Origin: a virus
Reading direction: 5' to 3' (one strand)
IMG/VR virus record: IMGVR_UViG_3300044818_000015
Coordinates: 26,045-90,044 of that record
DNA: 64,000 bases
A model generated the notes under the pieces. The model did not search any database. It was not told the DNA's origin and saw only the letters and a list, made by a program, of their open reading frames with translations. Position numbers and translations under genes: made by a program. This document shows, in pieces, positions 1-64,000 of this stretch. The stretch's first letter is position 1, and each line of letters opens with the position of its first letter.

Positions 1-318
1 CATAGCCTCGAACGATCTCCCTCGCGGGCAGTTGCGGAAGCCGTCGCGCCAGGCCAGATCGTTCTTCTCGTCGATCGACAATTCGACGCCCTCGATCACC
101 ACGCCAAAGGATCCGTCGCCGCGCTCGTAGATCTCGATGCCCTCCACCTTCGAGCACGGCCACCTGCCCAAGAGCCGCATCGTCTTCTGACGTGGATCCA
201 CATAGCAGTGACAGGTTTCCCCGACACGCGGGGCAATCTTCCGCTCTCCACGTATGCTGTGACGCTTCGAGCCCTCCTCGACCAACGGCGCAAACTGGCG
301 CTTAAATCCCAGGAGCAT
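1..318 (-). CDS. ASCH/PUA-like phage protein, 3' end outside window
   Basis: The frame opens at an ATG at 318 and stays open for 106 codons to the window edge. The start (MLLGFKRQFAPLVEEGSK) followed by RHSIRGERK and a later MRLLGRWPCSKVEGIEIYE stretch matches the pattern of small phage ASCH-domain proteins, which have a PUA-like RNA-binding fold. The gene is last in the leftward early operon and begins just after the stop of the 36-residue membrane protein. The C-terminus is missing, so the full domain cannot be judged. ASCH-like is a family-level inference; a role in RNA or modified-base binding is not shown. Confidence 0.6.
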   Translation of the reverse strand, partial: MLLGFKRQFAPLVEEGSKRHSIRGERKIAPRVGETCHCYVDPRQKTMRLLGRWPCSKVEGIEIYERGDGSFGVVIEGVELSIDEKNDLAWRDGFRNCPRGRSFEAM

Positions 319-319
319 C

Positions 320-430
320 TCAGTGCTTCCTTCTTCTGTCGCCAGCCCAGCCGGCCAGCCAGATCACGCCGATTACCAGGAGCAACATGACCACTACGCC
401 AATCACGATTCCGATCAAAAGTCTGTCCAT
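320..430 (-). CDS. 36-residue single-span membrane protein
   Basis: The product begins MDRLLIGIVIGVVVMLLLV, runs on to about residue 28 as one hydrophobic helix, and ends in the basic tail GDRRRKH. The start overlaps the previous stop by one base (TAATG), so it is translationally coupled to the gene at 430-657. The basic C-terminal tail predicts that this end stays in the cytoplasm. Short one-helix proteins in early phage operons can be membrane anchors or holin-like factors, but nothing here decides between these. It is too short for most gene callers; the coupling and clean hydrophobic profile support it. Confidence 0.6.
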   Translation of the reverse strand: MDRLLIGIVIGVVVMLLLVIGVIWLAGWAGDRRRKH

Positions 431-657
431 TACGCTTTTTCTCCTTCGGGCTCGTCTTGCGTTGCGGTGGGGGCGGTGGAAGTCGCCGGACGCTCAAAGC
501 GTGCGGATATCGCGACGGCTTCGAGCACCACGCGAAGGTAATTGCCGCTGAGCGTGTGCACCAGGTTCCACAGATTGAGCGGGCAACTCAGGATGTGCAG
601 TGCGCCGCGCCAGCCGGCATCGCCAAGCAGGCCGTGAGGGATCACGGGTGTTTTCAT
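430..657 (-). CDS. Small hypothetical phage protein
   Basis: 75 residues from an ATG at 657 (MKTPVIPHGLLGDAGWRG). The middle (HILSCPLNLWNLVHTLSGNY) is amphipathic, and the tail is rich in Pro, Thr and Glu. Its ATG overlaps the stop of the upstream gene (ATGA), so it belongs to the same operon. An upstream in-frame start at 687 would lie inside the neighbour and is less likely. No family recognised. Confidence 0.6.
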   Translation of the reverse strand: MKTPVIPHGLLGDAGWRGALHILSCPLNLWNLVHTLSGNYLRVVLEAVAISARFERPATSTAPTATQDEPEGEKA

Positions 658-842
658 GAGAATTGCACCTCGCCGAACAGGCAGCACTGGAGGAACACGT
701 CGCCCGTTGTCGCATCGTCATCCTCCTTGAGGAAGTCGGCGAAGGTCTTCGAGGCCGGATTGTCGCAGTTGTCGCAAACCACCAGGCCGTTCTTGATGGC
801 GTGCAAGCGGCGCGCCCGCGCAATGATCTTAGCTATCGTCAT
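654..842 (-). CDS. Small CxxC protein
   Basis: 62 residues. It has an N-terminal basic helix (TIAKIIARARRLHAIK), a CDNCDNPASKTF segment with one CxxC pair, and a late CC pair, so it may bind a metal. Both ends overlap neighbours by four bases, the usual spacing of this operon. Its place next to the Gp157-like protein suggests a DNA-metabolism accessory, but no family was recognised. Confidence 0.6.
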   Translation of the reverse strand: MTIAKIIARARRLHAIKNGLVVCDNCDNPASKTFADFLKEDDDATTGDVFLQCCLFGEVQFS

Positions 843-1483
843 TTGCGCTCCAGATACACGCCGCCTCCCAGCCTCGCGCCAGGCACAGCAATATCCGCCT
901 TCAGATCCGCCTTGACCATCGACGTAGAGACTTCCACCTTGGCCGACCGCACCTCACCGAGCACCTGTTCGCGAAGGTCGAGATCGAGCGAGTCGCAGAC
1001 CAGTTCCCATGTCTCCGCCGGCAGCGTCACGGTGACGCGCTTGTATTTCGTGGGCACGGCCTGCTCATCGACCACCTCGGCCCGCTTGTCGCAGCCTCGG
1101 GCATTGAAGGTGACGGTGGTGCCCTCCAGGCGCCGGCGTTTGCCCTTGGCGTCCAGTCCCAGGCTGTCGATGGTGCGCAGGACGTAGCGCTCGACAAAGG
1201 CGAAGGCGCGGGTGTAGCGCGCCTCCCTGGCCTCCTGCCGCTTGCGCTCATCGTGGGCACAGGCGATCATCGATTCGCACTGAGCCATCCAGGCGCTCAC
1301 GCGATCGCGCTTGGCGACGGCCGCGAGGAGCGCGGCCTGCAGTTCCATGCCGTACTCGGCCTCCAGCTCGGCAGGGACCGTTTCCTTACTGTCGAGGAGT
1401 GTCTGAAGGTGCTGCTCAATATCGAGCATGCCGCGTGGTGCAGCCAGCGCGGATACTTCGGGGGCTTGGGCAAGAGCTAGCAT
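839..1483 (-). CDS. Siphovirus Gp157-like protein
   Basis: 214 residues when started at the ATG at 1483, whose A is shared with the TAA of the upstream gene (TAATG); the longer frame to 1528 would overlap that gene needlessly. The long charged helical middle, the KRQEAREARYTRAF region and the following ERYVLRTIDSLGLDAKGKRR match the pattern of the Gp157 family (PF05565), found in phage early regions and linked to bacteriophage resistance in Streptococcus thermophilus. The C-terminal half (RVTVTLPAETWELV) looks like a small beta domain. Next to a candidate annealing protein, a role in recombination or replication is likely. Family match is from memory of the pattern. Confidence 0.65.
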   Translation of the reverse strand: MLALAQAPEVSALAAPRGMLDIEQHLQTLLDSKETVPAELEAEYGMELQAALLAAVAKRDRVSAWMAQCESMIACAHDERKRQEAREARYTRAFAFVERYVLRTIDSLGLDAKGKRRRLEGTTVTFNARGCDKRAEVVDEQAVPTKYKRVTVTLPAETWELVCDSLDLDLREQVLGEVRSAKVEVSTSMVKADLKADIAVPGARLGGGVYLERK

Positions 1484-2610
1484 TACGCCACCGCCTTGCG
1501 GACGATTGCATCGAGGCGCCAGTAGCATTCCCGCGCCTTCCCGTAGGCGTTGGGCGCCTTATTATCGATCGCGTTGCGCAGGTCTTGAAAGGAGCGCCAG
1601 CCGAACCGGTCCAGCTCGTCGCGCCAAGCCGTTTCGCCAGCCTTCTCGCGCATGACTTTGAAATGCTCGGCTAGCTCCTTCATGTTCTTCCAGGGGGCGT
1701 TGCGGTCGAGGTTGCCGCTGGCAATCTTCTGCTCTGCGACGTACTGCGCCGCGGCGCGCGTGTTCGGCGGGTTGCCGCCGATATCGATGTCCTCGGCCAC
1801 GGAGAAGTCCTCCACGTCCTGCGTGAAAAACTCGCTCGCGCTGGTGGCGTTCACCGTTCCTGAGATCTTCGCTCGCTTATAGGCAATTTTGAGAATGGTA
1901 TTCACCACGTCGGCGACGTCGGGATTCAGCTTGCGTCCAGTCTCCTGGCTTTCGATGGATTGGTCGCCATCATTGAATACCGTGCCGCAGCCGTCCGTCT
2001 TGCGCCAGCAATACCAGCCGCCGTCCCGGCTCTTACGGATGTTCGCCTTGCCGCAGCTCGGGCAGGTCCGCTCCGCCTTGCGCCAGCGGTACTTGCTCTC
2101 CCACGAGCTGCAGGAGCCCACGCCCTCGCCGATCAGGAAGTCGCCGCGGTATACCAATGTGCGGATCTGGTAATAGAAGAACATCTCCCCGCCGTGGTGC
2201 TCTCCGCTCCAGTCCTCCACCTTCTCGAGGAACTCGTACTTGAGTGTGAGCCCGAACAGGTTGCACAGCTTGTCCGCGCCCGGCTGGAGGAGCGCCGGTT
2301 TGGTGGTGCCGGGAATCTTGCCGTAGTCCACGTCCTCCGTCATGAGGCGCTTCATCGCCTGGACGATCACCTCGCGCCGCTGCACGGCTTGCTCGATGTC
2401 CATCACCGGCATGAACCGCGCCAGTTCGTTGCTACCATGCTGGGTAGCAGGGAGTGTGACCACCTCTGCCTGTTTTGCCAATTCCAGCGCGGGTGCTTCT
2501 ACACCCGCGTTGGTCCTGCCGTTTAAACATTCCATCGTCCCTCTCCTTTTGAATTCGTCCTCGCCCTTCATTCGGTCTGCGTATGCGCGCTGGGCCTCCA
2601 GGGTGTTCAT
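1483..2610 (-). CDS. Candidate phage single-strand annealing/recombination protein with zinc ribbon
   Basis: 375 residues. The core MDIEQAVQRREVIVQAMKRL, the following DVDYGKIPG and ALLQPGADKLCNLFGL segments, and the later KIAYKRAKISGTVNATSA and EFFTQDVED match a widespread phage family often annotated hypothetical and suspected to anneal single-stranded DNA. From about residue 180 there is a four-cysteine zinc ribbon (CPSCGK ... CWRKTDGCG). The start overlaps the stop of the upstream gene by four bases. It sits between a short acidic protein and a Gp157-like protein, as recombination genes do in lambdoid phages. The annealing role is inference. Confidence 0.55.
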   Translation of the reverse strand: MNTLEAQRAYADRMKGEDEFKRRGTMECLNGRTNAGVEAPALELAKQAEVVTLPATQHGSNELARFMPVMDIEQAVQRREVIVQAMKRLMTEDVDYGKIPGTTKPALLQPGADKLCNLFGLTLKYEFLEKVEDWSGEHHGGEMFFYYQIRTLVYRGDFLIGEGVGSCSSWESKYRWRKAERTCPSCGKANIRKSRDGGWYCWRKTDGCGTVFNDGDQSIESQETGRKLNPDVADVVNTILKIAYKRAKISGTVNATSASEFFTQDVEDFSVAEDIDIGGNPPNTRAAAQYVAEQKIASGNLDRNAPWKNMKELAEHFKVMREKAGETAWRDELDRFGWRSFQDLRNAIDNKAPNAYGKARECYWRLDAIVRKAVA

Positions 2611-2981
2611 GCCGCCATCGCCTCCGTTGCCAGGGCGAGCGCAGCGCCCTCGAATTCGCGCAGCGCGCTGTCCCGGTGCTTGAGATAGGACTCGATCAGC
2701 GCGGGGATGATCGGATCCAGCTTCTCGGCGATCGCCAGGAATACCTTGGGGTTCTTGCGCGGCAACTGGGCGCAGAGCACGCGCACGCTCTTATCGCCGA
2801 AGAGCATGAAGGATTCGCTCGTGCCGTAGGTGTCGTGCTTTATCGTCACGGTGCTGATGCGGAGGTAGATTCCCCGAATCCGCGCGTCTTTGTCGTAGGA
2901 CAGGGCAAGTTTGGCAACTTCCCCTTCCGGAGCGCTGAGATAGCGGTAGTCTCCGTCGTGTCTGAGCGTTAGGTGTGTCAT
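2607..2981 (-). CDS. Hypothetical early phage protein
   Basis: 124 residues from an ATG at 2981 (MTHLTLRHDGDYRYLSAPEG), preceded at good distance by AAGGGAG. The reading frame stays open upstream to 3383 but the added part is low-complexity Arg-rich shadow sequence, so I rejected it. The middle (GTSESFMLFGDKSVRVL) and the helical C-terminus (LDPIIPALIESYLKHRD) look like a compact alpha/beta protein. It is coupled by ATGA overlap to the annealing-protein candidate downstream. Family not recognised. Confidence 0.65.
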   Translation of the reverse strand: MTHLTLRHDGDYRYLSAPEGEVAKLALSYDKDARIRGIYLRISTVTIKHDTYGTSESFMLFGDKSVRVLCAQLPRKNPKVFLAIAEKLDPIIPALIESYLKHRDSALREFEGAALALATEAMAA

Positions 2982-3010
2982 CGTCGTTTTGGCTCCCTTT
3001 TCTGCGCGGG

Positions 3011-3403
3011 TTAGGCCGCGCCCATGTCTTCGTACTGCTGTACTGCCGTCACCGCCCGCAGTCGCGCGTTCCAGCGGCTCCGGTCGTTGTGGTACTCGCA
3101 GGTAAACGGGTTGAACATATCGACGTCCGTCTGCGTGCAGGTGCATTCCGGCTCTTCGCTCTCGACCGCTGCAATGGCGCAAGCGAGACATGAGGGCCAG
3201 CCGTCGACGGCCGCCCGGTGCTCGTTGCAGAAAAGCGCGTTGCAGCCTTCGCATACAAATGACAGGTGATCGCACCCGCCCTTGCAGAGCCGGACTGCGC
3301 AGCCTGGGTGTCCGCAGCGCACGGCCTCGAGCTCCGGTACTCCGTCTTCGTCCCGCTCTACGTGATCGAAGGTCGTTGAACAATTACTGCAAGTGGCTGT
3401 CAT
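3011..3403 (-). CDS. Cysteine-rich zinc-finger protein
   Basis: 130 residues with about fourteen cysteines and several histidines. It starts MTATCSNCSTTFDHV, continues with RCGHPGCAVRLCKGGCDH, then FVCEGCNALFCNEH and later CTCTQTDVDMFNPFTCEYH. The spacing suggests two or three treble-clef or B-box-like zinc sites. The start overlaps the stop of the HNH-like gene (ATGA). Proteins of this kind in phage early operons are often adaptors for nucleic acid or protein binding; no specific family is claimed. Confidence 0.65.
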   Translation of the reverse strand: MTATCSNCSTTFDHVERDEDGVPELEAVRCGHPGCAVRLCKGGCDHLSFVCEGCNALFCNEHRAAVDGWPSCLACAIAAVESEEPECTCTQTDVDMFNPFTCEYHNDRSRWNARLRAVTAVQQYEDMGAA

Positions 3404-3717
3404 GCGGATCTCCTTTGTCTTTCGTTCCAGAGGCGGTTGTAGTGGTTGATCAGCGCCGGGATGTTCAATCCGTGGCGTTCCGCGAATGCCTGGGGATCGT
3501 CGTCGAATTCGTCGTGTTCTTTTCTGGTCAGTGGGATTGTGGAGAAGTCAGAGGACTTCTGTCCCGTCCCGTGCGGTCCCGTGTGGCAGGCATCGCAGCC
3601 GCCATATCCCGAGACGACGGATGCCTGTGTACGGATGAAGGCCAAGTACTTCTTGTCGCGTGCCGGCTTTACCCCTTTGTAGATCGGGTTGGTTGCGACT
3701 TGGAAGGCTTGGTACAT
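3400..3717 (-). CDS. DUF968/HNH-like putative nuclease
   Basis: 105 residues. The pattern YLAFIRTQASVVSGYGGCDA, then a histidine-containing CHTGPHGTGQKSSDFSTIPL segment and TRKEHDEFDDD, corresponds to the small HNH-like DUF968 family found beside phage recombination genes, where the His and Asp/Glu residues are expected to hold a metal. It is the first gene of the leftward operon and its start faces the operator-like array. A clear Shine-Dalgarno is not visible, so a leaderless or weak start is possible. Nuclease activity is inferred from the motif. Confidence 0.6.
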   Translation of the reverse strand: MYQAFQVATNPIYKGVKPARDKKYLAFIRTQASVVSGYGGCDACHTGPHGTGQKSSDFSTIPLTRKEHDEFDDDPQAFAERHGLNIPALINHYNRLWNERQRRSA

Positions 3718-3724
3718 TTGGACT

Positions 3725-3799
3725 ATGCTTGCCTGTAAGTATTATGCTTGCTGGCAGGCATCACGTCAAGTACTATCTTTCTAGCAAGCATGTGCTTGC
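3725..3799. promoter_or_regulatory. Array of ATGCTTGC half-sites in divergent promoter region
   Basis: Five related half-sites lie between two diverging genes: ATGCTTGC at 3725-3732 and 3744-3751, GCAGGCAT at 3754-3761, GCAAGCAT at 3784-3791 and GTGCTTGC at 3792-3799. The second and third form an almost perfect inverted repeat with a 2-base centre. The last pair gives the perfect palindrome GCAAGCATGTGCTTGC at 3784-3799. This looks like an operator for a dimeric repressor controlling the early switch. Confidence 0.6.
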
Positions 3800-3823
3800 C
3801 GGAAGGTATATGATGGATGCCTG

Positions 3824-3985
3824 ATGGCACAGGAACAAGAAGGGAAGCCTTTGACCGTTAAGGAAATGGCCGCGATGGGGGGGAAGGCTCGCGCCAAGGG
3901 CCTGACGAAGAAGCGCCGAAAGGAAATAGCCTCCGACGCGGCAAAGAAGCGCTGGGCATCGACGAAGGCGGACGGGCCCAAGTAA
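3824..3985 (+). CDS. 53-residue basic protein, possible DNA-binding regulator
   Basis: The product starts MAQEQEGKPLTVKEMAAMGG and continues KARAKGLTKKRRKEIASDAA before KKRWASTKADGPK. It is strongly basic and predicted helical. The unit LTKKRRKEIASDAAKKRW resembles the 16-residue repeat of the GIY-YIG protein at 52432-53247 (for example GPERRSAVARKRWASF). It begins 24 bases after the palindrome at 3784-3799 and is divergent from the early operon, the usual place for a switch regulator. The Shine-Dalgarno is poor. A DNA-binding role is inference. Confidence 0.6.
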   Translation: MAQEQEGKPLTVKEMAAMGGKARAKGLTKKRRKEIASDAAKKRWASTKADGPK

Positions 3986-4061
3986 AGTCCTGCTGATCGG
4001 GTCTCCTACCGGACTGGCACTATCCCGAAACGCACGAACAGCCTACTGGAGGTTCCTCACC

Positions 4062-4892
4062 ATGGTTAACAACCGAACACTCGCATTGACGCTGCTCACG
4101 ACTATGGCGGTCTCGACCGCGTATAGCCAAGCTGTCAACGCCCAAGCCATCAACGCGGCCAGCGGAGCTGCAATCGTGGCTCCTGGATCGCTCATTTCCG
4201 TATTTGGGAAATTTGATGCTCCCACAGGAAAGGCCACGACGCTGCCGTTGCCGACGACAACAATACCAGGGGGATTCTCCTTCATGATGGCCGGTGGTGC
4301 AGGCATACTCGCTCGATCCGTTTCGTTGCTCTATTGGAGCCCTTCCCAGATCAACGCGCTCCTGCCGGCTTCGGCCACGTCTCAAAGCCAGTTTCTGGAA
4401 TATATCTATGGCCAACCACTGTCCGGCAGGGTTTTGCTTAGTGTTGCGGCGCAAGCGCCCGGCATCTTCACCAACCCGGTTTCCGATTGCAGCCTCGCGG
4501 CGGACGGCTGTTGGCAGCGGATCTTAAGGGGGATCATCACGGACGGCTACTACTTTCCGATCAACAGTCTCAATGCCGCTCGTCCGGGCCAATCTCTTGT
4601 GATTTGGGTCACTGGATTGGGAAGCAACGTCGTCTCGCTGCCGTTAAGCGAATACCCCGTTGTCGCGCTTCTGCCAAGCGGCGCCGCGGTAACGGTCAAG
4701 GTGTTCTATGCCGGGCCGACAACGTTCGCGGGATTGGATCAGGTCAACATCACTCTACCCGGCGGCAAGGCGCTCTCTCCGGGATGCGTAGTTGGCGCAC
4801 ATGTCGAGATTCCCTTATCAATGAAGTCCGTTGTCACGGGCATCCAGTCCAACACGGTTTTACTGCCGGTCGTCACCGATTCCTGTAACTAA
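4062..4892 (+). CDS. Secreted TIGR03437-type (Solibacter) protein
   Basis: 276 residues, Shine-Dalgarno GGAGG nine bases before the ATG. A Sec signal peptide covers about residues 1-27. The core has the hallmarks of the TIGR03437 domain common in Solibacter and relatives: APGSLISVFGKF near residue 41, LLYWSPSQINALLP near 90, then the AAQAPGIFTNPVSD segment, GYYFPINSLNAARPGQSL and VIWVTGLGS. Function of this extracellular domain is unknown. It is the best taxonomic marker in the window and reads like a host gene carried as cargo. Confidence 0.75.
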   Translation: MVNNRTLALTLLTTMAVSTAYSQAVNAQAINAASGAAIVAPGSLISVFGKFDAPTGKATTLPLPTTTIPGGFSFMMAGGAGILARSVSLLYWSPSQINALLPASATSQSQFLEYIYGQPLSGRVLLSVAAQAPGIFTNPVSDCSLAADGCWQRILRGIITDGYYFPINSLNAARPGQSLVIWVTGLGSNVVSLPLSEYPVVALLPSGAAVTVKVFYAGPTTFAGLDQVNITLPGGKALSPGCVVGAHVEIPLSMKSVVTGIQSNTVLLPVVTDSCN

Positions 4893-4912
4893 GGGACGCG
4901 CAATGAGCCGGC

Positions 4913-4937
4913 CGCCCATGATGAAGCCGGGTGGGCG
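4913..4937 (+). other. Possible weak hairpin after the TIGR03437 gene
   Basis: CGCCCA at 4913-4918 pairs with TGGGCG at 4932-4937, 20 bases after the stop codon. There is no T-run, so it is at best a weak or Rho-assisted terminator. Confidence 0.25.
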
Positions 4938-4972
4938 CTTCGAGTTAACCCAAAACGCAGCCCAAGGCGTTT

Positions 4973-5022
4973 CTTCGGGCACGTATTGAGAAGCTACGAT
5001 GGCAGGAGTATCACGCCGGACG
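4973..5022 (+). promoter_or_regulatory. Two-box intergenic element, copy A
   Basis: Box 1 CTTCGGGCACGT at 4973-4984 and box 2 CGCCGGACG at 5014-5022, 29 bases apart; the box 2 end merges with the Shine-Dalgarno (GGAGG) of the gene at 5036. One of at least eight copies in the window with the same order and a 25-29 base gap. Role as promoter or 5' leader is inferred from position. Confidence 0.55.
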
Positions 5023-5035
5023 GAGGATTCTCTAA

Positions 5036-5347
5036 ATGAGCGATCAAGACAAATTCGAAGCACAAGGGCGCGCCCACGCTGCGCTGAGAGCGGCCAGGTC
5101 CAACGTAGCGACACTGACGGTCGCCCTTCGCGAGTTTTCCCAAGGGCTCAGGGAGCTGAGCCAGGAGATTGAAATACTCGTTGCCGACCCCGCGCGCCAC
5201 GAGTCTGGGGCGATCAAACCGCAAGCCGAGAATCTTGGTGACCACCTGCGGCGGCTCGACGTTGGCAGCGCCGCTTTTCAACTCGCTGAGATTTGCCGGG
5301 AAGCCACGAAGGCCCGTCTACTTGAAGCGGAGATTGCGAAGTTTTGA
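5036..5347 (+). CDS. Small helical hypothetical protein
   Basis: 103 residues, Shine-Dalgarno GGAGG with good spacing. Nearly all helical, with heptad-like stretches (TLTVALREFSQGLRELSQEI) that suggest a coiled coil. It directly follows element copy A. No family recognised. The preceding gene is probably host-derived, so this may be part of the same cargo block. Confidence 0.55.
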   Translation: MSDQDKFEAQGRAHAALRAARSNVATLTVALREFSQGLRELSQEIEILVADPARHESGAIKPQAENLGDHLRRLDVGSAAFQLAEICREATKARLLEAEIAKF

Positions 5348-5423
5348 CTAGGCGACCGTGATTCGTGCAAAGGGGCCGACCGCCGAGCCAGTTAAGGAAG
5401 TTGGGCCAGCGTAGCGAAGGGGA

Positions 5424-5610
5424 TTACGGCGCGAACCGGCGAAGGAATCGAGCCCTCAATCCGGGATCTTCCTTGTCGGGATTGTCGATCATGTCTTGAA
5501 CGAAGCGGGGGAGGGGATTGTAAATGAGAGCCGGTCGTGCAGAAGTGGCGGACATTTTTCGCAAGTGGCTCGCCGAACGTACGTTCTTGCGTTGTGACTT
5601 CACCTTCCAT
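5424..5610 (-). pseudogene. Small gene split by a probable frameshift
   Basis: Minus-strand reading from an ATG at 5610 gives a protein-like start (MEGEVTTQERTFGEPLAKNV, then RHF). After about codon 23 the natural-looking sequence continues in another frame as ALIYNPLPRFVQDMIDNPDK, then EDPGLRARFLRRFAP and TAA at 5424. Neither frame alone is protein-like throughout. A one-base insertion or deletion near 5535-5545 would join them. It begins 4 bases after the stop of the gene at 5615-5818, so the two look like an operon. A sequencing error is the main alternative. Confidence 0.45.
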
Positions 5611-5614
5611 AAAA

Positions 5615-5818
5615 CTAACAAATAGGATGCGTCCACGCCCAAACATTCAAAAGGACGCCGTCAGACCTGCCCCCAATTTGCCGTTCCACGTCGGCCCGAG
5701 ACGTGCCGACCGCTACTATCTTGCCATCGTCTGAGACGTAAACCCACGACTTCGGGGGAAGCCCGGATAGGTCAACTTCGAAAGGTGCCGTTGCTCGTCC
5801 ATCATCGATATGTTGCAT
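5615..5818 (-). CDS. DUF5678-like small protein
   Basis: 67 residues from an ATG at 5818 with AGGGGAAG just upstream. The segment PFEVDLSGLPPKSWVYVSDD and the following GKIVAVGTSRADVE match the DUF5678 pattern, a short beta-strand family often found beside retropepsin-like proteases. Here the protease-like gene is divergent and the two 5' ends overlap by nine bases, so initiation of one may interfere with the other. A longer start at 5875 is open but lacks support. Function unknown. Confidence 0.55.
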   Translation of the reverse strand: MQHIDDGRATAPFEVDLSGLPPKSWVYVSDDGKIVAVGTSRADVERQIGGRSDGVLLNVWAWTHPIC

Positions 5819-6337
5819 AACTTCCCCTATTCTAAAGTGCCGGTAGACCACGGCAATGCATTCCCAGAGGTCCATATCGCGATGCGCCCAGTCTTACGGG
5901 TAACGCTGCGAAGCCCAACCGGCGAGGCACCGTTTACGGCAATTGTAGATTCCGGTGCCGACTATTGCCTGTTCCCCCTGCACCTGAGGGCCAAGCTCGG
6001 GCTGCGCATGGAAGATGCCAGGAGCGTGTCGGGGATAGCGGGCTATGGATCCAGCTACGATAATGGCCAGGATGTCTTATTCTGGCCATTGGTGCTGGAC
6101 ATCGCTCCAGGGCTCTCGATCAGCACGGTAGTTGGTTTTGCCGAGCGGCAGGACGAAGTAGGCTTTGGCCTTTTAGGTCAACTCGGCTTCTTCAGCAAGG
6201 TGGCGCAGGTTTATTTCGACCATAGGGCTGGATGGTTTGCGATCAAGCCTTTAGATCCGGCGGAGTCTTTCGCTATGCCACCTGGGACCAGGCCGAGAAG
6301 GGACACGCTGCGGTTGTGGCGAGTGCGCACAAGTTAG
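5810..6337 (+). CDS. Retropepsin-like aspartic protease
   Basis: 175 residues. The segment FTAIVDSGADYCLFP has the DSGA active-site motif of single-domain retropepsin-like proteases, with a following GIAGYGSS turn and a late GFGLLGQLGFFSKVAQVYFD stretch that is characteristic of bacterial members. Such proteins work as dimers, so one Asp per chain is expected. The start has no good Shine-Dalgarno and overlaps the divergent DUF5678-like gene; a later start is possible. Whether it processes any neighbour is not known. Confidence 0.65.
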   Translation: MLHNFPYSKVPVDHGNAFPEVHIAMRPVLRVTLRSPTGEAPFTAIVDSGADYCLFPLHLRAKLGLRMEDARSVSGIAGYGSSYDNGQDVLFWPLVLDIAPGLSISTVVGFAERQDEVGFGLLGQLGFFSKVAQVYFDHRAGWFAIKPLDPAESFAMPPGTRPRRDTLRLWRVRTS

Positions 6338-6339
6338 CC

Positions 6340-6600
6340 AAGGGGTGACGGCCTGCTTAAAAAGAAGCGGCTAAAAGAAGCGGCTAAGGGCGAAGAGTAA
6401 TTTGACGATCAGTGCACAGTGGAGAGGAAAGATCGAGGACACCCTGCTCATCTTGTGCTGTTGCTTCTTCTATGTCGTAGCTTTCGTATCGTTCTGGGTT
6501 TTGGCGGAATGGTTGGGCGGCAAGGAGACTCTAGTGCAGGTCGTCAGCAATTTGATGAAGCGGGTCTTCTAGCTTATAAGGGGTGACGGGCCTGTTACTT
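6340..6600 (+). repeat. Short repeats around the small membrane gene
   Basis: AAGGGGTGACGG followed by CCTG and TTA occurs near 6340-6359 and again near 6578-6598, bracketing the gene at 6402-6572. Inside, the 13-mer AAAAGAAGCGGCT is tandemly duplicated at 6360-6372 and 6373-6385. The flanking copies could mark insertion of the small gene. Confidence 0.5.
6402..6572 (+). CDS. 56-residue membrane protein with TTG start
   Basis: Starts at TTG (TISAQWRGKIED follows) and contains one hydrophobic segment (TLLILCCCFFYVVAFVSFWV) and a short amphipathic tail ending LMKRVF. AAGAG lies a few bases upstream. Size and topology would fit a holin-like or other small phage membrane protein, but no partner lysin is visible. 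The rare start and small size keep this tentative. Confidence 0.45.
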   Translation: MTISAQWRGKIEDTLLILCCCFFYVVAFVSFWVLAEWLGGKETLVQVVSNLMKRVF

Positions 6601-6646
6601 CGGGCACGTCTTGAGGAGGATGGGATGGCAGAGAATACGCCGGGCG
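6598..6646 (+). promoter_or_regulatory. Two-box intergenic element, copy B
   Basis: Box 1 at 6598-6609 matches copy A exactly (CTTCGGGCACGT). Box 2 variant CGCCGGGCG is at 6638-6646, 28 bases on and 7 bases before the ATG at 6654. Confidence 0.5.
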
Positions 6647-6653
6647 AGGGACC

Positions 6654-7004
6654 ATGAAGAAGAAAACCGAAGTCGCCGTCATCGTCGCCGAGGAAGTCCC
6701 GCCGCCGCCGTCCGAGCTGAAGGACTGGGCACTTGTGGAATTATTCGGGCATCAGAAGATCGTCGGCTATCTCTCGCAGCAAGCGTTCGGTACCGGCGTG
6801 TTGTTCCGCGTGGACGTGCCGGACTTGCTGAAGGATTCGAAGGTAGTGCGGAAGGGTTTCACGCGCTACTTTGGACTCTCCGCGATTTACTCCATCACGC
6901 CAGTCGACGAGGCCACGGTTCGCGCGTTGCTGCCGTCTATTGATGGGACACCGGCGGCGCGCCCGCTATCACTCCGAAGCTACGACCGCGACGATTATGG
7001 TTAA
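6654..7004 (+). CDS. Hypothetical protein
   Basis: 116 residues, preceded by GCGAGGG close to the ATG. Acidic and Pro-rich start, then KDWALVELFGHQKIVGYLSQ, a compact alpha/beta-looking part and a C-terminal basic tail. It lies immediately after element copy B and converges on the giant gene. No family recognised. Confidence 0.55.
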   Translation: MKKKTEVAVIVAEEVPPPPSELKDWALVELFGHQKIVGYLSQQAFGTGVLFRVDVPDLLKDSKVVRKGFTRYFGLSAIYSITPVDEATVRALLPSIDGTPAARPLSLRSYDRDDYG

Positions 7005-7322
7005 ACTGCGTCCGGCGAGCGCTTCCGCAATAGCTGAGAATGGGTATGGCCGCCTAGTCCTGGCCTCGCGAACCTGGATGAACGTAGGAGTCCTTGACCT
7101 GCTGGCGGCCAGCTTGAGTCAAACCCGATAGCGCCTAAAACGCCTTGTGTAAAGAGATTCGTGGTTTGCTTTACACAATGGGCCTGCGTCCGGCGAGCGC
7201 TATCGTTGGGGCATCTCAAAACGCGCCCGAAGAAGAAAAAGCCTGATTTGTCTCTTTTTGGGTGCGCTGGGAAGGCCCAGGTTGAATTGCTGGAGGGATA
7301 GGAGGGGTAAGAGTGCGGGAGT
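7005..7322. repeat. Non-coding gap with 18-bp direct repeats and a hairpin
   Basis: CTGCGTCCGGCGAGCGCT is present identically at 7006-7023 and 7184-7201. Between them is a perfect 10-bp inverted repeat, TTGTGTAAAG at 7145-7154 and CTTTACACAA at 7169-7178. The second direct repeat is part of a leftward copy of the two-box element (boxes at 7187-7195 and 7221-7232). Two genes converge on this gap. The hairpin is AT-rich without a T-run, so it resembles an operator more than a terminator. No gene seen here. Confidence 0.55.
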
Positions 7323-10300
7323 TTATTGCCCTGAAAGCCGATTCATCTGCTCGATAACTTCCTGTTGCTGATTCAGCGGGAGCTTCGGCCAGGCGGTCCT
7401 GATCTTCTTGTTAAGAATGGGAGTGAACAGGATACGTTCCTCGGGCGTGGTAATGTCCATGATGTCGAGCGCCGACATCATGTCGAGGGACTCGAAGCCC
7501 GCGACATTCTTCGGCACCTTGGCGCGCTTGAGGGCTAGCTTCACGTCATTTGGCGAGATCACGCCCGCGGCAATCTGCTTGCCGATCAGCTCGTTGGCTT
7601 CGTCGATCTTGTCGTCGCGCACCAGGCTGGTGATCTGGTTCTTCACCTTCACGCGGTCGGCATTGGCCGCGCTCGATCGCTGCCGCGCCAGGAACTCCGC
7701 ATGGTTGAGGGCGTCCCCAGGCCGGCTGAATAACTGCGGCGTTGCCAGATCCACAGCCATACGCAGCCAGTGATTCGCGGGGTCGTCGCCGTGCGGCATC
7801 AGGCCCTTGGTCAGCCCGGTCGCTTCGCCGACGTTCTCGAGGAAGCCGTTCATGGTGACAAGTGGCGCCAGGGCATGCGCCTTCGCCCAGCCAGCCATTC
7901 CCGGCTTCTGCGTTTCTACCGCTTTCATAAGTTGCGGGTTAAACTTGCCGCGATCGTCGCGCCAGCCGGTGACGTATGGCTCGGTTCCGCTGAGGCCCAC
8001 CCAGGCCGCACTGAACGGAGGGCCGAGGAGCGGATGCGCCGCAGCGTTAAAGGCGCCGGCGACGGCCGCGTCCATCAACTGGTCCGTGCTGCCGCCGGCC
8101 TTGTAGGCGTCGAAGGCTCCGGAGATGCCGAGAGCGCGCGCGCCGCGCTTCACGAGCGGCGAGAAGAAGCCGATATCGATGTAGGCGTCTCCATTCGACG
8201 GCGGGCCCCACAACTGTTGGGCCAGCCAGGTGGCACGCTGCTTATCGGTCAGACGCACGGCCAGGAGCTTCGAGTGCGGATCTTTCCATGGCGGGTCCCC
8301 GCGCATCGCTTCGTGCATGGCGATCCACAGGGCGATCAGTCCCACCGCTCCGCCGGTTATTGCCTGCAGGGCACGCAGGCCTGCGCCGCCCTTGGGCATC
8401 GGTCCGCGGCCGGTCCAGGCGTTGACGCCATTCCGCGCCATGGTCGAGCCCGCGGTGTAGAACGGGCTCCAGCCGCTTTCCTTCGCAGCGCGCTCGATGC
8501 TGCCCTGCAGGGCGCGGGTGTAGTTGCCGAGTTGGTTGACCACCAGATACAGGTCTTTCGTCGTCGCTTGCGGGTACAGTGCTTTAGCGGCGCGATACAT
8601 CACCAGCCGCGCACGAATGTCGATCCCCTTGGGACCATACAGGAACGGGCCGAAGCCGAGGCTCGCCTCAACATCCCGCTTCGCTGGTCCCGGCTGCCGT
8701 AGAACCATCGCGGCAAAGTCTTCCGCCGTCTCACGCAAAGCCCGCTTAATTTCGCCGCCGAGGGTTGGCTCGACGTCCGCACCCATTTGCGCGGCGTATT
8801 CCCGGCTCTTCTTGAACCAAGACGAGGCCATCGAGCCATATTTCTCTGGCACCACCCCGAGCTTCGCCATGTCGATGATGTCCTGGACGCTCTCCTCGGT
8901 GGTCGGATTGGTGTTGATCAAATGGAAGATGGCCGCCGCCCGCTTGGTGAATGGGTTGCCGCCTGCGATCTTGCCGGCGAGACTCGTCCCAAGGAACGGG
9001 GTATTCGCCACCAGGGTGCCGATAAGGTTCGCCGAGTGGATCACCGCATCGAGCGGTCCGGCCAGCGTGAACTGAGTGATCTTGCCGATGAGACTCGCGG
9101 GGTCCGACAAGTTGAGGTTGTTCTTGTCGAGAATCGGCCGCAGCTCCTCTTCGAGCCACGCCGCGGTAACCATGTGCTGCGCCGGCACAAATACGGATCC
9201 CTGTCCTGGCGTCACAATCTGGCGGTCCGGCTTAACCTCGACCTTCACGGCCTTGTAATCTTTGCTGCGGATCGCGATCGAGTCCGGCAGGGATTCGCCG
9301 CGGCCCAACTTCCGGCCGAGCTTGTTGTCTTCGAGCGCCTGGATCAGCGCCCCCTTATTGTTGGCGCGGAACGCCTGGCGCAGCCGGTCGGCCAGTGCCT
9401 CCATGCCGGCGTCGTAGAATTCTCCATGGCCGGTGGCGAAATAGTTGGCGATGTTGGGAGGCTTGCGATACGGGACCGCGCGCCCCCAGCGGCCCTTGGC
9501 GTTCGGTTGCTCTTCATCCAGGCGGACCAGCGGGTAATAGGTGTCAAGCGGCCCAAGGGCGTTTGAAAGCACGCCTTCGTTCTCTTCGTGATTCTCCCGT
9601 ACCGCATCCTCCACCAGCGTTTTGTAGACCTTCAGGCCGCCGGCGAATCCAGCGTGTTGGGTGATGTCCTGGTACTCGGTCTCGGGCATCATCCGCGCCA
9701 CGCGCGCCGCCGCCCGCTCGAAGGTGTCCACCAGAAACGCACGCAGGCCGTCCATGTCGCCGCGCTCGAGGAGCGCCGCGGCCGTCAGCGCCGGGCTCTG
9801 GATCGGCACGCCGATACTCTCCTCATGAATCGCCTGGAGGGCGTGCATGACGCTTGCGAGGAATGCCGGCAGGTCATCGTTGGTCGATTGCGCCGCGCCT
9901 TCGGCCATGTTGTCCCAGCGTCCGCGCAGGCCGCGCAGCCGCGATTCGATCAGCGATCGCCGGAAATTGAGCCAGCTCGGCCCGTTCTTCCCTAGTGCCG
10001 CTTCGACTCGTGGCGCCGCAGCCCGCATGAGCGCCACAGTTTGCGCGCGCGACGTCGCGGTCTGTACCGCTGCCGCGTGGGCGGGATGGCTTACCTTTTC
10101 AAGCTGGGAGAGGTTGCGGACGAGCTTGTTTTTGAGCGCGCCGGTCTTCGACTGGTAGCTGGCTGGTTCGTTTAGGGCTTTGCGGCGCCGGGCAAAGGCC
10201 GGTCCGTCTTGTAGAAGAAGTGCGGCTTGTCCTCGGGATCCTCCGGCGGCATGATTTCCTCCATGGCTTCCGCGAGAGCTTTGGGGCCCTGTCTCGCCGC

Positions 10301-13300
10301 TGTCAGCCCCTTGCGGTAATTCGCCTTGAGGCGTTCCAGATCTTCGTTCTGTTTCGGCGTTAATTCCGGCACGTAGCACCGCCTCTTTCATCATGGGAGC
10401 AAGGTTTGTGATGGCTTGCTCGACTGCTTTGGCTCCATGCTGCTTGGTGAGCAACGTGAAGTAGTGCGTCCCTAACTCTACCGCTTGCGGGCGGGTAAGT
10501 CCCAGTTCTTCGTACTGGCCGCCCACCAGGTGCGTACCGATTTCGGCGGCGATCTCGTTTTCGGGGTATCCCTTGAGACGCAGTTGCACCGCTGCGTCTT
10601 GCGCGAACGGGTGATCGAGTAATTCCTGCTCGTGCTCGCCGAGGTGCCCCTCTAGCTGGTCGATACTGAGGTGCCACTTCTCATGGCGCAAGGTGGCCGC
10701 GGCGCGCTGCAGGCCCGCGCTTCCGTTGACCAGCAACACGGATTGCTCGTTAGCCCCTGCTTTTTCGAGAGCGAGCGCCAGCGCCGGATGGGTCGGCATC
10801 AGCGCTTTCACCGCCCTGACGACGTGGCGCGGGTGCAGGCGCATGCCATCGAGCGCCGGATCTCCCCAGACTTGGCCGATCGCGGTTACGTTGGCCTGGT
10901 TCGTGATCAGCTTACCGGGCTGTACGGTGATCCGCAGTGCGCCCGGGTCCGAGGTTTCGCCGTCCGGCGTGCGGGCGAACAGCGGCTGTCCCTGCATCAC
11001 CGAATCCACCATGGCAGGCGTGATGTCGATCGAGTGCAACGGCTGCAGCGCGCCTGGATTATCGGTGGCTACCCTCGCGACGAAGGCCTCAGCCTGTGCG
11101 CGGGTTTCAAATTCCCTTACGGGTTCGGACAGAGTATCTTGGCTATCCAGAACGGAGAACATCTGGCCGGCTGCTCCGCCGTCCTGCTCGTCGATAAATA
11201 GGTCGCCGGCGATTGACGGTTTATTTATCTGCGTCGTCCCTACCTTCGCGTCCCATTTTTTCCCGTACTTCTTGGCGTAGTCGACCAGTATCTTGTCGTA
11301 GAAGCCCTTCATCCCCTCGCCGCCGACTTTCAGGTCCAGGCCGGTGAAGGTTCTGGCGGCAGGGTCGCCAAAGTCCGACTTTTCACCCTCGCCCGCTACG
11401 ATCCTTTGCGCCATCTCCTTGCCGACGATATCTTCGAGCCCTTCCGCCGTGACAGGTCCAGTGCGGCCGGTGTCGTAAATTGTCTCTCCGCCCTTGGCAT
11501 CGACTGTAAGATCAAACGTCCCTCCTTTGGCTGGTTTTGCCCAAATGGATTCAAGTTGCTGGCTCAGGTCGTACCGGTCCGCATGCGTCTCGCCGGTGTC
11601 CCAGGCCAGCCTGTCGTAGCCGTTTTCCGCCGCATAGCGCAGCATCCGCTTGAAGGCGAGCTCGTGCCAGGTCTTGGCGAATGGTGCGGGAGGGACGCCG
11701 CTATCATTCTTGTGCACGGTGGACAGGGTGTTCGCCTTATCGATCCACTCCTCGCCGAAGTGCTCGCGGAGAGCTTCGAGCCGTTTCGCCTTACTCGCCT
11801 GCGCGGCTTTACTTGCCTGTGCGTTGGTGTCGCCCGGCCTTTCGAAAAGCCATCCGAAAGTGTAAGGGGATAGGCCGAGGTCAACGCTGTTGAGATACGC
11901 CTCTGCTTGATTGCGCAGCGCGTCCCACTGGCCTCCCTGGTAGCCCTTCTTCTTTCCTTCCTGGTGCCAGTCGCTCTGAAGTTCGTAGACGTGCAGGATC
12001 TTCTCAGGTGGGGTGTAAGGCGTTCCGTCGGCGCTGGTCCAGCGATCGCCGAAACGGACGTGCGCGAGGACGTTGGGCTCGCTCCAGTGGGAGGAGCGGT
12101 AAGTGCCCGCGGTCTGCCGGGTACGCTCCATCCCGTTGGCGTCGGTGTAAGTTTCGCTCTTCGCGCCGGGCAGTGTCAGTAGCAGCTCGCGGTAGTTCTC
12201 GCCGCCCGGGGTGACGTAGCCGCCGTACTTGGCTACAGATTCCCTGGCGGGGCCCTGGTCAAGGTCAATCTCGATGCGCTCTGCTTCGACGGCATCCTTG
12301 GCCGCAGCAATAGAGTCAAACTCGCCGAGCGAGCCATGGGTGCTCGTAAGGCTGAAGCCGTCGTATCCTTTATTGGGCGTGATAGTGTAGCGGCCTTCCG
12401 GCGTGTCGGCGATCCAGTCGGGAAGCTCTTCCTTCCACGCCGTAGGCTCGAGCTCGGCGCCTCCGCCCTTGACCACTTCCTCGACCTGCACCTCGTTCGC
12501 CTTCACGAACGCGAGCACCTGCTCCCGGGTCACCGGCCCCTTGCGCTCTTCGAGCCAGGTATCGAGTCCGGTCCATTTCAGCTCATCGGCCTTCACTCCA
12601 CTCTGCGGGTTGCGCAGCATGGCCAGCAGTTGACCTGGCACGGCCGGTCCTTTCATCTTGGCCGCGATCGCGCGCTCGAGCTGGGAATAGAAGCCCGGGG
12701 TTTTGCGGGAGTACTGCGGTGTGTCCTTGAAACGCTCGGCCTGCTCTGCGTGAAAGGCCTTCCATGCCGCCGCGTCCGCCTCATAGAATGCCTGAGCGGC
12801 TGCGGTGGAATCGTCGTCAAAGGGGCGGTCCGCTTGACTCTTCTGGAATGCCTGGAAGGCGCGGTCTCTCTCCTTCACGAACTCGTCGACGCGCCGGTGC
12901 TGCGCGTTGTTAAACTCCGCCCGGCTCGCTATTACCTTTTCGGCACGTTGCTGGCCGGTCTGTGCCGCCGCCGGCGAAAGCTCGGCCAGCGATTGCTCCA
13001 GCCGTTTGACGGCCGCAGCAGCCGCGGCGCGCTCGCCCGGTATGGTGGCGCGCTCCATGAGTGCCTTCGCCGAGCGTAATTGATCGGTTAGCCTGGCGCG
13101 GGGGTCCTGGAGCACGCGCGAGTACTGCGGCTTGTCCGCTGCCTTCGGCTGGCGCGAGAAGAGCGGCGCCTGCTCCGGCTCCTGGCCCTGGTCGCCGAAC
13201 AGGCTATCGCTGCCGCGGTCTTTCGCCGGCTTCAGCTTGGCGGGCCTGGCCGCCATACCGGATTTGACCTGCGCCGTCAGTTGCGCGCCGAGTAGCCGGT

Positions 13301-16300
13301 CCGCGGCCGATTGCGTCTCTGCTTGCGAGCTCGCTTCCGCCACGCGGTCCACCAGCGAGGCCTGGCCGGCGATTTCGTGCGCCTTCGCCCTGGCACGCTC
13401 CAAGGTCGGATAGATCGTAACCGTGGGCAGGGTCTGCTCGGCATCGAGGTCGCGCAGCGTGACCGCGTATCCGTTCGGATGCCTGGTGACCACGGACTCG
13501 AGGCCGTCTTCGTGGTTGGTATAGCGCGCCAACACTTCGGGCGCCTGGCGCGAGAACTGCGGCGCATCGGGCGGCGCCTCGTCCGGCTTCACCGGATAGG
13601 CTTCGAGAATGCGATCGAGGATCGCCCCTGTCGTGTTGGGCCCGTCCCCGTCGTACTTCCTGGGGATGTAATACACCGGCGTGATGCCCTTTTCGGAGAG
13701 AGCGCCAAGGGTCAACAGATTGCGGGCGACGTCCTGGTTTGGCGGGAATAGCTGAATTACCTGGATCCGTCCAATGATCCCGCGGCGTACCTGGGTGTTG
13801 CCTTCGAGGGTGTAAGTCAGGTTGTTGCGCAGCACGTCGTCATGGAGCTGCTTGGCGTCGACGGTGCTCTTGCCGCCCGAAATGCGATCGAGCAAGGCGC
13901 GAATCCGCGATTCGGGAATGTCGATACCGACCACGCGCTCGGCAGTCTTCGAGTCCGCGGTGGTGTAGATGCTGTTGCGGATGAAGGCTGCATCGCGGAT
14001 CGGATTCCAGAAGCGCATCACTTCGCCGCCAATCAGGTGGTGATGGGTGGTGGTGTGAGTCGGCGCCGCGTCGTAGCGCTCCTTCCAAATATCCTTGGCC
14101 CATTGCTGGGGATCCTTGGCGATGGCTTCCGCCGCGGCCAGCGGCGCCCGCTGCGCCTCCACTTCCTTGGTGCTGGCGTCAACCCGCTTGCGCTGCCAGC
14201 TATCCGCCGGCATCTCGTACGCCTTAGCCTTGGCAAGGGCAGTCTTCGCCCGTTCCAGTGCTTCCTCCCGCCGGGTGCGCGCGAAGTACTCGAAGTCCGG
14301 CGCCGCCGCCTCATCCGCGCGGCCTTGCGCATAGCTTAGATCGGATTCCGCGTCGCGCACCCTCGAGGTGCGGTTGTTGTCTTCGTCCCGCTTCAGTTGA
14401 GCCTGGTCGCGCTCGAGGTCCCGCTCCGCGCCCTTCAGCGCGTCCTGTGCCTTGCTCAATTCCTCCTTCGCCCAGGTGTCCACTTCCTTGAGGCCCTTGC
14501 CGCGCAGCTCCGCCTGCGTGACCTTGAGCCAGCGTCCGCGTTCCGGCTTGGCGGTGTAAGACGACGGTTCGACGTTTCCGTCCGCGTGCACGGTCGGCGG
14601 GGCGTCGATCACCAGATAGAGCACGCCCTTCTCGTTGCGCGCGATCGCCGCATGCCGCTTCTCGTGCTGCAGGAGGCGCTCGTCCAACTCCTCGGGCGAC
14701 ACGCGCTCCGTTTTGTTCTTGGCGTCAACGGGATAGTAGTAAGTCTCCGCGCCGGTCTTCGGATCTTTGGCGAGTAATCGCTGTTCCTTTACTTCGATCT
14801 CATCGCCCGGCAGGGTTTTGACGCCGGTATCGAGCGTGCCCGCGGCGATCGCCTGCTCAACGGCCGCATTAAAGATGTTGAAGAAATAGCGATACGTCGC
14901 GTTTTGAATGTCCGGATCGAGCGCCATCAGCCGGTTCAGCAGCTTGGTGACGTTCGTCATATCCGCGGGCGGGATTTCGGGCCCGCTCGAGCCGAGCTTG
15001 ATTACTCTGAGATCGGTGAGAACCTGGAGGCCGCTGAGCCCGGTGCCGGGTACGGGTTGGTTGCGGAGGAGTTGGGTATAGAAGGAGTTGGTCGCGGCGC
15101 GGCCCTGCTCCGTCTCAATGTTGGCGTTCTCGCCCATGGCGGAGCCCGCCGCGGCGTTCTTCTGGCCTTTGGTCAACGCGCCGAGCGAACCCAGGCGCCG
15201 CTGAATGGTCGAAACGAACCGTTGCTCGCCCGCCAGGTCGGAAATCAGGAAGACGTACTCGGGCGGCTGCTTCTGGTTGGTGCGGTGGGTGCGGCCCAGC
15301 ATCTGCTGCGCCTTGTCCGCGGACCAGCCCGTCTGCAGGGTGATGTGATAGCGCTTTTGCTGGTTGGCGACGTCGTTGCCGGCGTGCAGCGAGATTCCGG
15401 TACCGCCCGCCGAGGAGAGCACCGCTACCCGCTTCTTGCCGCCTTGGAAGGCGCGCATCTCGAAGAGGTTGATTTCTTTCTTCGAGGCCTTGGGGTCGCC
15501 GCGTGGTACGAACTTGCCGATGGAGCGGTCATACTTCTCTTTGCGTCCTGTGATCTCCGCGACGTGCTTGTCTCCGCCCAGGCTGTTGATCAGGATGTCG
15601 AGCGGATTCTCTGGCATGTGCAGATCGCGGTTGAGCTTCGCAATCAGCGCATCCCGGGCTTCGACGGCCGCCGGATTGACAACCGGGATCTTACGGCCCT
15701 GCTCATCGTTCCGGTAAACCGGCACTTTGATGGGGTTGCCGCTCGAGTCTACGTCGTCGGCATACTGCTGGGTCGGGTAACTCGTGAGGACCATGTTGAC
15801 CAGGGCTTCCTTCGGCCCGAAGTCATACTCCGGTAAATCGTCCGGATCCTCGTCCTCGTCGCGCTGCTTGGCTTTCTCGCGATTCTGCGCCGCCTCGTTG
15901 GTGTTCACCAGCGTGATCACTACCGACTTACCCTCGGCCAGCGCCTTATTGGCGAGCTCTACCGCGGTGGGCGTCTTGAGCGCGGTAATCAGTAGACCGA
16001 AGAAGCGCTGCTGTGCGCCGCCGAACGCGGACATGAAGTTGCCGCGCTGCTGCCGGCCGCCATTGGTCGTATTGGCGATGGTGGCTTCGGCGTGCTGAAT
16101 GACGGAGGCCCAGGCCTGCGTTGCGGTGCGGTACAGGTCTTTCTGTTCCTTGGATAGCTTGTGGGTCTCTGTCTCGTAAGTGACGCCCTTGTAACTCAGC
16201 GTCCGCGCCAGATACTTGCCCTGCGCCTTGAGTGAGCGGGCGATCAGCTCCATCGCGGCAATGCCGCCTGGCCCGATCTGCGACTGGAACTCGCCGAACC

Positions 16301-19300
16301 CTTGCGGGAAGGCTGTCCCTGGCCCCCACTGGCCCAGGCGATCGAGATAGCCGAGGTTGATTACATCGGTCGCGGCCGTCGCCGAGAGAGAGACCGTGCG
16401 CAGCTTCGGCATGCGCGCCAGCAACTCCTTGGCCGCTACGCCCCTCTGGCTTTCCGAGCCGCCTTGGGCGGCGACGGCCGATTTGAGATTGTGCGACTCG
16501 TCCCATAGGATGTACGCGCCTTCGCCGTCGTCATCGCCGCGTAGATACGCCTCCATCTGGTCGATGCGGCGCTGCCCGGTCTTATTCTTGCCGGTGAGCA
16601 GGGCATAGGTCGAGAACAATACGCCGTCGTGCTCGATCTTCTTGCCGTAGCCGAACTTACTGAACGCCTGCACGGCGGGGTTCTCGCCCATCACGTTCTT
16701 GCCGTCCTCGATGGAGATTCCGCGCGTCAAGGCGTCCGCGCCGATGTTGCGGAAGTCGTGAATGGCCGCGTCCATCAGGTCCCACTTCTCGGAGACCCAG
16801 ATCAGGCGCTTCCGTCCCTGGAGATAGTTATCCCAGAGGATGCCGGCGGAAATGCGGCCTTTGCCCACACCGGTTCCGTCGCCGATCAGCGCACTGGCAT
16901 AGTGCCCGCCGGGCAGGACGATGGAATTCTGCTGGCCCGCGAACGCGATCGCTTCCATCTGCACGGCGGAGAGGCGGCCGTTTTCAAGGACCGAAGGCGG
17001 CAGGGAGGGCTTGTAGGAGATGGGTGGCGGCTTTACGGTCGCCATCGTGCGGGTTTCGACGATATCGCCGGGATGCGCCGGTCCGGCGATCGAGGGGCGG
17101 TACGGAACGAACGGGCCGTTGTCGGCTTCGGCTTCCGGTTGGGGGACTTCTTCGAGGTTCGGGCCTAGTGTGAGAGTAGACGGTCGTTCGTCATTTGAGT
17201 CCGGAGGACGGCTTTCAGGACGTTCAGCGGCGGGAGTTTCGGGATGTCCCGCAGACTCAGTTCCGGGTTGGACTCCACCAGGTAGTTTATCGCCAGCACC
17301 GGCTTGAACTCCCGCATGCTGACTACCAGATCCTCCAGGCTTTCCGGCAGGTTTGCCCGCTCGGCCAGTTCCTCGGCCGCCCGGGTGTACTCCTGGCGGC
17401 ACTGCATCATCATTGCCAGGATCTGCGCCCAGGCCAGTTCCGGACTTACCGGGCCGAGGGCCATTACCGCCTCGCGGGACAGGCTCGATTTGCGGGCGAT
17501 CGGCTGCGACATCTCTAAGAAGATTGTACGCCTCCTCAAGCGTCTCAACATTTCCCTGGAGCACGGAGTCCCAGGTTTTCACCGCGCCGGGCTTCACCTG
17601 CGAGGGCGTGGCCCCGTTCTTGTCGATGACAATGATCCGCGTCGAGAACGTGGTGCCGTACTTCTGGTATTCCTTGCCGGCGATCCGGATGTTGGCGCGC
17701 ACGTTGTACTGCGCCGCAATCCGCTCGAACCATTTGCCCGAGGGTCCGGTGGTGAGGTTGGCGCCGCCGTTGGTGTCGTCGGCGCGTCCGCCGCCCAGGA
17801 TCACCACCAGCCGGCCGTTCGGGAGGAGACGCTGGAGCGCCTGGTCTACGTGGTTCAGCCCATAGATCGCGCGGTTTGTGGCTTCGTGCGATTTGATGGC
17901 GCTCGCCGAGAACGGCGGATTCATCAGCACCACGGTCGGACGGATGGCCGGATCGAGCAGCGCGTTGATCAGCTCGCCGTCGTGCGCGGTCGGCTTATTG
18001 AAGCCGATCAGCTCCATCATTTGGGCGCGGCGCTCGGAGACCTCGTTGACGTGGACTTCGGCGCCAATGGCCTTCGGCCAGATAGCAATCCCGCCATTGC
18101 CGGCGGAGGGTTCGAGTACGACGTCAGTAGGAAGGATGCCGCCAACTCGGGCCACTACATAGGATTCGGTTGGGGGCGTCGAGAATTGCTGGTTGGCCAG
18201 TTGTTCATCGGTCCGGACGCTCTGCGTGGTGACGCGCCCCAGCAGCTCGCGCAGATCTTTCAACGCGGCGATGGGGTCCATTTCCATCAGCGCCTTGCCG
18301 CGTTCGAGCAGCAGCTTGTTGATGCCGGCTTCCATGGCATCGAAGGCGTCTTTCGGGGTCCAGTCGCCCGAGGCGCGGGATCCGCCCAGGTGGAGCTCCG
18401 CCAGCTTATTGAACTCGACGACGTTGCCGAGCGAGCCGCCGGATTTCAGCTTGTCGTAGACGGCATCGATGAGCGCTTGCGCGGGATGCGCCGCGGGCTC
18501 AGGCTCAGGCGCGCTCGTCGACACGCCATTAATCTTGCGGATATCCGCCGGTTTGATGTAGACGGAGCGGGCCGGCTTGTCGGTGGCCGGGATGCGTACT
18601 TCAATCTCGCCGCTACTGCCGTAGATCGCGACGACATTACCCTTGTGGATGCCCTGCGGGGAATCGAAGACCACAACATCGCCCTTGTTGACGACGGGCA
18701 TCGGCTTGTCGGCTTGTACTGGTTGCTGATCGCCGGACGCGGGTTTCTCGGCCGGGGGCTTCATGGGCTCCACGGTCTTGCCGTTAATCTTCGCCACGGC
18801 GACGGCGAGACGGTGCACCTGGCGCAGCGCGTCTTCCGGAGTCTGGCCGGTTTTCTTGGCGTACCACTGGATCACCGGGCCGACGTCCTCGTTCATGCGG
18901 GCGAGCCAGGCGGCTTCGTCGGTCACGCCATCGAGCATGTGCTCGGCGCCGACCGTGGCCAGATCGATGCGCGCCTGCTTGATACGCGGATCGGGCGGGG
19001 TGGTTCCGTTGGCGCCTTCGGTGCGCGAGTATTGCGGCTTGTCGGGCTTAGAATTGACTTCGCCATCTTCGGGCGCGATATTGGAATCAGGTGCACCACT
19101 GTTCGGCGAAGGAGTTTCGCCGCTCCCTTTGCGGGGGGTTCCGGGAACACTCGTAGTCCTCCCGGAAGGCAGAGGAACTTGACCGCTGGTTCCCGGGGGA
19201 GTCGGTCCGGGACCTTTCGGGGCTTCACCAACGCGGATTCTGGTGGTGAGGGCCGGCGGTTCATCTTCATATACGGTAAGCAGCCATTTCTTCGCTTTCC

Positions 19301-22300
19301 CGTCATAGTCCAGGCGCACTGCGGCTTTGTGCCGATCGTCAAATAGCCGAATACGATTCGCTCCTGAACGCTTTTCATCCACCTGCATCTTCGGAAAGAA
19401 CTCCGGGAGCTCGGCAAGAATTGCGGTGCGGCCCTTAGCCACCAGCTTGGCGACGCCCTCTCCGTCCTCGAAGTCCTTTTCTGGCGTGCCCGACTTTCCC
19501 CAGATGATGTCCACGTCCCCGAGGCGGGGGTCCGGGTGATATAGTGCCGCTACCGCGTCACCGGTCTCATGTTCGAGGAGCCACGAGATCGCGCCTTTGG
19601 CGTCGTGGTGGAACTGCCGGAGAATCGGCCCGTGCGATCCCATTTCTGGCTGATCTGTCCTCCGCGAGTACTGTGGTTTGTCGTCTTCCTCCAGCAGCGC
19701 CTTCATGCGATCGCGCGCTTCCTTGCCGGCATCGGCGAGCGGATTGGCTTTGGCGGGCGGCGCGGCCTTCTTCGGAGCGGACGGGTGATTTGGCGGGAAT
19801 TTGGATTTCGGGGCGGGGGTTGCCGTGCTTGCGTCAACGGTGACGACCTTGCCGCTGTCTCTCACGGCCAGGGTGAAGGCGGGCTCCTGGTCGCCGTGGT
19901 TGTCGATGCGCAATACCTCGCCAGAATGCGCGGTACCGCCAGGCCCGTTGAAAGTCACCCTTCCGCCGATAGGAAACCGCTTTTCCATGTCGGCCGTAGT
20001 GGCGCGAGCCGTGCCGCGCTTCGCCGCAATTGCGGCAGCCGCGGCGTCGACGGCCTCTTGCTCTTCGTCGGAGATCTCGGGCTCGGCGGGCTTTCCGGAA
20101 GCGAGCGCCTTGAGATCGGAGATCTGGCCCCGGAGAAACTGCTTATTCTCCTCACCAGCCGCCGCGGCGTCTTCCAGAATGGATTCGGCTATGGCGATGT
20201 CACCCCGGATCTCGGCGCGGGCATCCGCCCGGGCTCCAGCCGAATCGGAGCTGAGTGTCAACTCCCACTGCTTTTGTTTCTCGAAGAGGCTGTCGATGAT
20301 ATTGGCGAGCGCTAATTCGGCCTCGTTTTTAGCCCTGTGTTCCTTTTGAAGCTGGTCTTCGAGATTGGCCGTGTGCTTCTTGCTGATAGGGATCTTCTCG
20401 GCGGTGGTCAGGTCTTCCGTCACTGGCGCGGGAGCCACCGGTCCGGTCTTCGGCGCTCCGAACGCCTTGGCGAATTCCTCGACCGGATCCGGTTGCTCGA
20501 AGAACGATTCCGCGGTGGAGCGTTCCACATAGGCGCGGACCATCTTGGCGATCGCGGTGCCGGAATCCTTGCGCAGGATGCCGGCCAGGTGCTCCGCCCG
20601 CGGCGTCGTCTCCGGCCGCTGGCTGCCGAACATCTCGGGCTGGTCCTTGGCAAGCTGGCTGTTGGCGTCGAATCCGTGCGCCTTCTTGTAGTCGGCCTCG
20701 TATTCGATCAGCGCCGTGGCCTGGCGGACGTCGGGTGAAAGCGTCCAATCCGGACGCGCTTCGATGATGCGCAATAGGGGGGCAATGCGCTCCAGTTTGT
20801 TGCGCAGCGCGGGGGCGATGCGCTTAAACTGGTCGCTGTCTTCGAACAGGCTGCCCATCACCAGCTTGGCTACGCGCTCCTTGGCGGCCTTGGTGACCGC
20901 GCCGCTGGTCGAATCGAAAAGGACGGGCCGCTCCTCTTCGGTAAAAATGCCTTCGCTGATGAGCCGGTTGACGATGCTCGGGCCCATCTTCGAGTTCATG
21001 ATGTCGTTGAGCGAATCATCGGGACCGAAGGATTCGAGGACGGAGGCGAGATACTTCGCCAACTCCGGGGTGATGCTGCGGGCGTCTTCCGTTGCCTGTT
21101 CGGCAGTCGAGAGCTTTGCCGTGGGTACTTTGTTGAGGTCGGCGATTGCGCGTTGCTTGTCGATAGTGTCGTCGGCGATAACGCGGAACAGGCCCGGCTT
21201 TTTGAATCCGTCTATCCCGGCGGGATCGATACCGAACATGGGGGCGCGCTTCCTGAGCCGCTCCTGGTACCGCTTGGCAAGTTCAGGAATCTTGTAGGCG
21301 CGCTTCAGGGTGATGAGCCGGTTGTTGCCACCGAGGGCGTTGCCTACGTCCTCAATGACGGAGGGGCCGTTGATCGCGTCGGGGTTGTCATTGATGAGAT
21401 AAGCCTCATCGAAGAAGGCGGGCAGGCTGTTTTGGATCGGACGGGCCCGGTTCAGCTCGTCGCTGTAATCTCGGCCGTTAACGTATGGATAGTCGGGGTC
21501 TTCTTCGAAAGTAAAAGGATCGTGGCTGGGGCGAACGTCGTCTATTTCTCGGATGGAGTAATAGGCTTCGTAGGGGAGGGCTCTTCCCTTGACACGAATT
21601 TGCGTCCGTTCGCCTTTAATCTCTTTTCGGCCTGTTGGAGGCGGTTCAGGAAGCGATTCTCCTTCGTCTCCACGCTGTCCTCGGGCTGAACGTGTTTCAT
21701 CGGATGGCTCCTCTACTATAGGCGTTTTGTCGGCTGGGGGTTTTTCTTGTATTGAACCTTCCTCAGATGTGGCGGTCGGTCCAGCGGCTTCGGTGGTTGT
21801 GGCAGGCCGGATGCGCTCCCAGTAAACGGTGGCTTCAACGTCGTCATCGTCGAATTTGACGCGAATGCCGTCCCGCGTCTTCGTGTTGGCAAAGCGTTTG
21901 AGGTCGACCATTTTGACCACTGCCGGGCGGTCGGGCTTCTCGCCGGGGATGCTTACCAGGACGTGCTGGCCCACCGCGAAATCGTGGATGCCGGCGGGCT
22001 TCTTCAGATCCGGATAGTCGGCCAACACTTCCGGCGGTATGGTCTCGCCAACGTTCATTGCCTTCCGGATCGCGGCCTCATGGCGCCGGGAGAGTTCCGT
22101 TGTCGGGACGCGGGCGGCGCCGTAGCGCTCCGGATCGCGCAATTCTCCTTGAATCATCTGCGCAAAATCGTTGCCGGGGTTGTTGTAGTCGCCGTAGGTA
22201 TCAGCGAGCGCGTTATGGCGCGCAGTCGTATCGCGACTGTGGTTCAGGAGGTCGGCCAGTTCCCGGTAGGGCAACTCCCAGGCGTGTTTGCCCTCGGCGG

Positions 22301-25300
22301 CGGGCTTCTTCTGGCCGCCCCACTCGCGGCCCTTGGCGGATGGCTCAAATTCGGGGATGCCGCCCAGCTCGGCGATGACCGCGGCGTGGTCGATCTTCTT
22401 CGCGGTGGCGCGCTTCCGGAATTCGGCGAGCTTCGCCTGCGCTTCCTCGATTCGCTTGTCGCGATCGCTGATGTTCTCCCACGTCTCCCATTCGTAGCGG
22501 CCCTGGCCGGCGAATTGGGCATCGGCCTCGCGGGCGTGCTTCAGGGAGTCCGCAATTTTCTGGAGAGCGTTGAGCGAGAGCTTGACCGATTGTTTGACGC
22601 GCTCGGGAACTTCTTCGGGCGCGTGCTGTGGCGCTTCGGCGGGAGGCGCATCGCCGGACGCGGGCGCGGGGGTTCCGCGCTTCTTCGCGATCGCCGCGGC
22701 TGCCGCATCGATGGCTTCCTGTTCCTCTTCGGAAACTCCTGCCTCGACGGGCTTCTTGTCTGCCAGCGGGTGTTGCGGGGGAAGCGTCTGCTTCTTCGGC
22801 GGGGCGGGTGGCTTTGGCTTTACGGCGGCCTTCCAGAGGTGATCGTGCGATGGCACCTGAATCACGCCGGGCTTGGCGTCCTTCGCGATGCCTTTGATGC
22901 TGTCTCGGACCGCCACACCACCGGTGCGGATCTCCGCTTCCTTCAGCCCGGTGTGCTGTGCGACGAAATCGACGTACTTCTGATCGTGCTTCGAGGGAGT
23001 CTTCTGAGCTGCAATGTACGCGGCCTTGTCCAGGTCGTTCTCGAATTCCAGGGTGAACTGTTTCGGCCCGTAGCTGTAGCGCGGGGCGGCTCCCTGGAGA
23101 GCATGCGGGAGGATGGCGGGAGTTGCAGATTGTGGCTGTTCAGCCACATTACTTACTTGACTAAGCTCTGGTTTTTCTTCGGGCGCCGGCGTCTCGTTTT
23201 GGAGGGGAGGCACATCGCCGGACGACGGCTGCGCTTCCGCCGCGGGCTTCCCTGTTAGCGGGATTTCGACTATCTTGCCGTCTTTTCCGCTGAACGTGAG
23301 CGAATCGAGGGTGATCGTTCGTCCGGTGACGTTGCGAATGATGCTCCCGTCGTATAACTCGCGGTGTGTCCCTGGCTTCAGGTAGGCGATGGTGACGTGT
23401 GGCTTATAAGTGGGGAATGTGTTGCCGGTGTGGTCGACGGCATCGCCGACCAGCTTATTCAGCTCGTGCAGCTCGGGCGAGTCTACGTCTACCTTGAGGA
23501 CGTCCGGTCCGCCGTCCGTACCCTTAAATATGGAGGTCTTGCCGAAGGTGACGGTGATCGGTCCTTGCCCTTTCAGAATTTCCTGAATCGGAGTGGGGTC
23601 CGCGCTGGGGTTGCCGTATTTGACGGTGACGTGTATTTCCTTCTCGCGGCCGTCGCTGGCGTCGCCTCCGGTTTTCTCCCCTGCTTCAACGTGTAAATGC
23701 TCATCGGGGATGGCGGCGCCGAACTTGCGCACTGCATCCGCGATATCCTCCGGCATGTTGACCTGGGTAGAAGAGTAGTCGTGAGTTTGAGGGGCAGTAT
23801 CATCATTTGATACCGGCGCTGCTTTCTCTTCGGGCGCGGGCTTCGGCTTGCCGGCCGCGGGCCGCGCCATGGCGGCGTCCACGTCGGCACGCAGGGCATT
23901 GTCGAGCGATTCGTATGGTTTACCGTGCCGCGCCATCGCAACGCGATCGCGGGCGATGCTCTCCGGCGTTGCTTCGGGCGCGGCAGCCGCGGGTTTCGGC
24001 GGCACGTCGTCGGCACCGTCATCCGGCTTCGGCGGTTTCGGTGGCACGTCATCCGGCTTCGGTGGTTTCGGCGGAACATCATCGGGCTTTGGCGGTTTCG
24101 GCGGAACGTCCCTCTTGCCGGTCCGTTGGAATTCCTTCTCGAGAATGGAATACGCCGCTTGGTTGCGCCGGAAGATAGCCGGGTCGACGCCGGGGTTTCT
24201 GTCCGGATGGGACGCCATCGCGGCCTTGCGGTACGCGGCGCGCACCTCTTCGAACGTCGCGTTTCGGTCGACGCCTAGAATATCGCGGGCTTGGTCCTGG
24301 GAAAACTCCGGAGATCCGCGGGGCCGTCTCTGTCGCCGGGCGTCATCCTCCTCACGCTGGCGCTTTTGCCGGGCTTCTGATTCCTCACGTTCGCGCTTGA
24401 GTTTGGCTTCATATTCCGCTCGCCTTCGCGCGGAGGCATCTGCGCTTTGGTCCGGAGGTGGCTTCTTGGTGCCATCGCGTGCGGCCGTTGTCTCCTCATA
24501 CATCTGCCACATGCGTTCGTCGGTGTACTGGTGGCCGCTGGCGGGGTCTTCCCACATCCCTTGCGCGTTTTTCTTATAGAGGTTGTCGCGCCATGTCTCG
24601 TAGGGGCCGGGCTTGTAGCCGTCGTCGGGTGGGGGCTTCTTGGGTCCGCCGCCGCCTTCCCGCTTAAACTTCTCAAAGAGGGACTCTTCGTCAAATTCAT
24701 TGCCGTTAGTTCGGTCCTTTGACTGCCAGCGATCTTCGGTACCGTGTTGCTCGTAAAACTTGTCTCGCCACGCATTAAATTCTGGGTCGGGGGCGCCGCC
24801 CCTTTGCTCGCTGCGTCCATGGGTGCCAAAGCGTTGGTTATACTCAGCGTGCAGCGCTTCATCGGTGAAGGTGTTGCCCGCAGTGTCTTCCCAAGTGCCT
24901 TGCGCCGTCTGCTTGTAGTTCTTATTGCGCCAGTCTGAGTAGAAGTTTCTAAATCGGTTGGGGCCCGTGCCGTGGGAGCCAGGGTCGCCGCTATCCGGTG
25001 GGGGCTCGTCAACGATTTTCTCTGCTTCGCCGGGCTTGAACTTGAAATTGAAGATGTCGCCGAGTTTCTTCTCGATGGCGGTAAGCACCTTTTCGCGGTA
25101 TTCCGGACCGGCCGCGTGGACAAAGGGCAACAGGGTCATGGCGGCATGGCCCACCAGGTCGCCGGCCGTGGCTGGCGACGGGTCTTGCTTGAAGCGCTCA
25201 TACACTTCAGGTAGGTCTTTCGCCATAGTGGTGGCGAAATATGCATCGACGCCCGCCCGCACCGAATCCGGTATCCCTGGCAGCCTTAGTCCCGCGATGG

Positions 25301-26948
25301 TCGCCGCGCCCTGCGGCGTGTACAAAAAATCGACGATGCCGGGAATCCCCTTGCTCGCGTGGAAGAGGAATTCCGCCGTCTTGGCTGGCGCCGGCAGCTT
25401 CCCGCGGGTCACGTCCCATGGCTCGCCGAGCGTGCCCTCAATCAGCCTCTTGGCCGACTGCCAGGCAAGGTCCCAGATGTCTGTCAGTGTGCCGCCGCCT
25501 AGCGCTTTAATCGCGTGCGTGGTGGCAATCGTTTTCGCGCCGTCGACTACGGCGCTGGCGCGCTCCTGGATAGTCTTCGGTAGCTGGTTGGGTGGGGGCG
25601 TCGATTGGATGCCCTTCTGGAGATTGGATGCTTCGTCTTCGAGCGCTTGCGCTGTCGAGATATCTTCCTGCCGCAAGGGCCGGGTAGCGCGTAGCTGCGC
25701 GGCTTGCTGCTTCAGTTGATCGATCCGCGCTCCCGCTTCCGCTGGACGGTAGCCAGCCGGGGCGCTCTGCGCGGCCTGGTTCGCCTGCTGGATTTGAAGG
25801 CTCTGGAGTCCCGCCTTCAGCGTCTCGTCCCGCTTGAACGCCTCAACTTGCGCCTTATAGACGCCGATCTCGTCGTTGACCTTCGCTTCGAGCGCCTGCT
25901 GCTCCTGGATCTTAGCGTTGTGCGCGTCAATCTCTCCCTGGTCGATGGCTCCGCTACTGCCCGGGCCCGGCATGGTCCGCATGTCGATCTGCTGGCGCTC
26001 AGCATCGAGCTCCTGCCGCTTCGCGTTGGCGAAGGCAATCAGTTTGTCGACGTTCTGGCCGCGGAGCGTGAGCGTGCCGCGGCTGAGGACTTGGCTCTCA
26101 GGTGCGGCTGGCGCCGCAGTCGTCTCGTCCGGCGGGGATTCCTTTAGATCGTCGTCCAGTTCCTCATCGAGCGTTTTTCTCGTAGGGGGCCGGGGAATGA
26201 CGTTTCCGGCGCTATCGACGGGCGCGGGCTTGCCCTCGTCGTCAACGTACTGGCCGGTTGGCAGGCCTTTTGCCTTGGCTGCCAGTGCTTGCGGAAGATC
26301 GAAGGCGCGATAGGTGTAGCCCGTTTCGTCCGGCGGTCCGACGCTCTTCTCGTCGTAGACGTTGGGCTCGAACAGATGATCAAGGCCATCGGAAACGGCC
26401 GGTGCCGAAGCTGCGGGCTTCGTTGCCGCCGGCGCTGCGCCACCGAACAGATCATCGAGGCCGTCTCCTGCCGGTTTTCCCGCGCTGAAGGGAATTTTGC
26501 TGGTGCCTTCGGCGTGGGATACCGCCTGCGCCAGGTCGTCCAGCCGGTCCTTATAAGTGCCGATCGGCGTAGTAACCGGAACCTTGAGCTTGGATGCAAC
26601 GTTCTTAGCCCAATCCTCCGGCCGGTTGTTCCCGTCGCCCGCTGGCGCCCACACCTTACCCAGATCGAGCAAGGTGCTGTCACCGTTCAGCTTGTGCCGG
26701 GTGTTCCCCGAGATCTTGGCCGATAAGTCAGAGCGCAGAGCTTCCCACCCCGCTTCCGGCGTGTCGTAGCTGCCTATCGAGGTGGGCGTGTCGCGGATGT
26801 TGCCGGGATTGTTCCGGCCCGTAGGCGCAGATATCGCGGGAGCGGTAGGCGCGGTGGCCACCGGGGCAGGATTCGGAGCTGCGGGTTTTGGGAAGAGATC
26901 GTCCAGGCCGTCGCCGGCCTGTTGATCCTCGGGGAGATAGTTTGGCAA
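7323..26948 (-). CDS. Giant 6541-residue polyvalent phage protein (DarB-like methyltransferase-helicase with many modules)
   Basis: Modules seen in order: three DGLDxLF peptides (13-19, 162-168, 187-193) around an NNPGN domain (46 on); coiled coil (about 320-430); J domain with HPD at 914-916; Pro-rich repeats (about 946-985); 2H phosphoesterase with HVT at 1106-1108 and 1184-1186; SH3-like part (about 1653-1716); ParB-like module with GGNNR (about 1780-1960); PBECR-like nuclease (about 2436-2560); N6-adenine methyltransferase (EPSAGNGG 2946, NPPF 3010); Strawberry-notch-type helicase (GDGTGVGK 3356-3363, DESH 3483, QMLGRTHRTNQ near 3881); a conserved phage module with ELQSDWHQ (near 4980); zincin HEKWH 5422-5426; C-terminal segment with a hydrophobic helix near 6200. 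The methyltransferase-helicase order recalls P1 DarB. It is the last gene of the ejection operon, so entry with the DNA is likely but inferred. Start is TTG at 26948, three codons after the upstream in-frame stop, with no nearby Shine-Dalgarno. Confidence 0.9.
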   Translation of the reverse strand: MPNYLPEDQQAGDGLDDLFPKPAAPNPAPVATAPTAPAISAPTGRNNPGNIRDTPTSIGSYDTPEAGWEALRSDLSAKISGNTRHKLNGDSTLLDLGKVWAPAGDGNNRPEDWAKNVASKLKVPVTTPIGTYKDRLDDLAQAVSHAEGTSKIPFSAGKPAGDGLDDLFGGAAPAATKPAASAPAVSDGLDHLFEPNVYDEKSVGPPDETGYTYRAFDLPQALAAKAKGLPTGQYVDDEGKPAPVDSAGNVIPRPPTRKTLDEELDDDLKESPPDETTAAPAAPESQVLSRGTLTLRGQNVDKLIAFANAKRQELDAERQQIDMRTMPGPGSSGAIDQGEIDAHNAKIQEQQALEAKVNDEIGVYKAQVEAFKRDETLKAGLQSLQIQQANQAAQSAPAGYRPAEAGARIDQLKQQAAQLRATRPLRQEDISTAQALEDEASNLQKGIQSTPPPNQLPKTIQERASAVVDGAKTIATTHAIKALGGGTLTDIWDLAWQSAKRLIEGTLGEPWDVTRGKLPAPAKTAEFLFHASKGIPGIVDFLYTPQGAATIAGLRLPGIPDSVRAGVDAYFATTMAKDLPEVYERFKQDPSPATAGDLVGHAAMTLLPFVHAAGPEYREKVLTAIEKKLGDIFNFKFKPGEAEKIVDEPPPDSGDPGSHGTGPNRFRNFYSDWRNKNYKQTAQGTWEDTAGNTFTDEALHAEYNQRFGTHGRSEQRGGAPDPEFNAWRDKFYEQHGTEDRWQSKDRTNGNEFDEESLFEKFKREGGGGPKKPPPDDGYKPGPYETWRDNLYKKNAQGMWEDPASGHQYTDERMWQMYEETTAARDGTKKPPPDQSADASARRRAEYEAKLKREREESEARQKRQREEDDARRQRRPRGSPEFSQDQARDILGVDRNATFEEVRAAYRKAAMASHPDRNPGVDPAIFRRNQAAYSILEKEFQRTGKRDVPPKPPKPDDVPPKPPKPDDVPPKPPKPDDGADDVPPKPAAAAPEATPESIARDRVAMARHGKPYESLDNALRADVDAAMARPAAGKPKPAPEEKAAPVSNDDTAPQTHDYSSTQVNMPEDIADAVRKFGAAIPDEHLHVEAGEKTGGDASDGREKEIHVTVKYGNPSADPTPIQEILKGQGPITVTFGKTSIFKGTDGGPDVLKVDVDSPELHELNKLVGDAVDHTGNTFPTYKPHVTIAYLKPGTHRELYDGSIIRNVTGRTITLDSLTFSGKDGKIVEIPLTGKPAAEAQPSSGDVPPLQNETPAPEEKPELSQVSNVAEQPQSATPAILPHALQGAAPRYSYGPKQFTLEFENDLDKAAYIAAQKTPSKHDQKYVDFVAQHTGLKEAEIRTGGVAVRDSIKGIAKDAKPGVIQVPSHDHLWKAAVKPKPPAPPKKQTLPPQHPLADKKPVEAGVSEEEQEAIDAAAAAIAKKRGTPAPASGDAPPAEAPQHAPEEVPERVKQSVKLSLNALQKIADSLKHAREADAQFAGQGRYEWETWENISDRDKRIEEAQAKLAEFRKRATAKKIDHAAVIAELGGIPEFEPSAKGREWGGQKKPAAEGKHAWELPYRELADLLNHSRDTTARHNALADTYGDYNNPGNDFAQMIQGELRDPERYGAARVPTTELSRRHEAAIRKAMNVGETIPPEVLADYPDLKKPAGIHDFAVGQHVLVSIPGEKPDRPAVVKMVDLKRFANTKTRDGIRVKFDDDDVEATVYWERIRPATTTEAAGPTATSEEGSIQEKPPADKTPIVEEPSDETRSARGQRGDEGESLPEPPPTGRKEIKGERTQIRVKGRALPYEAYYSIREIDDVRPSHDPFTFEEDPDYPYVNGRDYSDELNRARPIQNSLPAFFDEAYLINDNPDAINGPSVIEDVGNALGGNNRLITLKRAYKIPELAKRYQERLRKRAPMFGIDPAGIDGFKKPGLFRVIADDTIDKQRAIADLNKVPTAKLSTAEQATEDARSITPELAKYLASVLESFGPDDSLNDIMNSKMGPSIVNRLISEGIFTEEERPVLFDSTSGAVTKAAKERVAKLVMGSLFEDSDQFKRIAPALRNKLERIAPLLRIIEARPDWTLSPDVRQATALIEYEADYKKAHGFDANSQLAKDQPEMFGSQRPETTPRAEHLAGILRKDSGTAIAKMVRAYVERSTAESFFEQPDPVEEFAKAFGAPKTGPVAPAPVTEDLTTAEKIPISKKHTANLEDQLQKEHRAKNEAELALANIIDSLFEKQKQWELTLSSDSAGARADARAEIRGDIAIAESILEDAAAAGEENKQFLRGQISDLKALASGKPAEPEISDEEQEAVDAAAAAIAAKRGTARATTADMEKRFPIGGRVTFNGPGGTAHSGEVLRIDNHGDQEPAFTLAVRDSGKVVTVDASTATPAPKSKFPPNHPSAPKKAAPPAKANPLADAGKEARDRMKALLEEDDKPQYSRRTDQPEMGSHGPILRQFHHDAKGAISWLLEHETGDAVAALYHPDPRLGDVDIIWGKSGTPEKDFEDGEGVAKLVAKGRTAILAELPEFFPKMQVDEKRSGANRIRLFDDRHKAAVRLDYDGKAKKWLLTVYEDEPPALTTRIRVGEAPKGPGPTPPGTSGQVPLPSGRTTSVPGTPRKGSGETPSPNSGAPDSNIAPEDGEVNSKPDKPQYSRTEGANGTTPPDPRIKQARIDLATVGAEHMLDGVTDEAAWLARMNEDVGPVIQWYAKKTGQTPEDALRQVHRLAVAVAKINGKTVEPMKPPAEKPASGDQQPVQADKPMPVVNKGDVVVFDSPQGIHKGNVVAIYGSSGEIEVRIPATDKPARSVYIKPADIRKINGVSTSAPEPEPAAHPAQALIDAVYDKLKSGGSLGNVVEFNKLAELHLGGSRASGDWTPKDAFDAMEAGINKLLLERGKALMEMDPIAALKDLRELLGRVTTQSVRTDEQLANQQFSTPPTESYVVARVGGILPTDVVLEPSAGNGGIAIWPKAIGAEVHVNEVSERRAQMMELIGFNKPTAHDGELINALLDPAIRPTVVLMNPPFSASAIKSHEATNRAIYGLNHVDQALQRLLPNGRLVVILGGGRADDTNGGANLTTGPSGKWFERIAAQYNVRANIRIAGKEYQKYGTTFSTRIIVIDKNGATPSQVKPGAVKTWDSVLQGNVETLEEAYNLLRDVAADRPQIEPVPRGGNGPRPGKSGTGLGADPGNDDAVPPGVHPGGRGTGRAGKPAGKPGGSGSQHAGVQAGAGDKLPGGVQPGTESAGHPETPAAERPESRPPDSNDERPSTLTLGPNLEEVPQPEAEADNGPFVPYRPSIAGPAHPGDIVETRTMATVKPPPISYKPSLPPSVLENGRLSAVQMEAIAFAGQQNSIVLPGGHYASALIGDGTGVGKGRISAGILWDNYLQGRKRLIWVSEKWDLMDAAIHDFRNIGADALTRGISIEDGKNVMGENPAVQAFSKFGYGKKIEHDGVLFSTYALLTGKNKTGQRRIDQMEAYLRGDDDGEGAYILWDESHNLKSAVAAQGGSESQRGVAAKELLARMPKLRTVSLSATAATDVINLGYLDRLGQWGPGTAFPQGFGEFQSQIGPGGIAAMELIARSLKAQGKYLARTLSYKGVTYETETHKLSKEQKDLYRTATQAWASVIQHAEATIANTTNGGRQQRGNFMSAFGGAQQRFFGLLITALKTPTAVELANKALAEGKSVVITLVNTNEAAQNREKAKQRDEDEDPDDLPEYDFGPKEALVNMVLTSYPTQQYADDVDSSGNPIKVPVYRNDEQGRKIPVVNPAAVEARDALIAKLNRDLHMPENPLDILINSLGGDKHVAEITGRKEKYDRSIGKFVPRGDPKASKKEINLFEMRAFQGGKKRVAVLSSAGGTGISLHAGNDVANQQKRYHITLQTGWSADKAQQMLGRTHRTNQKQPPEYVFLISDLAGEQRFVSTIQRRLGSLGALTKGQKNAAAGSAMGENANIETEQGRAATNSFYTQLLRNQPVPGTGLSGLQVLTDLRVIKLGSSGPEIPPADMTNVTKLLNRLMALDPDIQNATYRYFFNIFNAAVEQAIAAGTLDTGVKTLPGDEIEVKEQRLLAKDPKTGAETYYYPVDAKNKTERVSPEELDERLLQHEKRHAAIARNEKGVLYLVIDAPPTVHADGNVEPSSYTAKPERGRWLKVTQAELRGKGLKEVDTWAKEELSKAQDALKGAERDLERDQAQLKRDEDNNRTSRVRDAESDLSYAQGRADEAAAPDFEYFARTRREEALERAKTALAKAKAYEMPADSWQRKRVDASTKEVEAQRAPLAAAEAIAKDPQQWAKDIWKERYDAAPTHTTTHHHLIGGEVMRFWNPIRDAAFIRNSIYTTADSKTAERVVGIDIPESRIRALLDRISGGKSTVDAKQLHDDVLRNNLTYTLEGNTQVRRGIIGRIQVIQLFPPNQDVARNLLTLGALSEKGITPVYYIPRKYDGDGPNTTGAILDRILEAYPVKPDEAPPDAPQFSRQAPEVLARYTNHEDGLESVVTRHPNGYAVTLRDLDAEQTLPTVTIYPTLERARAKAHEIAGQASLVDRVAEASSQAETQSAADRLLGAQLTAQVKSGMAARPAKLKPAKDRGSDSLFGDQGQEPEQAPLFSRQPKAADKPQYSRVLQDPRARLTDQLRSAKALMERATIPGERAAAAAAVKRLEQSLAELSPAAAQTGQQRAEKVIASRAEFNNAQHRRVDEFVKERDRAFQAFQKSQADRPFDDDSTAAAQAFYEADAAAWKAFHAEQAERFKDTPQYSRKTPGFYSQLERAIAAKMKGPAVPGQLLAMLRNPQSGVKADELKWTGLDTWLEERKGPVTREQVLAFVKANEVQVEEVVKGGGAELEPTAWKEELPDWIADTPEGRYTITPNKGYDGFSLTSTHGSLGEFDSIAAAKDAVEAERIEIDLDQGPARESVAKYGGYVTPGGENYRELLLTLPGAKSETYTDANGMERTRQTAGTYRSSHWSEPNVLAHVRFGDRWTSADGTPYTPPEKILHVYELQSDWHQEGKKKGYQGGQWDALRNQAEAYLNSVDLGLSPYTFGWLFERPGDTNAQASKAAQASKAKRLEALREHFGEEWIDKANTLSTVHKNDSGVPPAPFAKTWHELAFKRMLRYAAENGYDRLAWDTGETHADRYDLSQQLESIWAKPAKGGTFDLTVDAKGGETIYDTGRTGPVTAEGLEDIVGKEMAQRIVAGEGEKSDFGDPAARTFTGLDLKVGGEGMKGFYDKILVDYAKKYGKKWDAKVGTTQINKPSIAGDLFIDEQDGGAAGQMFSVLDSQDTLSEPVREFETRAQAEAFVARVATDNPGALQPLHSIDITPAMVDSVMQGQPLFARTPDGETSDPGALRITVQPGKLITNQANVTAIGQVWGDPALDGMRLHPRHVVRAVKALMPTHPALALALEKAGANEQSVLLVNGSAGLQRAAATLRHEKWHLSIDQLEGHLGEHEQELLDHPFAQDAAVQLRLKGYPENEIAAEIGTHLVGGQYEELGLTRPQAVELGTHYFTLLTKQHGAKAVEQAITNLAPMMKEAVLRAGINAETERRSGTPQGELPQGADSGETGPQSSRGSHGGNHAAGGSRGQAALLLQDGPAFARRRKALNEPASYQSKTGALKNKLVRNLSQLEKVSHPAHAAAVQTATSRAQTVALMRAAAPRVEAALGKNGPSWLNFRRSLIESRLRGLRGRWDNMAEGAAQSTNDDLPAFLASVMHALQAIHEESIGVPIQSPALTAAALLERGDMDGLRAFLVDTFERAAARVARMMPETEYQDITQHAGFAGGLKVYKTLVEDAVRENHEENEGVLSNALGPLDTYYPLVRLDEEQPNAKGRWGRAVPYRKPPNIANYFATGHGEFYDAGMEALADRLRQAFRANNKGALIQALEDNKLGRKLGRGESLPDSIAIRSKDYKAVKVEVKPDRQIVTPGQGSVFVPAQHMVTAAWLEEELRPILDKNNLNLSDPASLIGKITQFTLAGPLDAVIHSANLIGTLVANTPFLGTSLAGKIAGGNPFTKRAAAIFHLINTNPTTEESVQDIIDMAKLGVVPEKYGSMASSWFKKSREYAAQMGADVEPTLGGEIKRALRETAEDFAAMVLRQPGPAKRDVEASLGFGPFLYGPKGIDIRARLVMYRAAKALYPQATTKDLYLVVNQLGNYTRALQGSIERAAKESGWSPFYTAGSTMARNGVNAWTGRGPMPKGGAGLRALQAITGGAVGLIALWIAMHEAMRGDPPWKDPHSKLLAVRLTDKQRATWLAQQLWGPPSNGDAYIDIGFFSPLVKRGARALGISGAFDAYKAGGSTDQLMDAAVAGAFNAAAHPLLGPPFSAAWVGLSGTEPYVTGWRDDRGKFNPQLMKAVETQKPGMAGWAKAHALAPLVTMNGFLENVGEATGLTKGLMPHGDDPANHWLRMAVDLATPQLFSRPGDALNHAEFLARQRSSAANADRVKVKNQITSLVRDDKIDEANELIGKQIAAGVISPNDVKLALKRAKVPKNVAGFESLDMMSALDIMDITTPEERILFTPILNKKIRTAWPKLPLNQQQEVIEQMNRLSGQ
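10172..10372 (-). CDS. Overprinted small gene inside the giant gene, after the zincin module
   Basis: GTG start, 66 residues, PELTPKQNEDLERLKANYRK and onward, ending KTDRPLPGAAKP; helical and natural in composition. It lies in the +1 frame relative to the giant gene. By hand count, 50 of 66 codons end in G or C in this frame against 28 of 65 in the giant frame, whose product here is low-complexity (Gly, Ser, Gln). This suggests the small frame is, or was until recently, the selected one, located exactly between two giant-protein modules. A -1/+1 frameshift connection is the alternative. Confidence 0.5.
   Translation of the reverse strand: MPELTPKQNEDLERLKANYRKGLTAARQGPKALAEAMEEIMPPEDPEDKPHFFYKTDRPLPGAAKP
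17165..17512 (-). CDS. Overprinted 115-residue gene between methyltransferase and helicase modules
   Basis: ATG at 17512, MSQPIARKSSLSREAVMALG, then a helical protein with AWAQILAMMMQCRQEYTRAA and NLPESLEDLVVSM, ending NDRLLSH. About 80% of its codons end in G or C. The giant frame over the same bases gives a Gly/Pro/Ser-rich linker with no fold. It is in the same +1 frame as the nested gene at 10172. The start falls just after the last protein-like residues of the methyltransferase module. Function unknown. Confidence 0.55.
   Translation of the reverse strand: MSQPIARKSSLSREAVMALGPVSPELAWAQILAMMMQCRQEYTRAAEELAERANLPESLEDLVVSMREFKPVLAINYLVESNPELSLRDIPKLPPLNVLKAVLRTQMTNDRLLSH
24000..24110 (-). 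repeat. 30-bp tandem repeats coding DVPPKPPKPD
   Basis: Three near-identical 30-base units plus a diverged fourth encode DVPPKPPKPD repeats just after the J domain of the giant protein. They form a stiff Pro/Lys/Asp linker. Copy-number change is likely between relatives. Confidence 0.75.
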
Positions 26949-26957
26949 TGGAGTGGC

Positions 26958-28424
26958 TTACAGGGTTCCTGCGGCGCGCGCGGCTTTGACGGCCGCTTCC
27001 GCTTCCGGACCATCGGCTTTGAATCCGCGGCTGACTGCGCCTTGACGGATCTGGGCCTCGGTGTACTTCTTGGTTGCCGGCGGCGGATCTGCGGCGGGTT
27101 TTGCAACTTGCGCGCCACGGCCGCCGCCGTTAGGGGGAGTGGCCCCTATCTTGGTCAGCTTCCCGTCGGCTCCTACGCTGAGGCCGGGTGCCCCGCTGGT
27201 ACCGCTGTTGGCGAGCTTATAGTTACGCAGGTCCCCGCCCTTGATAGCGCGCAGGGCTTTCAGCACCCCACCGCGGTTATCACCGATCGGATGATTCTCG
27301 TAATAGTCGGTGTTGGCGACGTTCTTGATCGCGTCGTCCACGCCCGCCCCACCGTTTGCGTTGCTTTCGGCAACGGCTTGGTAGGCGAGAGCCAGGTCCT
27401 CGTTGGCGCGCTGGGGAACCGTCTCGTGCTTCTTGGCCCGCTCGGCGGCGTCCTCTCTGAGTTTCAGGCTCTTAGCGCGGTCTTCTTCCGATTGCTTGGT
27501 GCGCCGTCGCGTTTCTGCGTCCATGGCCGCGGTCCGGTCGGCAGCTTCGATCTGCGCGGCGGTCATGCCCATTCGATTGAGGCTCTGCATCGCAGCCGGG
27601 TTCACCTTGCCGGCGGCGTCAAACGGTGGAGCGCCGAACGAGTCCGGCGGCAGTTCGCTGTCATTGATGATCTGGTTCCACTGATTCAGCTCGGTCACGC
27701 CGCGCAATTTGCCGCGGGTTTGATCGATCTTGGCCTGCTGCAGGGCGAGCTTCGCCTTCTCGGCCGTGGCCGTCTCCGCCGCCAGCTTGGCGTCGGCGGC
27801 GAGTGAGGCGTGCGTATTCAGCTCGTTGCGCATCGCGGTGACGCCCTCGCGGCCAGGGAATTCCCCGAATGTCTTCAGGGCTTGCGCGTGTTCGTCGTTG
27901 CTGGTCAGATTGTCCCGGTTAAACCCCTCGAGGATCTTCGGCCAGCGGGCTTTCAGCTCGTCGTCCGTCAGGTCTAAGGCCGAAGTCAGCCGGTCCCGCA
28001 TGGCGCCGTTCTTCTGCGCCGTGGCGTTGAATTTCTTCACCCCCAGGTCGACGTCGGCTTCATTCTGTTTGGTCAGCGCGAGCGCGTGATCGTCCAGGCC
28101 CTTGCGGACTCGCGCGATTCCCCGCGTCGACATCCCATTCTGGGTAGCCAGATCCAGGAACTTCTTCGGATCTCCCTGCGCAATCTTGAATTGGGTGTTG
28201 CCGATCTCCTCGTCCTTCTGGTCCTGCTGCATCTCCGCGGCCTTCATGCTGGCTTCCTGCGCCTGCGCCTGGTGTTGCTGGAGAATCAACGGATTGAGCT
28301 GGGCCTGCTGTTGCTGCTGCGCCTTCATGTTCTGCAGGGACATCATCTGTCCATACATTTGCATGGGGTCGTTGAGCTGCTGAGTAGGATGTCCAGCTTG
28401 TAGTGGGATAGAAGCGTCGATCAT
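26958..28424 (-). CDS. Putative DNA-ejection/internal virion protein
   Basis: 488 residues. The N-terminus is Gln/Met-rich (QMYGQMMSLQNMKAQQQQQA), followed by long charged helices through about residue 350 and a flexible Pro/Gly/Ala C-terminus. This composition and its place beside a gp7/gp20-like protein fit P22-type internal proteins released with the DNA. It ends in TAA at 26958-26960; the giant gene is in the same frame and opens only three codons later, so readthrough or reinitiation could link the two products. AAGG precedes the ATG at 28424. Ejection role is by context. Confidence 0.6.
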   Translation of the reverse strand: MIDASIPLQAGHPTQQLNDPMQMYGQMMSLQNMKAQQQQQAQLNPLILQQHQAQAQEASMKAAEMQQDQKDEEIGNTQFKIAQGDPKKFLDLATQNGMSTRGIARVRKGLDDHALALTKQNEADVDLGVKKFNATAQKNGAMRDRLTSALDLTDDELKARWPKILEGFNRDNLTSNDEHAQALKTFGEFPGREGVTAMRNELNTHASLAADAKLAAETATAEKAKLALQQAKIDQTRGKLRGVTELNQWNQIINDSELPPDSFGAPPFDAAGKVNPAAMQSLNRMGMTAAQIEAADRTAAMDAETRRRTKQSEEDRAKSLKLREDAAERAKKHETVPQRANEDLALAYQAVAESNANGGAGVDDAIKNVANTDYYENHPIGDNRGGVLKALRAIKGGDLRNYKLANSGTSGAPGLSVGADGKLTKIGATPPNGGGRGAQVAKPAADPPPATKKYTEAQIRQGAVSRGFKADGPEAEAAVKAARAAGTL

Positions 28425-28439
28425 AAAAAGAACCTTTTT

Positions 28440-28488
28440 CTTCGGGCACGTCTTGAGCGGGATTCCCGGGGAAGTTGCTCGCCGGACG
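28440..28488 (+). promoter_or_regulatory. Two-box intergenic element, copy C
   Basis: Box 1 CTTCGGGCACGT at 28440-28451 and box 2 CGCCGGACG at 28480-28488, 28 bases apart, 24 bases before the plus-strand ATG at 28513. Confidence 0.55.
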
Positions 28489-28512
28489 TGAGTTTCCGGT
28501 AGAACTTAAAGG

Positions 28513-28749
28513 ATGGCGAACAGATTTCTCACGCCCGATGAGGCCGCAGAAGGATTACTGCGGGATCTCCGCGAGTTGGGCGAGAAGATCAGCATGAGGG
28601 CTGGCGTTTCAGAGGAGGATGGCCAGTTCTGGGTGGCTTACGAGTTCCAGACTCGCGTCGGGCGCTTCCCCCACAATCCCCAGTCCGACGACGGACAGCG
28701 CTTCGAACGGATCAGCGAAGAGATTCGTAAAGCGGGTGGACGGATCTAG
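28513..28749 (+). CDS. Small plus-strand hypothetical protein inside the structural operon
   Basis: 78 residues, AAAGG directly before the ATG. Starts MANRFLTPDEAAEGLLRDLR and continues with a DGQFWVAYEFQTRVGRFP strand region. It points against all flanking structural genes and has its own upstream element copy C, the typical look of a small independently transcribed cargo gene. Its TAG abuts the stop of the minus-strand gene at 28750. No family recognised. Confidence 0.6.
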   Translation: MANRFLTPDEAAEGLLRDLRELGEKISMRAGVSEEDGQFWVAYEFQTRVGRFPHNPQSDDGQRFERISEEIRKAGGRI

Positions 28750-29694
28750 TTATGACTCCGGATCGCCGAACGATTGGAATGCGGGATTCGACCATCCTCC
28801 GCCGCTCCCGCCCGGTTTGGTGCGGCCCATTTTCGAGAGCCCATAAAGCATCGCGCTGTTGCCGACGCCGTTCAGCGCGCCGCCCCAGGCATTCGCCGCG
28901 CCCACCGTACCCGCTGCCTGCGAGTTGCCGACGCCGGTGATCAGGTCCGCGTCTTTCCCGGCACCCTGCATTTGGGCGTTGCCGATATACTCGTTGCCCT
29001 GCATGGCGGTATTCGTCTTCAGGCCAGCCGCCTGCATGTTGGTATTCACGCCCATGCCGGCGAGCGACGTCAGCTCTCCGCCGTAGATGCCGCCCGCCTG
29101 GAGATTCTGCGCGTTGGCCGTCTGGCCCATATTGGCGAGCGATTGATAGCCGGCCCGGTTGGTGTCGAACGTGGAAAGAGCGCGGGCGTACGCATCCTTA
29201 TAACTGGTCCCAGCGAGTCCCTGCGAGTAGCCCTCCATGGCTTTCAGCGTGGCGCCCGATTGCAGCATTCCGCGCGAGGCGGCCGAGCTTTGCAGCGCCT
29301 TCAATCCCTGAGCCAGTTGGAACTGGTAACCCGGCTCGCTCTCGAGGTCCTTCGGGTTGAAGCTGAAGTCACCCTGCGACTTCATCTTGTCCAGGCCGTA
29401 CGTCCCCGATTCCGCGTAGGGAGTCAGGCCCGCCTTCATGTCGGCGTAGACGCCTTTTTGCGCCGTGCCGGCATCGCCGATGTATTTGGTGGCAGCTCCG
29501 GTACCGGCGTCGACGGCGTTATTCGCCTGCTCGATGCCGGCGTATCCCCGCTCCACCGCGGCGCCGGTCGCGTAGTCAACCTTCTTCTGCGCGGCTTCCC
29601 CGGCGATCCTCTGCTGTTCCGCGGCTTTCCTCGCGGAGCTCGATCCGATGAGGCCCCCGATCAAAGAAGTTCCGGCCGCGGCTAATATCGGCAT
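28750..29694 (-). CDS. Phage DNA-transfer (gp7/gp20-like) ejection protein
   Basis: 314 residues. It begins with a hydrophobic, Gly/Ser-rich segment (AAGTSLIGGLIGSSSARKAA) and has the pattern ESEPGYQFQLAQGLKALQSS with SAASRGMLQSG, which is typical of podovirus DNA-transfer proteins. Ala, Gly and Asn rich to the end. It sits between a GNAT-like gene and the 488-residue protein in a compact operon. Such proteins leave the head with the DNA and help it cross the cell envelope. Confidence 0.7.
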   Translation of the reverse strand: MPILAAAGTSLIGGLIGSSSARKAAEQQRIAGEAAQKKVDYATGAAVERGYAGIEQANNAVDAGTGAATKYIGDAGTAQKGVYADMKAGLTPYAESGTYGLDKMKSQGDFSFNPKDLESEPGYQFQLAQGLKALQSSAASRGMLQSGATLKAMEGYSQGLAGTSYKDAYARALSTFDTNRAGYQSLANMGQTANAQNLQAGGIYGGELTSLAGMGVNTNMQAAGLKTNTAMQGNEYIGNAQMQGAGKDADLITGVGNSQAAGTVGAANAWGGALNGVGNSAMLYGLSKMGRTKPGGSGGGWSNPAFQSFGDPES

Positions 29695-29696
29695 GT

Positions 29697-30167
29697 TTAT
29701 GTGACCATCGGCTTACTCGCACCCAGTAGTATCTGGTCCTGGAGTTTGCCGTCCTTTTTATAACTCTTGAGGTTTCTTCCGTACGCCTTGAGTCCCGCAC
29801 GTAACCCGAATCTGTGCGCGATCGCGTTCGATTCGACGACGCTCGTCACGGCGCGAACGCACGGCGTGTGTTTCCAGAGCCATCCGTGCGGCCCGAGCAG
29901 CTCGTGCATCGCCGTCAGCGCCCGCCGGTCGAGCGCCATCACGGTATGGAACGCCCAGGTGATCGTGTTGCCGTTGTCCGGCGCGAACATCCAGAAGCCG
30001 AGGAGTACTCCTCCATCGCGCGCCAGGATGTACCAGACGGCCGCGTTCTCAATCACGGCTGCATCCTCGATCGAGGCCGAGAAGTCATCGCCCAGGAACG
30101 GGAACAGCCCGGGATTGCGCACCAGCTCGTTCAACATTCCGTATTCGAAGGTGCGTTCGAAGGTCAT
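29697..30167 (-). CDS. GNAT-like acetyltransferase-fold virion-operon protein
   Basis: 156 residues from the ATG at 30167, which overlaps the TGA of the gene upstream (TGATG). The order of segments, with SIEDAAVIENAAVWYILARD, GGVLLGFWMFAP and a C-terminal SNAIAHRFGLRAGLKAYGRN, fits small GNAT-fold proteins found in podovirus structural operons (T7 gp13-like or DUF2824-like). Whether it binds acetyl-CoA is uncertain because the classical pyrophosphate loop is not clear. Role in maturation is inferred from place. Confidence 0.55.
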   Translation of the reverse strand: MTFERTFEYGMLNELVRNPGLFPFLGDDFSASIEDAAVIENAAVWYILARDGGVLLGFWMFAPDNGNTITWAFHTVMALDRRALTAMHELLGPHGWLWKHTPCVRAVTSVVESNAIAHRFGLRAGLKAYGRNLKSYKKDGKLQDQILLGASKPMVT

Positions 30168-30733
30168 CAGTAGAGATCGATCTGGCAGTTGAGGTTCAGA
30201 TGGGTTGTGCCCACTGCCGCGCCATAGAGCCGCAAGTCTCCGGTGGTGTACAAGAAAAGCATCGCTGCGCCCCACGTATTGGACCCGCTGCTGTAGGTCG
30301 CGATGCGGCCCACCAGGGAGATATCCGCGCGGAAGTAGCCTGCGGGCATCGTGCAGAGCACTATCGCGTCGGTAATGACACCACCCGAGAGCTGCCCGCG
30401 CAGGTGCAGCTTGTCAGGCGTCGACTCTTTGGAATAGACTTGGGCGCCATAGGTGGGTACGTTTGCCGATGCCCATCCGTTTTGCGGCGCAGGCAGGGCG
30501 ATCCACGCTGGCACCACAGCGCCACCGGATGCTATCACTGCCGGCGCGTCCTCAAGCGCGGTCACTGCCGCGTCCAGCTTCCCGATCGCGCGCAGGGTGC
30601 CTTTCCAGAAGTCGTACCAAACCCGGTTCACGCCTCCCAGCCTGGAGATCATGCCGGCGGATTCGTCGCTGCCGTCTCCGTCGAACATCGCCGAGCGGAT
30701 CGGGACTTCATTATGGCGGTCGGGATTAACCAC
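30167..30733 (-). CDS. Putative tail/neck accessory protein
   Basis: 188 residues. The first 65 are helical (NRVWYDFWKGTLRAIGKLDA), then a beta-rich domain (KLHLRGQLSGGVITDAIVLC) ending in QIDLY. This looks like a short fibre or receptor-binding tip attached by an N-terminal helix. It directly follows the gp10-like gene by one base and overlaps the GNAT-like gene. No family recognised. Confidence 0.55.
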   Translation of the reverse strand: MVNPDRHNEVPIRSAMFDGDGSDESAGMISRLGGVNRVWYDFWKGTLRAIGKLDAAVTALEDAPAVIASGGAVVPAWIALPAPQNGWASANVPTYGAQVYSKESTPDKLHLRGQLSGGVITDAIVLCTMPAGYFRADISLVGRIATYSSGSNTWGAAMLFLYTTGDLRLYGAAVGTTHLNLNCQIDLY

Positions 30734-30734
30734 C

Positions 30735-32852
30735 TTACGAGATCCCCAGTTCCACGTCCAGATAGGCGTTAATCAGGGCCTTCGGCGCATTTCCCGTCAC
30801 CGTCAACCGGAATACCCGGTCATCGGCGCTGCCGAGCTGCCAGAACACTACGCGGTCCATCGTGTTTACGGTCGACGCGGTAATCGTGAATGCCGGTCCG
30901 CCGCCCTCGAATGTATGGCCGCCGTCGTCGGACCATTCGAGCTCCACCGTCAGGGCTATTCCGCCCTTGGCTGTTTCGAGATCGAGCTGCCATTTGAGGA
31001 AGAATTGCCGCAAGCGCTCTTCGCAGATATGCGGCAGAGTGCGGAAGCACGCCATCTCGTGGCTGTCGTCGGTATAGATGGTGGGCGACAACTCGTAGAT
31101 CTTTCCGTTCTGGTAGTCGCCGATCCAGTGCTTGCCCCAGACGTAGCAGTGGCAATTGGCGCGATGCCGGTGCTCTGCCGCCGGGCCGGGCACATTGCTC
31201 CAGGAAGTGCGCTCATGCCACATGGGCTTGCCCATTTCAAGCGAGGACGTGCGGTCGTACACCCAGGTCTCATCCGCATCGGGAAAGGTGACTTGCCATA
31301 ATTCGTGGCCATCCAATCGATAGGAGAAGCCGATCGCATCCGAGGACTGCGCGAAGGTTTTCCAGTGCGCTTCGAGCGCGAACGTGGAAATGCGTTCCGG
31401 CTGATAGCCTTTGACGTAATAAGCCAGGGGCCCGCCGGCCAGGCTGCCTCCGATGAAGGCGAGTCCATCGCGAAATCCGGCTACCGACGCCGGCGCGAAG
31501 ATGCCAACGCTCATGGTCGCCCCGTCATCGCGTTGCAGCGGGAAGCTGGTTGCATCCGCCGCTGGCCCGCGCCATACTTCGCTCTTCGATTCGCCGAGGA
31601 CGTACAACTCGGAGTGGTCGGAGTAAAGAGCGCCGATATTGTCGGGGTAGGTCTCCTTGCGGGCGCTATCGAGAGGAGCGAATATGGTGCCGTCGCCCGC
31701 CGCGGAGGCCTGCATGAGCTTCGATGAGGGCGGCGCGACGATGAAATAGCTGTTGAGGAATGCCCCCGATGCGGCCTCGAGGATCGGATTCATCGCAAAC
31801 GTGTAGGTTCCGGGAGCGACGACTGTCCCGAGTTCCAGGCTTGTGGGGCTCGTCACGCTGGTCGGACTGCCCATGGATGTGCCGTCAAGCAGCAGAGTGG
31901 CCCCCACGATCCCAAAGGCGACCCCCACTCCGGCCATAGGAAACAAATCCCCTGAATCCCAGGTAAGCGTGGTGCCCGCCACCGTTGCCGTTCCGTTCAG
32001 GCCGGCAACCACGTAGAACTGCGCGAGCGATACGCCCGGGTCCGTCGCCAGATTCACGCGGTAGCCCGCGGGCGCGGGGACATTCGTCACCGTGTAGATC
32101 ACGTTATTGATCTGGATGGCGGAGCCCGCCTGCAGGGTGGGGAAAAGAGTAAGCGTGCCGGTAGCCGGACTTGCCACGTAAACCGAGTAATCGACAGCCG
32201 CGGCGTTCGTCGTCGATTCTACGGTGACCAGGGACGTCGGACTAAGGGGGAGTTTGACGTGGCAGGCCACGCCATCGATCGTGATCAGGTCGCCCGAGAT
32301 CAAGCCCGCAAAAGTCTGCCCGCTAAACCAGGACACCAACTGCCCGGCGCTGGTGACCCTTCCAATCCGGGAAAGGGTATCGGCTGTTCCGGTTATCGGA
32401 TCTCCAGACACCGGTCCGAGTCCGTTGTCGATGTAGAACCGTCCGGCGCTCACAATTCCCAGTTGATCGCCGTTCGGAAGCATCTGCACCGGCAGGCCGT
32501 CGTCGCCCACGTCGCCGCGCGCTGTGTGGTCGGCCGGTCCGCCGAGGCCGATGATGGTTCCGTCCTGGGCAATCTCGTAGAGCTTCGATCCCACCACCGC
32601 GAACATGCGCCCGCCCGAGCCGTCGAGAGGATACAGTGGGGAGCCGCCTGCCAGTAAGCCGCGTACGCCAGTGAACCCGGTTCCTAGCTGGACCAGCGCC
32701 GCGGCCAGCCCCGGGCATGAGCGCAGATAGCCGACACACTTCTCGCCGTCCACCTCCACCACTTCGGAGAACAGGTTGACGCTCCGCTGGCAGGCAACGT
32801 TCTTCGAGGCGAGCGAGTAACTGGGAGAGAGCCAGCCTTTAAATGGGGCCAT
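30735..32852 (-). CDS. P22 gp10-like packaged-DNA stabilization/neck protein
   Basis: 705 residues. The N-terminus (SLASKNVACQRSVNLFSEVV, then LRSCPGLAAAL) and the later YALHSELYVLGESKSEVW-like stretch (SDHSELYVLGESKSEVWRGP) follow the pattern of gp10-type proteins, which plug the head below gp4 and hold the packaged DNA. Mostly beta throughout. It lies downstream of a gp4-like gene, as in P22. Internal residues about 150-380 carry an extra Thr/Gly-rich part, possibly an inserted domain. Family assignment is by pattern and synteny. Confidence 0.65.
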   Translation of the reverse strand: MAPFKGWLSPSYSLASKNVACQRSVNLFSEVVEVDGEKCVGYLRSCPGLAAALVQLGTGFTGVRGLLAGGSPLYPLDGSGGRMFAVVGSKLYEIAQDGTIIGLGGPADHTARGDVGDDGLPVQMLPNGDQLGIVSAGRFYIDNGLGPVSGDPITGTADTLSRIGRVTSAGQLVSWFSGQTFAGLISGDLITIDGVACHVKLPLSPTSLVTVESTTNAAAVDYSVYVASPATGTLTLFPTLQAGSAIQINNVIYTVTNVPAPAGYRVNLATDPGVSLAQFYVVAGLNGTATVAGTTLTWDSGDLFPMAGVGVAFGIVGATLLLDGTSMGSPTSVTSPTSLELGTVVAPGTYTFAMNPILEAASGAFLNSYFIVAPPSSKLMQASAAGDGTIFAPLDSARKETYPDNIGALYSDHSELYVLGESKSEVWRGPAADATSFPLQRDDGATMSVGIFAPASVAGFRDGLAFIGGSLAGGPLAYYVKGYQPERISTFALEAHWKTFAQSSDAIGFSYRLDGHELWQVTFPDADETWVYDRTSSLEMGKPMWHERTSWSNVPGPAAEHRHRANCHCYVWGKHWIGDYQNGKIYELSPTIYTDDSHEMACFRTLPHICEERLRQFFLKWQLDLETAKGGIALTVELEWSDDGGHTFEGGGPAFTITASTVNTMDRVVFWQLGSADDRVFRLTVTGNAPKALINAYLDVELGIS

Positions 32853-32887
32853 AGTGAGTGTAGAGTTAGGGAAGTGGAGGTGCGGAC

Positions 32888-33172
32888 ATGCAAACGCTGA
32901 ATCTGGAGGCGCCGACGATGCGGCCCTATGGCCAACGGGTTGGCAAGCTAACCCGCTTTGGAGGAACGTGGCTCGATCTGGACCGGATCGAAGGCGTCGT
33001 ATTCGGGCCGGAGGACGGTTGCGGATCTGAGGTATCCCTCAGCGGAGGCGACAGACTGCACCTTTCCTTTGAAGATGCGGAATGCCTGCGGGTTTACCTC
33101 ACCGCATTCGAGTCCATTCAAAGAGACGTGGACAGCATTCCTGTAGCGTCCGGCGTAGAATCTGCGCCGTAA
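32888..33172 (+). CDS. Small plus-strand hypothetical protein
   Basis: 94 residues with GGAGG before the ATG. Contains RFGGTWLDLDRIEGVVFGPE and HLSFEDAECLRVYLTAFESI; looks like a small alpha/beta domain. It is opposite to its neighbours and sits in the gap between the gp10-like and gp4-like genes, like the plus-strand gene at 28513. A leftward copy of the two-box element begins at its 3' end. No family recognised. Confidence 0.6.
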   Translation: MQTLNLEAPTMRPYGQRVGKLTRFGGTWLDLDRIEGVVFGPEDGCGSEVSLSGGDRLHLSFEDAECLRVYLTAFESIQRDVDSIPVASGVESAP

Positions 33173-33195
33173 GCCAACGCAGTGCGTGCCCGACG
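33148..33195 (-). promoter_or_regulatory. Two-box intergenic element, copy H
   Basis: On the minus strand, a degenerate box 1 lies at 33184-33195 and box 2 CGCCGGACG at 33148-33156, 27 bases apart. It overlaps the 3' end of the plus-strand gene at 32888 and points toward the gp10-like gene. Confidence 0.45.
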
Positions 33196-33204
33196 ACGCA
33201 TGAC

Positions 33205-33999
33205 TTAATCGCCAGTCCGGTAATTGAAGCCGCTGCGCCCGCTCCGAATCGGCATGATCCCCGGGTTGCAGTCCATCTGCGGCGTCTGCGCGTTCAACCG
33301 TTGGATCTTCGCCAGTGCCTCGGTCGCCAGCATCACTACGCCCTCTTTGAGAGGCTTGTCCCATTCCATGGCGAGACGGATTGCCAGGTGATAGCGCACG
33401 GCATCGAGATATCCAGGCGGCACGCTGAAGGTTGTCGCTCCATCGAGAATTGCTCCCGCGATCGGCTGCCAGGAGGAAAGCCATACCAAATCGGCCGAGC
33501 TCTGCGGTACCGGCCAGAGGTTCGCGGTCGCATAGGGATAACTCGTCGCGTAGTACAGCCGCTGCGGGATCGTGCTGCCCGTGCCCGGCAGCGGGATCGA
33601 TTGAAACTGGTCGGAATTGATTACTTGCAGTTCCAGGTGCAGCGGCGATGCCGGGTTGGTCATCACCACGAGCATCGCTTTGGTGACTTTCACCGGACGG
33701 CTGGCGTCCCAGTTGCCCTGCGGCCCCACGGTGTACTGCGCCTGGCCCGCCACCAGGGCAAACGATTGTGTCAGCGTGCAGTAGGCGTTCAGCTCGTCCA
33801 CTGCCCAGGAATCGAGCATGGCGTTGAGGATAAAAAGCGCGTCCGTAAGCTCGCTATCGCTGTATCCGAATCCCGGGAGTAACTGGCCGATGCACCGGAA
33901 CGAGCTGCGTAACAGATCGCTGACCAGGACGCCGGCGCCCGCGATCGTCCCGCCGCCGGCCAGGGGTTGGTTGAATAGTGCAGTGTTAAATTCGCCCAT
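33205..33999 (-). CDS. P22 gp4-like head-completion protein, second copy
   Basis: 264 residues. After a flexible start, it has the order LNAMLDSWAVDELNAYCTLT, FALVAGQAQYTVGPQG, LWPVPQ and FSVPPGYLDAVRYHLAIRLA, the pattern of gp4-type tail-accessory factors that bind below the portal. The gene at 36958 shows the same order of motifs, so two related adaptors are encoded. The C-terminus (PIRSGRSGFNYRTGD) is extra. Located directly upstream of the gp10-like gene on the transcript, as expected for a neck protein. Confidence 0.65.
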   Translation of the reverse strand: MGEFNTALFNQPLAGGGTIAGAGVLVSDLLRSSFRCIGQLLPGFGYSDSELTDALFILNAMLDSWAVDELNAYCTLTQSFALVAGQAQYTVGPQGNWDASRPVKVTKAMLVVMTNPASPLHLELQVINSDQFQSIPLPGTGSTIPQRLYYATSYPYATANLWPVPQSSADLVWLSSWQPIAGAILDGATTFSVPPGYLDAVRYHLAIRLAMEWDKPLKEGVVMLATEALAKIQRLNAQTPQMDCNPGIMPIRSGRSGFNYRTGD

Positions 34000-34017
34000 G
34001 GTGGTGTCCTCGGGCGC

Positions 34018-36819
34018 TTAATAGGACGGATAAAACTTCGAAGTACCGGGGTCGTAGCACATTTGCATGGCCTTGCCGATGACTCCGGTGCTCGCGATCG
34101 CGATGTTGCCGGCGTTGGTGGTGGTGTAGGCCGCATCCGGGATCCAGTTGAGGCAGCCGCCCGTGAAGCCCGCAGGCAGCGTCACCGTAACAATGGCGGC
34201 CGTGCCCGTGACGTGGAACATCGCGCCAGTGGGAAGGATTGTTGCCGCGCTTGCCACGTTGGCGCCCACCAGGTTGTTGTTGTAAGTGGGCAATCCTCCC
34301 AGCCAGAGCAGGGTGCCATCGGAGTAGTAGAACGTCGGGACATTCCGCCGTGCGGCGTAGGTGTTGCCGATGGTGGCGCCGGCGGTAAAAGCAACCACCC
34401 CATCGACGGCGGTGAAGTAGCCGCTGCGTCCGGCCCAGGCGGATCCAGACGCAGGCACGGAGCCCGCCGGTCCGATGGCGGTGATCGTAGTTGTGCCGGT
34501 GATATTGAAATTGGGATTGAGGGGCATCGTCAGGGTCGCCGCGGAGGCCACCGTGCCTTGCACGTCCGAGACGCCCAGATTGAACCCCATCGTCAAGTGG
34601 GTCGGGAACGTAGCGCCGCCTAAATTGATAGCGATAGGCCCGGTGGTGAATGGTCCGGTGAAGGAAGCGCCCGAGAGATCGTTCCCGGCGATCACAACAT
34701 TGGCGCCGCCGGCCTCGGCCAGGATTCCCCAGGCTGCCTTGCTGGAATGGATGACGTTGTTGGTAATTATGGCGCTGGCCCCGTTGAGGATGATGCAGCC
34801 AATCGAGGCCGAGGACGCCTCATTGCAGTCGGTGATCGAGTTGCCTGAGATCACCGCTTGCCGCCCCTGCGCCGCATTCAACTGAATGGCGGCGTTCTTC
34901 AGGGAGCGAAAATTGTTATCGGTGATCGAAATCACTCCGAACGGCGCTCCGCCGCTTGTAGTTTGCAGGACGGCGTAATTGCAGGTTGCCGCCCCGCCGA
35001 CGTCGGAATTGTGAATATAGATGTCCCCCGCGTTGGCGCTCGCGGTGTTGGCAATTTGGAACGCGGCTCCGTTGGCGGCGCATCCATCCACCAGCAGATC
35101 ATCGATATCGATGCTGGCCAGATACCAGATGGGATACCCGGTTAATCCGCCCGGTACCATTTTTATGAACGCATCGCCGCCAGCGCCACGGACGTGCGAG
35201 ATGCCGATGCCATCAGCCGCCTGGATGTTGATGGCGACCGCGCCCGAGGTTTGTGTGGTCGCTGGGCTGATCGAGAAAATCTCGCCGTTCGTGACGGTGA
35301 TATCGGAGTTGCTTTGCAGCCCGACCGTGGCGGTGAACAGGATGGCGTCGAGCGCATGGGCCTGGTTTTGCAAGTAGAAGTTGTTGAGACTCGAATTCGA
35401 CGCGGCGTCGAACACTACTTGGTGCGGCCCGTCATAGATGCGGATGCCGTCAATGTGGCAGGAAACTTTGACGCAGTAGATGGCGGCCCCGGTCGATTGC
35501 GCGGCGGTGGTGTAGTTGTTGATGGTCAGGTTGCGGACATAGGTCTGCTTCACCGGGCTTGTGGAAGCCGTGTCCGCGATCAGCAACAGATCGCCATTGG
35601 CATGATCCTCCGGCCGGGTGATCGAATATTGCGCCCCGGTGTTCTTGCCGTCGAGCGTGAAGTTACCGAGCGGAAAGGTGACCTTCCCGTGCATCACGAT
35701 CCCGGCCTCCGGATTCAGTTCCGCCGTCCCGCCTCCATAGGTGGCGAACAGGTAACCCAGAGCTTCCTGGATCCCGCCCGTCGCACTGAGGACCGTCCAG
35801 GCGCCTGAGTGATTGTTGGCGGGCGACACCTGCACCGTCCCGGATGCCAGTCCCGAGGTACATGTGCCGCCGGCGGAGACCAGCGCTTCCGCCGTGCCGC
35901 TTCCACCGGTGATATAGAGTGTGCTGGCATAGACCCCGTTTGCCACGATTCCCACCGGGCAGGGAATCAGCGTGATGGATTGCAGCCCACCGCCGCCCGT
36001 CAGAGTGCCGCCGGGCGTTTGCACAGGGAAGTCGAAATCCGGAACGTATGCCGTGGCCGCTGTCTTGAAGGCCCCGCTAAAGGGCGTCGTGGCGTCCGCT
36101 CGGTACCGCTGAAACGGCGCCGTGCCGGTGGGAGTTACTGCCGGCAGCACACCCGAGTCCACCAATGCGCCGTCCGAGTCATACTTCGGCACCGTTCCTA
36201 CGCCCGGGGCGCTTGAAGCGGCCATCTGCACTTTCGTGGTGTTCAATCCGCGGGTGCTGCCGTTCAGTAGCGCCTGCAGGCCCAGAGGCGCGGTGACCTG
36301 GCCCGTTCCTCCTTTATTGATAGGGATCGTGGGCCCCGAGGTTGTGCCCGGGATATTGGCCATGCTCGCGCCGAGCGCCGTCTCGATGGCCTCTACTTCC
36401 ACCCGGTTCACATTGTGGTGCCACGCCGTCATGAGCACCGCAACGCAACCGTGAGGGGTCGTCCCGACGCACGTCGCGCCAGTTGAAGTATGTACGGCGG
36501 CGGTGGTGCCATCGAAGGCGCGTCCGTTGATATTCGGGCAGGCTCCGGTGGCTCCTACGTTCAGAACGTTCGCCCCTGCTACGCCGCAGATCGAGATAAT
36601 CTCCGAATCGACGCTGACCAGCATGTTGGCGACGAAGCCCGTGGTCGAGGCCACAACCAGCACTGTGTCGCCCACCAGCGTGGTCGAGGTCAGATTCGTC
36701 TGGAGCCGGTTGACGGCCACCTTGAGTTGGCTGTCGGCGGCTACCGCGGTCGGGAATTGCGCCGTCTGCGCGCAGGCCGATACTACGGCCATGACAAGTA
36801 AGAGGGCGAGGTTTCGCAT
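34018..36819 (-). CDS. Large beta-helix surface protein with signal peptide
   Basis: 933 residues. An N-terminal signal (MRNLALLLVMAVVSACAQ) has either a cut before Gln or a lipobox-like VSAC. Then a Thr/Ala/Gly-rich shaft, and from about residue 370 to 730 repeated Asn-rich turns such as AVISGNSITD, IITNNVIHSS and VVIAGNDL, the ladder of a right-handed parallel beta-helix (pectate-lyase or NosD-like). This suits a tailspike or secreted polysaccharide-binding protein. AAGGA precedes the start. It interrupts the two gp4-like genes. Confidence 0.65.
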   Translation of the reverse strand: MRNLALLLVMAVVSACAQTAQFPTAVAADSQLKVAVNRLQTNLTSTTLVGDTVLVVASTTGFVANMLVSVDSEIISICGVAGANVLNVGATGACPNINGRAFDGTTAAVHTSTGATCVGTTPHGCVAVLMTAWHHNVNRVEVEAIETALGASMANIPGTTSGPTIPINKGGTGQVTAPLGLQALLNGSTRGLNTTKVQMAASSAPGVGTVPKYDSDGALVDSGVLPAVTPTGTAPFQRYRADATTPFSGAFKTAATAYVPDFDFPVQTPGGTLTGGGGLQSITLIPCPVGIVANGVYASTLYITGGSGTAEALVSAGGTCTSGLASGTVQVSPANNHSGAWTVLSATGGIQEALGYLFATYGGGTAELNPEAGIVMHGKVTFPLGNFTLDGKNTGAQYSITRPEDHANGDLLLIADTASTSPVKQTYVRNLTINNYTTAAQSTGAAIYCVKVSCHIDGIRIYDGPHQVVFDAASNSSLNNFYLQNQAHALDAILFTATVGLQSNSDITVTNGEIFSISPATTQTSGAVAINIQAADGIGISHVRGAGGDAFIKMVPGGLTGYPIWYLASIDIDDLLVDGCAANGAAFQIANTASANAGDIYIHNSDVGGAATCNYAVLQTTSGGAPFGVISITDNNFRSLKNAAIQLNAAQGRQAVISGNSITDCNEASSASIGCIILNGASAIITNNVIHSSKAAWGILAEAGGANVVIAGNDLSGASFTGPFTTGPIAINLGGATFPTHLTMGFNLGVSDVQGTVASAATLTMPLNPNFNITGTTTITAIGPAGSVPASGSAWAGRSGYFTAVDGVVAFTAGATIGNTYAARRNVPTFYYSDGTLLWLGGLPTYNNNLVGANVASAATILPTGAMFHVTGTAAIVTVTLPAGFTGGCLNWIPDAAYTTTNAGNIAIASTGVIGKAMQMCYDPGTSKFYPSY

Positions 36820-36852
36820 TTTAGGGGAATTCCTTTAACTGCTTTTTGGGTT

Positions 36853-36948
36853 GAACAATCTACTCGCGGGGCGCGGTGTTACCAGGAGCCGGCTTAAGCG
36901 GCCGGCGTAGAAGCTACCGGCGAAGCAACGCAGCAAACGTGCCCGAAG
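36853..36948 (-). promoter_or_regulatory. Duplicated intergenic region with two-box element, copy D
   Basis: Minus-strand box 1 at 36937-36948, box 2 variant at 36899-36907. Farther downstream, 36853-36886 matches 42842-42875 at 33 of 34 positions. The whole block precedes the beta-helix gene at 36819, so it is probably a leader or promoter. Confidence 0.6.
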
Positions 36949-36957
36949 AAAACTGTC

Positions 36958-37614
36958 TTACTGTTGTTGCGCCTGCGCGCTATGTTCGCTGGCGTTGCTA
37001 GCGCCTAAAGCCGACTTACACTGGTCGGCCACCAGCTTGATGGTGGGATCGAGCTTCCGCCCGAACTTCGGCGCCAGGTCCACTGCCAGGTTGTACAGGA
37101 TGGCCTTCAGGTATCCCGGCGGGAAGTCGAGATCGAGCGCGGTATCGGTGACCGCGGCTAACTGGCTCCATACCCACAGCGACAGTGTTTGGCCGCCGTT
37201 CGGGATCGGATAGATGCGAATAGTCCCCACCGGGTAGGCGGCGTCGTACGTGAGTGCGCGGATCCGCGAGCCGGTCAACGCCGCGTCGTCCACTAATGCC
37301 TCGAACGTCAGGGCGTCCACCGGCTTTCCGTCGTCGCTCGTTCCGCCCGCCGTGGTCGATGCCCACGCTTCGATCTTCTCCGGCCGTGTGGGGAAAGTCC
37401 CGCCGGGTCCAGCGGTGAGGGTGGCCTGTCCGTTTACCAGCGCCGCGGTCACGCGCCCTACCGAGTAGACCGCCTGCCCCGTTGCGTTCCACTCGCCCAA
37501 CAGCATATTCAGCCCTAGCAGGCTGGTTGTCCGCGCCTCGGGGCTAATTGTCTGTCCTGGGTAGCGGACGCCGAGGAGTAAGAGCGCTTCGAGAATCAGT
37601 TGATCGCCGGTCAT
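36958..37614 (-). CDS. P22 gp4-like head-completion protein, first copy
   Basis: 218 residues. Shows MTGDQLILEALLLLGVRYPG, LGLNMLLGEWNATGQAVYSV, IRIYPIP and LDFPPGYLKAILYNLAVDLA, the gp4-type pattern and in the same order as the 33205 gene. It ends Gln-rich (HSAQAQQQ). The start lies three bases after the gene at 37618. Between coat and gp10-like genes it fills the expected neck position; why two copies are kept is unknown. Confidence 0.65.
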   Translation of the reverse strand: MTGDQLILEALLLLGVRYPGQTISPEARTTSLLGLNMLLGEWNATGQAVYSVGRVTAALVNGQATLTAGPGGTFPTRPEKIEAWASTTAGGTSDDGKPVDALTFEALVDDAALTGSRIRALTYDAAYPVGTIRIYPIPNGGQTLSLWVWSQLAAVTDTALDLDFPPGYLKAILYNLAVDLAPKFGRKLDPTIKLVADQCKSALGASNASEHSAQAQQQ

Positions 37615-37617
37615 GGG

Positions 37618-38028
37618 TTACTCCGTTGCCGGTTTCGGCGATGGTGCGGACTTTGCCTTCTTCGAGGCGGCAGCGCGCAGCTCGAGAACTTCGGCCACTC
37701 GCTCGGCGCAGTAGCTCTGCACGTCCGCGTGGTCTTTCGCCAGCCGCGCATGCTCGGCGGTCAACGTGGCGAAGGCGTCCTGCAGACGAAGGTTCTCGGC
37801 CTTCAGCTCCCCCAGTGTCGGTTCGGCCACCGGCGCCACCAACGGGATGGGCGGGTAGGGCGTATCCCTCCACGGGCTTTCGAGCGCGCGGTCTTCGGCT
37901 TCGCCGTTCACGGTCTTGGTGCTGCCATCCGGGTGATAGCGGACGCTCGGATAGGACTGGAACACATGCGGTTTTTGCTCCAGGTAATTGATTCTGGACG
38001 CTGGTGAAAGTTGGCGGTCGGCAAACAT
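37618..38028 (-). CDS. Small coiled-coil hypothetical protein
   Basis: 136 residues. The first half is extended and Pro-rich (VFQSYPSVRYHPDGSTKTVN), the second half is a coiled coil (LGELKAENLRLQDAFATLTA) with a Lys/Ala/Pro tail. It sits between the coat region and the gp4-like gene and may be a minor head or neck factor. Family not recognised. Confidence 0.6.
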   Translation of the reverse strand: MFADRQLSPASRINYLEQKPHVFQSYPSVRYHPDGSTKTVNGEAEDRALESPWRDTPYPPIPLVAPVAEPTLGELKAENLRLQDAFATLTAEHARLAKDHADVQSYCAERVAEVLELRAAASKKAKSAPSPKPATE

Positions 38029-38219
38029 GAGGGATTCTCTTTCTTCTTCGGGCGTGAGGGTTGGGACTGCTGGAGAGGGATGGTTTCGCCGGGTTAGGTA
38101 CTTGACGAAGCGGGCAAAATTGTCGATGCTGCTTTACTCGCAAGGCGTGTCAAGCAGCGTCCGGCGGAGACTCCGACTGGCGAGATCTTCAGGACGTGCC
38201 CGAAGAAGCAAACTCCGGA
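38029..38219. promoter_or_regulatory. Intergenic region with two-box element, copy E, and a degenerate inverse copy
   Basis: Minus-strand box 1 (exact CTTCGGGCACGT) at 38194-38205 and box 2 CGCCGGACG at 38158-38166, 27 bases apart. A plus-strand degenerate pair lies at 38046-38057 and 38087-38095, 29 bases apart. The minus copy faces the gene starting at 38028. No gene seen in the gap. Confidence 0.5.
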
Positions 38220-39293
38220 CTACATCTTTACGATTTCAATGCTGGCGTTCTGAATCAGTACGCTCGAATCACTGGCGCCGGTGACCACGGTCAGTTCTAC
38301 AATCTTCACTGCCGTGGTGTCGAGTGCCACGGAAGTGGTGGTAATACCGACCACGTTCAATGCGGTGAACGCGCCGGTAGTCACATGCGTGCTCGATACG
38401 ATTCCCTGCCCTACCACCGTGCCACTGGCGCCTGCGGTTCGTACGGTAACCAGAAAGTCCAGGTAGAACGGCTGCGTGGTGATGCTGGCGACGGCCGCGG
38501 CGGTGACGGTGCCCGCGATATTACCGGTAAGCGTGGTGGTTCCGATGCGGACCTTGAAAACGTCGTTGCCGGGTGAGCCCGCGGTGGTGATCGTGCCGGC
38601 TGCCGTAATTCGGAAAGTGGTTCCGGCCTGCATGAGAGTGGCGGGGACCGAGCACGCCACCACTTGCGCCTCCACGTTCACGATGGCGGCCGACTGCGCC
38701 ACAATCGACGCGCATGCGCCCGGGCTTTGGTGCTGATGGTCGCGCCTGGCGGCGATCGAGGAGGTTCCTGGAGCGCCCAGCGCGAGCGGCGTAGTCACCG
38801 CGGCCCCCACCGTATCGAACGCCTGCGTGCCGGTTTGCAGCGTATTACCGTTGACGTCGTGGACTTGCCACGCTTGCCGGTTCAGGGTGGCCACCCCGTT
38901 GGCCGGGAGTGTAATGCCCGGCAAAACCTGGAATGCGGCCGTCGCCGAGGATCCGTTCACCGCCAGCGTCACGCCGGTAACCGCGCTGCTCGTGGTGTTG
39001 GCGAGAGAAGCGAGAGACACAAAGGCCATGACGCCGTTCGGCACGGTGTAGAGCACCGAGTTCGAGGTGCCCAACACGCCTTGTGCCAGCACGCCATAGC
39101 TCGCGTTGCCGCCCGTGTTCGTGTTGACGCCAAAAATGGTGTAAGTGACCGCGCTCGCCGTGCCCGCCAGGCCTTGCAGGGTATTCCCTGCCGCCAACGG
39201 GATCGTGTCGACGCTCAAGGCGCTGCCGGGGATGTTTTGCTGCGCCATGACTATTGCGATCTGCAATAGAAAGAGAAGGGTAAGTCGTTTCAT
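38220..39293 (-). CDS. Secreted or surface beta-rich protein with signal peptide
   Basis: 357 residues from the ATG at 39293. Signal MKRLTLLFLLQIAIVMA followed by QQ. The rest is Thr/Ala/Val-rich beta sequence; SIAARRDHQHQSPGACASIV has the RRDHxH motif seen before C-terminal domains in many phage fibres. The last 150 residues look like a jelly-roll tip (LDFLVTVRTAGASGTVVGQG). It lies just downstream of a terminator, so it needs its own promoter. Fibre-like, secretion inferred. Confidence 0.6.
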   Translation of the reverse strand: MKRLTLLFLLQIAIVMAQQNIPGSALSVDTIPLAAGNTLQGLAGTASAVTYTIFGVNTNTGGNASYGVLAQGVLGTSNSVLYTVPNGVMAFVSLASLANTTSSAVTGVTLAVNGSSATAAFQVLPGITLPANGVATLNRQAWQVHDVNGNTLQTGTQAFDTVGAAVTTPLALGAPGTSSIAARRDHQHQSPGACASIVAQSAAIVNVEAQVVACSVPATLMQAGTTFRITAAGTITTAGSPGNDVFKVRIGTTTLTGNIAGTVTAAAVASITTQPFYLDFLVTVRTAGASGTVVGQGIVSSTHVTTGAFTALNVVGITTTSVALDTTAVKIVELTVVTGASDSSVLIQNASIEIVKM

Positions 39294-39354
39294 TGGTGTG
39301 GGCCTCTTGGTGGATTGGGACTGCGACATAATTGCGAAAAAAGCGAAATAGATG

Positions 39355-39390
39355 GAAAAACGAGGCGGCCCCCGGTTGGAAGCCGCCCCA
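39355..39390 (-). terminator. Intrinsic terminator after the coat transcription unit
   Basis: On the minus strand GGCGGC and GCCGCC (plus positions 39382-39387 and 39364-39369) form a 6-bp GC stem with a 12-base loop, followed by TCGTTTTT. It lies about 15 bases after the stop of the gene at 39406, separating the coat unit from the next gene. Confidence 0.7.
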
Positions 39391-39405
39391 AGGGAAGAAA
39401 CAGGG

Positions 39406-40368
39406 TCAGTACAGGTAGAGATAGGGTCCGACCGCCGTGGTGAACGTGGAAGGAACCGTCAGCGCCGGAACTGTCCCGAACGTTGCGCCGGTCTGGCCCT
39501 TCGTCAGGATGTTGTCGTTGACTTGTGTGATCGCCATCCGGACCGTGGTCGATCCAACGGCATTGTCCTGAATGCAGCCAAAGTACTGCGCCGGGCCGGT
39601 CGCGAAGAACTTCGTGGTGAAGGCGAAGTTTTCGTAGATCGAAGCGGTTACCGACGCCGCGCCCGCAAGCGCGCTGTTAGCGAGCGGAATCCCGGCGCTG
39701 TCATAGAGGATCACGTACCGGGCATTGGCGGTCACGGTGGTGCCGTTGAGCACGCCGATCCCGGTCAGTAGTTTATTGGCAGGAAGGAAAACCTCGCTGC
39801 AATAGAGCGTCGTGGCGCCCACGGCGGTTCCGTTGGTGTTGAGCGAGGTGTAGATCGTGCCGCCAGGCTCCGGAGAATAGACATGGAAGCGGGAGGCGGT
39901 GGTAATGCCGCTTCCTCCCGCGCCATTGAGCCACAAGCCGCCCAGGCAGTCCGAGACTACGCCCGAGCGGACGTTGATGATCGGCGCGTATTGCAGGGAG
40001 GTGCGAGTGCAAGAGCCGGTCCTATTGGTCGGTCCCAGATCGAATAGTCCAGGGGGTGCGATCCAAACCGCCGCGCCCGAAACGTGCGCGGACTGGACGC
40101 CGCCCACGCCGCGCTTCACGGTCCAGACGTTGCCGGTTCCGGCGGCATTGACGTTGGCAGTGAAGGTCATATACTCGCGATCGACGTATCCGCCGGTCAC
40201 GACATTGGTGCCGGAAGCGGCGCTAACGCTGGTCGAGGAGGCCAGGTTGATGGTGTCGGTACCGCGAGTCATGGCGGCGGCGAGCGTTGTTTGAGTAGGG
40301 GGCGTCTGGGCAAAGCCGAGAGCCACCACAGCGAAAAGGCAGAGAGAGAGCTTGCTGAATTGATTCAT
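39406..40368 (-). CDS. Surface-type protein with signal peptide, next to coat gene
   Basis: 320 residues. Signal MNQFSKLSLCLFAVVALGFA then QTPPTQ. The first 100 residues include DREYMTFTANVNAAGTGNVW with TVKRGVGG, a short beta module found in phage surface proteins. The rest (STTVRMAITQVNDNILTKGQ near the end) is beta-rich. It follows the coat gene and precedes the terminator, so it should be made in large amounts with coat. A capsid decoration or secreted role is possible; neither is shown. Confidence 0.6.
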   Translation of the reverse strand: MNQFSKLSLCLFAVVALGFAQTPPTQTTLAAAMTRGTDTINLASSTSVSAASGTNVVTGGYVDREYMTFTANVNAAGTGNVWTVKRGVGGVQSAHVSGAAVWIAPPGLFDLGPTNRTGSCTRTSLQYAPIINVRSGVVSDCLGGLWLNGAGGSGITTASRFHVYSPEPGGTIYTSLNTNGTAVGATTLYCSEVFLPANKLLTGIGVLNGTTVTANARYVILYDSAGIPLANSALAGAASVTASIYENFAFTTKFFATGPAQYFGCIQDNAVGSTTVRMAITQVNDNILTKGQTGATFGTVPALTVPSTFTTAVGPYLYLY

Positions 40369-40432
40369 GGTGATTGTTTTCCTTGGTGTGGGATAGGGCA
40401 GCGACTTAGTAAGTCCCCGCCCCTCTGGCTAG

Positions 40433-41674
40433 TTAGCCGATAACGCGGCAGCCCCAATCCTTTCGGGGTGCGACCCAGCCGTACATAATGTCGCATCTGT
40501 ACGCGAAAAGGTCGTTCACGATGTCGTACTGCGCAATCGAGCGGATGCTCATCCCGGTGTCGGGATCGGTGGCGCGCTTGGCCATTTCGACCGCTTGCGG
40601 CAGAACCAGCGGCACGCACGCCCAGGCATACGCTTCCTTGTGGAAAGCCAGGCCCTGCGGGCTCAGAATGCTGGTGCTGGTAGCGTTGCCGAAGATCAGG
40701 ATCGCGCCGTTATCCGGTATCGCCACCGAGCAGGTAGCGTAGGGATTCGGATGCGCCGGATCGCCGACCAGGGCAACCGGCGGATAGAAATTCACCGTGG
40801 CCGCGCCGGCTCCATCCGAATTCACGTCACTGAGGACCGTGAACTGGCGGAGGTCGGAGAGCGTGTCACCCGATACCGCGTTGACCGCGTACACCGTAGC
40901 CTGAGTGAAGATGTCGCCGGCCTTGAAGACCACCGAGCTGGCGGTGCAGCCGTCGATGGCCATGGAGCTGCCCGACGCGACCGCCCCGTTGACCAGGATG
41001 GAGGCGCCGCCGGCAAAGGTTCCTTCGGTGTGGGTGCGGACGTTCTGCGCCAGCAGCCAATCAAAGCCTGCCGCCGTGCCCATACGCCCTTTTACATACT
41101 GCCGCTTAATCTGTTCGGAACTCTGGAAAAGCGACTTTAGCGCGTCGACGATCGGTGACTGGAACTTCGGCGGAATCACTACGAAGCGTTCGCCGTCCAT
41201 GGGGGTGGAATTGCGGTCGAGCGCCTCGCCCGCCTGCGTGTACAGCAGGAAGGTGGCCGGCGTGACACCGAGAGTGCCCACCGAATTGGGAGTCTGGCGA
41301 TAGGCCAGGGTCAGGCCGCTGACTTCCGCGGCGTTGGCGAGCGCGACGGACGCGCTTTCGAGATAGCGCTCGCCGATCCGGTCGATCGACAAGGTACGCT
41401 CGGCCGAGTCGAAGCTGAACGCGGTGTGCTTGCGTTCGTTGATGACCAGCGGGATCTTGCGCTCTTCGACGTCCTGGAGAACCAGGGTTGCGCCATCGGT
41501 GGCGGCGAAGCGCACGGGATCACGCAGGCTGAGAGTATCGCCAATTTTGGCGCCGGCCTTCGCAAAGTGCTCCGAGTAGTCCTCGTGATGCACGACTTTG
41601 GCGAAGCCGAGGTTGTTCTTGAACCGCCGCAGGAGTTCGTTGGTGATCACCTGCGGGGTGAGGATGGTATTCAC
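40433..41674 (-). CDS. Major capsid protein, P22 gp5-like
   Basis: 413 residues. The N-terminus ILTPQVITNELLRRFKNNLG, the later AKAGAKIGDTLSLRDPVRF and the C-terminal SIAQYDIVNDLFAYRCDIMY are the usual landmarks of the P22 coat family (HK97 fold). Residues around 230-300 (Gly/Ser/Val-rich) may be the inserted domain. It directly follows the scaffold gene by four bases, as in P22. Three small proteins at 55989, 56794 and 57419 resemble parts of its two ends. Confidence 0.8.
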   Translation of the reverse strand: MNTILTPQVITNELLRRFKNNLGFAKVVHHEDYSEHFAKAGAKIGDTLSLRDPVRFAATDGATLVLQDVEERKIPLVINERKHTAFSFDSAERTLSIDRIGERYLESASVALANAAEVSGLTLAYRQTPNSVGTLGVTPATFLLYTQAGEALDRNSTPMDGERFVVIPPKFQSPIVDALKSLFQSSEQIKRQYVKGRMGTAAGFDWLLAQNVRTHTEGTFAGGASILVNGAVASGSSMAIDGCTASSVVFKAGDIFTQATVYAVNAVSGDTLSDLRQFTVLSDVNSDGAGAATVNFYPPVALVGDPAHPNPYATCSVAIPDNGAILIFGNATSTSILSPQGLAFHKEAYAWACVPLVLPQAVEMAKRATDPDTGMSIRSIAQYDIVNDLFAYRCDIMYGWVAPRKDWGCRVIG

Positions 41675-41678
41675 GTTG

Positions 41679-42755
41679 TTACCTTTTGCCGCTAGCGGCG
41701 AGCTGCTTGTCCCTCTCCTTCAGCCATTTCGCGGTGTCCTTCGCGTCTTCGTCGTTCAGAATGTCGAACGGCGCCGGCGGAGAACCGCCCCGGATCTGGG
41801 TAGGAGGCTTCGAAGCGCTGGTTACTGTCTTGGGTTTCGGTGGTGTTGCAGCAGTTGGTGTGACTTTGGGCGGGGCGGCTCTGCCCGGCGATGTGAGCTT
41901 GGCGCGAATGAGGCCTAACTCCATCCCGGCGCGAGCCATCGCCGCGGCGAGCTCTTGCTGATTGGTGGCAAGAGTGAGCTTGGCAATCCGTACGGATTCC
42001 TCGGGATGCCCTGCCAGATAGACGGCAATCTCGGTGCCCGCTTCCGGGTCCATCCGCATGACCGCCTCCATGGCAGCGTTGATCTGAACATCCTTGGCCG
42101 CTTCCATGACTTGTTTGAAGTCCGGAAAACGGGAGGCCGCTTTGTCCCAGTCAGCCGCCGCTGCGGCTTTGGCGTGCTCCAGGTTGAGCTGCGTGCGCTG
42201 CTCTTCGAGGGCGGTTTGTATCGCCTTGGCCGTTTCGGCTTTATTGAAGGCCTTGGTCGCCTTCTCGTACTGGTCCCACGCAGATTCGTCCTCGTTGTCT
42301 TCGAAGTCCCTGAGCATCGGAGCCGCGGCTTCTTCAACCGCTTCCACTTCTTCGGTAGCGGACACAACTTCCGCTTCTGCTTCCTCTGCAACCTCGGCCG
42401 GGGGTTTGCCCCGATCAGCGAGTTGAGATTTGAGCGCCGTGATTTCGCCCGTAAGTTTCCGCATGCGCCGTTCGATCCCTTTGTTGGGTTTCCCGGCGGG
42501 CTTCTCGTCTTCGAGTTCTTCCTCTTCCTCTTCTGCGTCGTCCTGCTGCGCTTCTTCCCCGGTACCCGACTCCGCGGCAATTTGGCGGGCTATTGCAGCC
42601 TGCTCGGATGACGGCGTGTCTTCTTTGCCCGCCGCGGGCAGTTCTTGTTCATCGGTCGAGGCCTGGCCGCCGCCGGCATTGCGAAAGGCTTCGAATGCTG
42701 CGTAGTCTTCCGGTATGTCGGTAGTGGCGTCCTGCTCGATTACTTCTTGGGCCAT
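41679..42755 (-). CDS. Scaffolding-like protein
   Basis: 358 residues, very acidic from about 30 to 150 (QQDDAEEEEEELEDEKPAGK and a Glu/Val-rich stretch), then a long helical region (KAFNKAETAKAIQTALEEQR) and a Lys-rich end (WLKERDKQLAASGKR). Helical, charged, placed just before coat: the normal features of a podovirus scaffold, whose basic C-terminus contacts coat. No direct sequence signature, so the call rests on context and composition. Confidence 0.65.
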   Translation of the reverse strand: MAQEVIEQDATTDIPEDYAAFEAFRNAGGGQASTDEQELPAAGKEDTPSSEQAAIARQIAAESGTGEEAQQDDAEEEEEELEDEKPAGKPNKGIERRMRKLTGEITALKSQLADRGKPPAEVAEEAEAEVVSATEEVEAVEEAAAPMLRDFEDNEDESAWDQYEKATKAFNKAETAKAIQTALEEQRTQLNLEHAKAAAAADWDKAASRFPDFKQVMEAAKDVQINAAMEAVMRMDPEAGTEIAVYLAGHPEESVRIAKLTLATNQQELAAAMARAGMELGLIRAKLTSPGRAAPPKVTPTAATPPKPKTVTSASKPPTQIRGGSPPAPFDILNDEDAKDTAKWLKERDKQLAASGKR

Positions 42756-43013
42756 AACGTGTGTTTCTCCAGTTGGGGATTAGCGCGGTCTACTCGCTCG
42801 AAGGAGCTTGCGGGCCGCTACGCTCTAAACTTTTTGGATTGGAACAATCTACTCGCGGGGCGCGGCGTTACCAGGGGGCTGCGTCCATGCGCTTCAGGCG
42901 GTGTCAAAACTTGGATCATGCCGAACGACGGACACGAAGCACCCGGAAAGCCGTCCGGCGTAGAATCTACCGGCGGAGCAACGGAGCGCGCGCCCGAAGA
43001 AACAGTACAGGGC
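42756..43013 (-). promoter_or_regulatory. Intergenic region before the scaffold-coat unit, with two-box element, copy F
   Basis: Box 1 variant at 42988-42999 and box 2 CGCCGGACG at 42952-42960 on the minus strand, 27 bases apart. 42842-42875 is the near-identical partner of 36853-36886. Likely carries the leader or promoter for scaffold and coat. No gene seen in this gap. Confidence 0.55.
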
Positions 43014-46000
43014 TTACCGGCGGACGCTGCCACCGATGGCCGCGGCGCCAGAAACCTGGGTCATCGCGCCGAATGGGGCCATGTTGATCTCCGCGAATCC
43101 TTTTAGATCTTCGGTAGTAAAGATCGTTCCACCGCTCGTGTACGCCCCGTTGCCCGCCACGGCAAGCGCGACCCCCGGCCAGGACTGCACCGCGAAGGAC
43201 TGACCGAGTTGATCCGTGTTGAATATGGTGCTCACTGGCGTGCTGGCTGGACAGGCGAAGGTAAACGTAGTGCTGGTTGGAGCACCCGTCACAGCGTACG
43301 TGGACGGCGTGATTCCATCAGTGTTGGATAAATGACTGTCGGGGGCTCCCCACATCGAGATCTTCCACCCGGCCACGAGATTATGGGCAACCGTCGTGGT
43401 CGTCGTGCAGACCGTTGCAGTCCCGTCGCTGGTGATGCTGGTCAGCGTTCCCGGCAGATTCAGCCGGAACGAGCCACCCGAACAAGCCGTAGCGCAGATC
43501 GTCGCGTACACCGAAGTGTCCAGGGTGTAGTTGCTGGCATCCACGACGGTGACAACCCACTGGGTATTGAGCGCCGCCTTGTTGGTGCCGTACACCTGAG
43601 CCGTTTGCCCAGTCAGCAAGCCATGGTTCGTGGCTGTGATTTGGACGAGGCCGCCGCTCGAAGAATAGCTATCGATTACCACCACGAACGGCATCGGATC
43701 GAACCGTGACCATGTTTGCCGCGGCAGAACTGCCGAGAGCGCCGTGTTGGTCACGTTCGCGGCCGTGTTGCCGCCGACGCTTGCCACTGTGACTTTATCG
43801 CCAGCGGCGTACGAGGTATCTGACGTGGTGATGATCCACGTCGGATTCTGGCCGTTGCCGCTCACGCTGATGATCGGTATGCTGATCGGCTTGAAAGCCA
43901 GCCAGATGCGCGGCTGCTGCGCCATGGTTGCGCTGAGGTAGCGGTATACAGAGGTCGCGCCGTTAGTCGTAACCCGATCCGTCGAGGAGCAAGTTGTCGT
44001 CCCGCTCTGGCAGAGTCCGGCAGAAAACCCGAGAGTCTTCATGGACCCCACCGTCGAGTAGCGCATCTCGTACGTGACTATCTGCGTTTTCGGGGCGGTC
44101 CAGGTGATGTCGTACCCCTGCGTCCCACTCGGGGTGACCGCGTGGGCCGTCACGTCTGCGGCCGTAAATCGAGCGGGCGACCAAGACGCCACGCGCGCGT
44201 GGATCAACTCTTCCGGTTCGCCGGTAGCGGCTTCCATTGTGATTGGGGAGATGTAGAGATCCTGGCCGGATGCAATACGCTCCTTGCATGTTATGACCTG
44301 GAAGTCCAGATAGAATGTCCCCATCCGGTCGAAGAAGTGGGACTTTCCCTTCCAGGCGAACGGCATCCCCTGCCACTGCGGGTCATTTGGGTAATCGAAA
44401 GCCGTGTCGCCTGCACTAACCGTGTGGCTGGGCGCTACGGTGAAGGCGTATTTATGCCATTGATCACTATAATTAGCCGGGTCTAAATCGTTGTATTGAT
44501 GGTTGCCTTGCGTTTGCCCCGACCCTGGCGCTTGCCAGTAGGTCCCTACCTCCATCGCCGAGTCGCTCCCGCACGGGACTAGATTCTTACCCCATTTCAC
44601 CCAAAACACCCAGCGGTTGGTAGTTGCCGGATCGAAACCGCTAAAGTTCTTAATCATGCGCGGAAACATCGGGTAGATCTGTCCAGGCGCTGTAAACAGC
44701 GTGTAGGCGACGGTGGTGAACTGGACGCCCACGAAGGCTGGTCTGGTATACCAATCGGTGACCCCTGGCAGCGTCGTAGTGCTGTTGTAGTCGCCGTCTG
44801 GGTAGCCCGGAATGTTGACGGTGATCCGCGTGACGTTGGAGCCGTCTGCCGGACCATCGATCGACCGGACGACGTAGGCGCGGTTCAGCCCGTTCCACCA
44901 AACATTCTCCGTTGCGCCTGCGGAGCCAGTCGATTGCACCACGCCAATGGACTGCGCCCCGGTTATTGAAACCGTCCAAGCGCCATGATCCAATGCACCG
45001 GAGAAAGGAACCCCGATATCGTGGCATCGGTCGTCATAGCCGCTCACTGAAACCCAATGGCCTGCGGTATGGGCGTTGTCGAAGACGCAGGCGATTAAGC
45101 CGACATCCGCGATGGTGGCAGTGCCGGATGTTCCGCAGCCCGACTGGCAGACGCCGATCACGCCGCCAACGTCGAACGGCTGGATCTTCCCGACAGTACT
45201 GGTGCCGGGGATGTACTTCACGAGGTGGCCGGTGGTTGTGCCCGTCGAATCGTTGACCGCGGTCAGCGTGTGCGTCGTCGCGCCCGCCGTGTCCGTGATG
45301 TTTCTCAGCCAGACGGGCGTGCCCACGACGACGTTCTGGCTGCTCGGATTGGCATAGGGGAAGGCCGTCCCAAACGTGATCGTGCCGACGCCGCCAGTGA
45401 TGGTAAACGCAGAAATATTGTTCAGGTTCCCGCTCGTCGTCGGCTGGCCAGGCTCAGGAGTCAACCGCTGCATCGAGCATTCCAACTCGTGCGTAGTGTC
45501 GGGGCATCCAGGGAGAGCCACCTTGAACAGTCCATCGGATGTCACGGTGCCCTTCGAACTCCAGCTCTGGACGTTGTATCGCAGCGGGTAAAAGCCGTTA
45601 TCCGGCGACAAGTTGAAATCCGTGATGAAGGCGCGAGAGATTAGCAGGGTTTGCCCGGTGAACGAGCCGAATGCCGAACTGTCAAACTTAGAATTGGCGC
45701 TTGAGTAAAGTTCAAAGTGGGTTGCATCCACGTACCTTGCGAAGAACAACTTCTTCGTCTGATCGGAACCGATGCTGGCCCACGCCCCGGTTGCCCCCAT
45801 GATCTGAATGTTCCACTCCATCCGCGTAGTGGGGGTGTCGAAGCTGATTCTCGCTGCGGCATTTGTGGAGACGGACTTGCCGATGCCTGTAGCGCCGGGG
45901 GTCCGATACATCAAAAACATTTGCCGGGTCTGCCACGACGTACCACCAGTGAAGGTGGCGTGCGCTACAGTAGCGTTACTGTAAAACACCCCCTTCAAAT

Positions 46001-46325
46001 AGCCGCTGTCATTTATGGCATGGTACAAATGCCATGTGCTGTCTTGCATACTGTTGCCAAGCAGGACTTGATACGGGGTTCCCTGCGTCAGGCTCGTGAC
46101 GAAGGTGTATGTAGTTCCGTCGATAGTGATGGTGTCTCCAGCATTAGCATTGGTATCCAGCGTTAGGACCACAAAGGGGCGCATATTGAACCCGTGCGCG
46201 GACGGGCACGTCACAACTGCGGGGTTGGCGTTGGAAACGGATGCTGGCACAGAGCAGGCGAAGTCCTCGATAGTCTGCGCCGTGCCCCTGATGCACCACA
46301 GTGCGCTAAGTAAGAGAAACTTCAC
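43014..46325 (-). CDS. 1103-residue fibre/adhesin-like protein with signal peptide
   Basis: GTG start at 46325 with GAGG nine bases before it. Signal MKFLLLSALWCIRGTA then QTIED. Residues 50-110 hold DTITIDGTTYTFV and a following AIN motif, a small module common in phage tail fibres. The rest is a long beta-rich chain of Thr/Ser/Gly-rich domains with HGLLTGQTAQVYGTN-type units (near residues 950-1030) that repeat in similar form. Many Cys pairs suit an oxidising environment. Surface or tail location is inferred; it is the largest of the six clustered signal-bearing genes. Confidence 0.6.
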   Translation of the reverse strand: MKFLLLSALWCIRGTAQTIEDFACSVPASVSNANPAVVTCPSAHGFNMRPFVVLTLDTNANAGDTITIDGTTYTFVTSLTQGTPYQVLLGNSMQDSTWHLYHAINDSGYLKGVFYSNATVAHATFTGGTSWQTRQMFLMYRTPGATGIGKSVSTNAAARISFDTPTTRMEWNIQIMGATGAWASIGSDQTKKLFFARYVDATHFELYSSANSKFDSSAFGSFTGQTLLISRAFITDFNLSPDNGFYPLRYNVQSWSSKGTVTSDGLFKVALPGCPDTTHELECSMQRLTPEPGQPTTSGNLNNISAFTITGGVGTITFGTAFPYANPSSQNVVVGTPVWLRNITDTAGATTHTLTAVNDSTGTTTGHLVKYIPGTSTVGKIQPFDVGGVIGVCQSGCGTSGTATIADVGLIACVFDNAHTAGHWVSVSGYDDRCHDIGVPFSGALDHGAWTVSITGAQSIGVVQSTGSAGATENVWWNGLNRAYVVRSIDGPADGSNVTRITVNIPGYPDGDYNSTTTLPGVTDWYTRPAFVGVQFTTVAYTLFTAPGQIYPMFPRMIKNFSGFDPATTNRWVFWVKWGKNLVPCGSDSAMEVGTYWQAPGSGQTQGNHQYNDLDPANYSDQWHKYAFTVAPSHTVSAGDTAFDYPNDPQWQGMPFAWKGKSHFFDRMGTFYLDFQVITCKERIASGQDLYISPITMEAATGEPEELIHARVASWSPARFTAADVTAHAVTPSGTQGYDITWTAPKTQIVTYEMRYSTVGSMKTLGFSAGLCQSGTTTCSSTDRVTTNGATSVYRYLSATMAQQPRIWLAFKPISIPIISVSGNGQNPTWIITTSDTSYAAGDKVTVASVGGNTAANVTNTALSAVLPRQTWSRFDPMPFVVVIDSYSSSGGLVQITATNHGLLTGQTAQVYGTNKAALNTQWVVTVVDASNYTLDTSVYATICATACSGGSFRLNLPGTLTSITSDGTATVCTTTTTVAHNLVAGWKISMWGAPDSHLSNTDGITPSTYAVTGAPTSTTFTFACPASTPVSTIFNTDQLGQSFAVQSWPGVALAVAGNGAYTSGGTIFTTEDLKGFAEINMAPFGAMTQVSGAAAIGGSVRR

Positions 46326-46331
46326 TCGTAG

Positions 46332-47315
46332 TTACCTCGTTAATCCAGAAATCCGCATGCCCCAGTAGTCCACGTAAATGTCCCTGGCTGCTGTGGTCAA
46401 GGTCTTCACAAAAAACGACGGCGTCATGTCATTGGTCACGCTGGTCGCAATGCTCACCGCTGTTGAATACGCCCCGCCGTCCGTGCTGATCCGGCACTTG
46501 AGCGTGCCCGCAACGTCGCTGTAAATCAGAATTTTGTACCAGTGGCCGACAGTCGGCGTGACCGTGGTGTCCACCGACGTGCAAGTCGGCGTCTGGTCGC
46601 ACGATTTGAGGTAGAAGTTAGCAGCGTTGGCGTTGCCCGCGGCTAACTCCACCATATGACTATCCTTGGAGAGATCGATGGTCCCATTCTGCGCGTTGAA
46701 ATAGCCGACGCGAATAACCGTAGAGGCAGTGGCGACCGACGTAATGGGCTGGATAATAAAGGGCGACACCCAACTGCCAATAGCGCTCAGATCGGGGAAC
46801 AGGTTGTAACCGGTTCCTGTGCTGCCCAAGTAAATCTGGCAGGTATTGTTTGTGCTGGTCCCCGTCTTGAGTTGGCCAAGTCCCGGATGGTTGACTAGAG
46901 CCGCATTATTGCCTCCCGGCATCGTTACCGATCCCGTGCAATTGACAATCCAGCCATGCGTACCAAAGGTGGTAGAGGTTCCGTTAGAGATTGGGAAATC
47001 CTCGACCATGATGAAGTCCGTAATCGGAAGTCCCGTTACGGTGCTGTCGCCCGAGAGGAGTTGGCCGTAGGTGGGCGTGGAAGAAACGGTACTTGCCCAC
47101 GCAGTTCCGTTGCTCCAGCACAGCACCTTTGTAGACCCGCCGCCCGTCACGCAGTCTGCGGATGAAGCTCCGTCCGACACTTCAAACAAGCGCCCCGCAT
47201 TTGAGGAGGCGGTCGGCAGTGCGGCGACGGTAGTGATGGGCAGACCCAGCCCATTTGTAAAGGCCGTCTGCCCAAAGGCTGAGGCCGCGAGTGCGAGAAG
47301 AAGTAGAGTTTTCAT
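46332..47315 (-). CDS. Signal-bearing protein with concanavalin/LamG-like fold
   Basis: 327 residues from ATG 47315. Signal MKTLLLLALAASAFG then QTAFTNG. A short N-terminal beta part with SSADCVTGGGSTKVLCWSNG (two Cys), then from about residue 100 a jelly-roll with VGHWYKILIYSDVAGTLKCR and SFFVKTLTTAARDIYVDYWG, resembling LamG/concanavalin-type carbohydrate-binding domains. Six bases separate it from the 1103-residue gene. Fits an adhesin or fibre tip binding glycans. Confidence 0.6.
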   Translation of the reverse strand: MKTLLLLALAASAFGQTAFTNGLGLPITTVAALPTASSNAGRLFEVSDGASSADCVTGGGSTKVLCWSNGTAWASTVSSTPTYGQLLSGDSTVTGLPITDFIMVEDFPISNGTSTTFGTHGWIVNCTGSVTMPGGNNAALVNHPGLGQLKTGTSTNNTCQIYLGSTGTGYNLFPDLSAIGSWVSPFIIQPITSVATASTVIRVGYFNAQNGTIDLSKDSHMVELAAGNANAANFYLKSCDQTPTCTSVDTTVTPTVGHWYKILIYSDVAGTLKCRISTDGGAYSTAVSIATSVTNDMTPSFFVKTLTTAARDIYVDYWGMRISGLTR

Positions 47316-47319
47316 TAGG

Positions 47320-49071
47320 CTATTTCCCGTATACCGTCCAGTTCGTGCCATTGCAGTAGGCCAACACGTGGTTGGTTGAGCCCCCTGCGACAGTTGCGCC
47401 CCACGTGGAAGTGTTGGAATCCGTCACTCCGCGTGTGCTGCCCTCTGCGCCGGAATTGCACGTCGGCAACGCCGACGCCGCGCCCACCTTGGCTATAGCC
47501 GACCCACCAAAAGAGACGGCCCCGCCCGACGGGTTCAACTGCAATACCTGGGCGCCTGTGCTGATAAGATAAGCATCAACAAAAAAGTCCCCGGAGCTTA
47601 GCGCTCCCAAGGATAGCCGCATCTTGGCGTTGGTCAGGGCGGAAATCGTAAATTGACCGGGATACCCAGAGGTTAACTTGGTAAGGTCTCCGTGACCTGA
47701 AACGTTCATCCCGCGCCCAATTTCGGATGACACCAAGCCATAACCACGAAAGCCTGTTCTCTGCGTCCCGCCTAAGATTGTGGACGTGCCGAGCGTGACT
47801 CCGGAATCATCGTCTACTATTGAGCTAGAGCCGAACAAGAATGACAGCACGAACAAATTGTCATACGATGCCCCATTAAGAGAGTATGCAACAGCCGAAC
47901 CGTCATAGAACGAGTTGGCTATATAGGTTCCAGTTTGGCATTTGGTCAGCTTAATCACTGGGTTGTAGCTATCAACCTCGAACAAATTATTGTTAACCCG
48001 GACTCCGTAGGTATACCCGCCAGAGGCAGCACTTTGGCTACCATCGCATTCAACAGCCACAAGTCCCACACTGTGACGCACGAAGGAGTTTCGCTCAAAC
48101 GTTACATCGTTTGCATTGGCTCGCGCATATAGCCCACGATTCAGGTAGGCGAAAGAGTTGGATTCAATCACGGTGCCATACCCGTTAAATGGAGAGGTTT
48201 GGTCTGGAGGGTCTGGGTAGGAGGCGTTATTGCCCCCCAAAACGATTGCGTCTTGTCCGGGCGCTCCGTTTCCGATAAAGGAGTTGTCCCGAATCTTCAG
48301 GGTTGTATTCGTGCTGTGAACGAAGGGCGCGCCGTAGGTCATGGTCAGTGCGCCATTGCTGTAGGTCCCGTTGCTCACGCCGACCGTAGGGAAGGTGATG
48401 GTCGTTGCCGCCGCTGTTGCGCTGACTGACACGACTTGATTTAAGGCACTCGTGGTGCTCCCACTGATAACCCAGACGGCGTTTTGGAAATGGCCGCTCG
48501 TCAAGGTGCTAGGGAACGTGGCCACCCCAACGTTGCCGGTCACTACAATATTGGTCAACGTGGTGCCCGTCACAGAAAAAGTTAATGGAGTAGACCCATC
48601 AATGATGGTTAGATTATCCATCGTGAACGTCGCTTGAGCTTGTAGTTCGATCTTTGCCCCGAGGTTTCCCTGATAGCGCAGATCGAGCACTGTGGCTCCT
48701 TTGACCATACTGCTGAGTCCAGACCCAACCTCCCACTGCGGCCCCCCTCCCGCACCAGTGAATCTGATGTTGCAGCCACGCGCGGCCGATCCACCCTGCG
48801 TTGATGGGGCGAGTTGCCCGTCAGCCCGATAGGTTGACGTGGACGCCGGGAAATATACCGTCCCACCGCCGACTCCAGAGGCGCAGATAGTCGTTAGCAT
48901 TGCCTGCGCTTGCGTGGTGCGATCTGTCCCGTCAGGCAACCATCCGAGGGATTGCGCGTTATACATTTGAGGGAGTTTGGCAAGAGCTGCGTCGAGAGCC
49001 GAGTAGCTCGTAGCAGGAAACTGCCCGGATGCCTGCACGGCTATCGCTAAAGCAAGTAGAAGGCTTTTCAT
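47320..49071 (-). CDS. Beta-helix (pectate-lyase-like) protein with signal peptide
   Basis: 583 residues from ATG 49071, which overlaps the stop of the gene upstream (ATGA). Signal MKSLLLALAIAVQASG then QFPATS. It has the pattern of a phage tailspike-type beta-helix: an early GVGGGTVYFPASTSTYRADG segment, then Asn-rich turns such as VIESNSFAYLNRGLYARANA, DVTFERNSFVRHSVGL and YGVRVNNNLFEV. Its base composition looks more AT-rich than that of its neighbours, a hint of separate origin. Possible polysaccharide depolymerase; catalytic residues not identified. Confidence 0.65.
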   Translation of the reverse strand: MKSLLLALAIAVQASGQFPATSYSALDAALAKLPQMYNAQSLGWLPDGTDRTTQAQAMLTTICASGVGGGTVYFPASTSTYRADGQLAPSTQGGSAARGCNIRFTGAGGGPQWEVGSGLSSMVKGATVLDLRYQGNLGAKIELQAQATFTMDNLTIIDGSTPLTFSVTGTTLTNIVVTGNVGVATFPSTLTSGHFQNAVWVISGSTTSALNQVVSVSATAAATTITFPTVGVSNGTYSNGALTMTYGAPFVHSTNTTLKIRDNSFIGNGAPGQDAIVLGGNNASYPDPPDQTSPFNGYGTVIESNSFAYLNRGLYARANANDVTFERNSFVRHSVGLVAVECDGSQSAASGGYTYGVRVNNNLFEVDSYNPVIKLTKCQTGTYIANSFYDGSAVAYSLNGASYDNLFVLSFLFGSSSIVDDDSGVTLGTSTILGGTQRTGFRGYGLVSSEIGRGMNVSGHGDLTKLTSGYPGQFTISALTNAKMRLSLGALSSGDFFVDAYLISTGAQVLQLNPSGGAVSFGGSAIAKVGAASALPTCNSGAEGSTRGVTDSNTSTWGATVAGGSTNHVLAYCNGTNWTVYGK

Positions 49072-49310
49072 GGAACAATGCCCGCCCATTGCGCAGCGGT
49101 TAGCGCACTCCAAGTCCCATTCGTTATCGCGGCCCAAGAAAGCCCTGATGGGGAGGCGCCTCCACCGAGCGTCACCCTGCCCCCGATTGTGACCCCGCCT
49201 CCGATAGTCTGGGACAGGACCGGAATGATGCGCACGCGGCGAATTGGATGGTTGACGGCATGTGCCAGCGAAGTGCTCGCCATGGCCAAGCCGATGAGTA
49301 TTAATCGCAT
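49068..49310 (-). CDS. Short signal-bearing protein
   Basis: 80 residues from ATG 49310. Signal MRLILIGLAMASTSLAHA, then a Gly/Thr-rich repeat (TIGGGVTIGGRVTLGGGASP) and a hydrophobic Trp-containing end (TNGTWSALTAAQWAGIVP). The end resembles the termini of collagen-like fibre proteins. It may be a small connector for the fibres on either side. Family not recognised. Confidence 0.55.
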   Translation of the reverse strand: MRLILIGLAMASTSLAHAVNHPIRRVRIIPVLSQTIGGGVTIGGRVTLGGGASPSGLSWAAITNGTWSALTAAQWAGIVP

Positions 49311-49315
49311 GCCTG

Positions 49316-51559
49316 TTACCATCCCTCCTTTATGACCTTCCAAACGATTGGGGTGTAGGCTTGCGTACCAGACCCGACAGCGAGAGTCAGTCCAAGTTTC
49401 AATGTGGTCAGCGTTGCGTCCTGATTGCCTGTGCTTGCGTGAGCATACCCCCCGGCCCCCTGTTGGTAATCGGTCCAGTCTACTATCGTTTGCGCATTTT
49501 GAACCCCGTTGTTATTGCATACATGGGCCGTAAACTTTTGGGGATTGGTGGCCGACGGGGTGAACCCGGCTACTGGCTGCACTGTGTCGCTGCTGCCAGT
49601 GGTACCGGGAGCAGTTCCGTACCAGACTTTGGCGGTTGTCGCGGTAGATCCGCTCGGCACAAGAACTACAGCTTCAATACCCCAGCATTTACCAGATGGC
49701 AATGCCGGCAGGGTAGGCGTAACAAATACTACCGTATCGCTCGTACCGACCGTGACATTAGAGAGCATGTACTGCTCATTCTGGGGAGAGCCACCAGCAG
49801 CAGCTTGCCAAGTTGCCGCACTACTGCTGGTGGCCGTGGGCACATATCCAGTCGAAGGGGTCCCGGTAACGGCGATTCCGTTTATCTTCACTACGGTGAC
49901 GGCGTTGCTTCCGCTGGTGGTGGCATCTCCACTCAGTTCCGCGTTTGACGGCGTGGTGCCGTTGCTGCGAAAGAGTCCCGCCGCGCCCGCCAGCCTCGTC
50001 GGCACACCGGAAGCCCCGCCGTAGATCGTGTCGCCTGCCGTGGTCATCGGGTTGGCCGTGCCGCCGCCCGATCCGATCTCAATCTGCCCGGTGAACGCCG
50101 GGAGAAACGTGAAGACCAGATCGCCTGACGTGTTGCGGGTGTAATCGCAGGCGTTCGCGACTCGCGGGGTCGCGCTGCTAAAACAGTAGGCCACGGCAAG
50201 CGTCCCCTGCCCGTGAGTTGCGGCGGAAATTGAGACGGAGGTTTGCGCGGTGACCGTGGTGGTATATGGAGCAACGGCGGTACCGCCCCCTCCCGCTGGC
50301 GTTGTCCATGTACCGGTGCCATTTAGGAACTCCGTGACGGTGTTCGACAGCTTGGGGGCGAATCCGTGCTTTGTGGTGCTGGCATTGTTGGTCGTGATAT
50401 CGGACGTTGAAAGATCAGCATCCGTGGGCTGCGCCGTGGCCGGAATGCCCGTCGCCGCCACATGGGTAACAAACTGGTTGGCCGTCCGGCTGGCGGCCGT
50501 CAGCACCGTGGCGTACACGTTGCCCGATGAGTCCAGGCAGAGTTCCGTGTTCGCTACGGAGCTGTAATAGCAGGTGACATTACCCGAGGTGGGATTCAAC
50601 GGTGCCGTGCCGGTCGCGCCAGTCACCACGTAAGTGCCGGTGTTGGTGGTGGAGAGCAGCTTCTTCCAGGTATTTGTCGCCACGCAGGCCCAGACGTCCT
50701 GGGTTACGGTCTGGGTGTAAAGAGCCAGGACGGTGGTGCTCGGCGCGCCGCAAGCCGCCACGGGGTCCGATGCGCCCGTGGCCATCGTGGTGATGCCGCT
50801 GCCGCTGCTTGAAACCTGCCGGAAATTGGTGCCGTCGTACTGAAACGAGTAGGCCGAGCCTCCGGTTAAGGCGCTCGCCGCTACATTGGTGGATCCGTCC
50901 GACTGCTTCAGGGTCTTGGCGCCCAGGCTGAAGACGTTCAGGGTGGACGTGCCGCTATTGGTTGTCTGTGGAACGAACGAGACGACGAGTCCGGTCAACG
51001 TGCTCACGGCCGGCGTCGGAGATGGGCAGGTATAGGTGGTCGTGCTGCCGGTGGCGTCCGCGCAGTAGGCGTTATTGCCGGTGCCTGGAGTCCCTGTCGC
51101 GCCGGTTGCCCCGGTCGCGCCCGCTGCCCCTGTGGCCCCGGTCGCGCCCGCTGCCCCTGTGGCTCCGGTCGCGCCCGCTGCGCCCGTGGATCCTGTCGCG
51201 CCCGTCGCGCCCGATGCGCCGATCGGGCCAGCTCCGCCCGTCCCGTTTACCGCACAACTGATGTTAGCCGTGCTTGCAAAGTTCAGCGTGATGCTGGTGG
51301 TTGTCAGGCCGCTGATGCTGCTCACGGCAACCGGGGTGCGCGCCGTGCCGGTGCCGGTCCAGCATTGATATTCGACCGCATCGGCGGACGTCAGATTGAG
51401 CGCCGTCAGGTCGACCGTCAGGGTAGTGACTGCGCCGGCCGACGACGCGGTTGGATTGGTTGCGCCTACGCCGCCGCCCGCGCTGCTGCCGCTGCCGGGC
51501 CTCGGATATTGTGCCAGCGCGAGCGCCGGGATGAGTATGAGTAGTGCGAGGCGCTTCAT
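49316..51559 (-). CDS. Collagen-like fibre protein with signal peptide
   Basis: 747 residues. Signal MKRLALLILIPALALA then QYPRPGSG. Residues about 106-160 are an unbroken collagen-type Gly-X-Y run made of Gly-Ala-Thr, Gly-Ala-Ala and Gly-Ser-Thr triplets. It is followed by beta-rich domains with SNTVTEFLNGTGTWTTPAGG and a repeat-like FRSNGTTPSNAELSGDAT, typical of phage fibres. Collagen runs in phages form trimeric stalks. The start shares bases with the stop of the next gene (TAATG). A fibre role is likely; secretion is inferred from the signal. Confidence 0.7.
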   Translation of the reverse strand: MKRLALLILIPALALAQYPRPGSGSSAGGGVGATNPTASSAGAVTTLTVDLTALNLTSADAVEYQCWTGTGTARTPVAVSSISGLTTTSITLNFASTANISCAVNGTGGAGPIGASGATGATGSTGAAGATGATGAAGATGATGAAGATGATGATGTPGTGNNAYCADATGSTTTYTCPSPTPAVSTLTGLVVSFVPQTTNSGTSTLNVFSLGAKTLKQSDGSTNVAASALTGGSAYSFQYDGTNFRQVSSSGSGITTMATGASDPVAACGAPSTTVLALYTQTVTQDVWACVATNTWKKLLSTTNTGTYVVTGATGTAPLNPTSGNVTCYYSSVANTELCLDSSGNVYATVLTAASRTANQFVTHVAATGIPATAQPTDADLSTSDITTNNASTTKHGFAPKLSNTVTEFLNGTGTWTTPAGGGGTAVAPYTTTVTAQTSVSISAATHGQGTLAVAYCFSSATPRVANACDYTRNTSGDLVFTFLPAFTGQIEIGSGGGTANPMTTAGDTIYGGASGVPTRLAGAAGLFRSNGTTPSNAELSGDATTSGSNAVTVVKINGIAVTGTPSTGYVPTATSSSAATWQAAAGGSPQNEQYMLSNVTVGTSDTVVFVTPTLPALPSGKCWGIEAVVLVPSGSTATTAKVWYGTAPGTTGSSDTVQPVAGFTPSATNPQKFTAHVCNNNGVQNAQTIVDWTDYQQGAGGYAHASTGNQDATLTTLKLGLTLAVGSGTQAYTPIVWKVIKEGW

Positions 51560-52035
51560 TACCGTTCACTCCAGAACAGGGCAATATTCGTTGTGCCGGT
51601 AATGCTCGAGACCACAAAGGTGTAATTGGTGGCCGTGCCGGTGTTGCCCATCCGGACCCCGCCGAGCTCGATCGTCACCCGCTCCCCGGCCGCCAGGTGC
51701 AGGATTCCGCCTGCCGCCGTGCCGTTGCCGACGTTGCTCGCGGTCCACACCGTGGCCTGCGCGGGGGCTCCGAAGGGCAGCAGGGCGCGAGTGGTGCCCG
51801 CGGTCGTGGTGGCCGCGGCGCCGTTCTGAGACATCGTAAAGTCGCAGGCCACTGAGCAGTACACAACGGCAGCAATGAGCTGCACCTGGTTCGCGTTCGA
51901 TGCCGGCTGCTGGATGGTGAACTTGGTCCCAGCGCCGGATAGAACCACATCCCCGGTTGTGGCGGAATAGTTTTGGGCGGCGGCGGAGCCGGCCAGAAAC
52001 AACACATAGAGAAGGAGCAGAGTTAGGGATTTCAT
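51559..52035 (-). CDS. Small signal-bearing beta protein
   Basis: 158 residues. Signal MKSLTLLLLYVLFLAGSAAA then QNYSATT. The rest is a single beta-rich domain with two cysteines (YCSVACDFTM) and a FVVSSITGTTNIALFWSER end, like a fibre tip or receptor-binding domain. First gene on the transcript of the signal-bearing block. No family recognised. Confidence 0.55.
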   Translation of the reverse strand: MKSLTLLLLYVLFLAGSAAAQNYSATTGDVVLSGAGTKFTIQQPASNANQVQLIAAVVYCSVACDFTMSQNGAAATTTAGTTRALLPFGAPAQATVWTASNVGNGTAAGGILHLAAGERVTIELGGVRMGNTGTATNYTFVVSSITGTTNIALFWSER

Positions 52036-52096
52036 CGGTGGGCTACCTTTGTACTGGTAGGCTCAAGTTGCGTTTGAACCTAGTAAACGTTGGGGT

Positions 52097-52119
52097 TTGA
52101 GCACATACTGAATGCTCAA
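52097..52119 (+). promoter_or_regulatory. Inverted repeat at the start of the GIY-YIG gene
   Basis: TTGAGCA at 52097-52103 and TGCTCAA at 52113-52119 form a perfect 7-bp palindrome with 9-base spacer, ending one base before the proposed GTG start. A fold in the mRNA, or a bound regulator, could limit expression. Confidence 0.4.
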
Positions 52120-53298
52120 GTGAATTGGATTATCTATACGCTAAGCTGCCCGCGCACTAAGGCGGTTCGGTATGTGGGATGGACGCGGCAGAGCGCCGAA
52201 GCTCGGCTGAACGCTCATATTTACGATTCCCTGGAATCGCACAGAACACACAAGCAGCGATGGATTTGCTCTCTGGTAGCCATCGGATTGCGTCCTACCG
52301 CCGAAACGATTGAATCCGGTTCCGGCGAGGGCTGGCAGGACGCGGAGCGGCGCTGGATTGCTTGCTATAGAGCCAATGGTGCGCGCCTGGTCAATGGCAC
52401 GGACGGTGGCGACGGCATTGTCGGATGGGGTACTCCGGAGTTGCGAAGCGCGTCCGCGAAGGCGAGGGCCGCACGCACCACACCAGAGCAATGGGCTGCG
52501 ATGACCGAAAAGCGGATGATGAAAAGTACGCCCGAAGAGCGCAGTGCGTCCGCGAAACGGGGAAGTGCTACGCTTACGCCCGAGCAGCGCAGCGCAAGGT
52601 CCAGAAAGGGACAGGACAGCTTCACGCCAGAGGAGCGAAGCGCGAGAGCCAGGCACGCCCACGCGAATTCTACCCATGAGGAACGCAGCCAAAGAGCCAA
52701 GGAGATTCAGGCGCGGTTTACTCATGAGGAACGGAGCGCGAGGTCGGTAGCGGCGCATGCAAGGCGGAGCCCCGAACAGAGACGGGCGATAGCGGCCAAA
52801 ATATCGGCGAGTAAGACTCCAGAGCAGCGTAAAGAGATCGGCGCGAAGATGGTTGCCGCTAAGACGCCCGAGCAGCGTAGTGAGGCGAGCAGGAAAGCGG
52901 CAAGAACAATGGGACCAGAACGGCGGAGCGCAGTCGCACGTAAACGCTGGGCCAGCTTCACTCCAGAGCAGCGGAGCAGCATGCCGAAATCGGGCGTCGG
53001 CGCCATGACGTTTGAGCAACGGAGCGCTGCATCGAAAAAGCGGGTAGCCAATTCGACTCCCGAAGCTAGAAGCGCCGCCGGCAAAAAGGGCTTCGCGGGA
53101 ATGACGCTTGAACAACGAACAGCCAGGGCGGTAAAGCGGGCTATGTCTATGGATCACGAAAGACTTGCCGCCGCCGCACGCAAGCGCCAGGCCGCTAAGA
53201 CTCCTGCGCAGCGTAGCGAGTCGGCTCACAAGGCTTGGGCGAGCAAGCGCGCGCAGTCGCTTGCTGCGGATAACAATGCGCGTCACTTGGGCGCCTGA
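52120..53298 (+). CDS. GIY-YIG homing-endonuclease-like protein with a 17-unit helical repeat array
   Basis: 392 residues if started at GTG 52120; a TTG at 52090 is also open. The catalytic part is IYTLSCP ... RYVGWT (GIY-YIG variant), an Arg nearby, then a Glu-containing GEGWQDAERRWIACYR and Asn-Gly (VNGTDGG). From 52432 to 53247 come 17 tandem units of exactly 16 residues, consensus TPEQRSAxARKxxxxx. This resembles NUMOD3-type DNA-binding units, normally few in number. The gene runs against its neighbours and overlaps the portal 3' end by 16 bases: a free-standing selfish gene by appearance. Confidence 0.75.
   Translation: MNWIIYTLSCPRTKAVRYVGWTRQSAEARLNAHIYDSLESHRTHKQRWICSLVAIGLRPTAETIESGSGEGWQDAERRWIACYRANGARLVNGTDGGDGIVGWGTPELRSASAKARAARTTPEQWAAMTEKRMMKSTPEERSASAKRGSATLTPEQRSARSRKGQDSFTPEERSARARHAHANSTHEERSQRAKEIQARFTHEERSARSVAAHARRSPEQRRAIAAKISASKTPEQRKEIGAKMVAAKTPEQRSEASRKAARTMGPERRSAVARKRWASFTPEQRSSMPKSGVGAMTFEQRSAASKKRVANSTPEARSAAGKKGFAGMTLEQRTARAVKRAMSMDHERLAAAARKRQAAKTPAQRSESAHKAWASKRAQSLAADNNARHLGA
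52432..53247 (+). repeat. 17 tandem 48-bp coding units (16 residues each)
   Basis: Units start TPELRSAS, TPEQWAAM, TPEERSAS, TPEQRSAR and so on to TPAQRSES, without any length change. The first six positions (T-P-E-Q-R-S) are the most conserved; the last five vary between units, as in modular recognition repeats. Confidence 0.85.
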
Positions 53299-55637
53299 CC
53301 CTTCGGCGTCGCCGTGGGCTTCGCCTTCGCGGCCTGGATGGCGGCAACCTGGGCCTGTGTGGCCTGCGCGGCGGTGGCCTCCTGGGCGGAATCCTGCTGG
53401 GCGGCAGAGGCCTCGCGGTCTTGGGTAGCCTGATCGGCTTGGTGCTCTTGATCCGCCGCTGCCATTCCCTGCTGATGCGCCTGATCCTGCGCCTGCATCT
53501 GCTGCTCGTGTTGACGGTCCTGCTCGGCTCCGGCGGCATCCTGTTCGACGGAAATTGAGGCGTGGAGCAGCTCGTGACGTAAATCCAACTGGTGGGCCAC
53601 GGCGTCATGGTCAAGTTTTGCCAAAACGTTCATCGAGCCGGCTTTTGAGAGCGTTTCCGCGGCCTGGATCCGCGCGCGGTTGTTCTCATTGGCGATGCGT
53701 TCGGCGGACTCTACCTTTTCACGGTTGATCTTCTCGGCGCTCTCGGCCTTGGCCTGCGCTTCTACAAGCCGCTGCTTGACCATGGATATAAGCTGTTGAT
53801 TGGCCTCGGTGAGTTGGTCTATCTGCGCCTTCTGCTGCGCCATCTGGCTTTGAAGTTGGGGCGGAATTTCCGGGTCGCCTTCCTCGGCTTGCAACATTGC
53901 CGGTGGGAGGGCGCTGTGAAATCTTTTTGCGAGGCGGTCCGCTCCGACGAAATCGGAATTTTCAAAGAATACGTCGGCTGCGAGGCTCCAGATTTCTGGA
54001 TTACCTTGAGCCAGCGACATCAGTAGTTCCCTGGTTTCAGATCGCTGAGAATCGTACGAAATTCCCTGCGAGACCGTGACGTCATACTTGCCCTGGTCTA
54101 GCTTGTGGTGCTGGGGCTTACCGGTCTCCGCGTCCACGTAGGGCGCGTTGACCATAACGATGTTCTGTTTCTTGTCGTCGCCGATGACTCGGACTTCCCG
54201 CGCCGTATCGTACTTTTTCGGAATCAGCTCCACCAGGATTCGCCCGCCGCGCTTGAGCGCGCGCGCCAGGTTGTCCATGAAATGGAAGTTGGAGATGTCG
54301 CCCTTGGCCTGCAGCCTCTGGATGGCGATGCCCGACTGGTCCCGCGGGTTCTTTCCGAGCTGCGCATCGGCATAGCCTGTCGAATCCTTGATATCGTCGG
54401 CCGCCGCCGCTGCTCCGATCGCGAGCGCCTGCACCGGCGGATCGAACACTTCCCACCTGGGCGGGCCCAGTAGCTTGTCTCCCACCGCCACGGGGTCGTA
54501 TTCGAGGAACGCGGCGTTGTCGGTATTGGCCCGCTGCCAGTCTTTGCGCTTGCTCTTGAACTGCCCGAGGCCGCCGACCCACTTCGGTTTCGGCGCCAGG
54601 CTGATGGTTTCGGCCTCCATCGTCTTGTAGTAGTTGAGGAGTTGCTGCGGATCGCGGGCGAAGCGCGTCATCGAAAAAATCTTCTTTTTGCCGCGAACCG
54701 TCATCTCGAGGCCGGTCACCATCACGATGGGGATGGTGGTGCCGTCCCACTCGGCGGGCTCCTCGAGCACCGCCGCGCCGTTGATGATGTACTGCATGAC
54801 GGTCGGGATTTCCTTGGTGCTCTCCCGGGGCTTGCCGTCTTTCCCGAGTTCCCACTCCAGGCCTTCCTCTTCGCCTTCCTCCAGGTCTTCGAGGTACACC
54901 GGGTGGACCGTGCCGTCTGCGTCCTTGCGCATCCGCAGGGTTTTCTTGACGGTGGTGATCTCCCAATACTCGGCTACCCGCTTGCCGTCGTCGTCGAGCC
55001 AGCCTTCCTGGGTGAGCTCGCGAAGGAAGTCGGCCGAGAGGTCCGCCTGGTCCTTGCCGAAGCGGTCCTCGTGGGCCTCGTTCGATAGCTTGGCCAGCCG
55101 GAACGCCCATTTCATGTCGGAGCGATCAGGCTTGCGCGCATAACAATCGACGTAGATCGAGAAGGGATCGTCGATGGTGATGGTCTTCAGGTCCTGGTTG
55201 AAGCTGAGGGGGTCGGATTCCTCACAGCCGTACATCCAGAAGCCGAAGCTGCAGCCCGCGGCGTAGAACAGGGCGGTATCATAAGCCTGGTCCGCGTCCG
55301 AGTCATATTCGATATGCCGGACCATGCCCTGCAGCACCTTGGCTGTTTCCGGATCCCCGGCCGAGTCCACCGGGGATACTTTGATCGCGGGCTTGTTCTG
55401 GCGCGCCTGGTTGCCCAACTGGGTGACTGGCGGCAGGACTTTATTGAAAACGAGACAGGGCCGCGGGGATGGTCCGTTTTCGCGGTCATGCTTGACCCTT
55501 TCGTCCCACTGGTCCCCCGATAAAAAAAGTAAATCCTGGAGGGCCTCTTTTCTAATGTCCGTCTCTGCTTCCACAGCCTGGGCGAACCTCTTGCGTGCGC
55601 GTTCGAGGAGACCCTTGTACTGTTCTTGCGGAGGCAT
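53283..55637 (-). CDS. Portal protein, P22-type
   Basis: 784 residues, close to the 725 of P22 gp1 plus an extension. Landmarks: FLSGDQWDERVKHDRENGPS, CLVFNKVLPPVTQLGNQARQ, NKPAIKVSPVD and the EYDSDADQAYDTALFYAAGC segment with DDPFSIYVDCYARKPDRSDM. From about residue 600 the chain becomes a long helix rich in Gln, Ala and Glu (the barrel), ending Ala/Gln/Lys-rich. Downstream of terminase by several small genes; the opposing GIY-YIG gene overlaps its 3' end. Confidence 0.8.
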   Translation of the reverse strand: MPPQEQYKGLLERARKRFAQAVEAETDIRKEALQDLLFLSGDQWDERVKHDRENGPSPRPCLVFNKVLPPVTQLGNQARQNKPAIKVSPVDSAGDPETAKVLQGMVRHIEYDSDADQAYDTALFYAAGCSFGFWMYGCEESDPLSFNQDLKTITIDDPFSIYVDCYARKPDRSDMKWAFRLAKLSNEAHEDRFGKDQADLSADFLRELTQEGWLDDDGKRVAEYWEITTVKKTLRMRKDADGTVHPVYLEDLEEGEEEGLEWELGKDGKPRESTKEIPTVMQYIINGAAVLEEPAEWDGTTIPIVMVTGLEMTVRGKKKIFSMTRFARDPQQLLNYYKTMEAETISLAPKPKWVGGLGQFKSKRKDWQRANTDNAAFLEYDPVAVGDKLLGPPRWEVFDPPVQALAIGAAAAADDIKDSTGYADAQLGKNPRDQSGIAIQRLQAKGDISNFHFMDNLARALKRGGRILVELIPKKYDTAREVRVIGDDKKQNIVMVNAPYVDAETGKPQHHKLDQGKYDVTVSQGISYDSQRSETRELLMSLAQGNPEIWSLAADVFFENSDFVGADRLAKRFHSALPPAMLQAEEGDPEIPPQLQSQMAQQKAQIDQLTEANQQLISMVKQRLVEAQAKAESAEKINREKVESAERIANENNRARIQAAETLSKAGSMNVLAKLDHDAVAHQLDLRHELLHASISVEQDAAGAEQDRQHEQQMQAQDQAHQQGMAAADQEHQADQATQDREASAAQQDSAQEATAAQATQAQVAAIQAAKAKPTATPKGQAPK

Positions 55638-55660
55638 GGATTGGGCTTACACTTGGGGCA

Positions 55661-55804
55661 ATGGATCTGGACGGCGTGTTAGAGGTGCTGAAGGAGGTCG
55701 AATTCGACGATGACGAAAACTGTCCGAGCTGCTACGCCGAGCAACAACACTTAAAGGGCTGCTAGCTGAAGGCGGCGATCGACTGGCTGGAAAATCCTAG
55801 TTAG
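55661..55804 (+). pseudogene. Tiny CxxC protein with an in-frame TAG
   Basis: ATG at 55661, MDLDGVLEVLKEVEFDDDEN then CPSCYAEQQHLKGC and a TAG at 55763-55765. The frame then continues as a sensible LKAAIDWLENPS to TAG at 55802-55804. Short phage zinc proteins usually follow the pattern CPxC ... H ... C-x-LKxAIxWL, so the internal TAG splits one natural unit. It may be an amber-inactivated gene or a readthrough case. A weak GGGG lies before the ATG. It points opposite to its neighbours. Confidence 0.5.
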
Positions 55805-56068
55805 TCACGCGGCGGACGGGCGCGCCATCCGGCCCAGGAGGTCCTCGGCCTTCATCCGGTCCACATGGTAGTGGGGCAGGACGCATTTCGGGTGGGTCGC
55901 CCATTCGCCGACCGTGATGCCGTTCCACAGGCATCCCCGTGGGTGGCGGCCACATTCGGGGTCGCAGTTCCCCCCGCAGTCCCCGCAGTCAACCGGCGCC
56001 AGGACTATCGGAGCCCCACGCGGTTTGTCTTCCTGCCAGTCGTCGCTGTCCCGGTAATCGCGCTGCAT
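55805..56068 (-). CDS. Cys/His-rich small protein
   Basis: 87 residues. Starts MQRDYRDSDDWQEDKPRG; core LAPVDCGDCGGNCDPECGRH with PRGCLW and HPKCVLPHYH, probably zinc-binding. Its 5' 80 bases overlap the 3' end of the gene at 55989 in another frame, and its stop abuts the end of the tiny plus-strand frame. No Shine-Dalgarno is obvious. Family not recognised. Confidence 0.5.
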   Translation of the reverse strand: MQRDYRDSDDWQEDKPRGAPIVLAPVDCGDCGGNCDPECGRHPRGCLWNGITVGEWATHPKCVLPHYHVDRMKAEDLLGRMARPSAA

Positions 56069-56492
56069 ATTGCTGTTGTCTTCGGGCCGTTCTAAAGCGG
56101 GGCATTGGCCGCAGGACGATGCTCTCCGCGATCATGCTCATCTGGCGGTTGTACTCCACTTGCAGCGGACGGGCGCGCGCCACGTTGCCCTTCAGGATGC
56201 GCAGGCATTCCAGGTTGATGAAGTGCGGTGTGAGTAGCTGGTTTCCCTTATACTGGCCGGCGAGATCCGCTATCGGATTGAACAGCCCGCCCGTGCCCGG
56301 CTTGACCAGCGCCGGCGCGATCGCTACTGCCGCCGCGGCGCCGCCCAGCACGCCGAAGAAAATCCGGCGGCTCATTCCCTTGCGTGCGCAGGTCTCGGCG
56401 TCGTGTCCCTCGTCCATCGAGCGCTCGCAATGCGGGCAAAGGATCTCGGTAGAGGTTTGAGTTTTCCCAAACAGACGTGTGAGGAAACTCAT
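55989..56492 (-). CDS. Zinc-ribbon, Tat-like leader and coat-N-terminus-like fragment
   Basis: 167 residues from ATG 56492 (ATGA overlap with the gene upstream). Three parts: a zinc-binding head (CPHCERSMDEGHDAETC), a twin-arginine-like stretch (MSRRIFFGVLGGAAAAVAIA), and QLLTPHFINLECLRILKGNV with a later MIAESIVLRPMPRF. The last part aligns with the coat N-terminus (ILTPQVITNELLRRFKNNLG ... KIGDTLSLRDPVRF). The final 34 residues look like shadow sequence of the overlapping gene, so the functional end may be the PMPRF region. The coat-like reading is my alignment by eye. Confidence 0.5.
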   Translation of the reverse strand: MSFLTRLFGKTQTSTEILCPHCERSMDEGHDAETCARKGMSRRIFFGVLGGAAAAVAIAPALVKPGTGGLFNPIADLAGQYKGNQLLTPHFINLECLRILKGNVARARPLQVEYNRQMSMIAESIVLRPMPRFRTARRQQQYAARLPGQRRLAGRQTAWGSDSPGAG

Positions 56493-56797
56493 TCCCCGTT
56501 CCTCGCCGGCGTTGGCTTGTGGACGCCGCTGGTACACGGACTCAGGCAGCCACACTTAGACTTGCGGCACCACGTCTGGCACTTGCTGCTCGGATCTTGC
56601 GGCAACGGCCCGTGGTCGCCGTACGTGGGGCATTCCTTCGCGCGGCTGCACTCGCACTTGTGCTCATTCTTGAAGAAGTTGTTGCAGCGTAACGGTTGAC
56701 CAGGGCGCGGGGTGGAGTCCTCGCCGGGAGGCGTCTGCTCCTGCAGCGCGATGGCGGTTCCGATCAACAGGATGGTGGCGAGCAGGAAGCGGATCAT
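56489..56797 (-). CDS. Secreted cysteine-rich small protein
   Basis: 102 residues. Signal MIRFLLATILLIGTAIA, then a Pro-rich part and nine cysteines in HKCECSRAKECPTYG, SSKCQTWCRKSKCGCLSPC. This pattern suits a small disulfide- or metal-stabilised exported protein. Both ends overlap neighbours by four bases (ATGA), so it belongs to the head operon even though it carries an export signal. Family not recognised. Confidence 0.55.
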   Translation of the reverse strand: MIRFLLATILLIGTAIALQEQTPPGEDSTPRPGQPLRCNNFFKNEHKCECSRAKECPTYGDHGPLPQDPSSKCQTWCRKSKCGCLSPCTSGVHKPTPARNGE

Positions 56798-56964
56798 GGG
56801 CGAAATACCCTAAACCTTGCCGGTGGGCGCAAGGTGATGGTGTCGCCGATCTTCTTTTGCGACGACGGGACGTAGATGGGACGTCCAAACTGGTCGTACA
56901 GGGTGACCATGGGCGGCCCGAACGCCCGTTCCAGGCTGGCCAGACTTTCAAGCCGGAAACTCAT
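56794..56964 (-). CDS. 56-residue protein ending like a coat N-terminal segment
   Basis: ATG at 56964 overlaps the GroES-like stop (ATGA); the frame open farther upstream is shadow sequence. MSFRLESLASLERAFGPPMV, then GRPIYVPSSQKKIGDTITLR and PPARF. The end KKIGDTITLRPPARF matches AKIGDTLSLRDPVRF of the coat protein. Like the 55989 protein it stops just after this motif, so it may be a decayed or re-used coat fragment. Small and translationally coupled on both sides. Confidence 0.5.
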   Translation of the reverse strand: MSFRLESLASLERAFGPPMVTLYDQFGRPIYVPSSQKKIGDTITLRPPARFRVFRP

Positions 56965-57416
56965 TCCTCGATCACCGCAAAAGCGCTCTGTTCCTCGTTG
57001 AACATGACGTACAGCACCCCGTTGAGCGTGACTGAGAATTCCCCGCCCGGCGAAGACGGCCGCCGTGGAGACACCACGCGATCGCCGACCTTGGTCAGCA
57101 TTGGATGGCGGCCTGCGTTCCACTCCCGGGCCTGTTCGTAGGGCACCGCGGCAAACGGTCCGCACTCGCAGACATAGGAATCCATGGCAACACTGAAGCA
57201 CCGCTTCTTATGGCAGACGCGGCACTTCAGCGATTCAAACGGCGCATGCCGGTCTCCCAGCCCCACCGCGACCACCGTACCCATGAAGCAATCGCTCGAA
57301 TCTCCCGCCTTATCGCCCGGTTGCAGCACGCCCTGCGGGAGTACCACTCCGTTGCTTTGGGTCTGCAGCGGATCGGGCAGCACCAGGATCAGATCGTTGA
57401 GAGGCTTGAAGTTCAT
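56961..57416 (-). CDS. GroES-like co-chaperonin with inserted zinc site
   Basis: 151 residues against about 97 for bacterial GroES. Start MNFKPLNDLILVLPDPLQTQ and GVVLPQGVLQPGDK, then GTVVAVGLGD, and at the end VGDRVVSPRRP, GEFSVTLNGVLYVMFNEEQS and AFAVIEE: the normal GroES order. Residues about 63-105 are extra and hold CRVCHKKRC and VCECG, a likely zinc knuckle, near where the mobile loop region would end. Phage GroES proteins (T4 gp31) help fold coat with host GroEL, consistent with its place in the head operon. Confidence 0.7.
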   Translation of the reverse strand: MNFKPLNDLILVLPDPLQTQSNGVVLPQGVLQPGDKAGDSSDCFMGTVVAVGLGDRHAPFESLKCRVCHKKRCFSVAMDSYVCECGPFAAVPYEQAREWNAGRHPMLTKVGDRVVSPRRPSSPGGEFSVTLNGVLYVMFNEEQSAFAVIEE

Positions 57417-57418
57417 GA

Positions 57419-57871
57419 TTAAATCCTTGCAAGGCAATCGGCGCGGACTGACCAGGTGTCGTTTACGATGTCGTACCACCGGAGCACTCGCACGGTCGGC
57501 AGAAAACCCTCCAAATGATAACTGCGAGCGAAATCGACGCTTTTCGGCAGCGCCAGTGCGCGAAACGCTACCGGACGGATCCCGGCCTCTTGCTTTACGT
57601 TGCTAGTGAGGGATACCACCGCCGGCTGGATATACTGGGCAAAAAACCGCCGCTCGACCAATTGCCGATCATGGCCACAGGCCCGTTCGATCGCCGCAAA
57701 GGCGTTGCCCTCTATCTGAAGGTTGACCTTGAACTGGCGGTCAGCCGGAACGTGAAGCATCTTCGGGATCGAGATCAGCTTACGGCCCGGCCGCCAGAGC
57801 AACCGCTCCGGATCGACGGCGGATACTGTACAGATAGACAGTATCCGCGCGAAGAGGTTCCGCCGTGTCAT
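57419..57871 (-). CDS. Protein with RR leader and coat-C-terminus-like end
   Basis: 150 residues. N-terminus MTRRNLFARILSICTVSAVD resembles a short twin-arginine leader, followed by PERLLWRPGRKLISIP. The C-terminal third, LPKSVDFARSYHLEGFLPTV and RWYDIVNDTWSVRADCL, aligns with the coat C-terminus LPQAVEMAKRATDPDTGMSI and QYDIVNDLFAYRCDIM. Same operon as the two N-terminus-like fragments. Capsid accessory or re-used coat piece; alignment is by eye. Confidence 0.55.
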   Translation of the reverse strand: MTRRNLFARILSICTVSAVDPERLLWRPGRKLISIPKMLHVPADRQFKVNLQIEGNAFAAIERACGHDRQLVERRFFAQYIQPAVVSLTSNVKQEAGIRPVAFRALALPKSVDFARSYHLEGFLPTVRVLRWYDIVNDTWSVRADCLARI

Positions 57872-58489
57872 TTAGACCTTGGCGTACTTGTATCCGAAAG
57901 CGTCCCCCGCTTCCGTCGAGTACTCGCCGGTCTTGTCGTTCCGAACCAGGTAGTAGCCGGGACACACAGCAATGCCTTCGAGGTCGCCGCGGTCGGGATC
58001 GCTCTGCGCGTCCGTTTTCGCGCTACTGGTGGGCGCACTCGACTCCTGGGCCGTAGACGCAGCAGCCTTGGCATCTTCAATTGCCTCCAATTCCGTGGCG
58101 GAGCGGCTGTAGCCCTCTGCCGCCGCCATCTCCGCTTCCGCCTGATTCTGCGCAATCACGTTGGGCGCATTCACCTTGACGAACGTTTGCGGGTACTCGG
58201 ACGGAACTGGGGGAGGTGGAGGGGCAACCAGCTTACCGGAAACGGGATCGACCGTATGTCCCGCCAACGCCGGGTCTGGGGGAGGCTCCGGGGGAGGAAC
58301 CCAGCCATGGTCGCTCATGAGGGCGCCGCAAGTCTTGCAGGGCCTGGAGCCATCCACGTCATCCCGGTGGTAGGCTTTCACGATGCGGCCGTCGCCGTTC
58401 GCGAGTAGGGGCTTATCCCCTGGCATGTCGCCGAGGCGGCGCCACAGTGCGGCGGTATAGGTGTCTGCGATTCGTCGGTACTGAGCCAT
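57872..58489 (-). CDS. Hypothetical protein with CxxC and Pro/Ala-rich linker
   Basis: 205 residues. N-terminal MAQYRRIADTYTAALWRRLG, a RPCKTCGALMSDHGW segment that may bind metal, then Pro-rich and Ala/Ser-rich linkers, and a short C-terminal domain ending GYYLVRNDKTGEYSTEAGDA and GYKYAKV. Its TAA is followed directly by the next ATG. Minor capsid or cementing role is conceivable from position; not shown. Confidence 0.55.
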   Translation of the reverse strand: MAQYRRIADTYTAALWRRLGDMPGDKPLLANGDGRIVKAYHRDDVDGSRPCKTCGALMSDHGWVPPPEPPPDPALAGHTVDPVSGKLVAPPPPPVPSEYPQTFVKVNAPNVIAQNQAEAEMAAAEGYSRSATELEAIEDAKAAASTAQESSAPTSSAKTDAQSDPDRGDLEGIAVCPGYYLVRNDKTGEYSTEAGDAFGYKYAKV

Positions 58490-58560
58490 TGGGCTGATTC
58501 TCCTTGGTTGAATGGTGTCACATCTACTGCGCGGCGGACAGCGGCGGGGCTACCGCGCAC

Positions 58561-58716
58561 CTAGCCCTGTGCCATCGAAGACAATGAGCACAGCTTGGAC
58601 GGATCCGTCCCCGCGCCCATGCCGGGATACATTCGCGGCGTTTTCGTGCGCGGTTTCTTTCCCGCCGGCGCGGGGGTCATGGGCAGCTTGAGCTGCGGGG
58701 CGGCAACGTGTTTCAT
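58561..58716 (-). CDS. 51-residue basic protein
   Basis: ATG at 58716 with a GGAGG a few bases upstream inside the end of the Acb2-like gene. MKHVAAPQLKLPMTPAPAGK, then KPRTKTPRMYPGMG. Basic and Pro-rich, without a recognisable domain. The frame open upstream to 58893 is shadow. Confidence 0.5.
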   Translation of the reverse strand: MKHVAAPQLKLPMTPAPAGKKPRTKTPRMYPGMGAGTDPSKLCSLSSMAQG

Positions 58717-58718
58717 TG

Positions 58719-59270
58719 TTAGAGTTTTCCTCCGTGGGTGATCGCGGAATTGCAGTCCATTCTTGAGTCTCTGATCTTGCGAATCGCTACGGTGCGGTCC
58801 GGACCAGGTGGGACGTCGGCCACGATGATTTTCACCGCGTCGGCCAGTGCCCGGCGGACGCGGGATCCGGCTTCGACCTGTGCGGGCGTCCACTTGTGAT
58901 ACTCGAAGGCGTCGTCGATGGCGGCCTCGACTTCGGGCGTCAGTTCGGTGGCGCGGGTGAAATCGATCCGGATGGGGGCGGCGCGTTGTACTTCGGGCGC
59001 CTTTTCGATCATGAGCGGCTCTTGCGCGAGCGGATCGCAGTGGACTTCCGGCTCGTTGGCGGCTGCTTCTTTGGCGGCGCGGGCGTCCATCCAGTTCTTC
59101 AGGACGATCACCGCCGGCCGTAGATAGAGATCCCAGAGCGTCTCGGGCGAGAATTCCTGAAAGTCTTTCAGTGAGATCGACATCTCGACGTGAGACTGGG
59201 ACTCCGGGTCGGTAGGATCCGGGTGAAAGGCAAGGACTAGGAGGCCGGATGCGGTGACTGCTTCAAGCAT
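58719..59270 (-). CDS. Protein with C-terminal Acb2/Tad1-like hairpin domain (possible anti-CBASS)
   Basis: 183 residues. The N-terminal 100 are variable. Residues 122-183 show the Acb2/Tad1 hairpin pattern: FEYHKWTPAQVEAGSRVRRA, KIIVADVPPGPDRTVAIRKI and RMDCNSAITHGG. Known Acb2 proteins bind cyclic di- and trinucleotides and so block CBASS effectors; Tad1-type sponges act on Thoeris signals. Whether this version binds such ligands is inference. It lies between terminase and the portal-side small genes, so it is made late and could also be packaged. Confidence 0.65.
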   Translation of the reverse strand: MLEAVTASGLLVLAFHPDPTDPESQSHVEMSISLKDFQEFSPETLWDLYLRPAVIVLKNWMDARAAKEAAANEPEVHCDPLAQEPLMIEKAPEVQRAAPIRIDFTRATELTPEVEAAIDDAFEYHKWTPAQVEAGSRVRRALADAVKIIVADVPPGPDRTVAIRKIRDSRMDCNSAITHGGKL

Positions 59271-59371
59271 AAGTTCGGATTCTTCCTTTTAGGGGGTGTT
59301 ACAGCATCAACCGGTCTCGGGCGATGCGTCCTGGGGCTTCCTACGCAGCCCTTTTCAGGCTTCTAAGCTGA

Positions 59372-59635
59372 TCAGCGGCGTCCCTGCCCCTGAAGCGCCC
59401 GGTCCAGGCGATCCAACGACTTTCGGATCGCGCGTACCGCCGCGGCGTCGTCCTCGCAGTGAACGACGTCAATGCCGGCCTGCCGCGTCATCCGGTATGC
59501 CGCGGTCAGCGCTTTCCGCGCCGGCACTGTGACGGGCTCCGCTTCTTTCACGCCGAGCGCGCGCTCGAGGTCCTCGATGATGCGCCTGAAATCCTCGCGG
59601 GCAATCGCTAGCCGGTCGGCCTGTTCGCCGGTCAT
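59372..59635 (-). CDS. Small helical protein after terminase
   Basis: 87 residues from an ATG overlapping the terL stop (ATGA); an ATG nine bases upstream (59644) is also possible. MTGEQADRLAIAREDFRRII, then a long helical stretch and DAAAVRAIRKSLDRLDRALQ. Mostly helical, possibly coiled-coil. Between terminase and head genes; role unknown. Confidence 0.55.
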   Translation of the reverse strand: MTGEQADRLAIAREDFRRIIEDLERALGVKEAEPVTVPARKALTAAYRMTRQAGIDVVHCEDDAAAVRAIRKSLDRLDRALQGQGRR

Positions 59636-61173
59636 CGCATCCATCCACCGGAACCGTAGCGGCTGAGGCCTGCAAACTCTTCGTCCTCGTCGCGATCTTC
59701 CTTCTCGGCCGGCGCTACCCGTTGCGCAAACGTAAGGCAGAGGGCGTCCCCGTCGTCCGGACTCGCGATCCCGCGTCTTTGCATGTCGGCCTTCGATTCG
59801 AGCACCAGCTTGTTGCTCCGGTTGATGGCGTAACCTGGTCCCGCCAGATCCATCGCCATCTTCTCGTCCAACTCGATCGCACCGTGCAGCAGCCAGTCTT
59901 TGCACTGGCTCCACATGTAGGCCCGCATGTTGGACATGTTCCGGTCCGACGTGTGCGTCAATCCAAAGTTGGTCTCGTGAACGTTATTGAACCCGAGCGC
60001 CCGCAGCCGTTCGTAGATGGCCGCGCCGAAGGCCATGTCGATGAACATGGCTGCGACCCGGCGCCCCGGCCGCGCATCGCGCAACACTTCGGCCAGAACG
60101 CCGACCAGCACGCTGCGATCGCGCGTCTGTTCGCCGGGAATCCGGATCCGCGGAATCGAGCGGGCATCGAGGCCTCGCCGGAAAGCGCACACATTCCAGG
60201 CGGCGCCACCGCCCGATACGTCCACGCCGCAGATGAGCGGATCGTCCGGCAGGCTTTGTGCGGCCCGCCGCTGCGCGTCGAGGATGCGCGCGCGGTCGAT
60301 GAACTGGAGCTCGTCGGCTGAGGGCGGCAGGCCCATCACTCGTACGCGGAAAAAGTCCGAATTCTCGCCGTATAGCTCGGCCCAGTCGGCAATCTCTACC
60401 TTGTTCGGCAGGGCGCAGGTTCGAGAGTCGATCGACTTATGGACCCAGCGGCCCATCTCGCTGCCAAAACAAACGCGGTAGAACTTGCCGGTGTTTCTGG
60501 TGGCGTTCCCATATAGAAAGGCCATTGCTTCCCCGTCCGTAAGTCCGCCTTCAGCCACCTCAAAGATCTTGTCGGGTACCGCGCTCGCCTCGTCGAAGAC
60601 GTAGAAGCTCGAGGACGTCGCCGCGTGCTGGCCGGCGAAGGCCTCTGAGTTTTCCTCCTTGCAGGTTGCCGGCGCGCAGAACCAGGATTCCTTGGCGTCC
60701 CGGTGATAGAGGCGTGCCGTCGTGCAGATGAACCACGGCGCCGTGAGGCAGAGCTTGTGCCACTTCTGAATCGCCGCCCAGGTTTTGGTCTCCAACTGGA
60801 TGAACGTGTTGGCTGTGACCGTGCCTTGCGCGTCAGGGCGCGTCGACATCACCCACAGGACCACGAACGCGGTCAGCGTGCTCTTGCCAATGCCGTGTCC
60901 GGATGCGATCGCCCGCCGGATTGGAGCTACGGGGGTAATCCCGTTGAATCCGCGGTCGCGCACCTGCTGCCCGATCTCATCGAGTTCCCTGCGCTGCCAT
61001 TCATCGGGGCCGGTAAAGGCTTCGAGCGGGGTTCCCGGCTCGCCCCATGGGAAGCATTCGAGGACGAACAGAAGCGGATCGTCGACATAATCCGCCATCA
61101 TATCGAGCAGCTCGTAGTCGAGTGTTGCTGCTGCGGCCGGATCGTGGTTATTTGGCTGCTGCTGCGGCTGCAT
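59632..61173 (-). CDS. terL: Terminase large subunit
   Basis: 513 residues. ATPase: Walker A SGHGIGKST near residue 90, Walker B SSFYVFDEASAVPD near 190. The nuclease half starts near 290 with ICGVDVSGGGAAWNVCAFRR (first acidic residue of the RNase H fold) and includes MFIDMAFGAAIYERL and a late ASPDDGDALCLTFAQR with the expected terminal Asp. The start overlaps the small-terminase-like gene by 26 bases. It drives DNA packaging into the prohead. Confidence 0.85.
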   Translation of the reverse strand: MQPQQQPNNHDPAAAATLDYELLDMMADYVDDPLLFVLECFPWGEPGTPLEAFTGPDEWQRRELDEIGQQVRDRGFNGITPVAPIRRAIASGHGIGKSTLTAFVVLWVMSTRPDAQGTVTANTFIQLETKTWAAIQKWHKLCLTAPWFICTTARLYHRDAKESWFCAPATCKEENSEAFAGQHAATSSSFYVFDEASAVPDKIFEVAEGGLTDGEAMAFLYGNATRNTGKFYRVCFGSEMGRWVHKSIDSRTCALPNKVEIADWAELYGENSDFFRVRVMGLPPSADELQFIDRARILDAQRRAAQSLPDDPLICGVDVSGGGAAWNVCAFRRGLDARSIPRIRIPGEQTRDRSVLVGVLAEVLRDARPGRRVAAMFIDMAFGAAIYERLRALGFNNVHETNFGLTHTSDRNMSNMRAYMWSQCKDWLLHGAIELDEKMAMDLAGPGYAINRSNKLVLESKADMQRRGIASPDDGDALCLTFAQRVAPAEKEDRDEDEEFAGLSRYGSGGWMR

Positions 61174-61636
61174 CTCGTCTCAGCTTTTCCGCGGCCACGC
61201 GGTCGCGCCCGGCATGGATACGCTGCCGGATCACGCCGATGCCGATAGTGCCCGATACGTCCACCTTGGTGGCCACCTGGCCCAGCTCCACGGCTACCTG
61301 CTTTTCGATATTCAGCATGGCGTCCAGCATTCCGTCGTCGACGCGATACTCGGGCACCTTCGAAGAGCCCAGGCCTTCGCCCATCGACTGCATCTTGTAA
61401 GTCACACAGATAAGTCCGGTATCCCCGCCCGGCGTGCCTGCCATCTCGGGATCGGCGGCCCGTTGCAGGATCACCGACCGCAGCCGCTTATAGCGGTCGT
61501 TCTGGTTGCGGAGGCGGTAGTCCTGGTCCGCGACACCTTCGCCGCGGGCCTTCGCGCGCCATAGGCCACGCAGCCGCTTTACCTCTTCCAGGAACTCGTG
61601 GTCCTTCTTCCAGTTGGCAATCGTCCGCTCGCTCAT
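61148..61636 (-). CDS. Probable small terminase subunit with HTH; real start may be upstream
   Basis: 162 residues from ATG 61636 (MSERTIANWKKDHEFLEEVK). The same frame extends upstream with LTPQQLTAAAAVAKGKLTVA and EIAKASG, which is the first part of a clear helix-turn-helix cut off by the ATG start. The only upstream start-like codon that makes sense is a CTG at 61717 overlapping the previous stop as CTGA. The following coiled region and a beta-like GTIGIGVIRQR match small terminases. Next to TerL. Start remains open. Confidence 0.65.
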   Translation of the reverse strand: MSERTIANWKKDHEFLEEVKRLRGLWRAKARGEGVADQDYRLRNQNDRYKRLRSVILQRAADPEMAGTPGGDTGLICVTYKMQSMGEGLGSSKVPEYRVDDGMLDAMLNIEKQVAVELGQVATKVDVSGTIGIGVIRQRIHAGRDRVAAEKLRRDAAAAAAK

Positions 61637-61713
61637 GCCCGACGCCTTGGCGATCTCGGCAACGGTCAGCTTGCCCTTGGCGACCGCAGCCGCCGCGGTG
61701 AGCTGCTGGGGAG

Positions 61714-61932
61714 TCAGAGTTTCGCGGACTTCGCCGCGGGCTTCATTGGGTGAGTTGCTGCTTGCACGGCCTCGGCCGCGTGGATCCGTTCCGGTAACTG
61801 GGTTACGGCGTCGAGCACGATATCCGATGCCTCCAACTCCGCAGGCGTGAAGTACTTCAAGCCGTACAGACGGATCAGGGCGTGCAGCCCCGCGCTCGCC
61901 TGGGTGATGGCAAATTGCTGCCAGAAGTTCAT
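61714..61932 (-). CDS. Small helical protein
   Basis: 72 residues: MNFWQQFAITQASAGLHALI, then LKYFTPAELEASDIVLDAVT and a Lys-rich end. Overlaps both neighbours by a few bases (ATGA upstream, CTGA downstream). Helical throughout, no family recognised. Confidence 0.55.
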   Translation of the reverse strand: MNFWQQFAITQASAGLHALIRLYGLKYFTPAELEASDIVLDAVTQLPERIHAAEAVQAATHPMKPAAKSAKL

Positions 61933-62861
61933 GAGACTCCCTCTGCTTTCGACTTGTCGACCTTGGCGTCGAGCGCCGCCGTGACGGCAGTGACGCTTTT
62001 CGCCGCGTCCTCGCGCATGTCGATAACTTTCTGAGTGAGGCTGTTGGCGTGTTCGATGGCCATAGCTGAGGAAGCCGATCCTTGAGCCACCGCTTCGAGA
62101 ACTGACTTGGTGTTGGCTTCGGAGTGGGACATCGCGATGGCGGTCGCTCTGGTAGTGGCGCTCACGGCGTCCTTGACGCTCTCGCCGATGTTCACGAGCT
62201 TCTGGTTGAAGTTATTCGAGATTCTGATCGCCTGGCTGGACTCCTTTGTGCCGGCGTCGACGGCCGCCAGCACGGCATCCTTGCTCGCGGCGTTTACCCT
62301 TGCCACCTCTGCCAGGGCTGTCAGGGCGTCGGCGTGCTTCCTGTCGGCGTCCTCCCGGGCCCATAGGCGATCCCGCGCGTCGGTGGTTGCCTTGAACTCG
62401 TTGGCTCGTTTGTCGGTGTACGCTTTGAAGGCAAAGGTCATTAGTGTGGTGAAGATTCCACCAATGGTCACCACCGTCAGGGTGGTACCGCGGCTCGCGG
62501 CATCGCCGTCCCTGGTCGCGCTCACCGCCGCTACGGCCGCGGCGATCGCGGCGGCTTGCCGTGCGGATTCCGCAGCGGTAGTTCTCGCGGCTTCCTGGGC
62601 GCTGCCCATGGTGTCCTCTCGCGCGGCCCGGGCTGCGGACTGCGCGCTGGTTTCCGAGGTGGCAGTGGTCAACTTGGCGATAGAAGCAGTCAACCTGGCG
62701 ACAGAAGCGGCTAGGGCGGCTCTCTCCTTGGCGGCCTGCGCTAACTCCGTCTCCGTTGCGGCCAGCCGTGTGGTCAGCTCCTTTTCGGTCCTCGACTGCG
62801 CGCCAAGGGGAAGTTGCAGCGTTCCGAGCAGCGCGGCGATGATGATCGTGAGGGGTTTCAA
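61929..62861 (-). CDS. Signal-bearing coiled-coil membrane protein
   Basis: 310 residues. Signal MKPLTIIIAALLGTLQLPLG then AQSRTE, a first coiled coil (residues 24-75), an Ala-rich helix, a membrane span (TLTVVTIGGIFTTLMTFAFK, about 125-145), then a second long helix with heptads (SNNFNQKLVNIGESVKDAVS) resembling the signalling rods of chemoreceptors. A spanin-like lysis role, or another envelope function, is possible. Upstream of the small terminase on the same transcript. Confidence 0.55.
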   Translation of the reverse strand: MKPLTIIIAALLGTLQLPLGAQSRTEKELTTRLAATETELAQAAKERAALAASVARLTASIAKLTTATSETSAQSAARAAREDTMGSAQEAARTTAAESARQAAAIAAAVAAVSATRDGDAASRGTTLTVVTIGGIFTTLMTFAFKAYTDKRANEFKATTDARDRLWAREDADRKHADALTALAEVARVNAASKDAVLAAVDAGTKESSQAIRISNNFNQKLVNIGESVKDAVSATTRATAIAMSHSEANTKSVLEAVAQGSASSAMAIEHANSLTQKVIDMREDAAKSVTAVTAALDAKVDKSKAEGVS

Positions 62862-62955
62862 TGAATCCTTTGAGAAGTTGTGGCATACTTCCTCGCGGAG
62901 CGGTATGCCGGCGCCTTGCGTCGGGCGGATTTGGGAACCGGCGCCCGTTCAAGCT

Positions 62956-63138
62956 CTAAAAGAGGACTTTGCCGAGCGCGCGCGCGGTCCGCACATGGTG
63001 CAGCACGGGGAAGAATGCGACGATGGCGGCACACTTCACCGTCTTCACCGGATGGCGTACCGGATACGTGGCGACTTTCAGGATGCCGGCATTGGCCAGC
63101 GCGGTACTGAATACGGCGAGTAAGATCGTTCGTTTCAT
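62956..63138 (-). CDS. 60-residue exported or membrane protein
   Basis: GGAG well placed before ATG 63138. Signal-like MKRTILLAVFSTALANA, then a second hydrophobic patch (CAAIVAFFPVLHHV) and a basic tail. Small envelope protein of unknown role. The longer frames over this stretch are shadows. Confidence 0.55.
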   Translation of the reverse strand: MKRTILLAVFSTALANAGILKVATYPVRHPVKTVKCAAIVAFFPVLHHVRTARALGKVLF

Positions 63139-63149
63139 GATGGAGACTC

Positions 63150-63377
63150 CTAGAGATGGGAAGCAGCGGCCGTAGCGCGGGCGCGAAGGTCCGCCGCTTT
63201 CTTTCTGTCGTTGCCGGTGCAGGCGGCCTCGGTGAGCACCTTGAGCCGGAACTCCTCGAGAGTATGGCTTTCCTTGGCCAGCAGCAGGAATATCTCGACC
63301 GGCAGCGTGAACTCGGCAAGACAGTTGGTCTTGCAGGTGAAGGCGACCACGGGCGAGCCGTTTACCATGCGGATCAA
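63150..63377 (-). CDS. Small hypothetical protein
   Basis: 75 residues if started at TTG 63377, 72 from ATG 63368. MVNGSPVVAFTCKTNCLAEF with a CxxxC pair, then a helical part (FLLLAKESHTLEEFRLKVLT). Stops 11 bases before the 62956 gene starts. Family not recognised. Confidence 0.55.
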   Translation of the reverse strand: MIRMVNGSPVVAFTCKTNCLAEFTLPVEIFLLLAKESHTLEEFRLKVLTEAACTGNDRKKAADLRARATAAASHL

Positions 63378-63408
63378 GCTGCGTCACCGGTCAATATGCA
63401 GCTTCCCG

Positions 63409-63627
63409 TCATGTGCGCGGTACCCTTGCCTTCCGCGCACCTTCCGCCTGGAATACCGGCTCCGGCGGAATGGCCGGGTCCGTTTCGTCTTCATCGCAGT
63501 CGTCGCCCATGATCGAGAAACCCACGGCGTCCGCCAGCGGCGTGCGGTGCGATGGCGAGATCGCGCGCATGCCGCCGGTGAACCCGAGTTGGCGGACGTA
63601 AGCCCGGCCGTGGGAATCGTAGACCAT
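63409..63627 (-). CDS. Small acidic hypothetical protein
   Basis: 72 residues. MVYDSHGRAYVRQLGFTGGM, then an acidic run (GDDCDEDETDPAIPPEPVF). Same operon as neighbours; no family recognised. Confidence 0.5.
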   Translation of the reverse strand: MVYDSHGRAYVRQLGFTGGMRAISPSHRTPLADAVGFSIMGDDCDEDETDPAIPPEPVFQAEGARKARVPRT

Positions 63628-63632
63628 GGGGA

Positions 63633-63887
63633 TTAGACCGCGGCGGGCGTGTTGTCGGTAACGGCCTTCGAAATACGGTCCGCGTTGGCCGTCATAGCTA
63701 CGGCGGAATCGTCGATAGCCTTCTGGGCGGCGGCGATGGCGGCGGGATCGTTGTTCGCCAGGGCTTCGGCGAGCTGCTTGGCAAGGGCGGCCTGGTTGTC
63801 GGCCAGGGTCTTGACCAGGACCAGGATCGAATCGTCCACGCTGGTTTCGCGGGCTACCGCAGAGGTCAGGGCGTCAAGGTTCAGCAT
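63633..63887 (-). CDS. Helical hypothetical protein at right edge
   Basis: 84 residues from ATG 63887, preceded by GGAG and AAAAGAA. MLNLDALTSAVARETSVDDS and a long coiled coil with NNDPAAIAAAQKAIDDSAVA, ending in TDNTPAAV. The frame is open to 63986, giving a longer product whose start could be real. Short coiled-coil proteins of this pattern are common beside phage structural genes. Confidence 0.55.
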   Translation of the reverse strand: MLNLDALTSAVARETSVDDSILVLVKTLADNQAALAKQLAEALANNDPAAIAAAQKAIDDSAVAMTANADRISKAVTDNTPAAV

Positions 63888-64000
63888 TTCTTTTGTCTCC
63901 ATGGCGGTCACCGCGTCGAGTTTCTGCTCAATGCGGGCTAGTGCGGCTGTGTGGTTAAGGATCTGGCTGGATACCAGGGCCTCCAAAGCGGGCGAGAGAT

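What the first reader, a model, noticed from the sequence alone, without database searches (positions are those of the whole stretch)
52120..53298. GIY-YIG nuclease with 17 exact 16-residue repeats
NUMOD3-type units usually appear in small numbers after a GIY-YIG domain. Here 17 units follow without a single length change, with a constant TPEQRS head and variable tail. This could be a modular DNA reader with one or a few bases per unit, somewhat like TAL repeats. The gene sits opposite to the portal gene, between two virion gene blocks.
Basis: partly seen in the sequence, partly recalled or inferred. Interest (0 to 1): 0.82.

Follow-up and report, generated by a model that had tools for sequence, protein, structure and literature searches.

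The report
Phage nuclease with long helix array
A phage carries, tail-to-tail with its portal gene, what is probably a selfish DNA-cutting gene whose likely DNA-binding part is a string of 17 equal 16-residue helices; related arrays sit on several other phage nucleases, and whether the helices read DNA by a simple rule is an open, testable question.

Summary
In detail: ORF 52120-53298 (+) encodes a GIY-YIG nuclease head followed by 17 units of exactly 16 residues (lag-16 similarity 1.66; shuffle maximum 0.34). AlphaFold2 gives an I-TevI-like head and one 13-14-residue helix in nearly every unit; array charge is +36. Most likely it is a free-standing homing endonuclease. It lies antisense at the portal gene's 3' end; a relative phage lacks it there, and its GC3 is lower than its neighbours'. 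Seven heads with this unit form one clade (99/95), sister to canonical NUMOD3-type genes; two other members also sit antisense at portal 3' ends and one at a coat gene's. The same unit follows other GIY-type heads in cyanophage-like genomes, where kin carry canonical NUMOD3 instead. Pfam NUMOD3 never matches these units, so NUMOD3 membership is unproven. Seventeen is the longest exact run found (next 13), but not unique in kind. The TAL-like code is not supported as stated: one helix per unit and diffuse variation, although column 13 is recurrently the most variable. DNA binding and cutting are untested. New variant of a known kind.

The parts
52120..53298 (+). GIY-YIG endonuclease gene with repeat array (392 aa; alternative TTG start at 52090 gives 402 aa)
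   Evidence: homologous starts MNWIIY/MDWVIY in L016 and L134 favour 52120
52120..52431 (+). GIY-YIG catalytic head, residues 1-104, with Y6, Y18, G20, R29, H33, E76 and N92 in place
   Evidence: alignments A1 and A4; Foldseek match to I-TevI catalytic domain 1ln0_B, TM-score 0.73 by target, rmsd 3.1
52432..53247 (+). array of 17 exact 16-residue (48-bp) units, consensus TPEQRSAxAxKxxAxx, net charge +36, predicted one helix per unit in nearly all units
53248..53298 (+). C-terminal tail of 16 residues and stop codon; the last 16 nt overlap the 3' end of the portal gene
52036..53282 (.). segment between the portal gene and the next gene (1247 bp), absent from relative L008, where the portal stop overlaps the next start (ATGA)
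   Evidence: exact junctions cannot be fixed because the portal 3' ends have diverged
53283..55637 (-). P22-like portal protein gene, convergent with the nuclease gene
   Evidence: Pfam P22_portal E=4e-149, phrog_156
51559..52035 (-). 158-aa gene on the other side of the nuclease gene; its ortholog directly abuts the portal gene in L008

Best explanation
It is a free-standing phage homing endonuclease. [quoted passage not shown] the 17-helix basic array is a NUMOD3-like DNA-binding region that holds the enzyme on a long target, probably by laying successive short helices along DNA. In mixed infections it would cut genomes that lack it near the portal gene and be copied in by break repair. Shown by sequence or model: the intact catalytic head, the array, absence from a relative, the antisense tail-to-tail position on head genes, and the clade. 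Inferred: DNA binding, cutting, the target and mobility.
For: Catalytic residues conserved across relatives and I-TevI-like fold. One helix of 13-14 residues in nearly every unit, mean pLDDT 89, array charge +36. Relative L008, portal 67% identical, lacks the gene. GC3 0.64 against 0.72-0.81 in six other phage genes of the window. No Rfam match at 51400-53700, so no sign of an intron. Heads of seven such genes form one clade (99/95), sister to L017 and L022 (L022 passes Pfam NUMOD3). Antisense at portal 3' ends also in L016 and L134, portals 30-35% identical to each other and to the window's, and at the 3' end of a coat gene in L122. Two other GIY-type heads carry either this unit (L137; L120, S-PM2p181) or, in S-SRM01 kin, canonical NUMOD3 (Pfam E=3e-7 and 7e-7) at the same place. 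Precedent: free-standing T4 seg enzymes home, and T4 segD lies antisense between capsid genes (PMC2988022).
Against: No binding or cutting was tested and no homing site was identified. pTM is 0.38, so the layout of the helices is unknown, and helices are easily predicted for such sequences. Pfam NUMOD3 does not match. The gene-less relative differs at the portal 3' end, so precise insertion cannot be shown. A simple scan found no promoter for the antisense gene.
Confidence: 0.75

Rival explanations
1. A modular DNA reader of TAL type: each 16-residue helix reads one or a few bases through a hypervariable residue (position 13, perhaps 12-13), so the order of units spells the target.
For: Column 13 is the (co-)most variable column in 8 of 12 arrays; a column shuffle reached this 5 times in 20000. 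In L137, near-identical units differ most at codons 12-13. Unit order is not collinear between window and relatives though heads are up to 68% identical, as target switching would give.
Against: In the window's array columns 8-16 nearly all vary and units share 39% identity on average. One helix per unit, unlike TAL. Several of the 12 arrays are related, so they are not independent. No target or DNA-bound model.
Confidence: 0.1
2. The array is a mostly non-specific basic tether that raises DNA affinity or processivity; specificity lies in the head and the first few units, and unit number drifts freely.
For: Unit number varies from 6 to 17 among close relatives, with irregular spacing in L097, L112 and L125. 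Net charge is spread evenly, +1 to +4 per unit.
Against: Exact spacing over 17 old units (third-position identity 34%) with conserved E3, R5, K11 and A14 implies selection for unit form.
Confidence: 0.3
3. Decayed or domesticated element: the gene no longer homes and persists because its 3' end overlaps the portal coding end.
For: Antisense with no recognisable promoter; overlap with the portal end. T4 segD is a comparable case thought to be poorly expressed (PMC2988022).
Against: Intact frame over 392 codons with all catalytic residues; in the more distant pairs L105/L111 dN 0.13 against dS 2.2 (saturated) and L020/L021 dN 0.010 against dS 0.056, so this kind of gene is under purifying selection elsewhere.
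Confidence: 0.15

Closest known systems
I-TevI and the NUMOD-bearing 'orthodox' GIY-YIG homing endonucleases (PMC1564403)
   Same: N-terminal GIY-YIG head with the same catalytic residues and fold; C-terminal extended DNA-binding region made of small modules; phage location, also noted near portal genes
   Different: [quoted passage not shown] here there are 17 equal single-helix units and nothing else
NUMOD3 (PF07460)
   Same: Tandem short units starting S/T-x-E-x-R/K directly behind a GIY-YIG head; the two kinds of unit replace each other behind the same heads in cyanophage-type genes
   Different: Pfam NUMOD3 gives no match; canonical units carry K7-[IML]8-S9 and often G14, with irregular spacing in the sample (17 the commonest); here A/E7, variable 8, K11, A14 and strict 16
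T4 free-standing Seg endonucleases, especially segD (PMC2988022)
   Same: Free-standing GIY-YIG gene; segD is antisense between essential capsid genes
   Different: Here the gene overlaps the portal 3' end and carries a long regular array; the review describes no such array
S-PM2p181 of cyanophage S-PM2 (next to F-CphI) and arrays L104, L115, L120, L135, L137
   Same: Same TPEQRS 16-residue unit behind another GIY-type head
   Different: Different heads and an added C-terminal domain (WQCxETGFI...RGID); about 4 to 13 units
TAL effector repeats
   Same: Long tandem array with exact unit length and a recurrently variable residue
   Different: Unit of 16 against about 34 residues, one helix against two, diffuse variation, no known code

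Membership tests
GIY-YIG nuclease superfamily | GIY...YIG motifs with catalytic Y, R, E and N | tested here: met
   IIY/YVG, R29, E76, N92 invariant in 34-sequence alignment
GIY-YIG nuclease superfamily | Fold of the I-TevI catalytic domain | tested here: met
   1ln0_B, TM-score 0.73 by target length, Foldseek prob 1.00, though E=0.055 for the whole query; profile hit to 1mk0 E=0.0024
GIY-YIG nuclease superfamily | Passes the Pfam GIY-YIG model (PF01541); a sensitivity check, not a defining feature | tested here: not met
   Window protein not matched at E<=10; clade member L125 passes with E=1.5e-7, so this looks like a sensitivity limit
NUMOD3 (PF07460) | Passes Pfam gathering score | tested here: not met
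   No match in window, L016, L112, L125, L134, L122, L135, L137, L120, S-PM2p181
NUMOD3 (PF07460) | Unit profile similar to canonical NUMOD3 beyond chance | tested here: inconclusive
   Single-unit hhalign aligns columns 1-9 in register, score 9.53; 3 of 200 column-shuffled controls reach it; tandem-pair test no better than control
NUMOD3 (PF07460) | Same position behind homologous heads | tested here: met
   Sister clade L017/L022 (L022 NUMOD3); S-SRM01 gp075 and gp030. Positional evidence, not proof of homology
Free-standing homing endonuclease | Gene present in one phage and absent at the same site in a relative | tested here: met
   L008; exact junctions not resolvable
Free-standing homing endonuclease | Not inside a self-splicing intron or intein | tested here: met
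   Intergenic; no Rfam match at 51400-53700
Free-standing homing endonuclease | Site-specific cutting of the gene-less allele and super-Mendelian inheritance | not testable with these tools
   Needs protein and phage crosses
TAL-type modular DNA reader | Repeat of two helices, about 33-35 residues | tested here: not met
   One helix per 16 residues; lag-32 similarity equals lag-16
TAL-type modular DNA reader | Variation confined to one or two positions per unit | tested here: not met
   Columns 8-16 nearly all vary in the window's array; column 13 (co-)most variable in 8 of 12 arrays
TAL-type modular DNA reader | One-to-one code with bases | not testable with these tools
   No target known

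The most novel reading that the evidence does not exclude
The 16-residue TPEQRS unit is an undescribed, interchangeable DNA-reading module, shuffled among different phage nuclease heads, in which a hypervariable residue at position 13 sets local DNA preference and unit number sets target length; the window's 17-unit array is the longest exact example found.
Probability: 0.1. Interest if true: 0.88.

Novelty: new variant of a known kind. Interest (0 to 1): 0.5.

Why it matters
GIY-YIG homing endonucleases are known to use small DNA-binding modules, but the well-studied ones use a few different modules each. A strictly periodic array of up to 17 single helices of identical length, on at least three different GIY-type heads in viral sequences, is a natural series for asking whether short helices can be strung together to read long DNA, and whether a per-unit rule exists. 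Natural variants with 6, 7, 10, 13 and 17 units make footprint length against unit number directly testable. The recurring antisense seat at the 3' end of portal or coat genes adds a second question: why these elements favour essential head genes.

Tried and rejected
Whole-protein search of viral contigs and two genome-contig scans found no relatives; the genome scans used only two short peptide patterns each, so absence from bacterial genomes is weak evidence. Five-sequence alignment A1 was too diverse to search with. PDB hit HeliScrew4 (9zem, E=1e-7) has a TPEQ-like motif about every 8 residues, a period not seen here; judged low-complexity convergence; no paper on it was held. Pfam hits such as RPAP1_N, HC2 and STPRs on the arrays look compositional and were rejected. 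The opposite-strand ORF 52141-53286 was rejected as the gene because all homology is on +. Tandem-pair hhalign of these units against canonical NUMOD3 was no better than control. Foldseek found no PDB match for the array. About half of the 40 pattern hits were Pro-rich or other chance matches. The label 'cyanophage-like' for L104, L115, L120, L135 and L137 rests on similarity to Synechococcus phages, not on host data. The window's host was not identified (no tRNA). 'TPEQRS' and tandem NUMOD arrays gave no relevant paper in the library held.

Full report
OBSERVATION. The window is positions 26045-90044 of a 90,044-base virus record. The ORF 52120-53298 (+) is intact and encodes 392 residues from GTG (402 from TTG 52090). 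Residues 105-376 form 17 consecutive units of exactly 16 residues. The periodicity is far beyond chance: lag-16 mean BLOSUM62 score 1.66 against at most 0.34 for any lag from 5 to 39 in 2000 shuffles. Conservation within the unit is T1 14/17, P2 12/17, E3 16/17, R5 15/17, K11 11/17, A14 12/17. Conserved residues use many synonymous codons (third-position identity 34% between units, DNA identity 47%), so the units are old and were kept at the amino-acid level, not made by recent duplication. The array's net charge is +36.

HEAD. All aligned relatives share Y6, Y18, G20, R29, E76 and N92 (window numbering), the catalytic set known for GIY-YIG nucleases. The model of the whole protein (34-sequence alignment, mean pLDDT 89, pTM 0.38) has a head that matches the I-TevI catalytic domain (1ln0_B, TM-score 0.73 by target, rmsd 3.1). 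The Foldseek E-value for the whole query is 0.055; the array has no counterpart among solved structures. Pfam does not call GIY-YIG in the window protein, but does in its clade member L125 (E=1.5e-7).

ARRAY. The model gives one helix of 13-14 residues in nearly every unit, broken around residues 16 and 1. Unit 12 (with P9) is short and low in confidence, and the last units merge into longer helices. An independent array behind a different head (L137) gives the same pattern at lower confidence (mean pLDDT 68). The low pTM means that the helices' layout in space is not determined.

RELATIVES AND UNIT NUMBERS. A pattern for three exact consecutive units retrieved 40 stretches of viral contigs, about half of them real arrays. 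By a profile parse the longest exact runs are: window 17, L137 13, L120 10, L104 8, L134 7, L135 7, L016 6, L139 6. L125 (13 units) and L112 (11) contain length changes. So the window's array is the longest exact run in this sample, but the kind is not unique. The search may leave out records very near the window's own genome.

PHYLOGENY. In a tree of 69 heads, the seven with this unit (window, L016, L097, L112, L122, L125, L134) form one clade (99/95), whose sister is L017+L022; L022 passes Pfam NUMOD3. Columns are few, so many other forks are open. The closest head, L112, is 68% identical, yet best unit matches between the window and its relatives are not collinear: the arrays turn over faster than the heads.

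ONE UNIT, SEVERAL HEADS. In cyanophage-like contigs the unit follows two other GIY-type heads: YYIGKG (L115, L135, L137) and GRGYIG (L104, L120, and S-PM2p181, which lies between the homing endonuclease gene F-CphI and psbD in phage S-PM2). Both groups share a C-terminal domain. Kin of both heads in phage S-SRM01 carry canonical NUMOD3 instead (Pfam E=3e-7 and 7e-7). That the heads are GIY-type rests on their motifs; the L137 model has a low-confidence head. This interchange, plus the S/T-x-E-x-R start, suggests that the unit is a NUMOD3 derivative or a functional replacement. Direct profile tests are inconclusive.

LOCATION. The gene is convergent with the P22-like portal gene and overlaps its 3' end by 16 nt. 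The same seat is occupied in L016 (stops 8 bp apart) and L134 (56-nt overlap), in phages whose portals are 30-35% identical to each other and to the window's. In L122 the gene overlaps the 3' end of a coat gene, and in L112 that of a gene resembling a DNA-ejection protein. The more distant L020, L105 and L111 genes (related but less regular repeats) follow a portal gene of another family in the sense direction. GIY-YIG genes near portal genes were noted before (PMC1564403), and T4 segD is antisense between capsid genes (PMC2988022). Relative L008 (portal 67% identical) has no insertion: its portal stop overlaps the start of the next gene, whose product is 74% identical to the window's 158-aa protein over residues 23-157. 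L006 has a DNA-methyltransferase-like frame after the portal instead (my reading of the sequence, not a family match). GC3 of the nuclease gene is 0.64 against 0.72-0.81 for six other phage genes. The insertion point cannot be fixed because portal 3' ends diverge.

MECHANISM. Shown: an intact catalytic head, a periodic basic array that is helical by prediction, absence from a relative, repeated seats on head-gene 3' ends, and clade structure. Inferred: the array binds DNA, the enzyme cuts gene-less genomes, and repair copies the gene. For free-standing phage homing endonucleases the cut can lie hundreds of bases or more from the gene (PMC2988022), so the target may be in the portal gene or beyond.

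TAL IDEA. Against: one helix per unit, no 32-residue period, variation over columns 8-16, units 39% identical on average. For: column 13 is the (co-)most variable in 8 of 12 arrays, with 5 of 20000 column shuffles as extreme, though several arrays are related and not independent. In L137 near-identical units differ most at codons 12-13, with no silent changes there. This is a lead, not evidence of a code.

VERDICT. Most likely a free-standing GIY-YIG homing endonuclease of known kind, with an unusually long and regular array of NUMOD3-like helices: a new variant of a known kind.

Noticed in passing
window 7323-26948 (-): One 6541-residue ORF with strawberry-notch helicase (AAA_34 E=1e-83, Helicase_C_4 E=2e-77), DnaJ, 2H phosphoesterase/Acb1-like, ddrB-ParB and weak PBECR1 matches: a giant polyvalent phage protein that may include an anti-CBASS-like domain.
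   Followed up: partly
L006:12150-13700: A DNA-methyltransferase-like reading frame sits right after the portal gene, where the window has the nuclease; the spot looks like a variable site.
   Followed up: no
window 51559-52035 and L006:4944-5432: The 158-aa gene beside the insertion is found before the portal in L006 but after it in L008, so it moves within the head-gene block.
   Followed up: no
L140:1516-2145 (S-PM2p181, NC_006820.1): The uncharacterised gene between F-CphI and psbD in cyanophage S-PM2 is a GIY-type head with about four TPEQRS units; it could be a second homing endonuclease beside a known one.
   Followed up: partly
L139:5285-6040 (-): A six-unit TPEQRS array behind a cysteine-containing, non-GIY head.
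   Followed up: no
window 49316-51559 (-): Collagen-like repeat protein with a signal-like N-terminus, probably a tail fibre.
   Followed up: no
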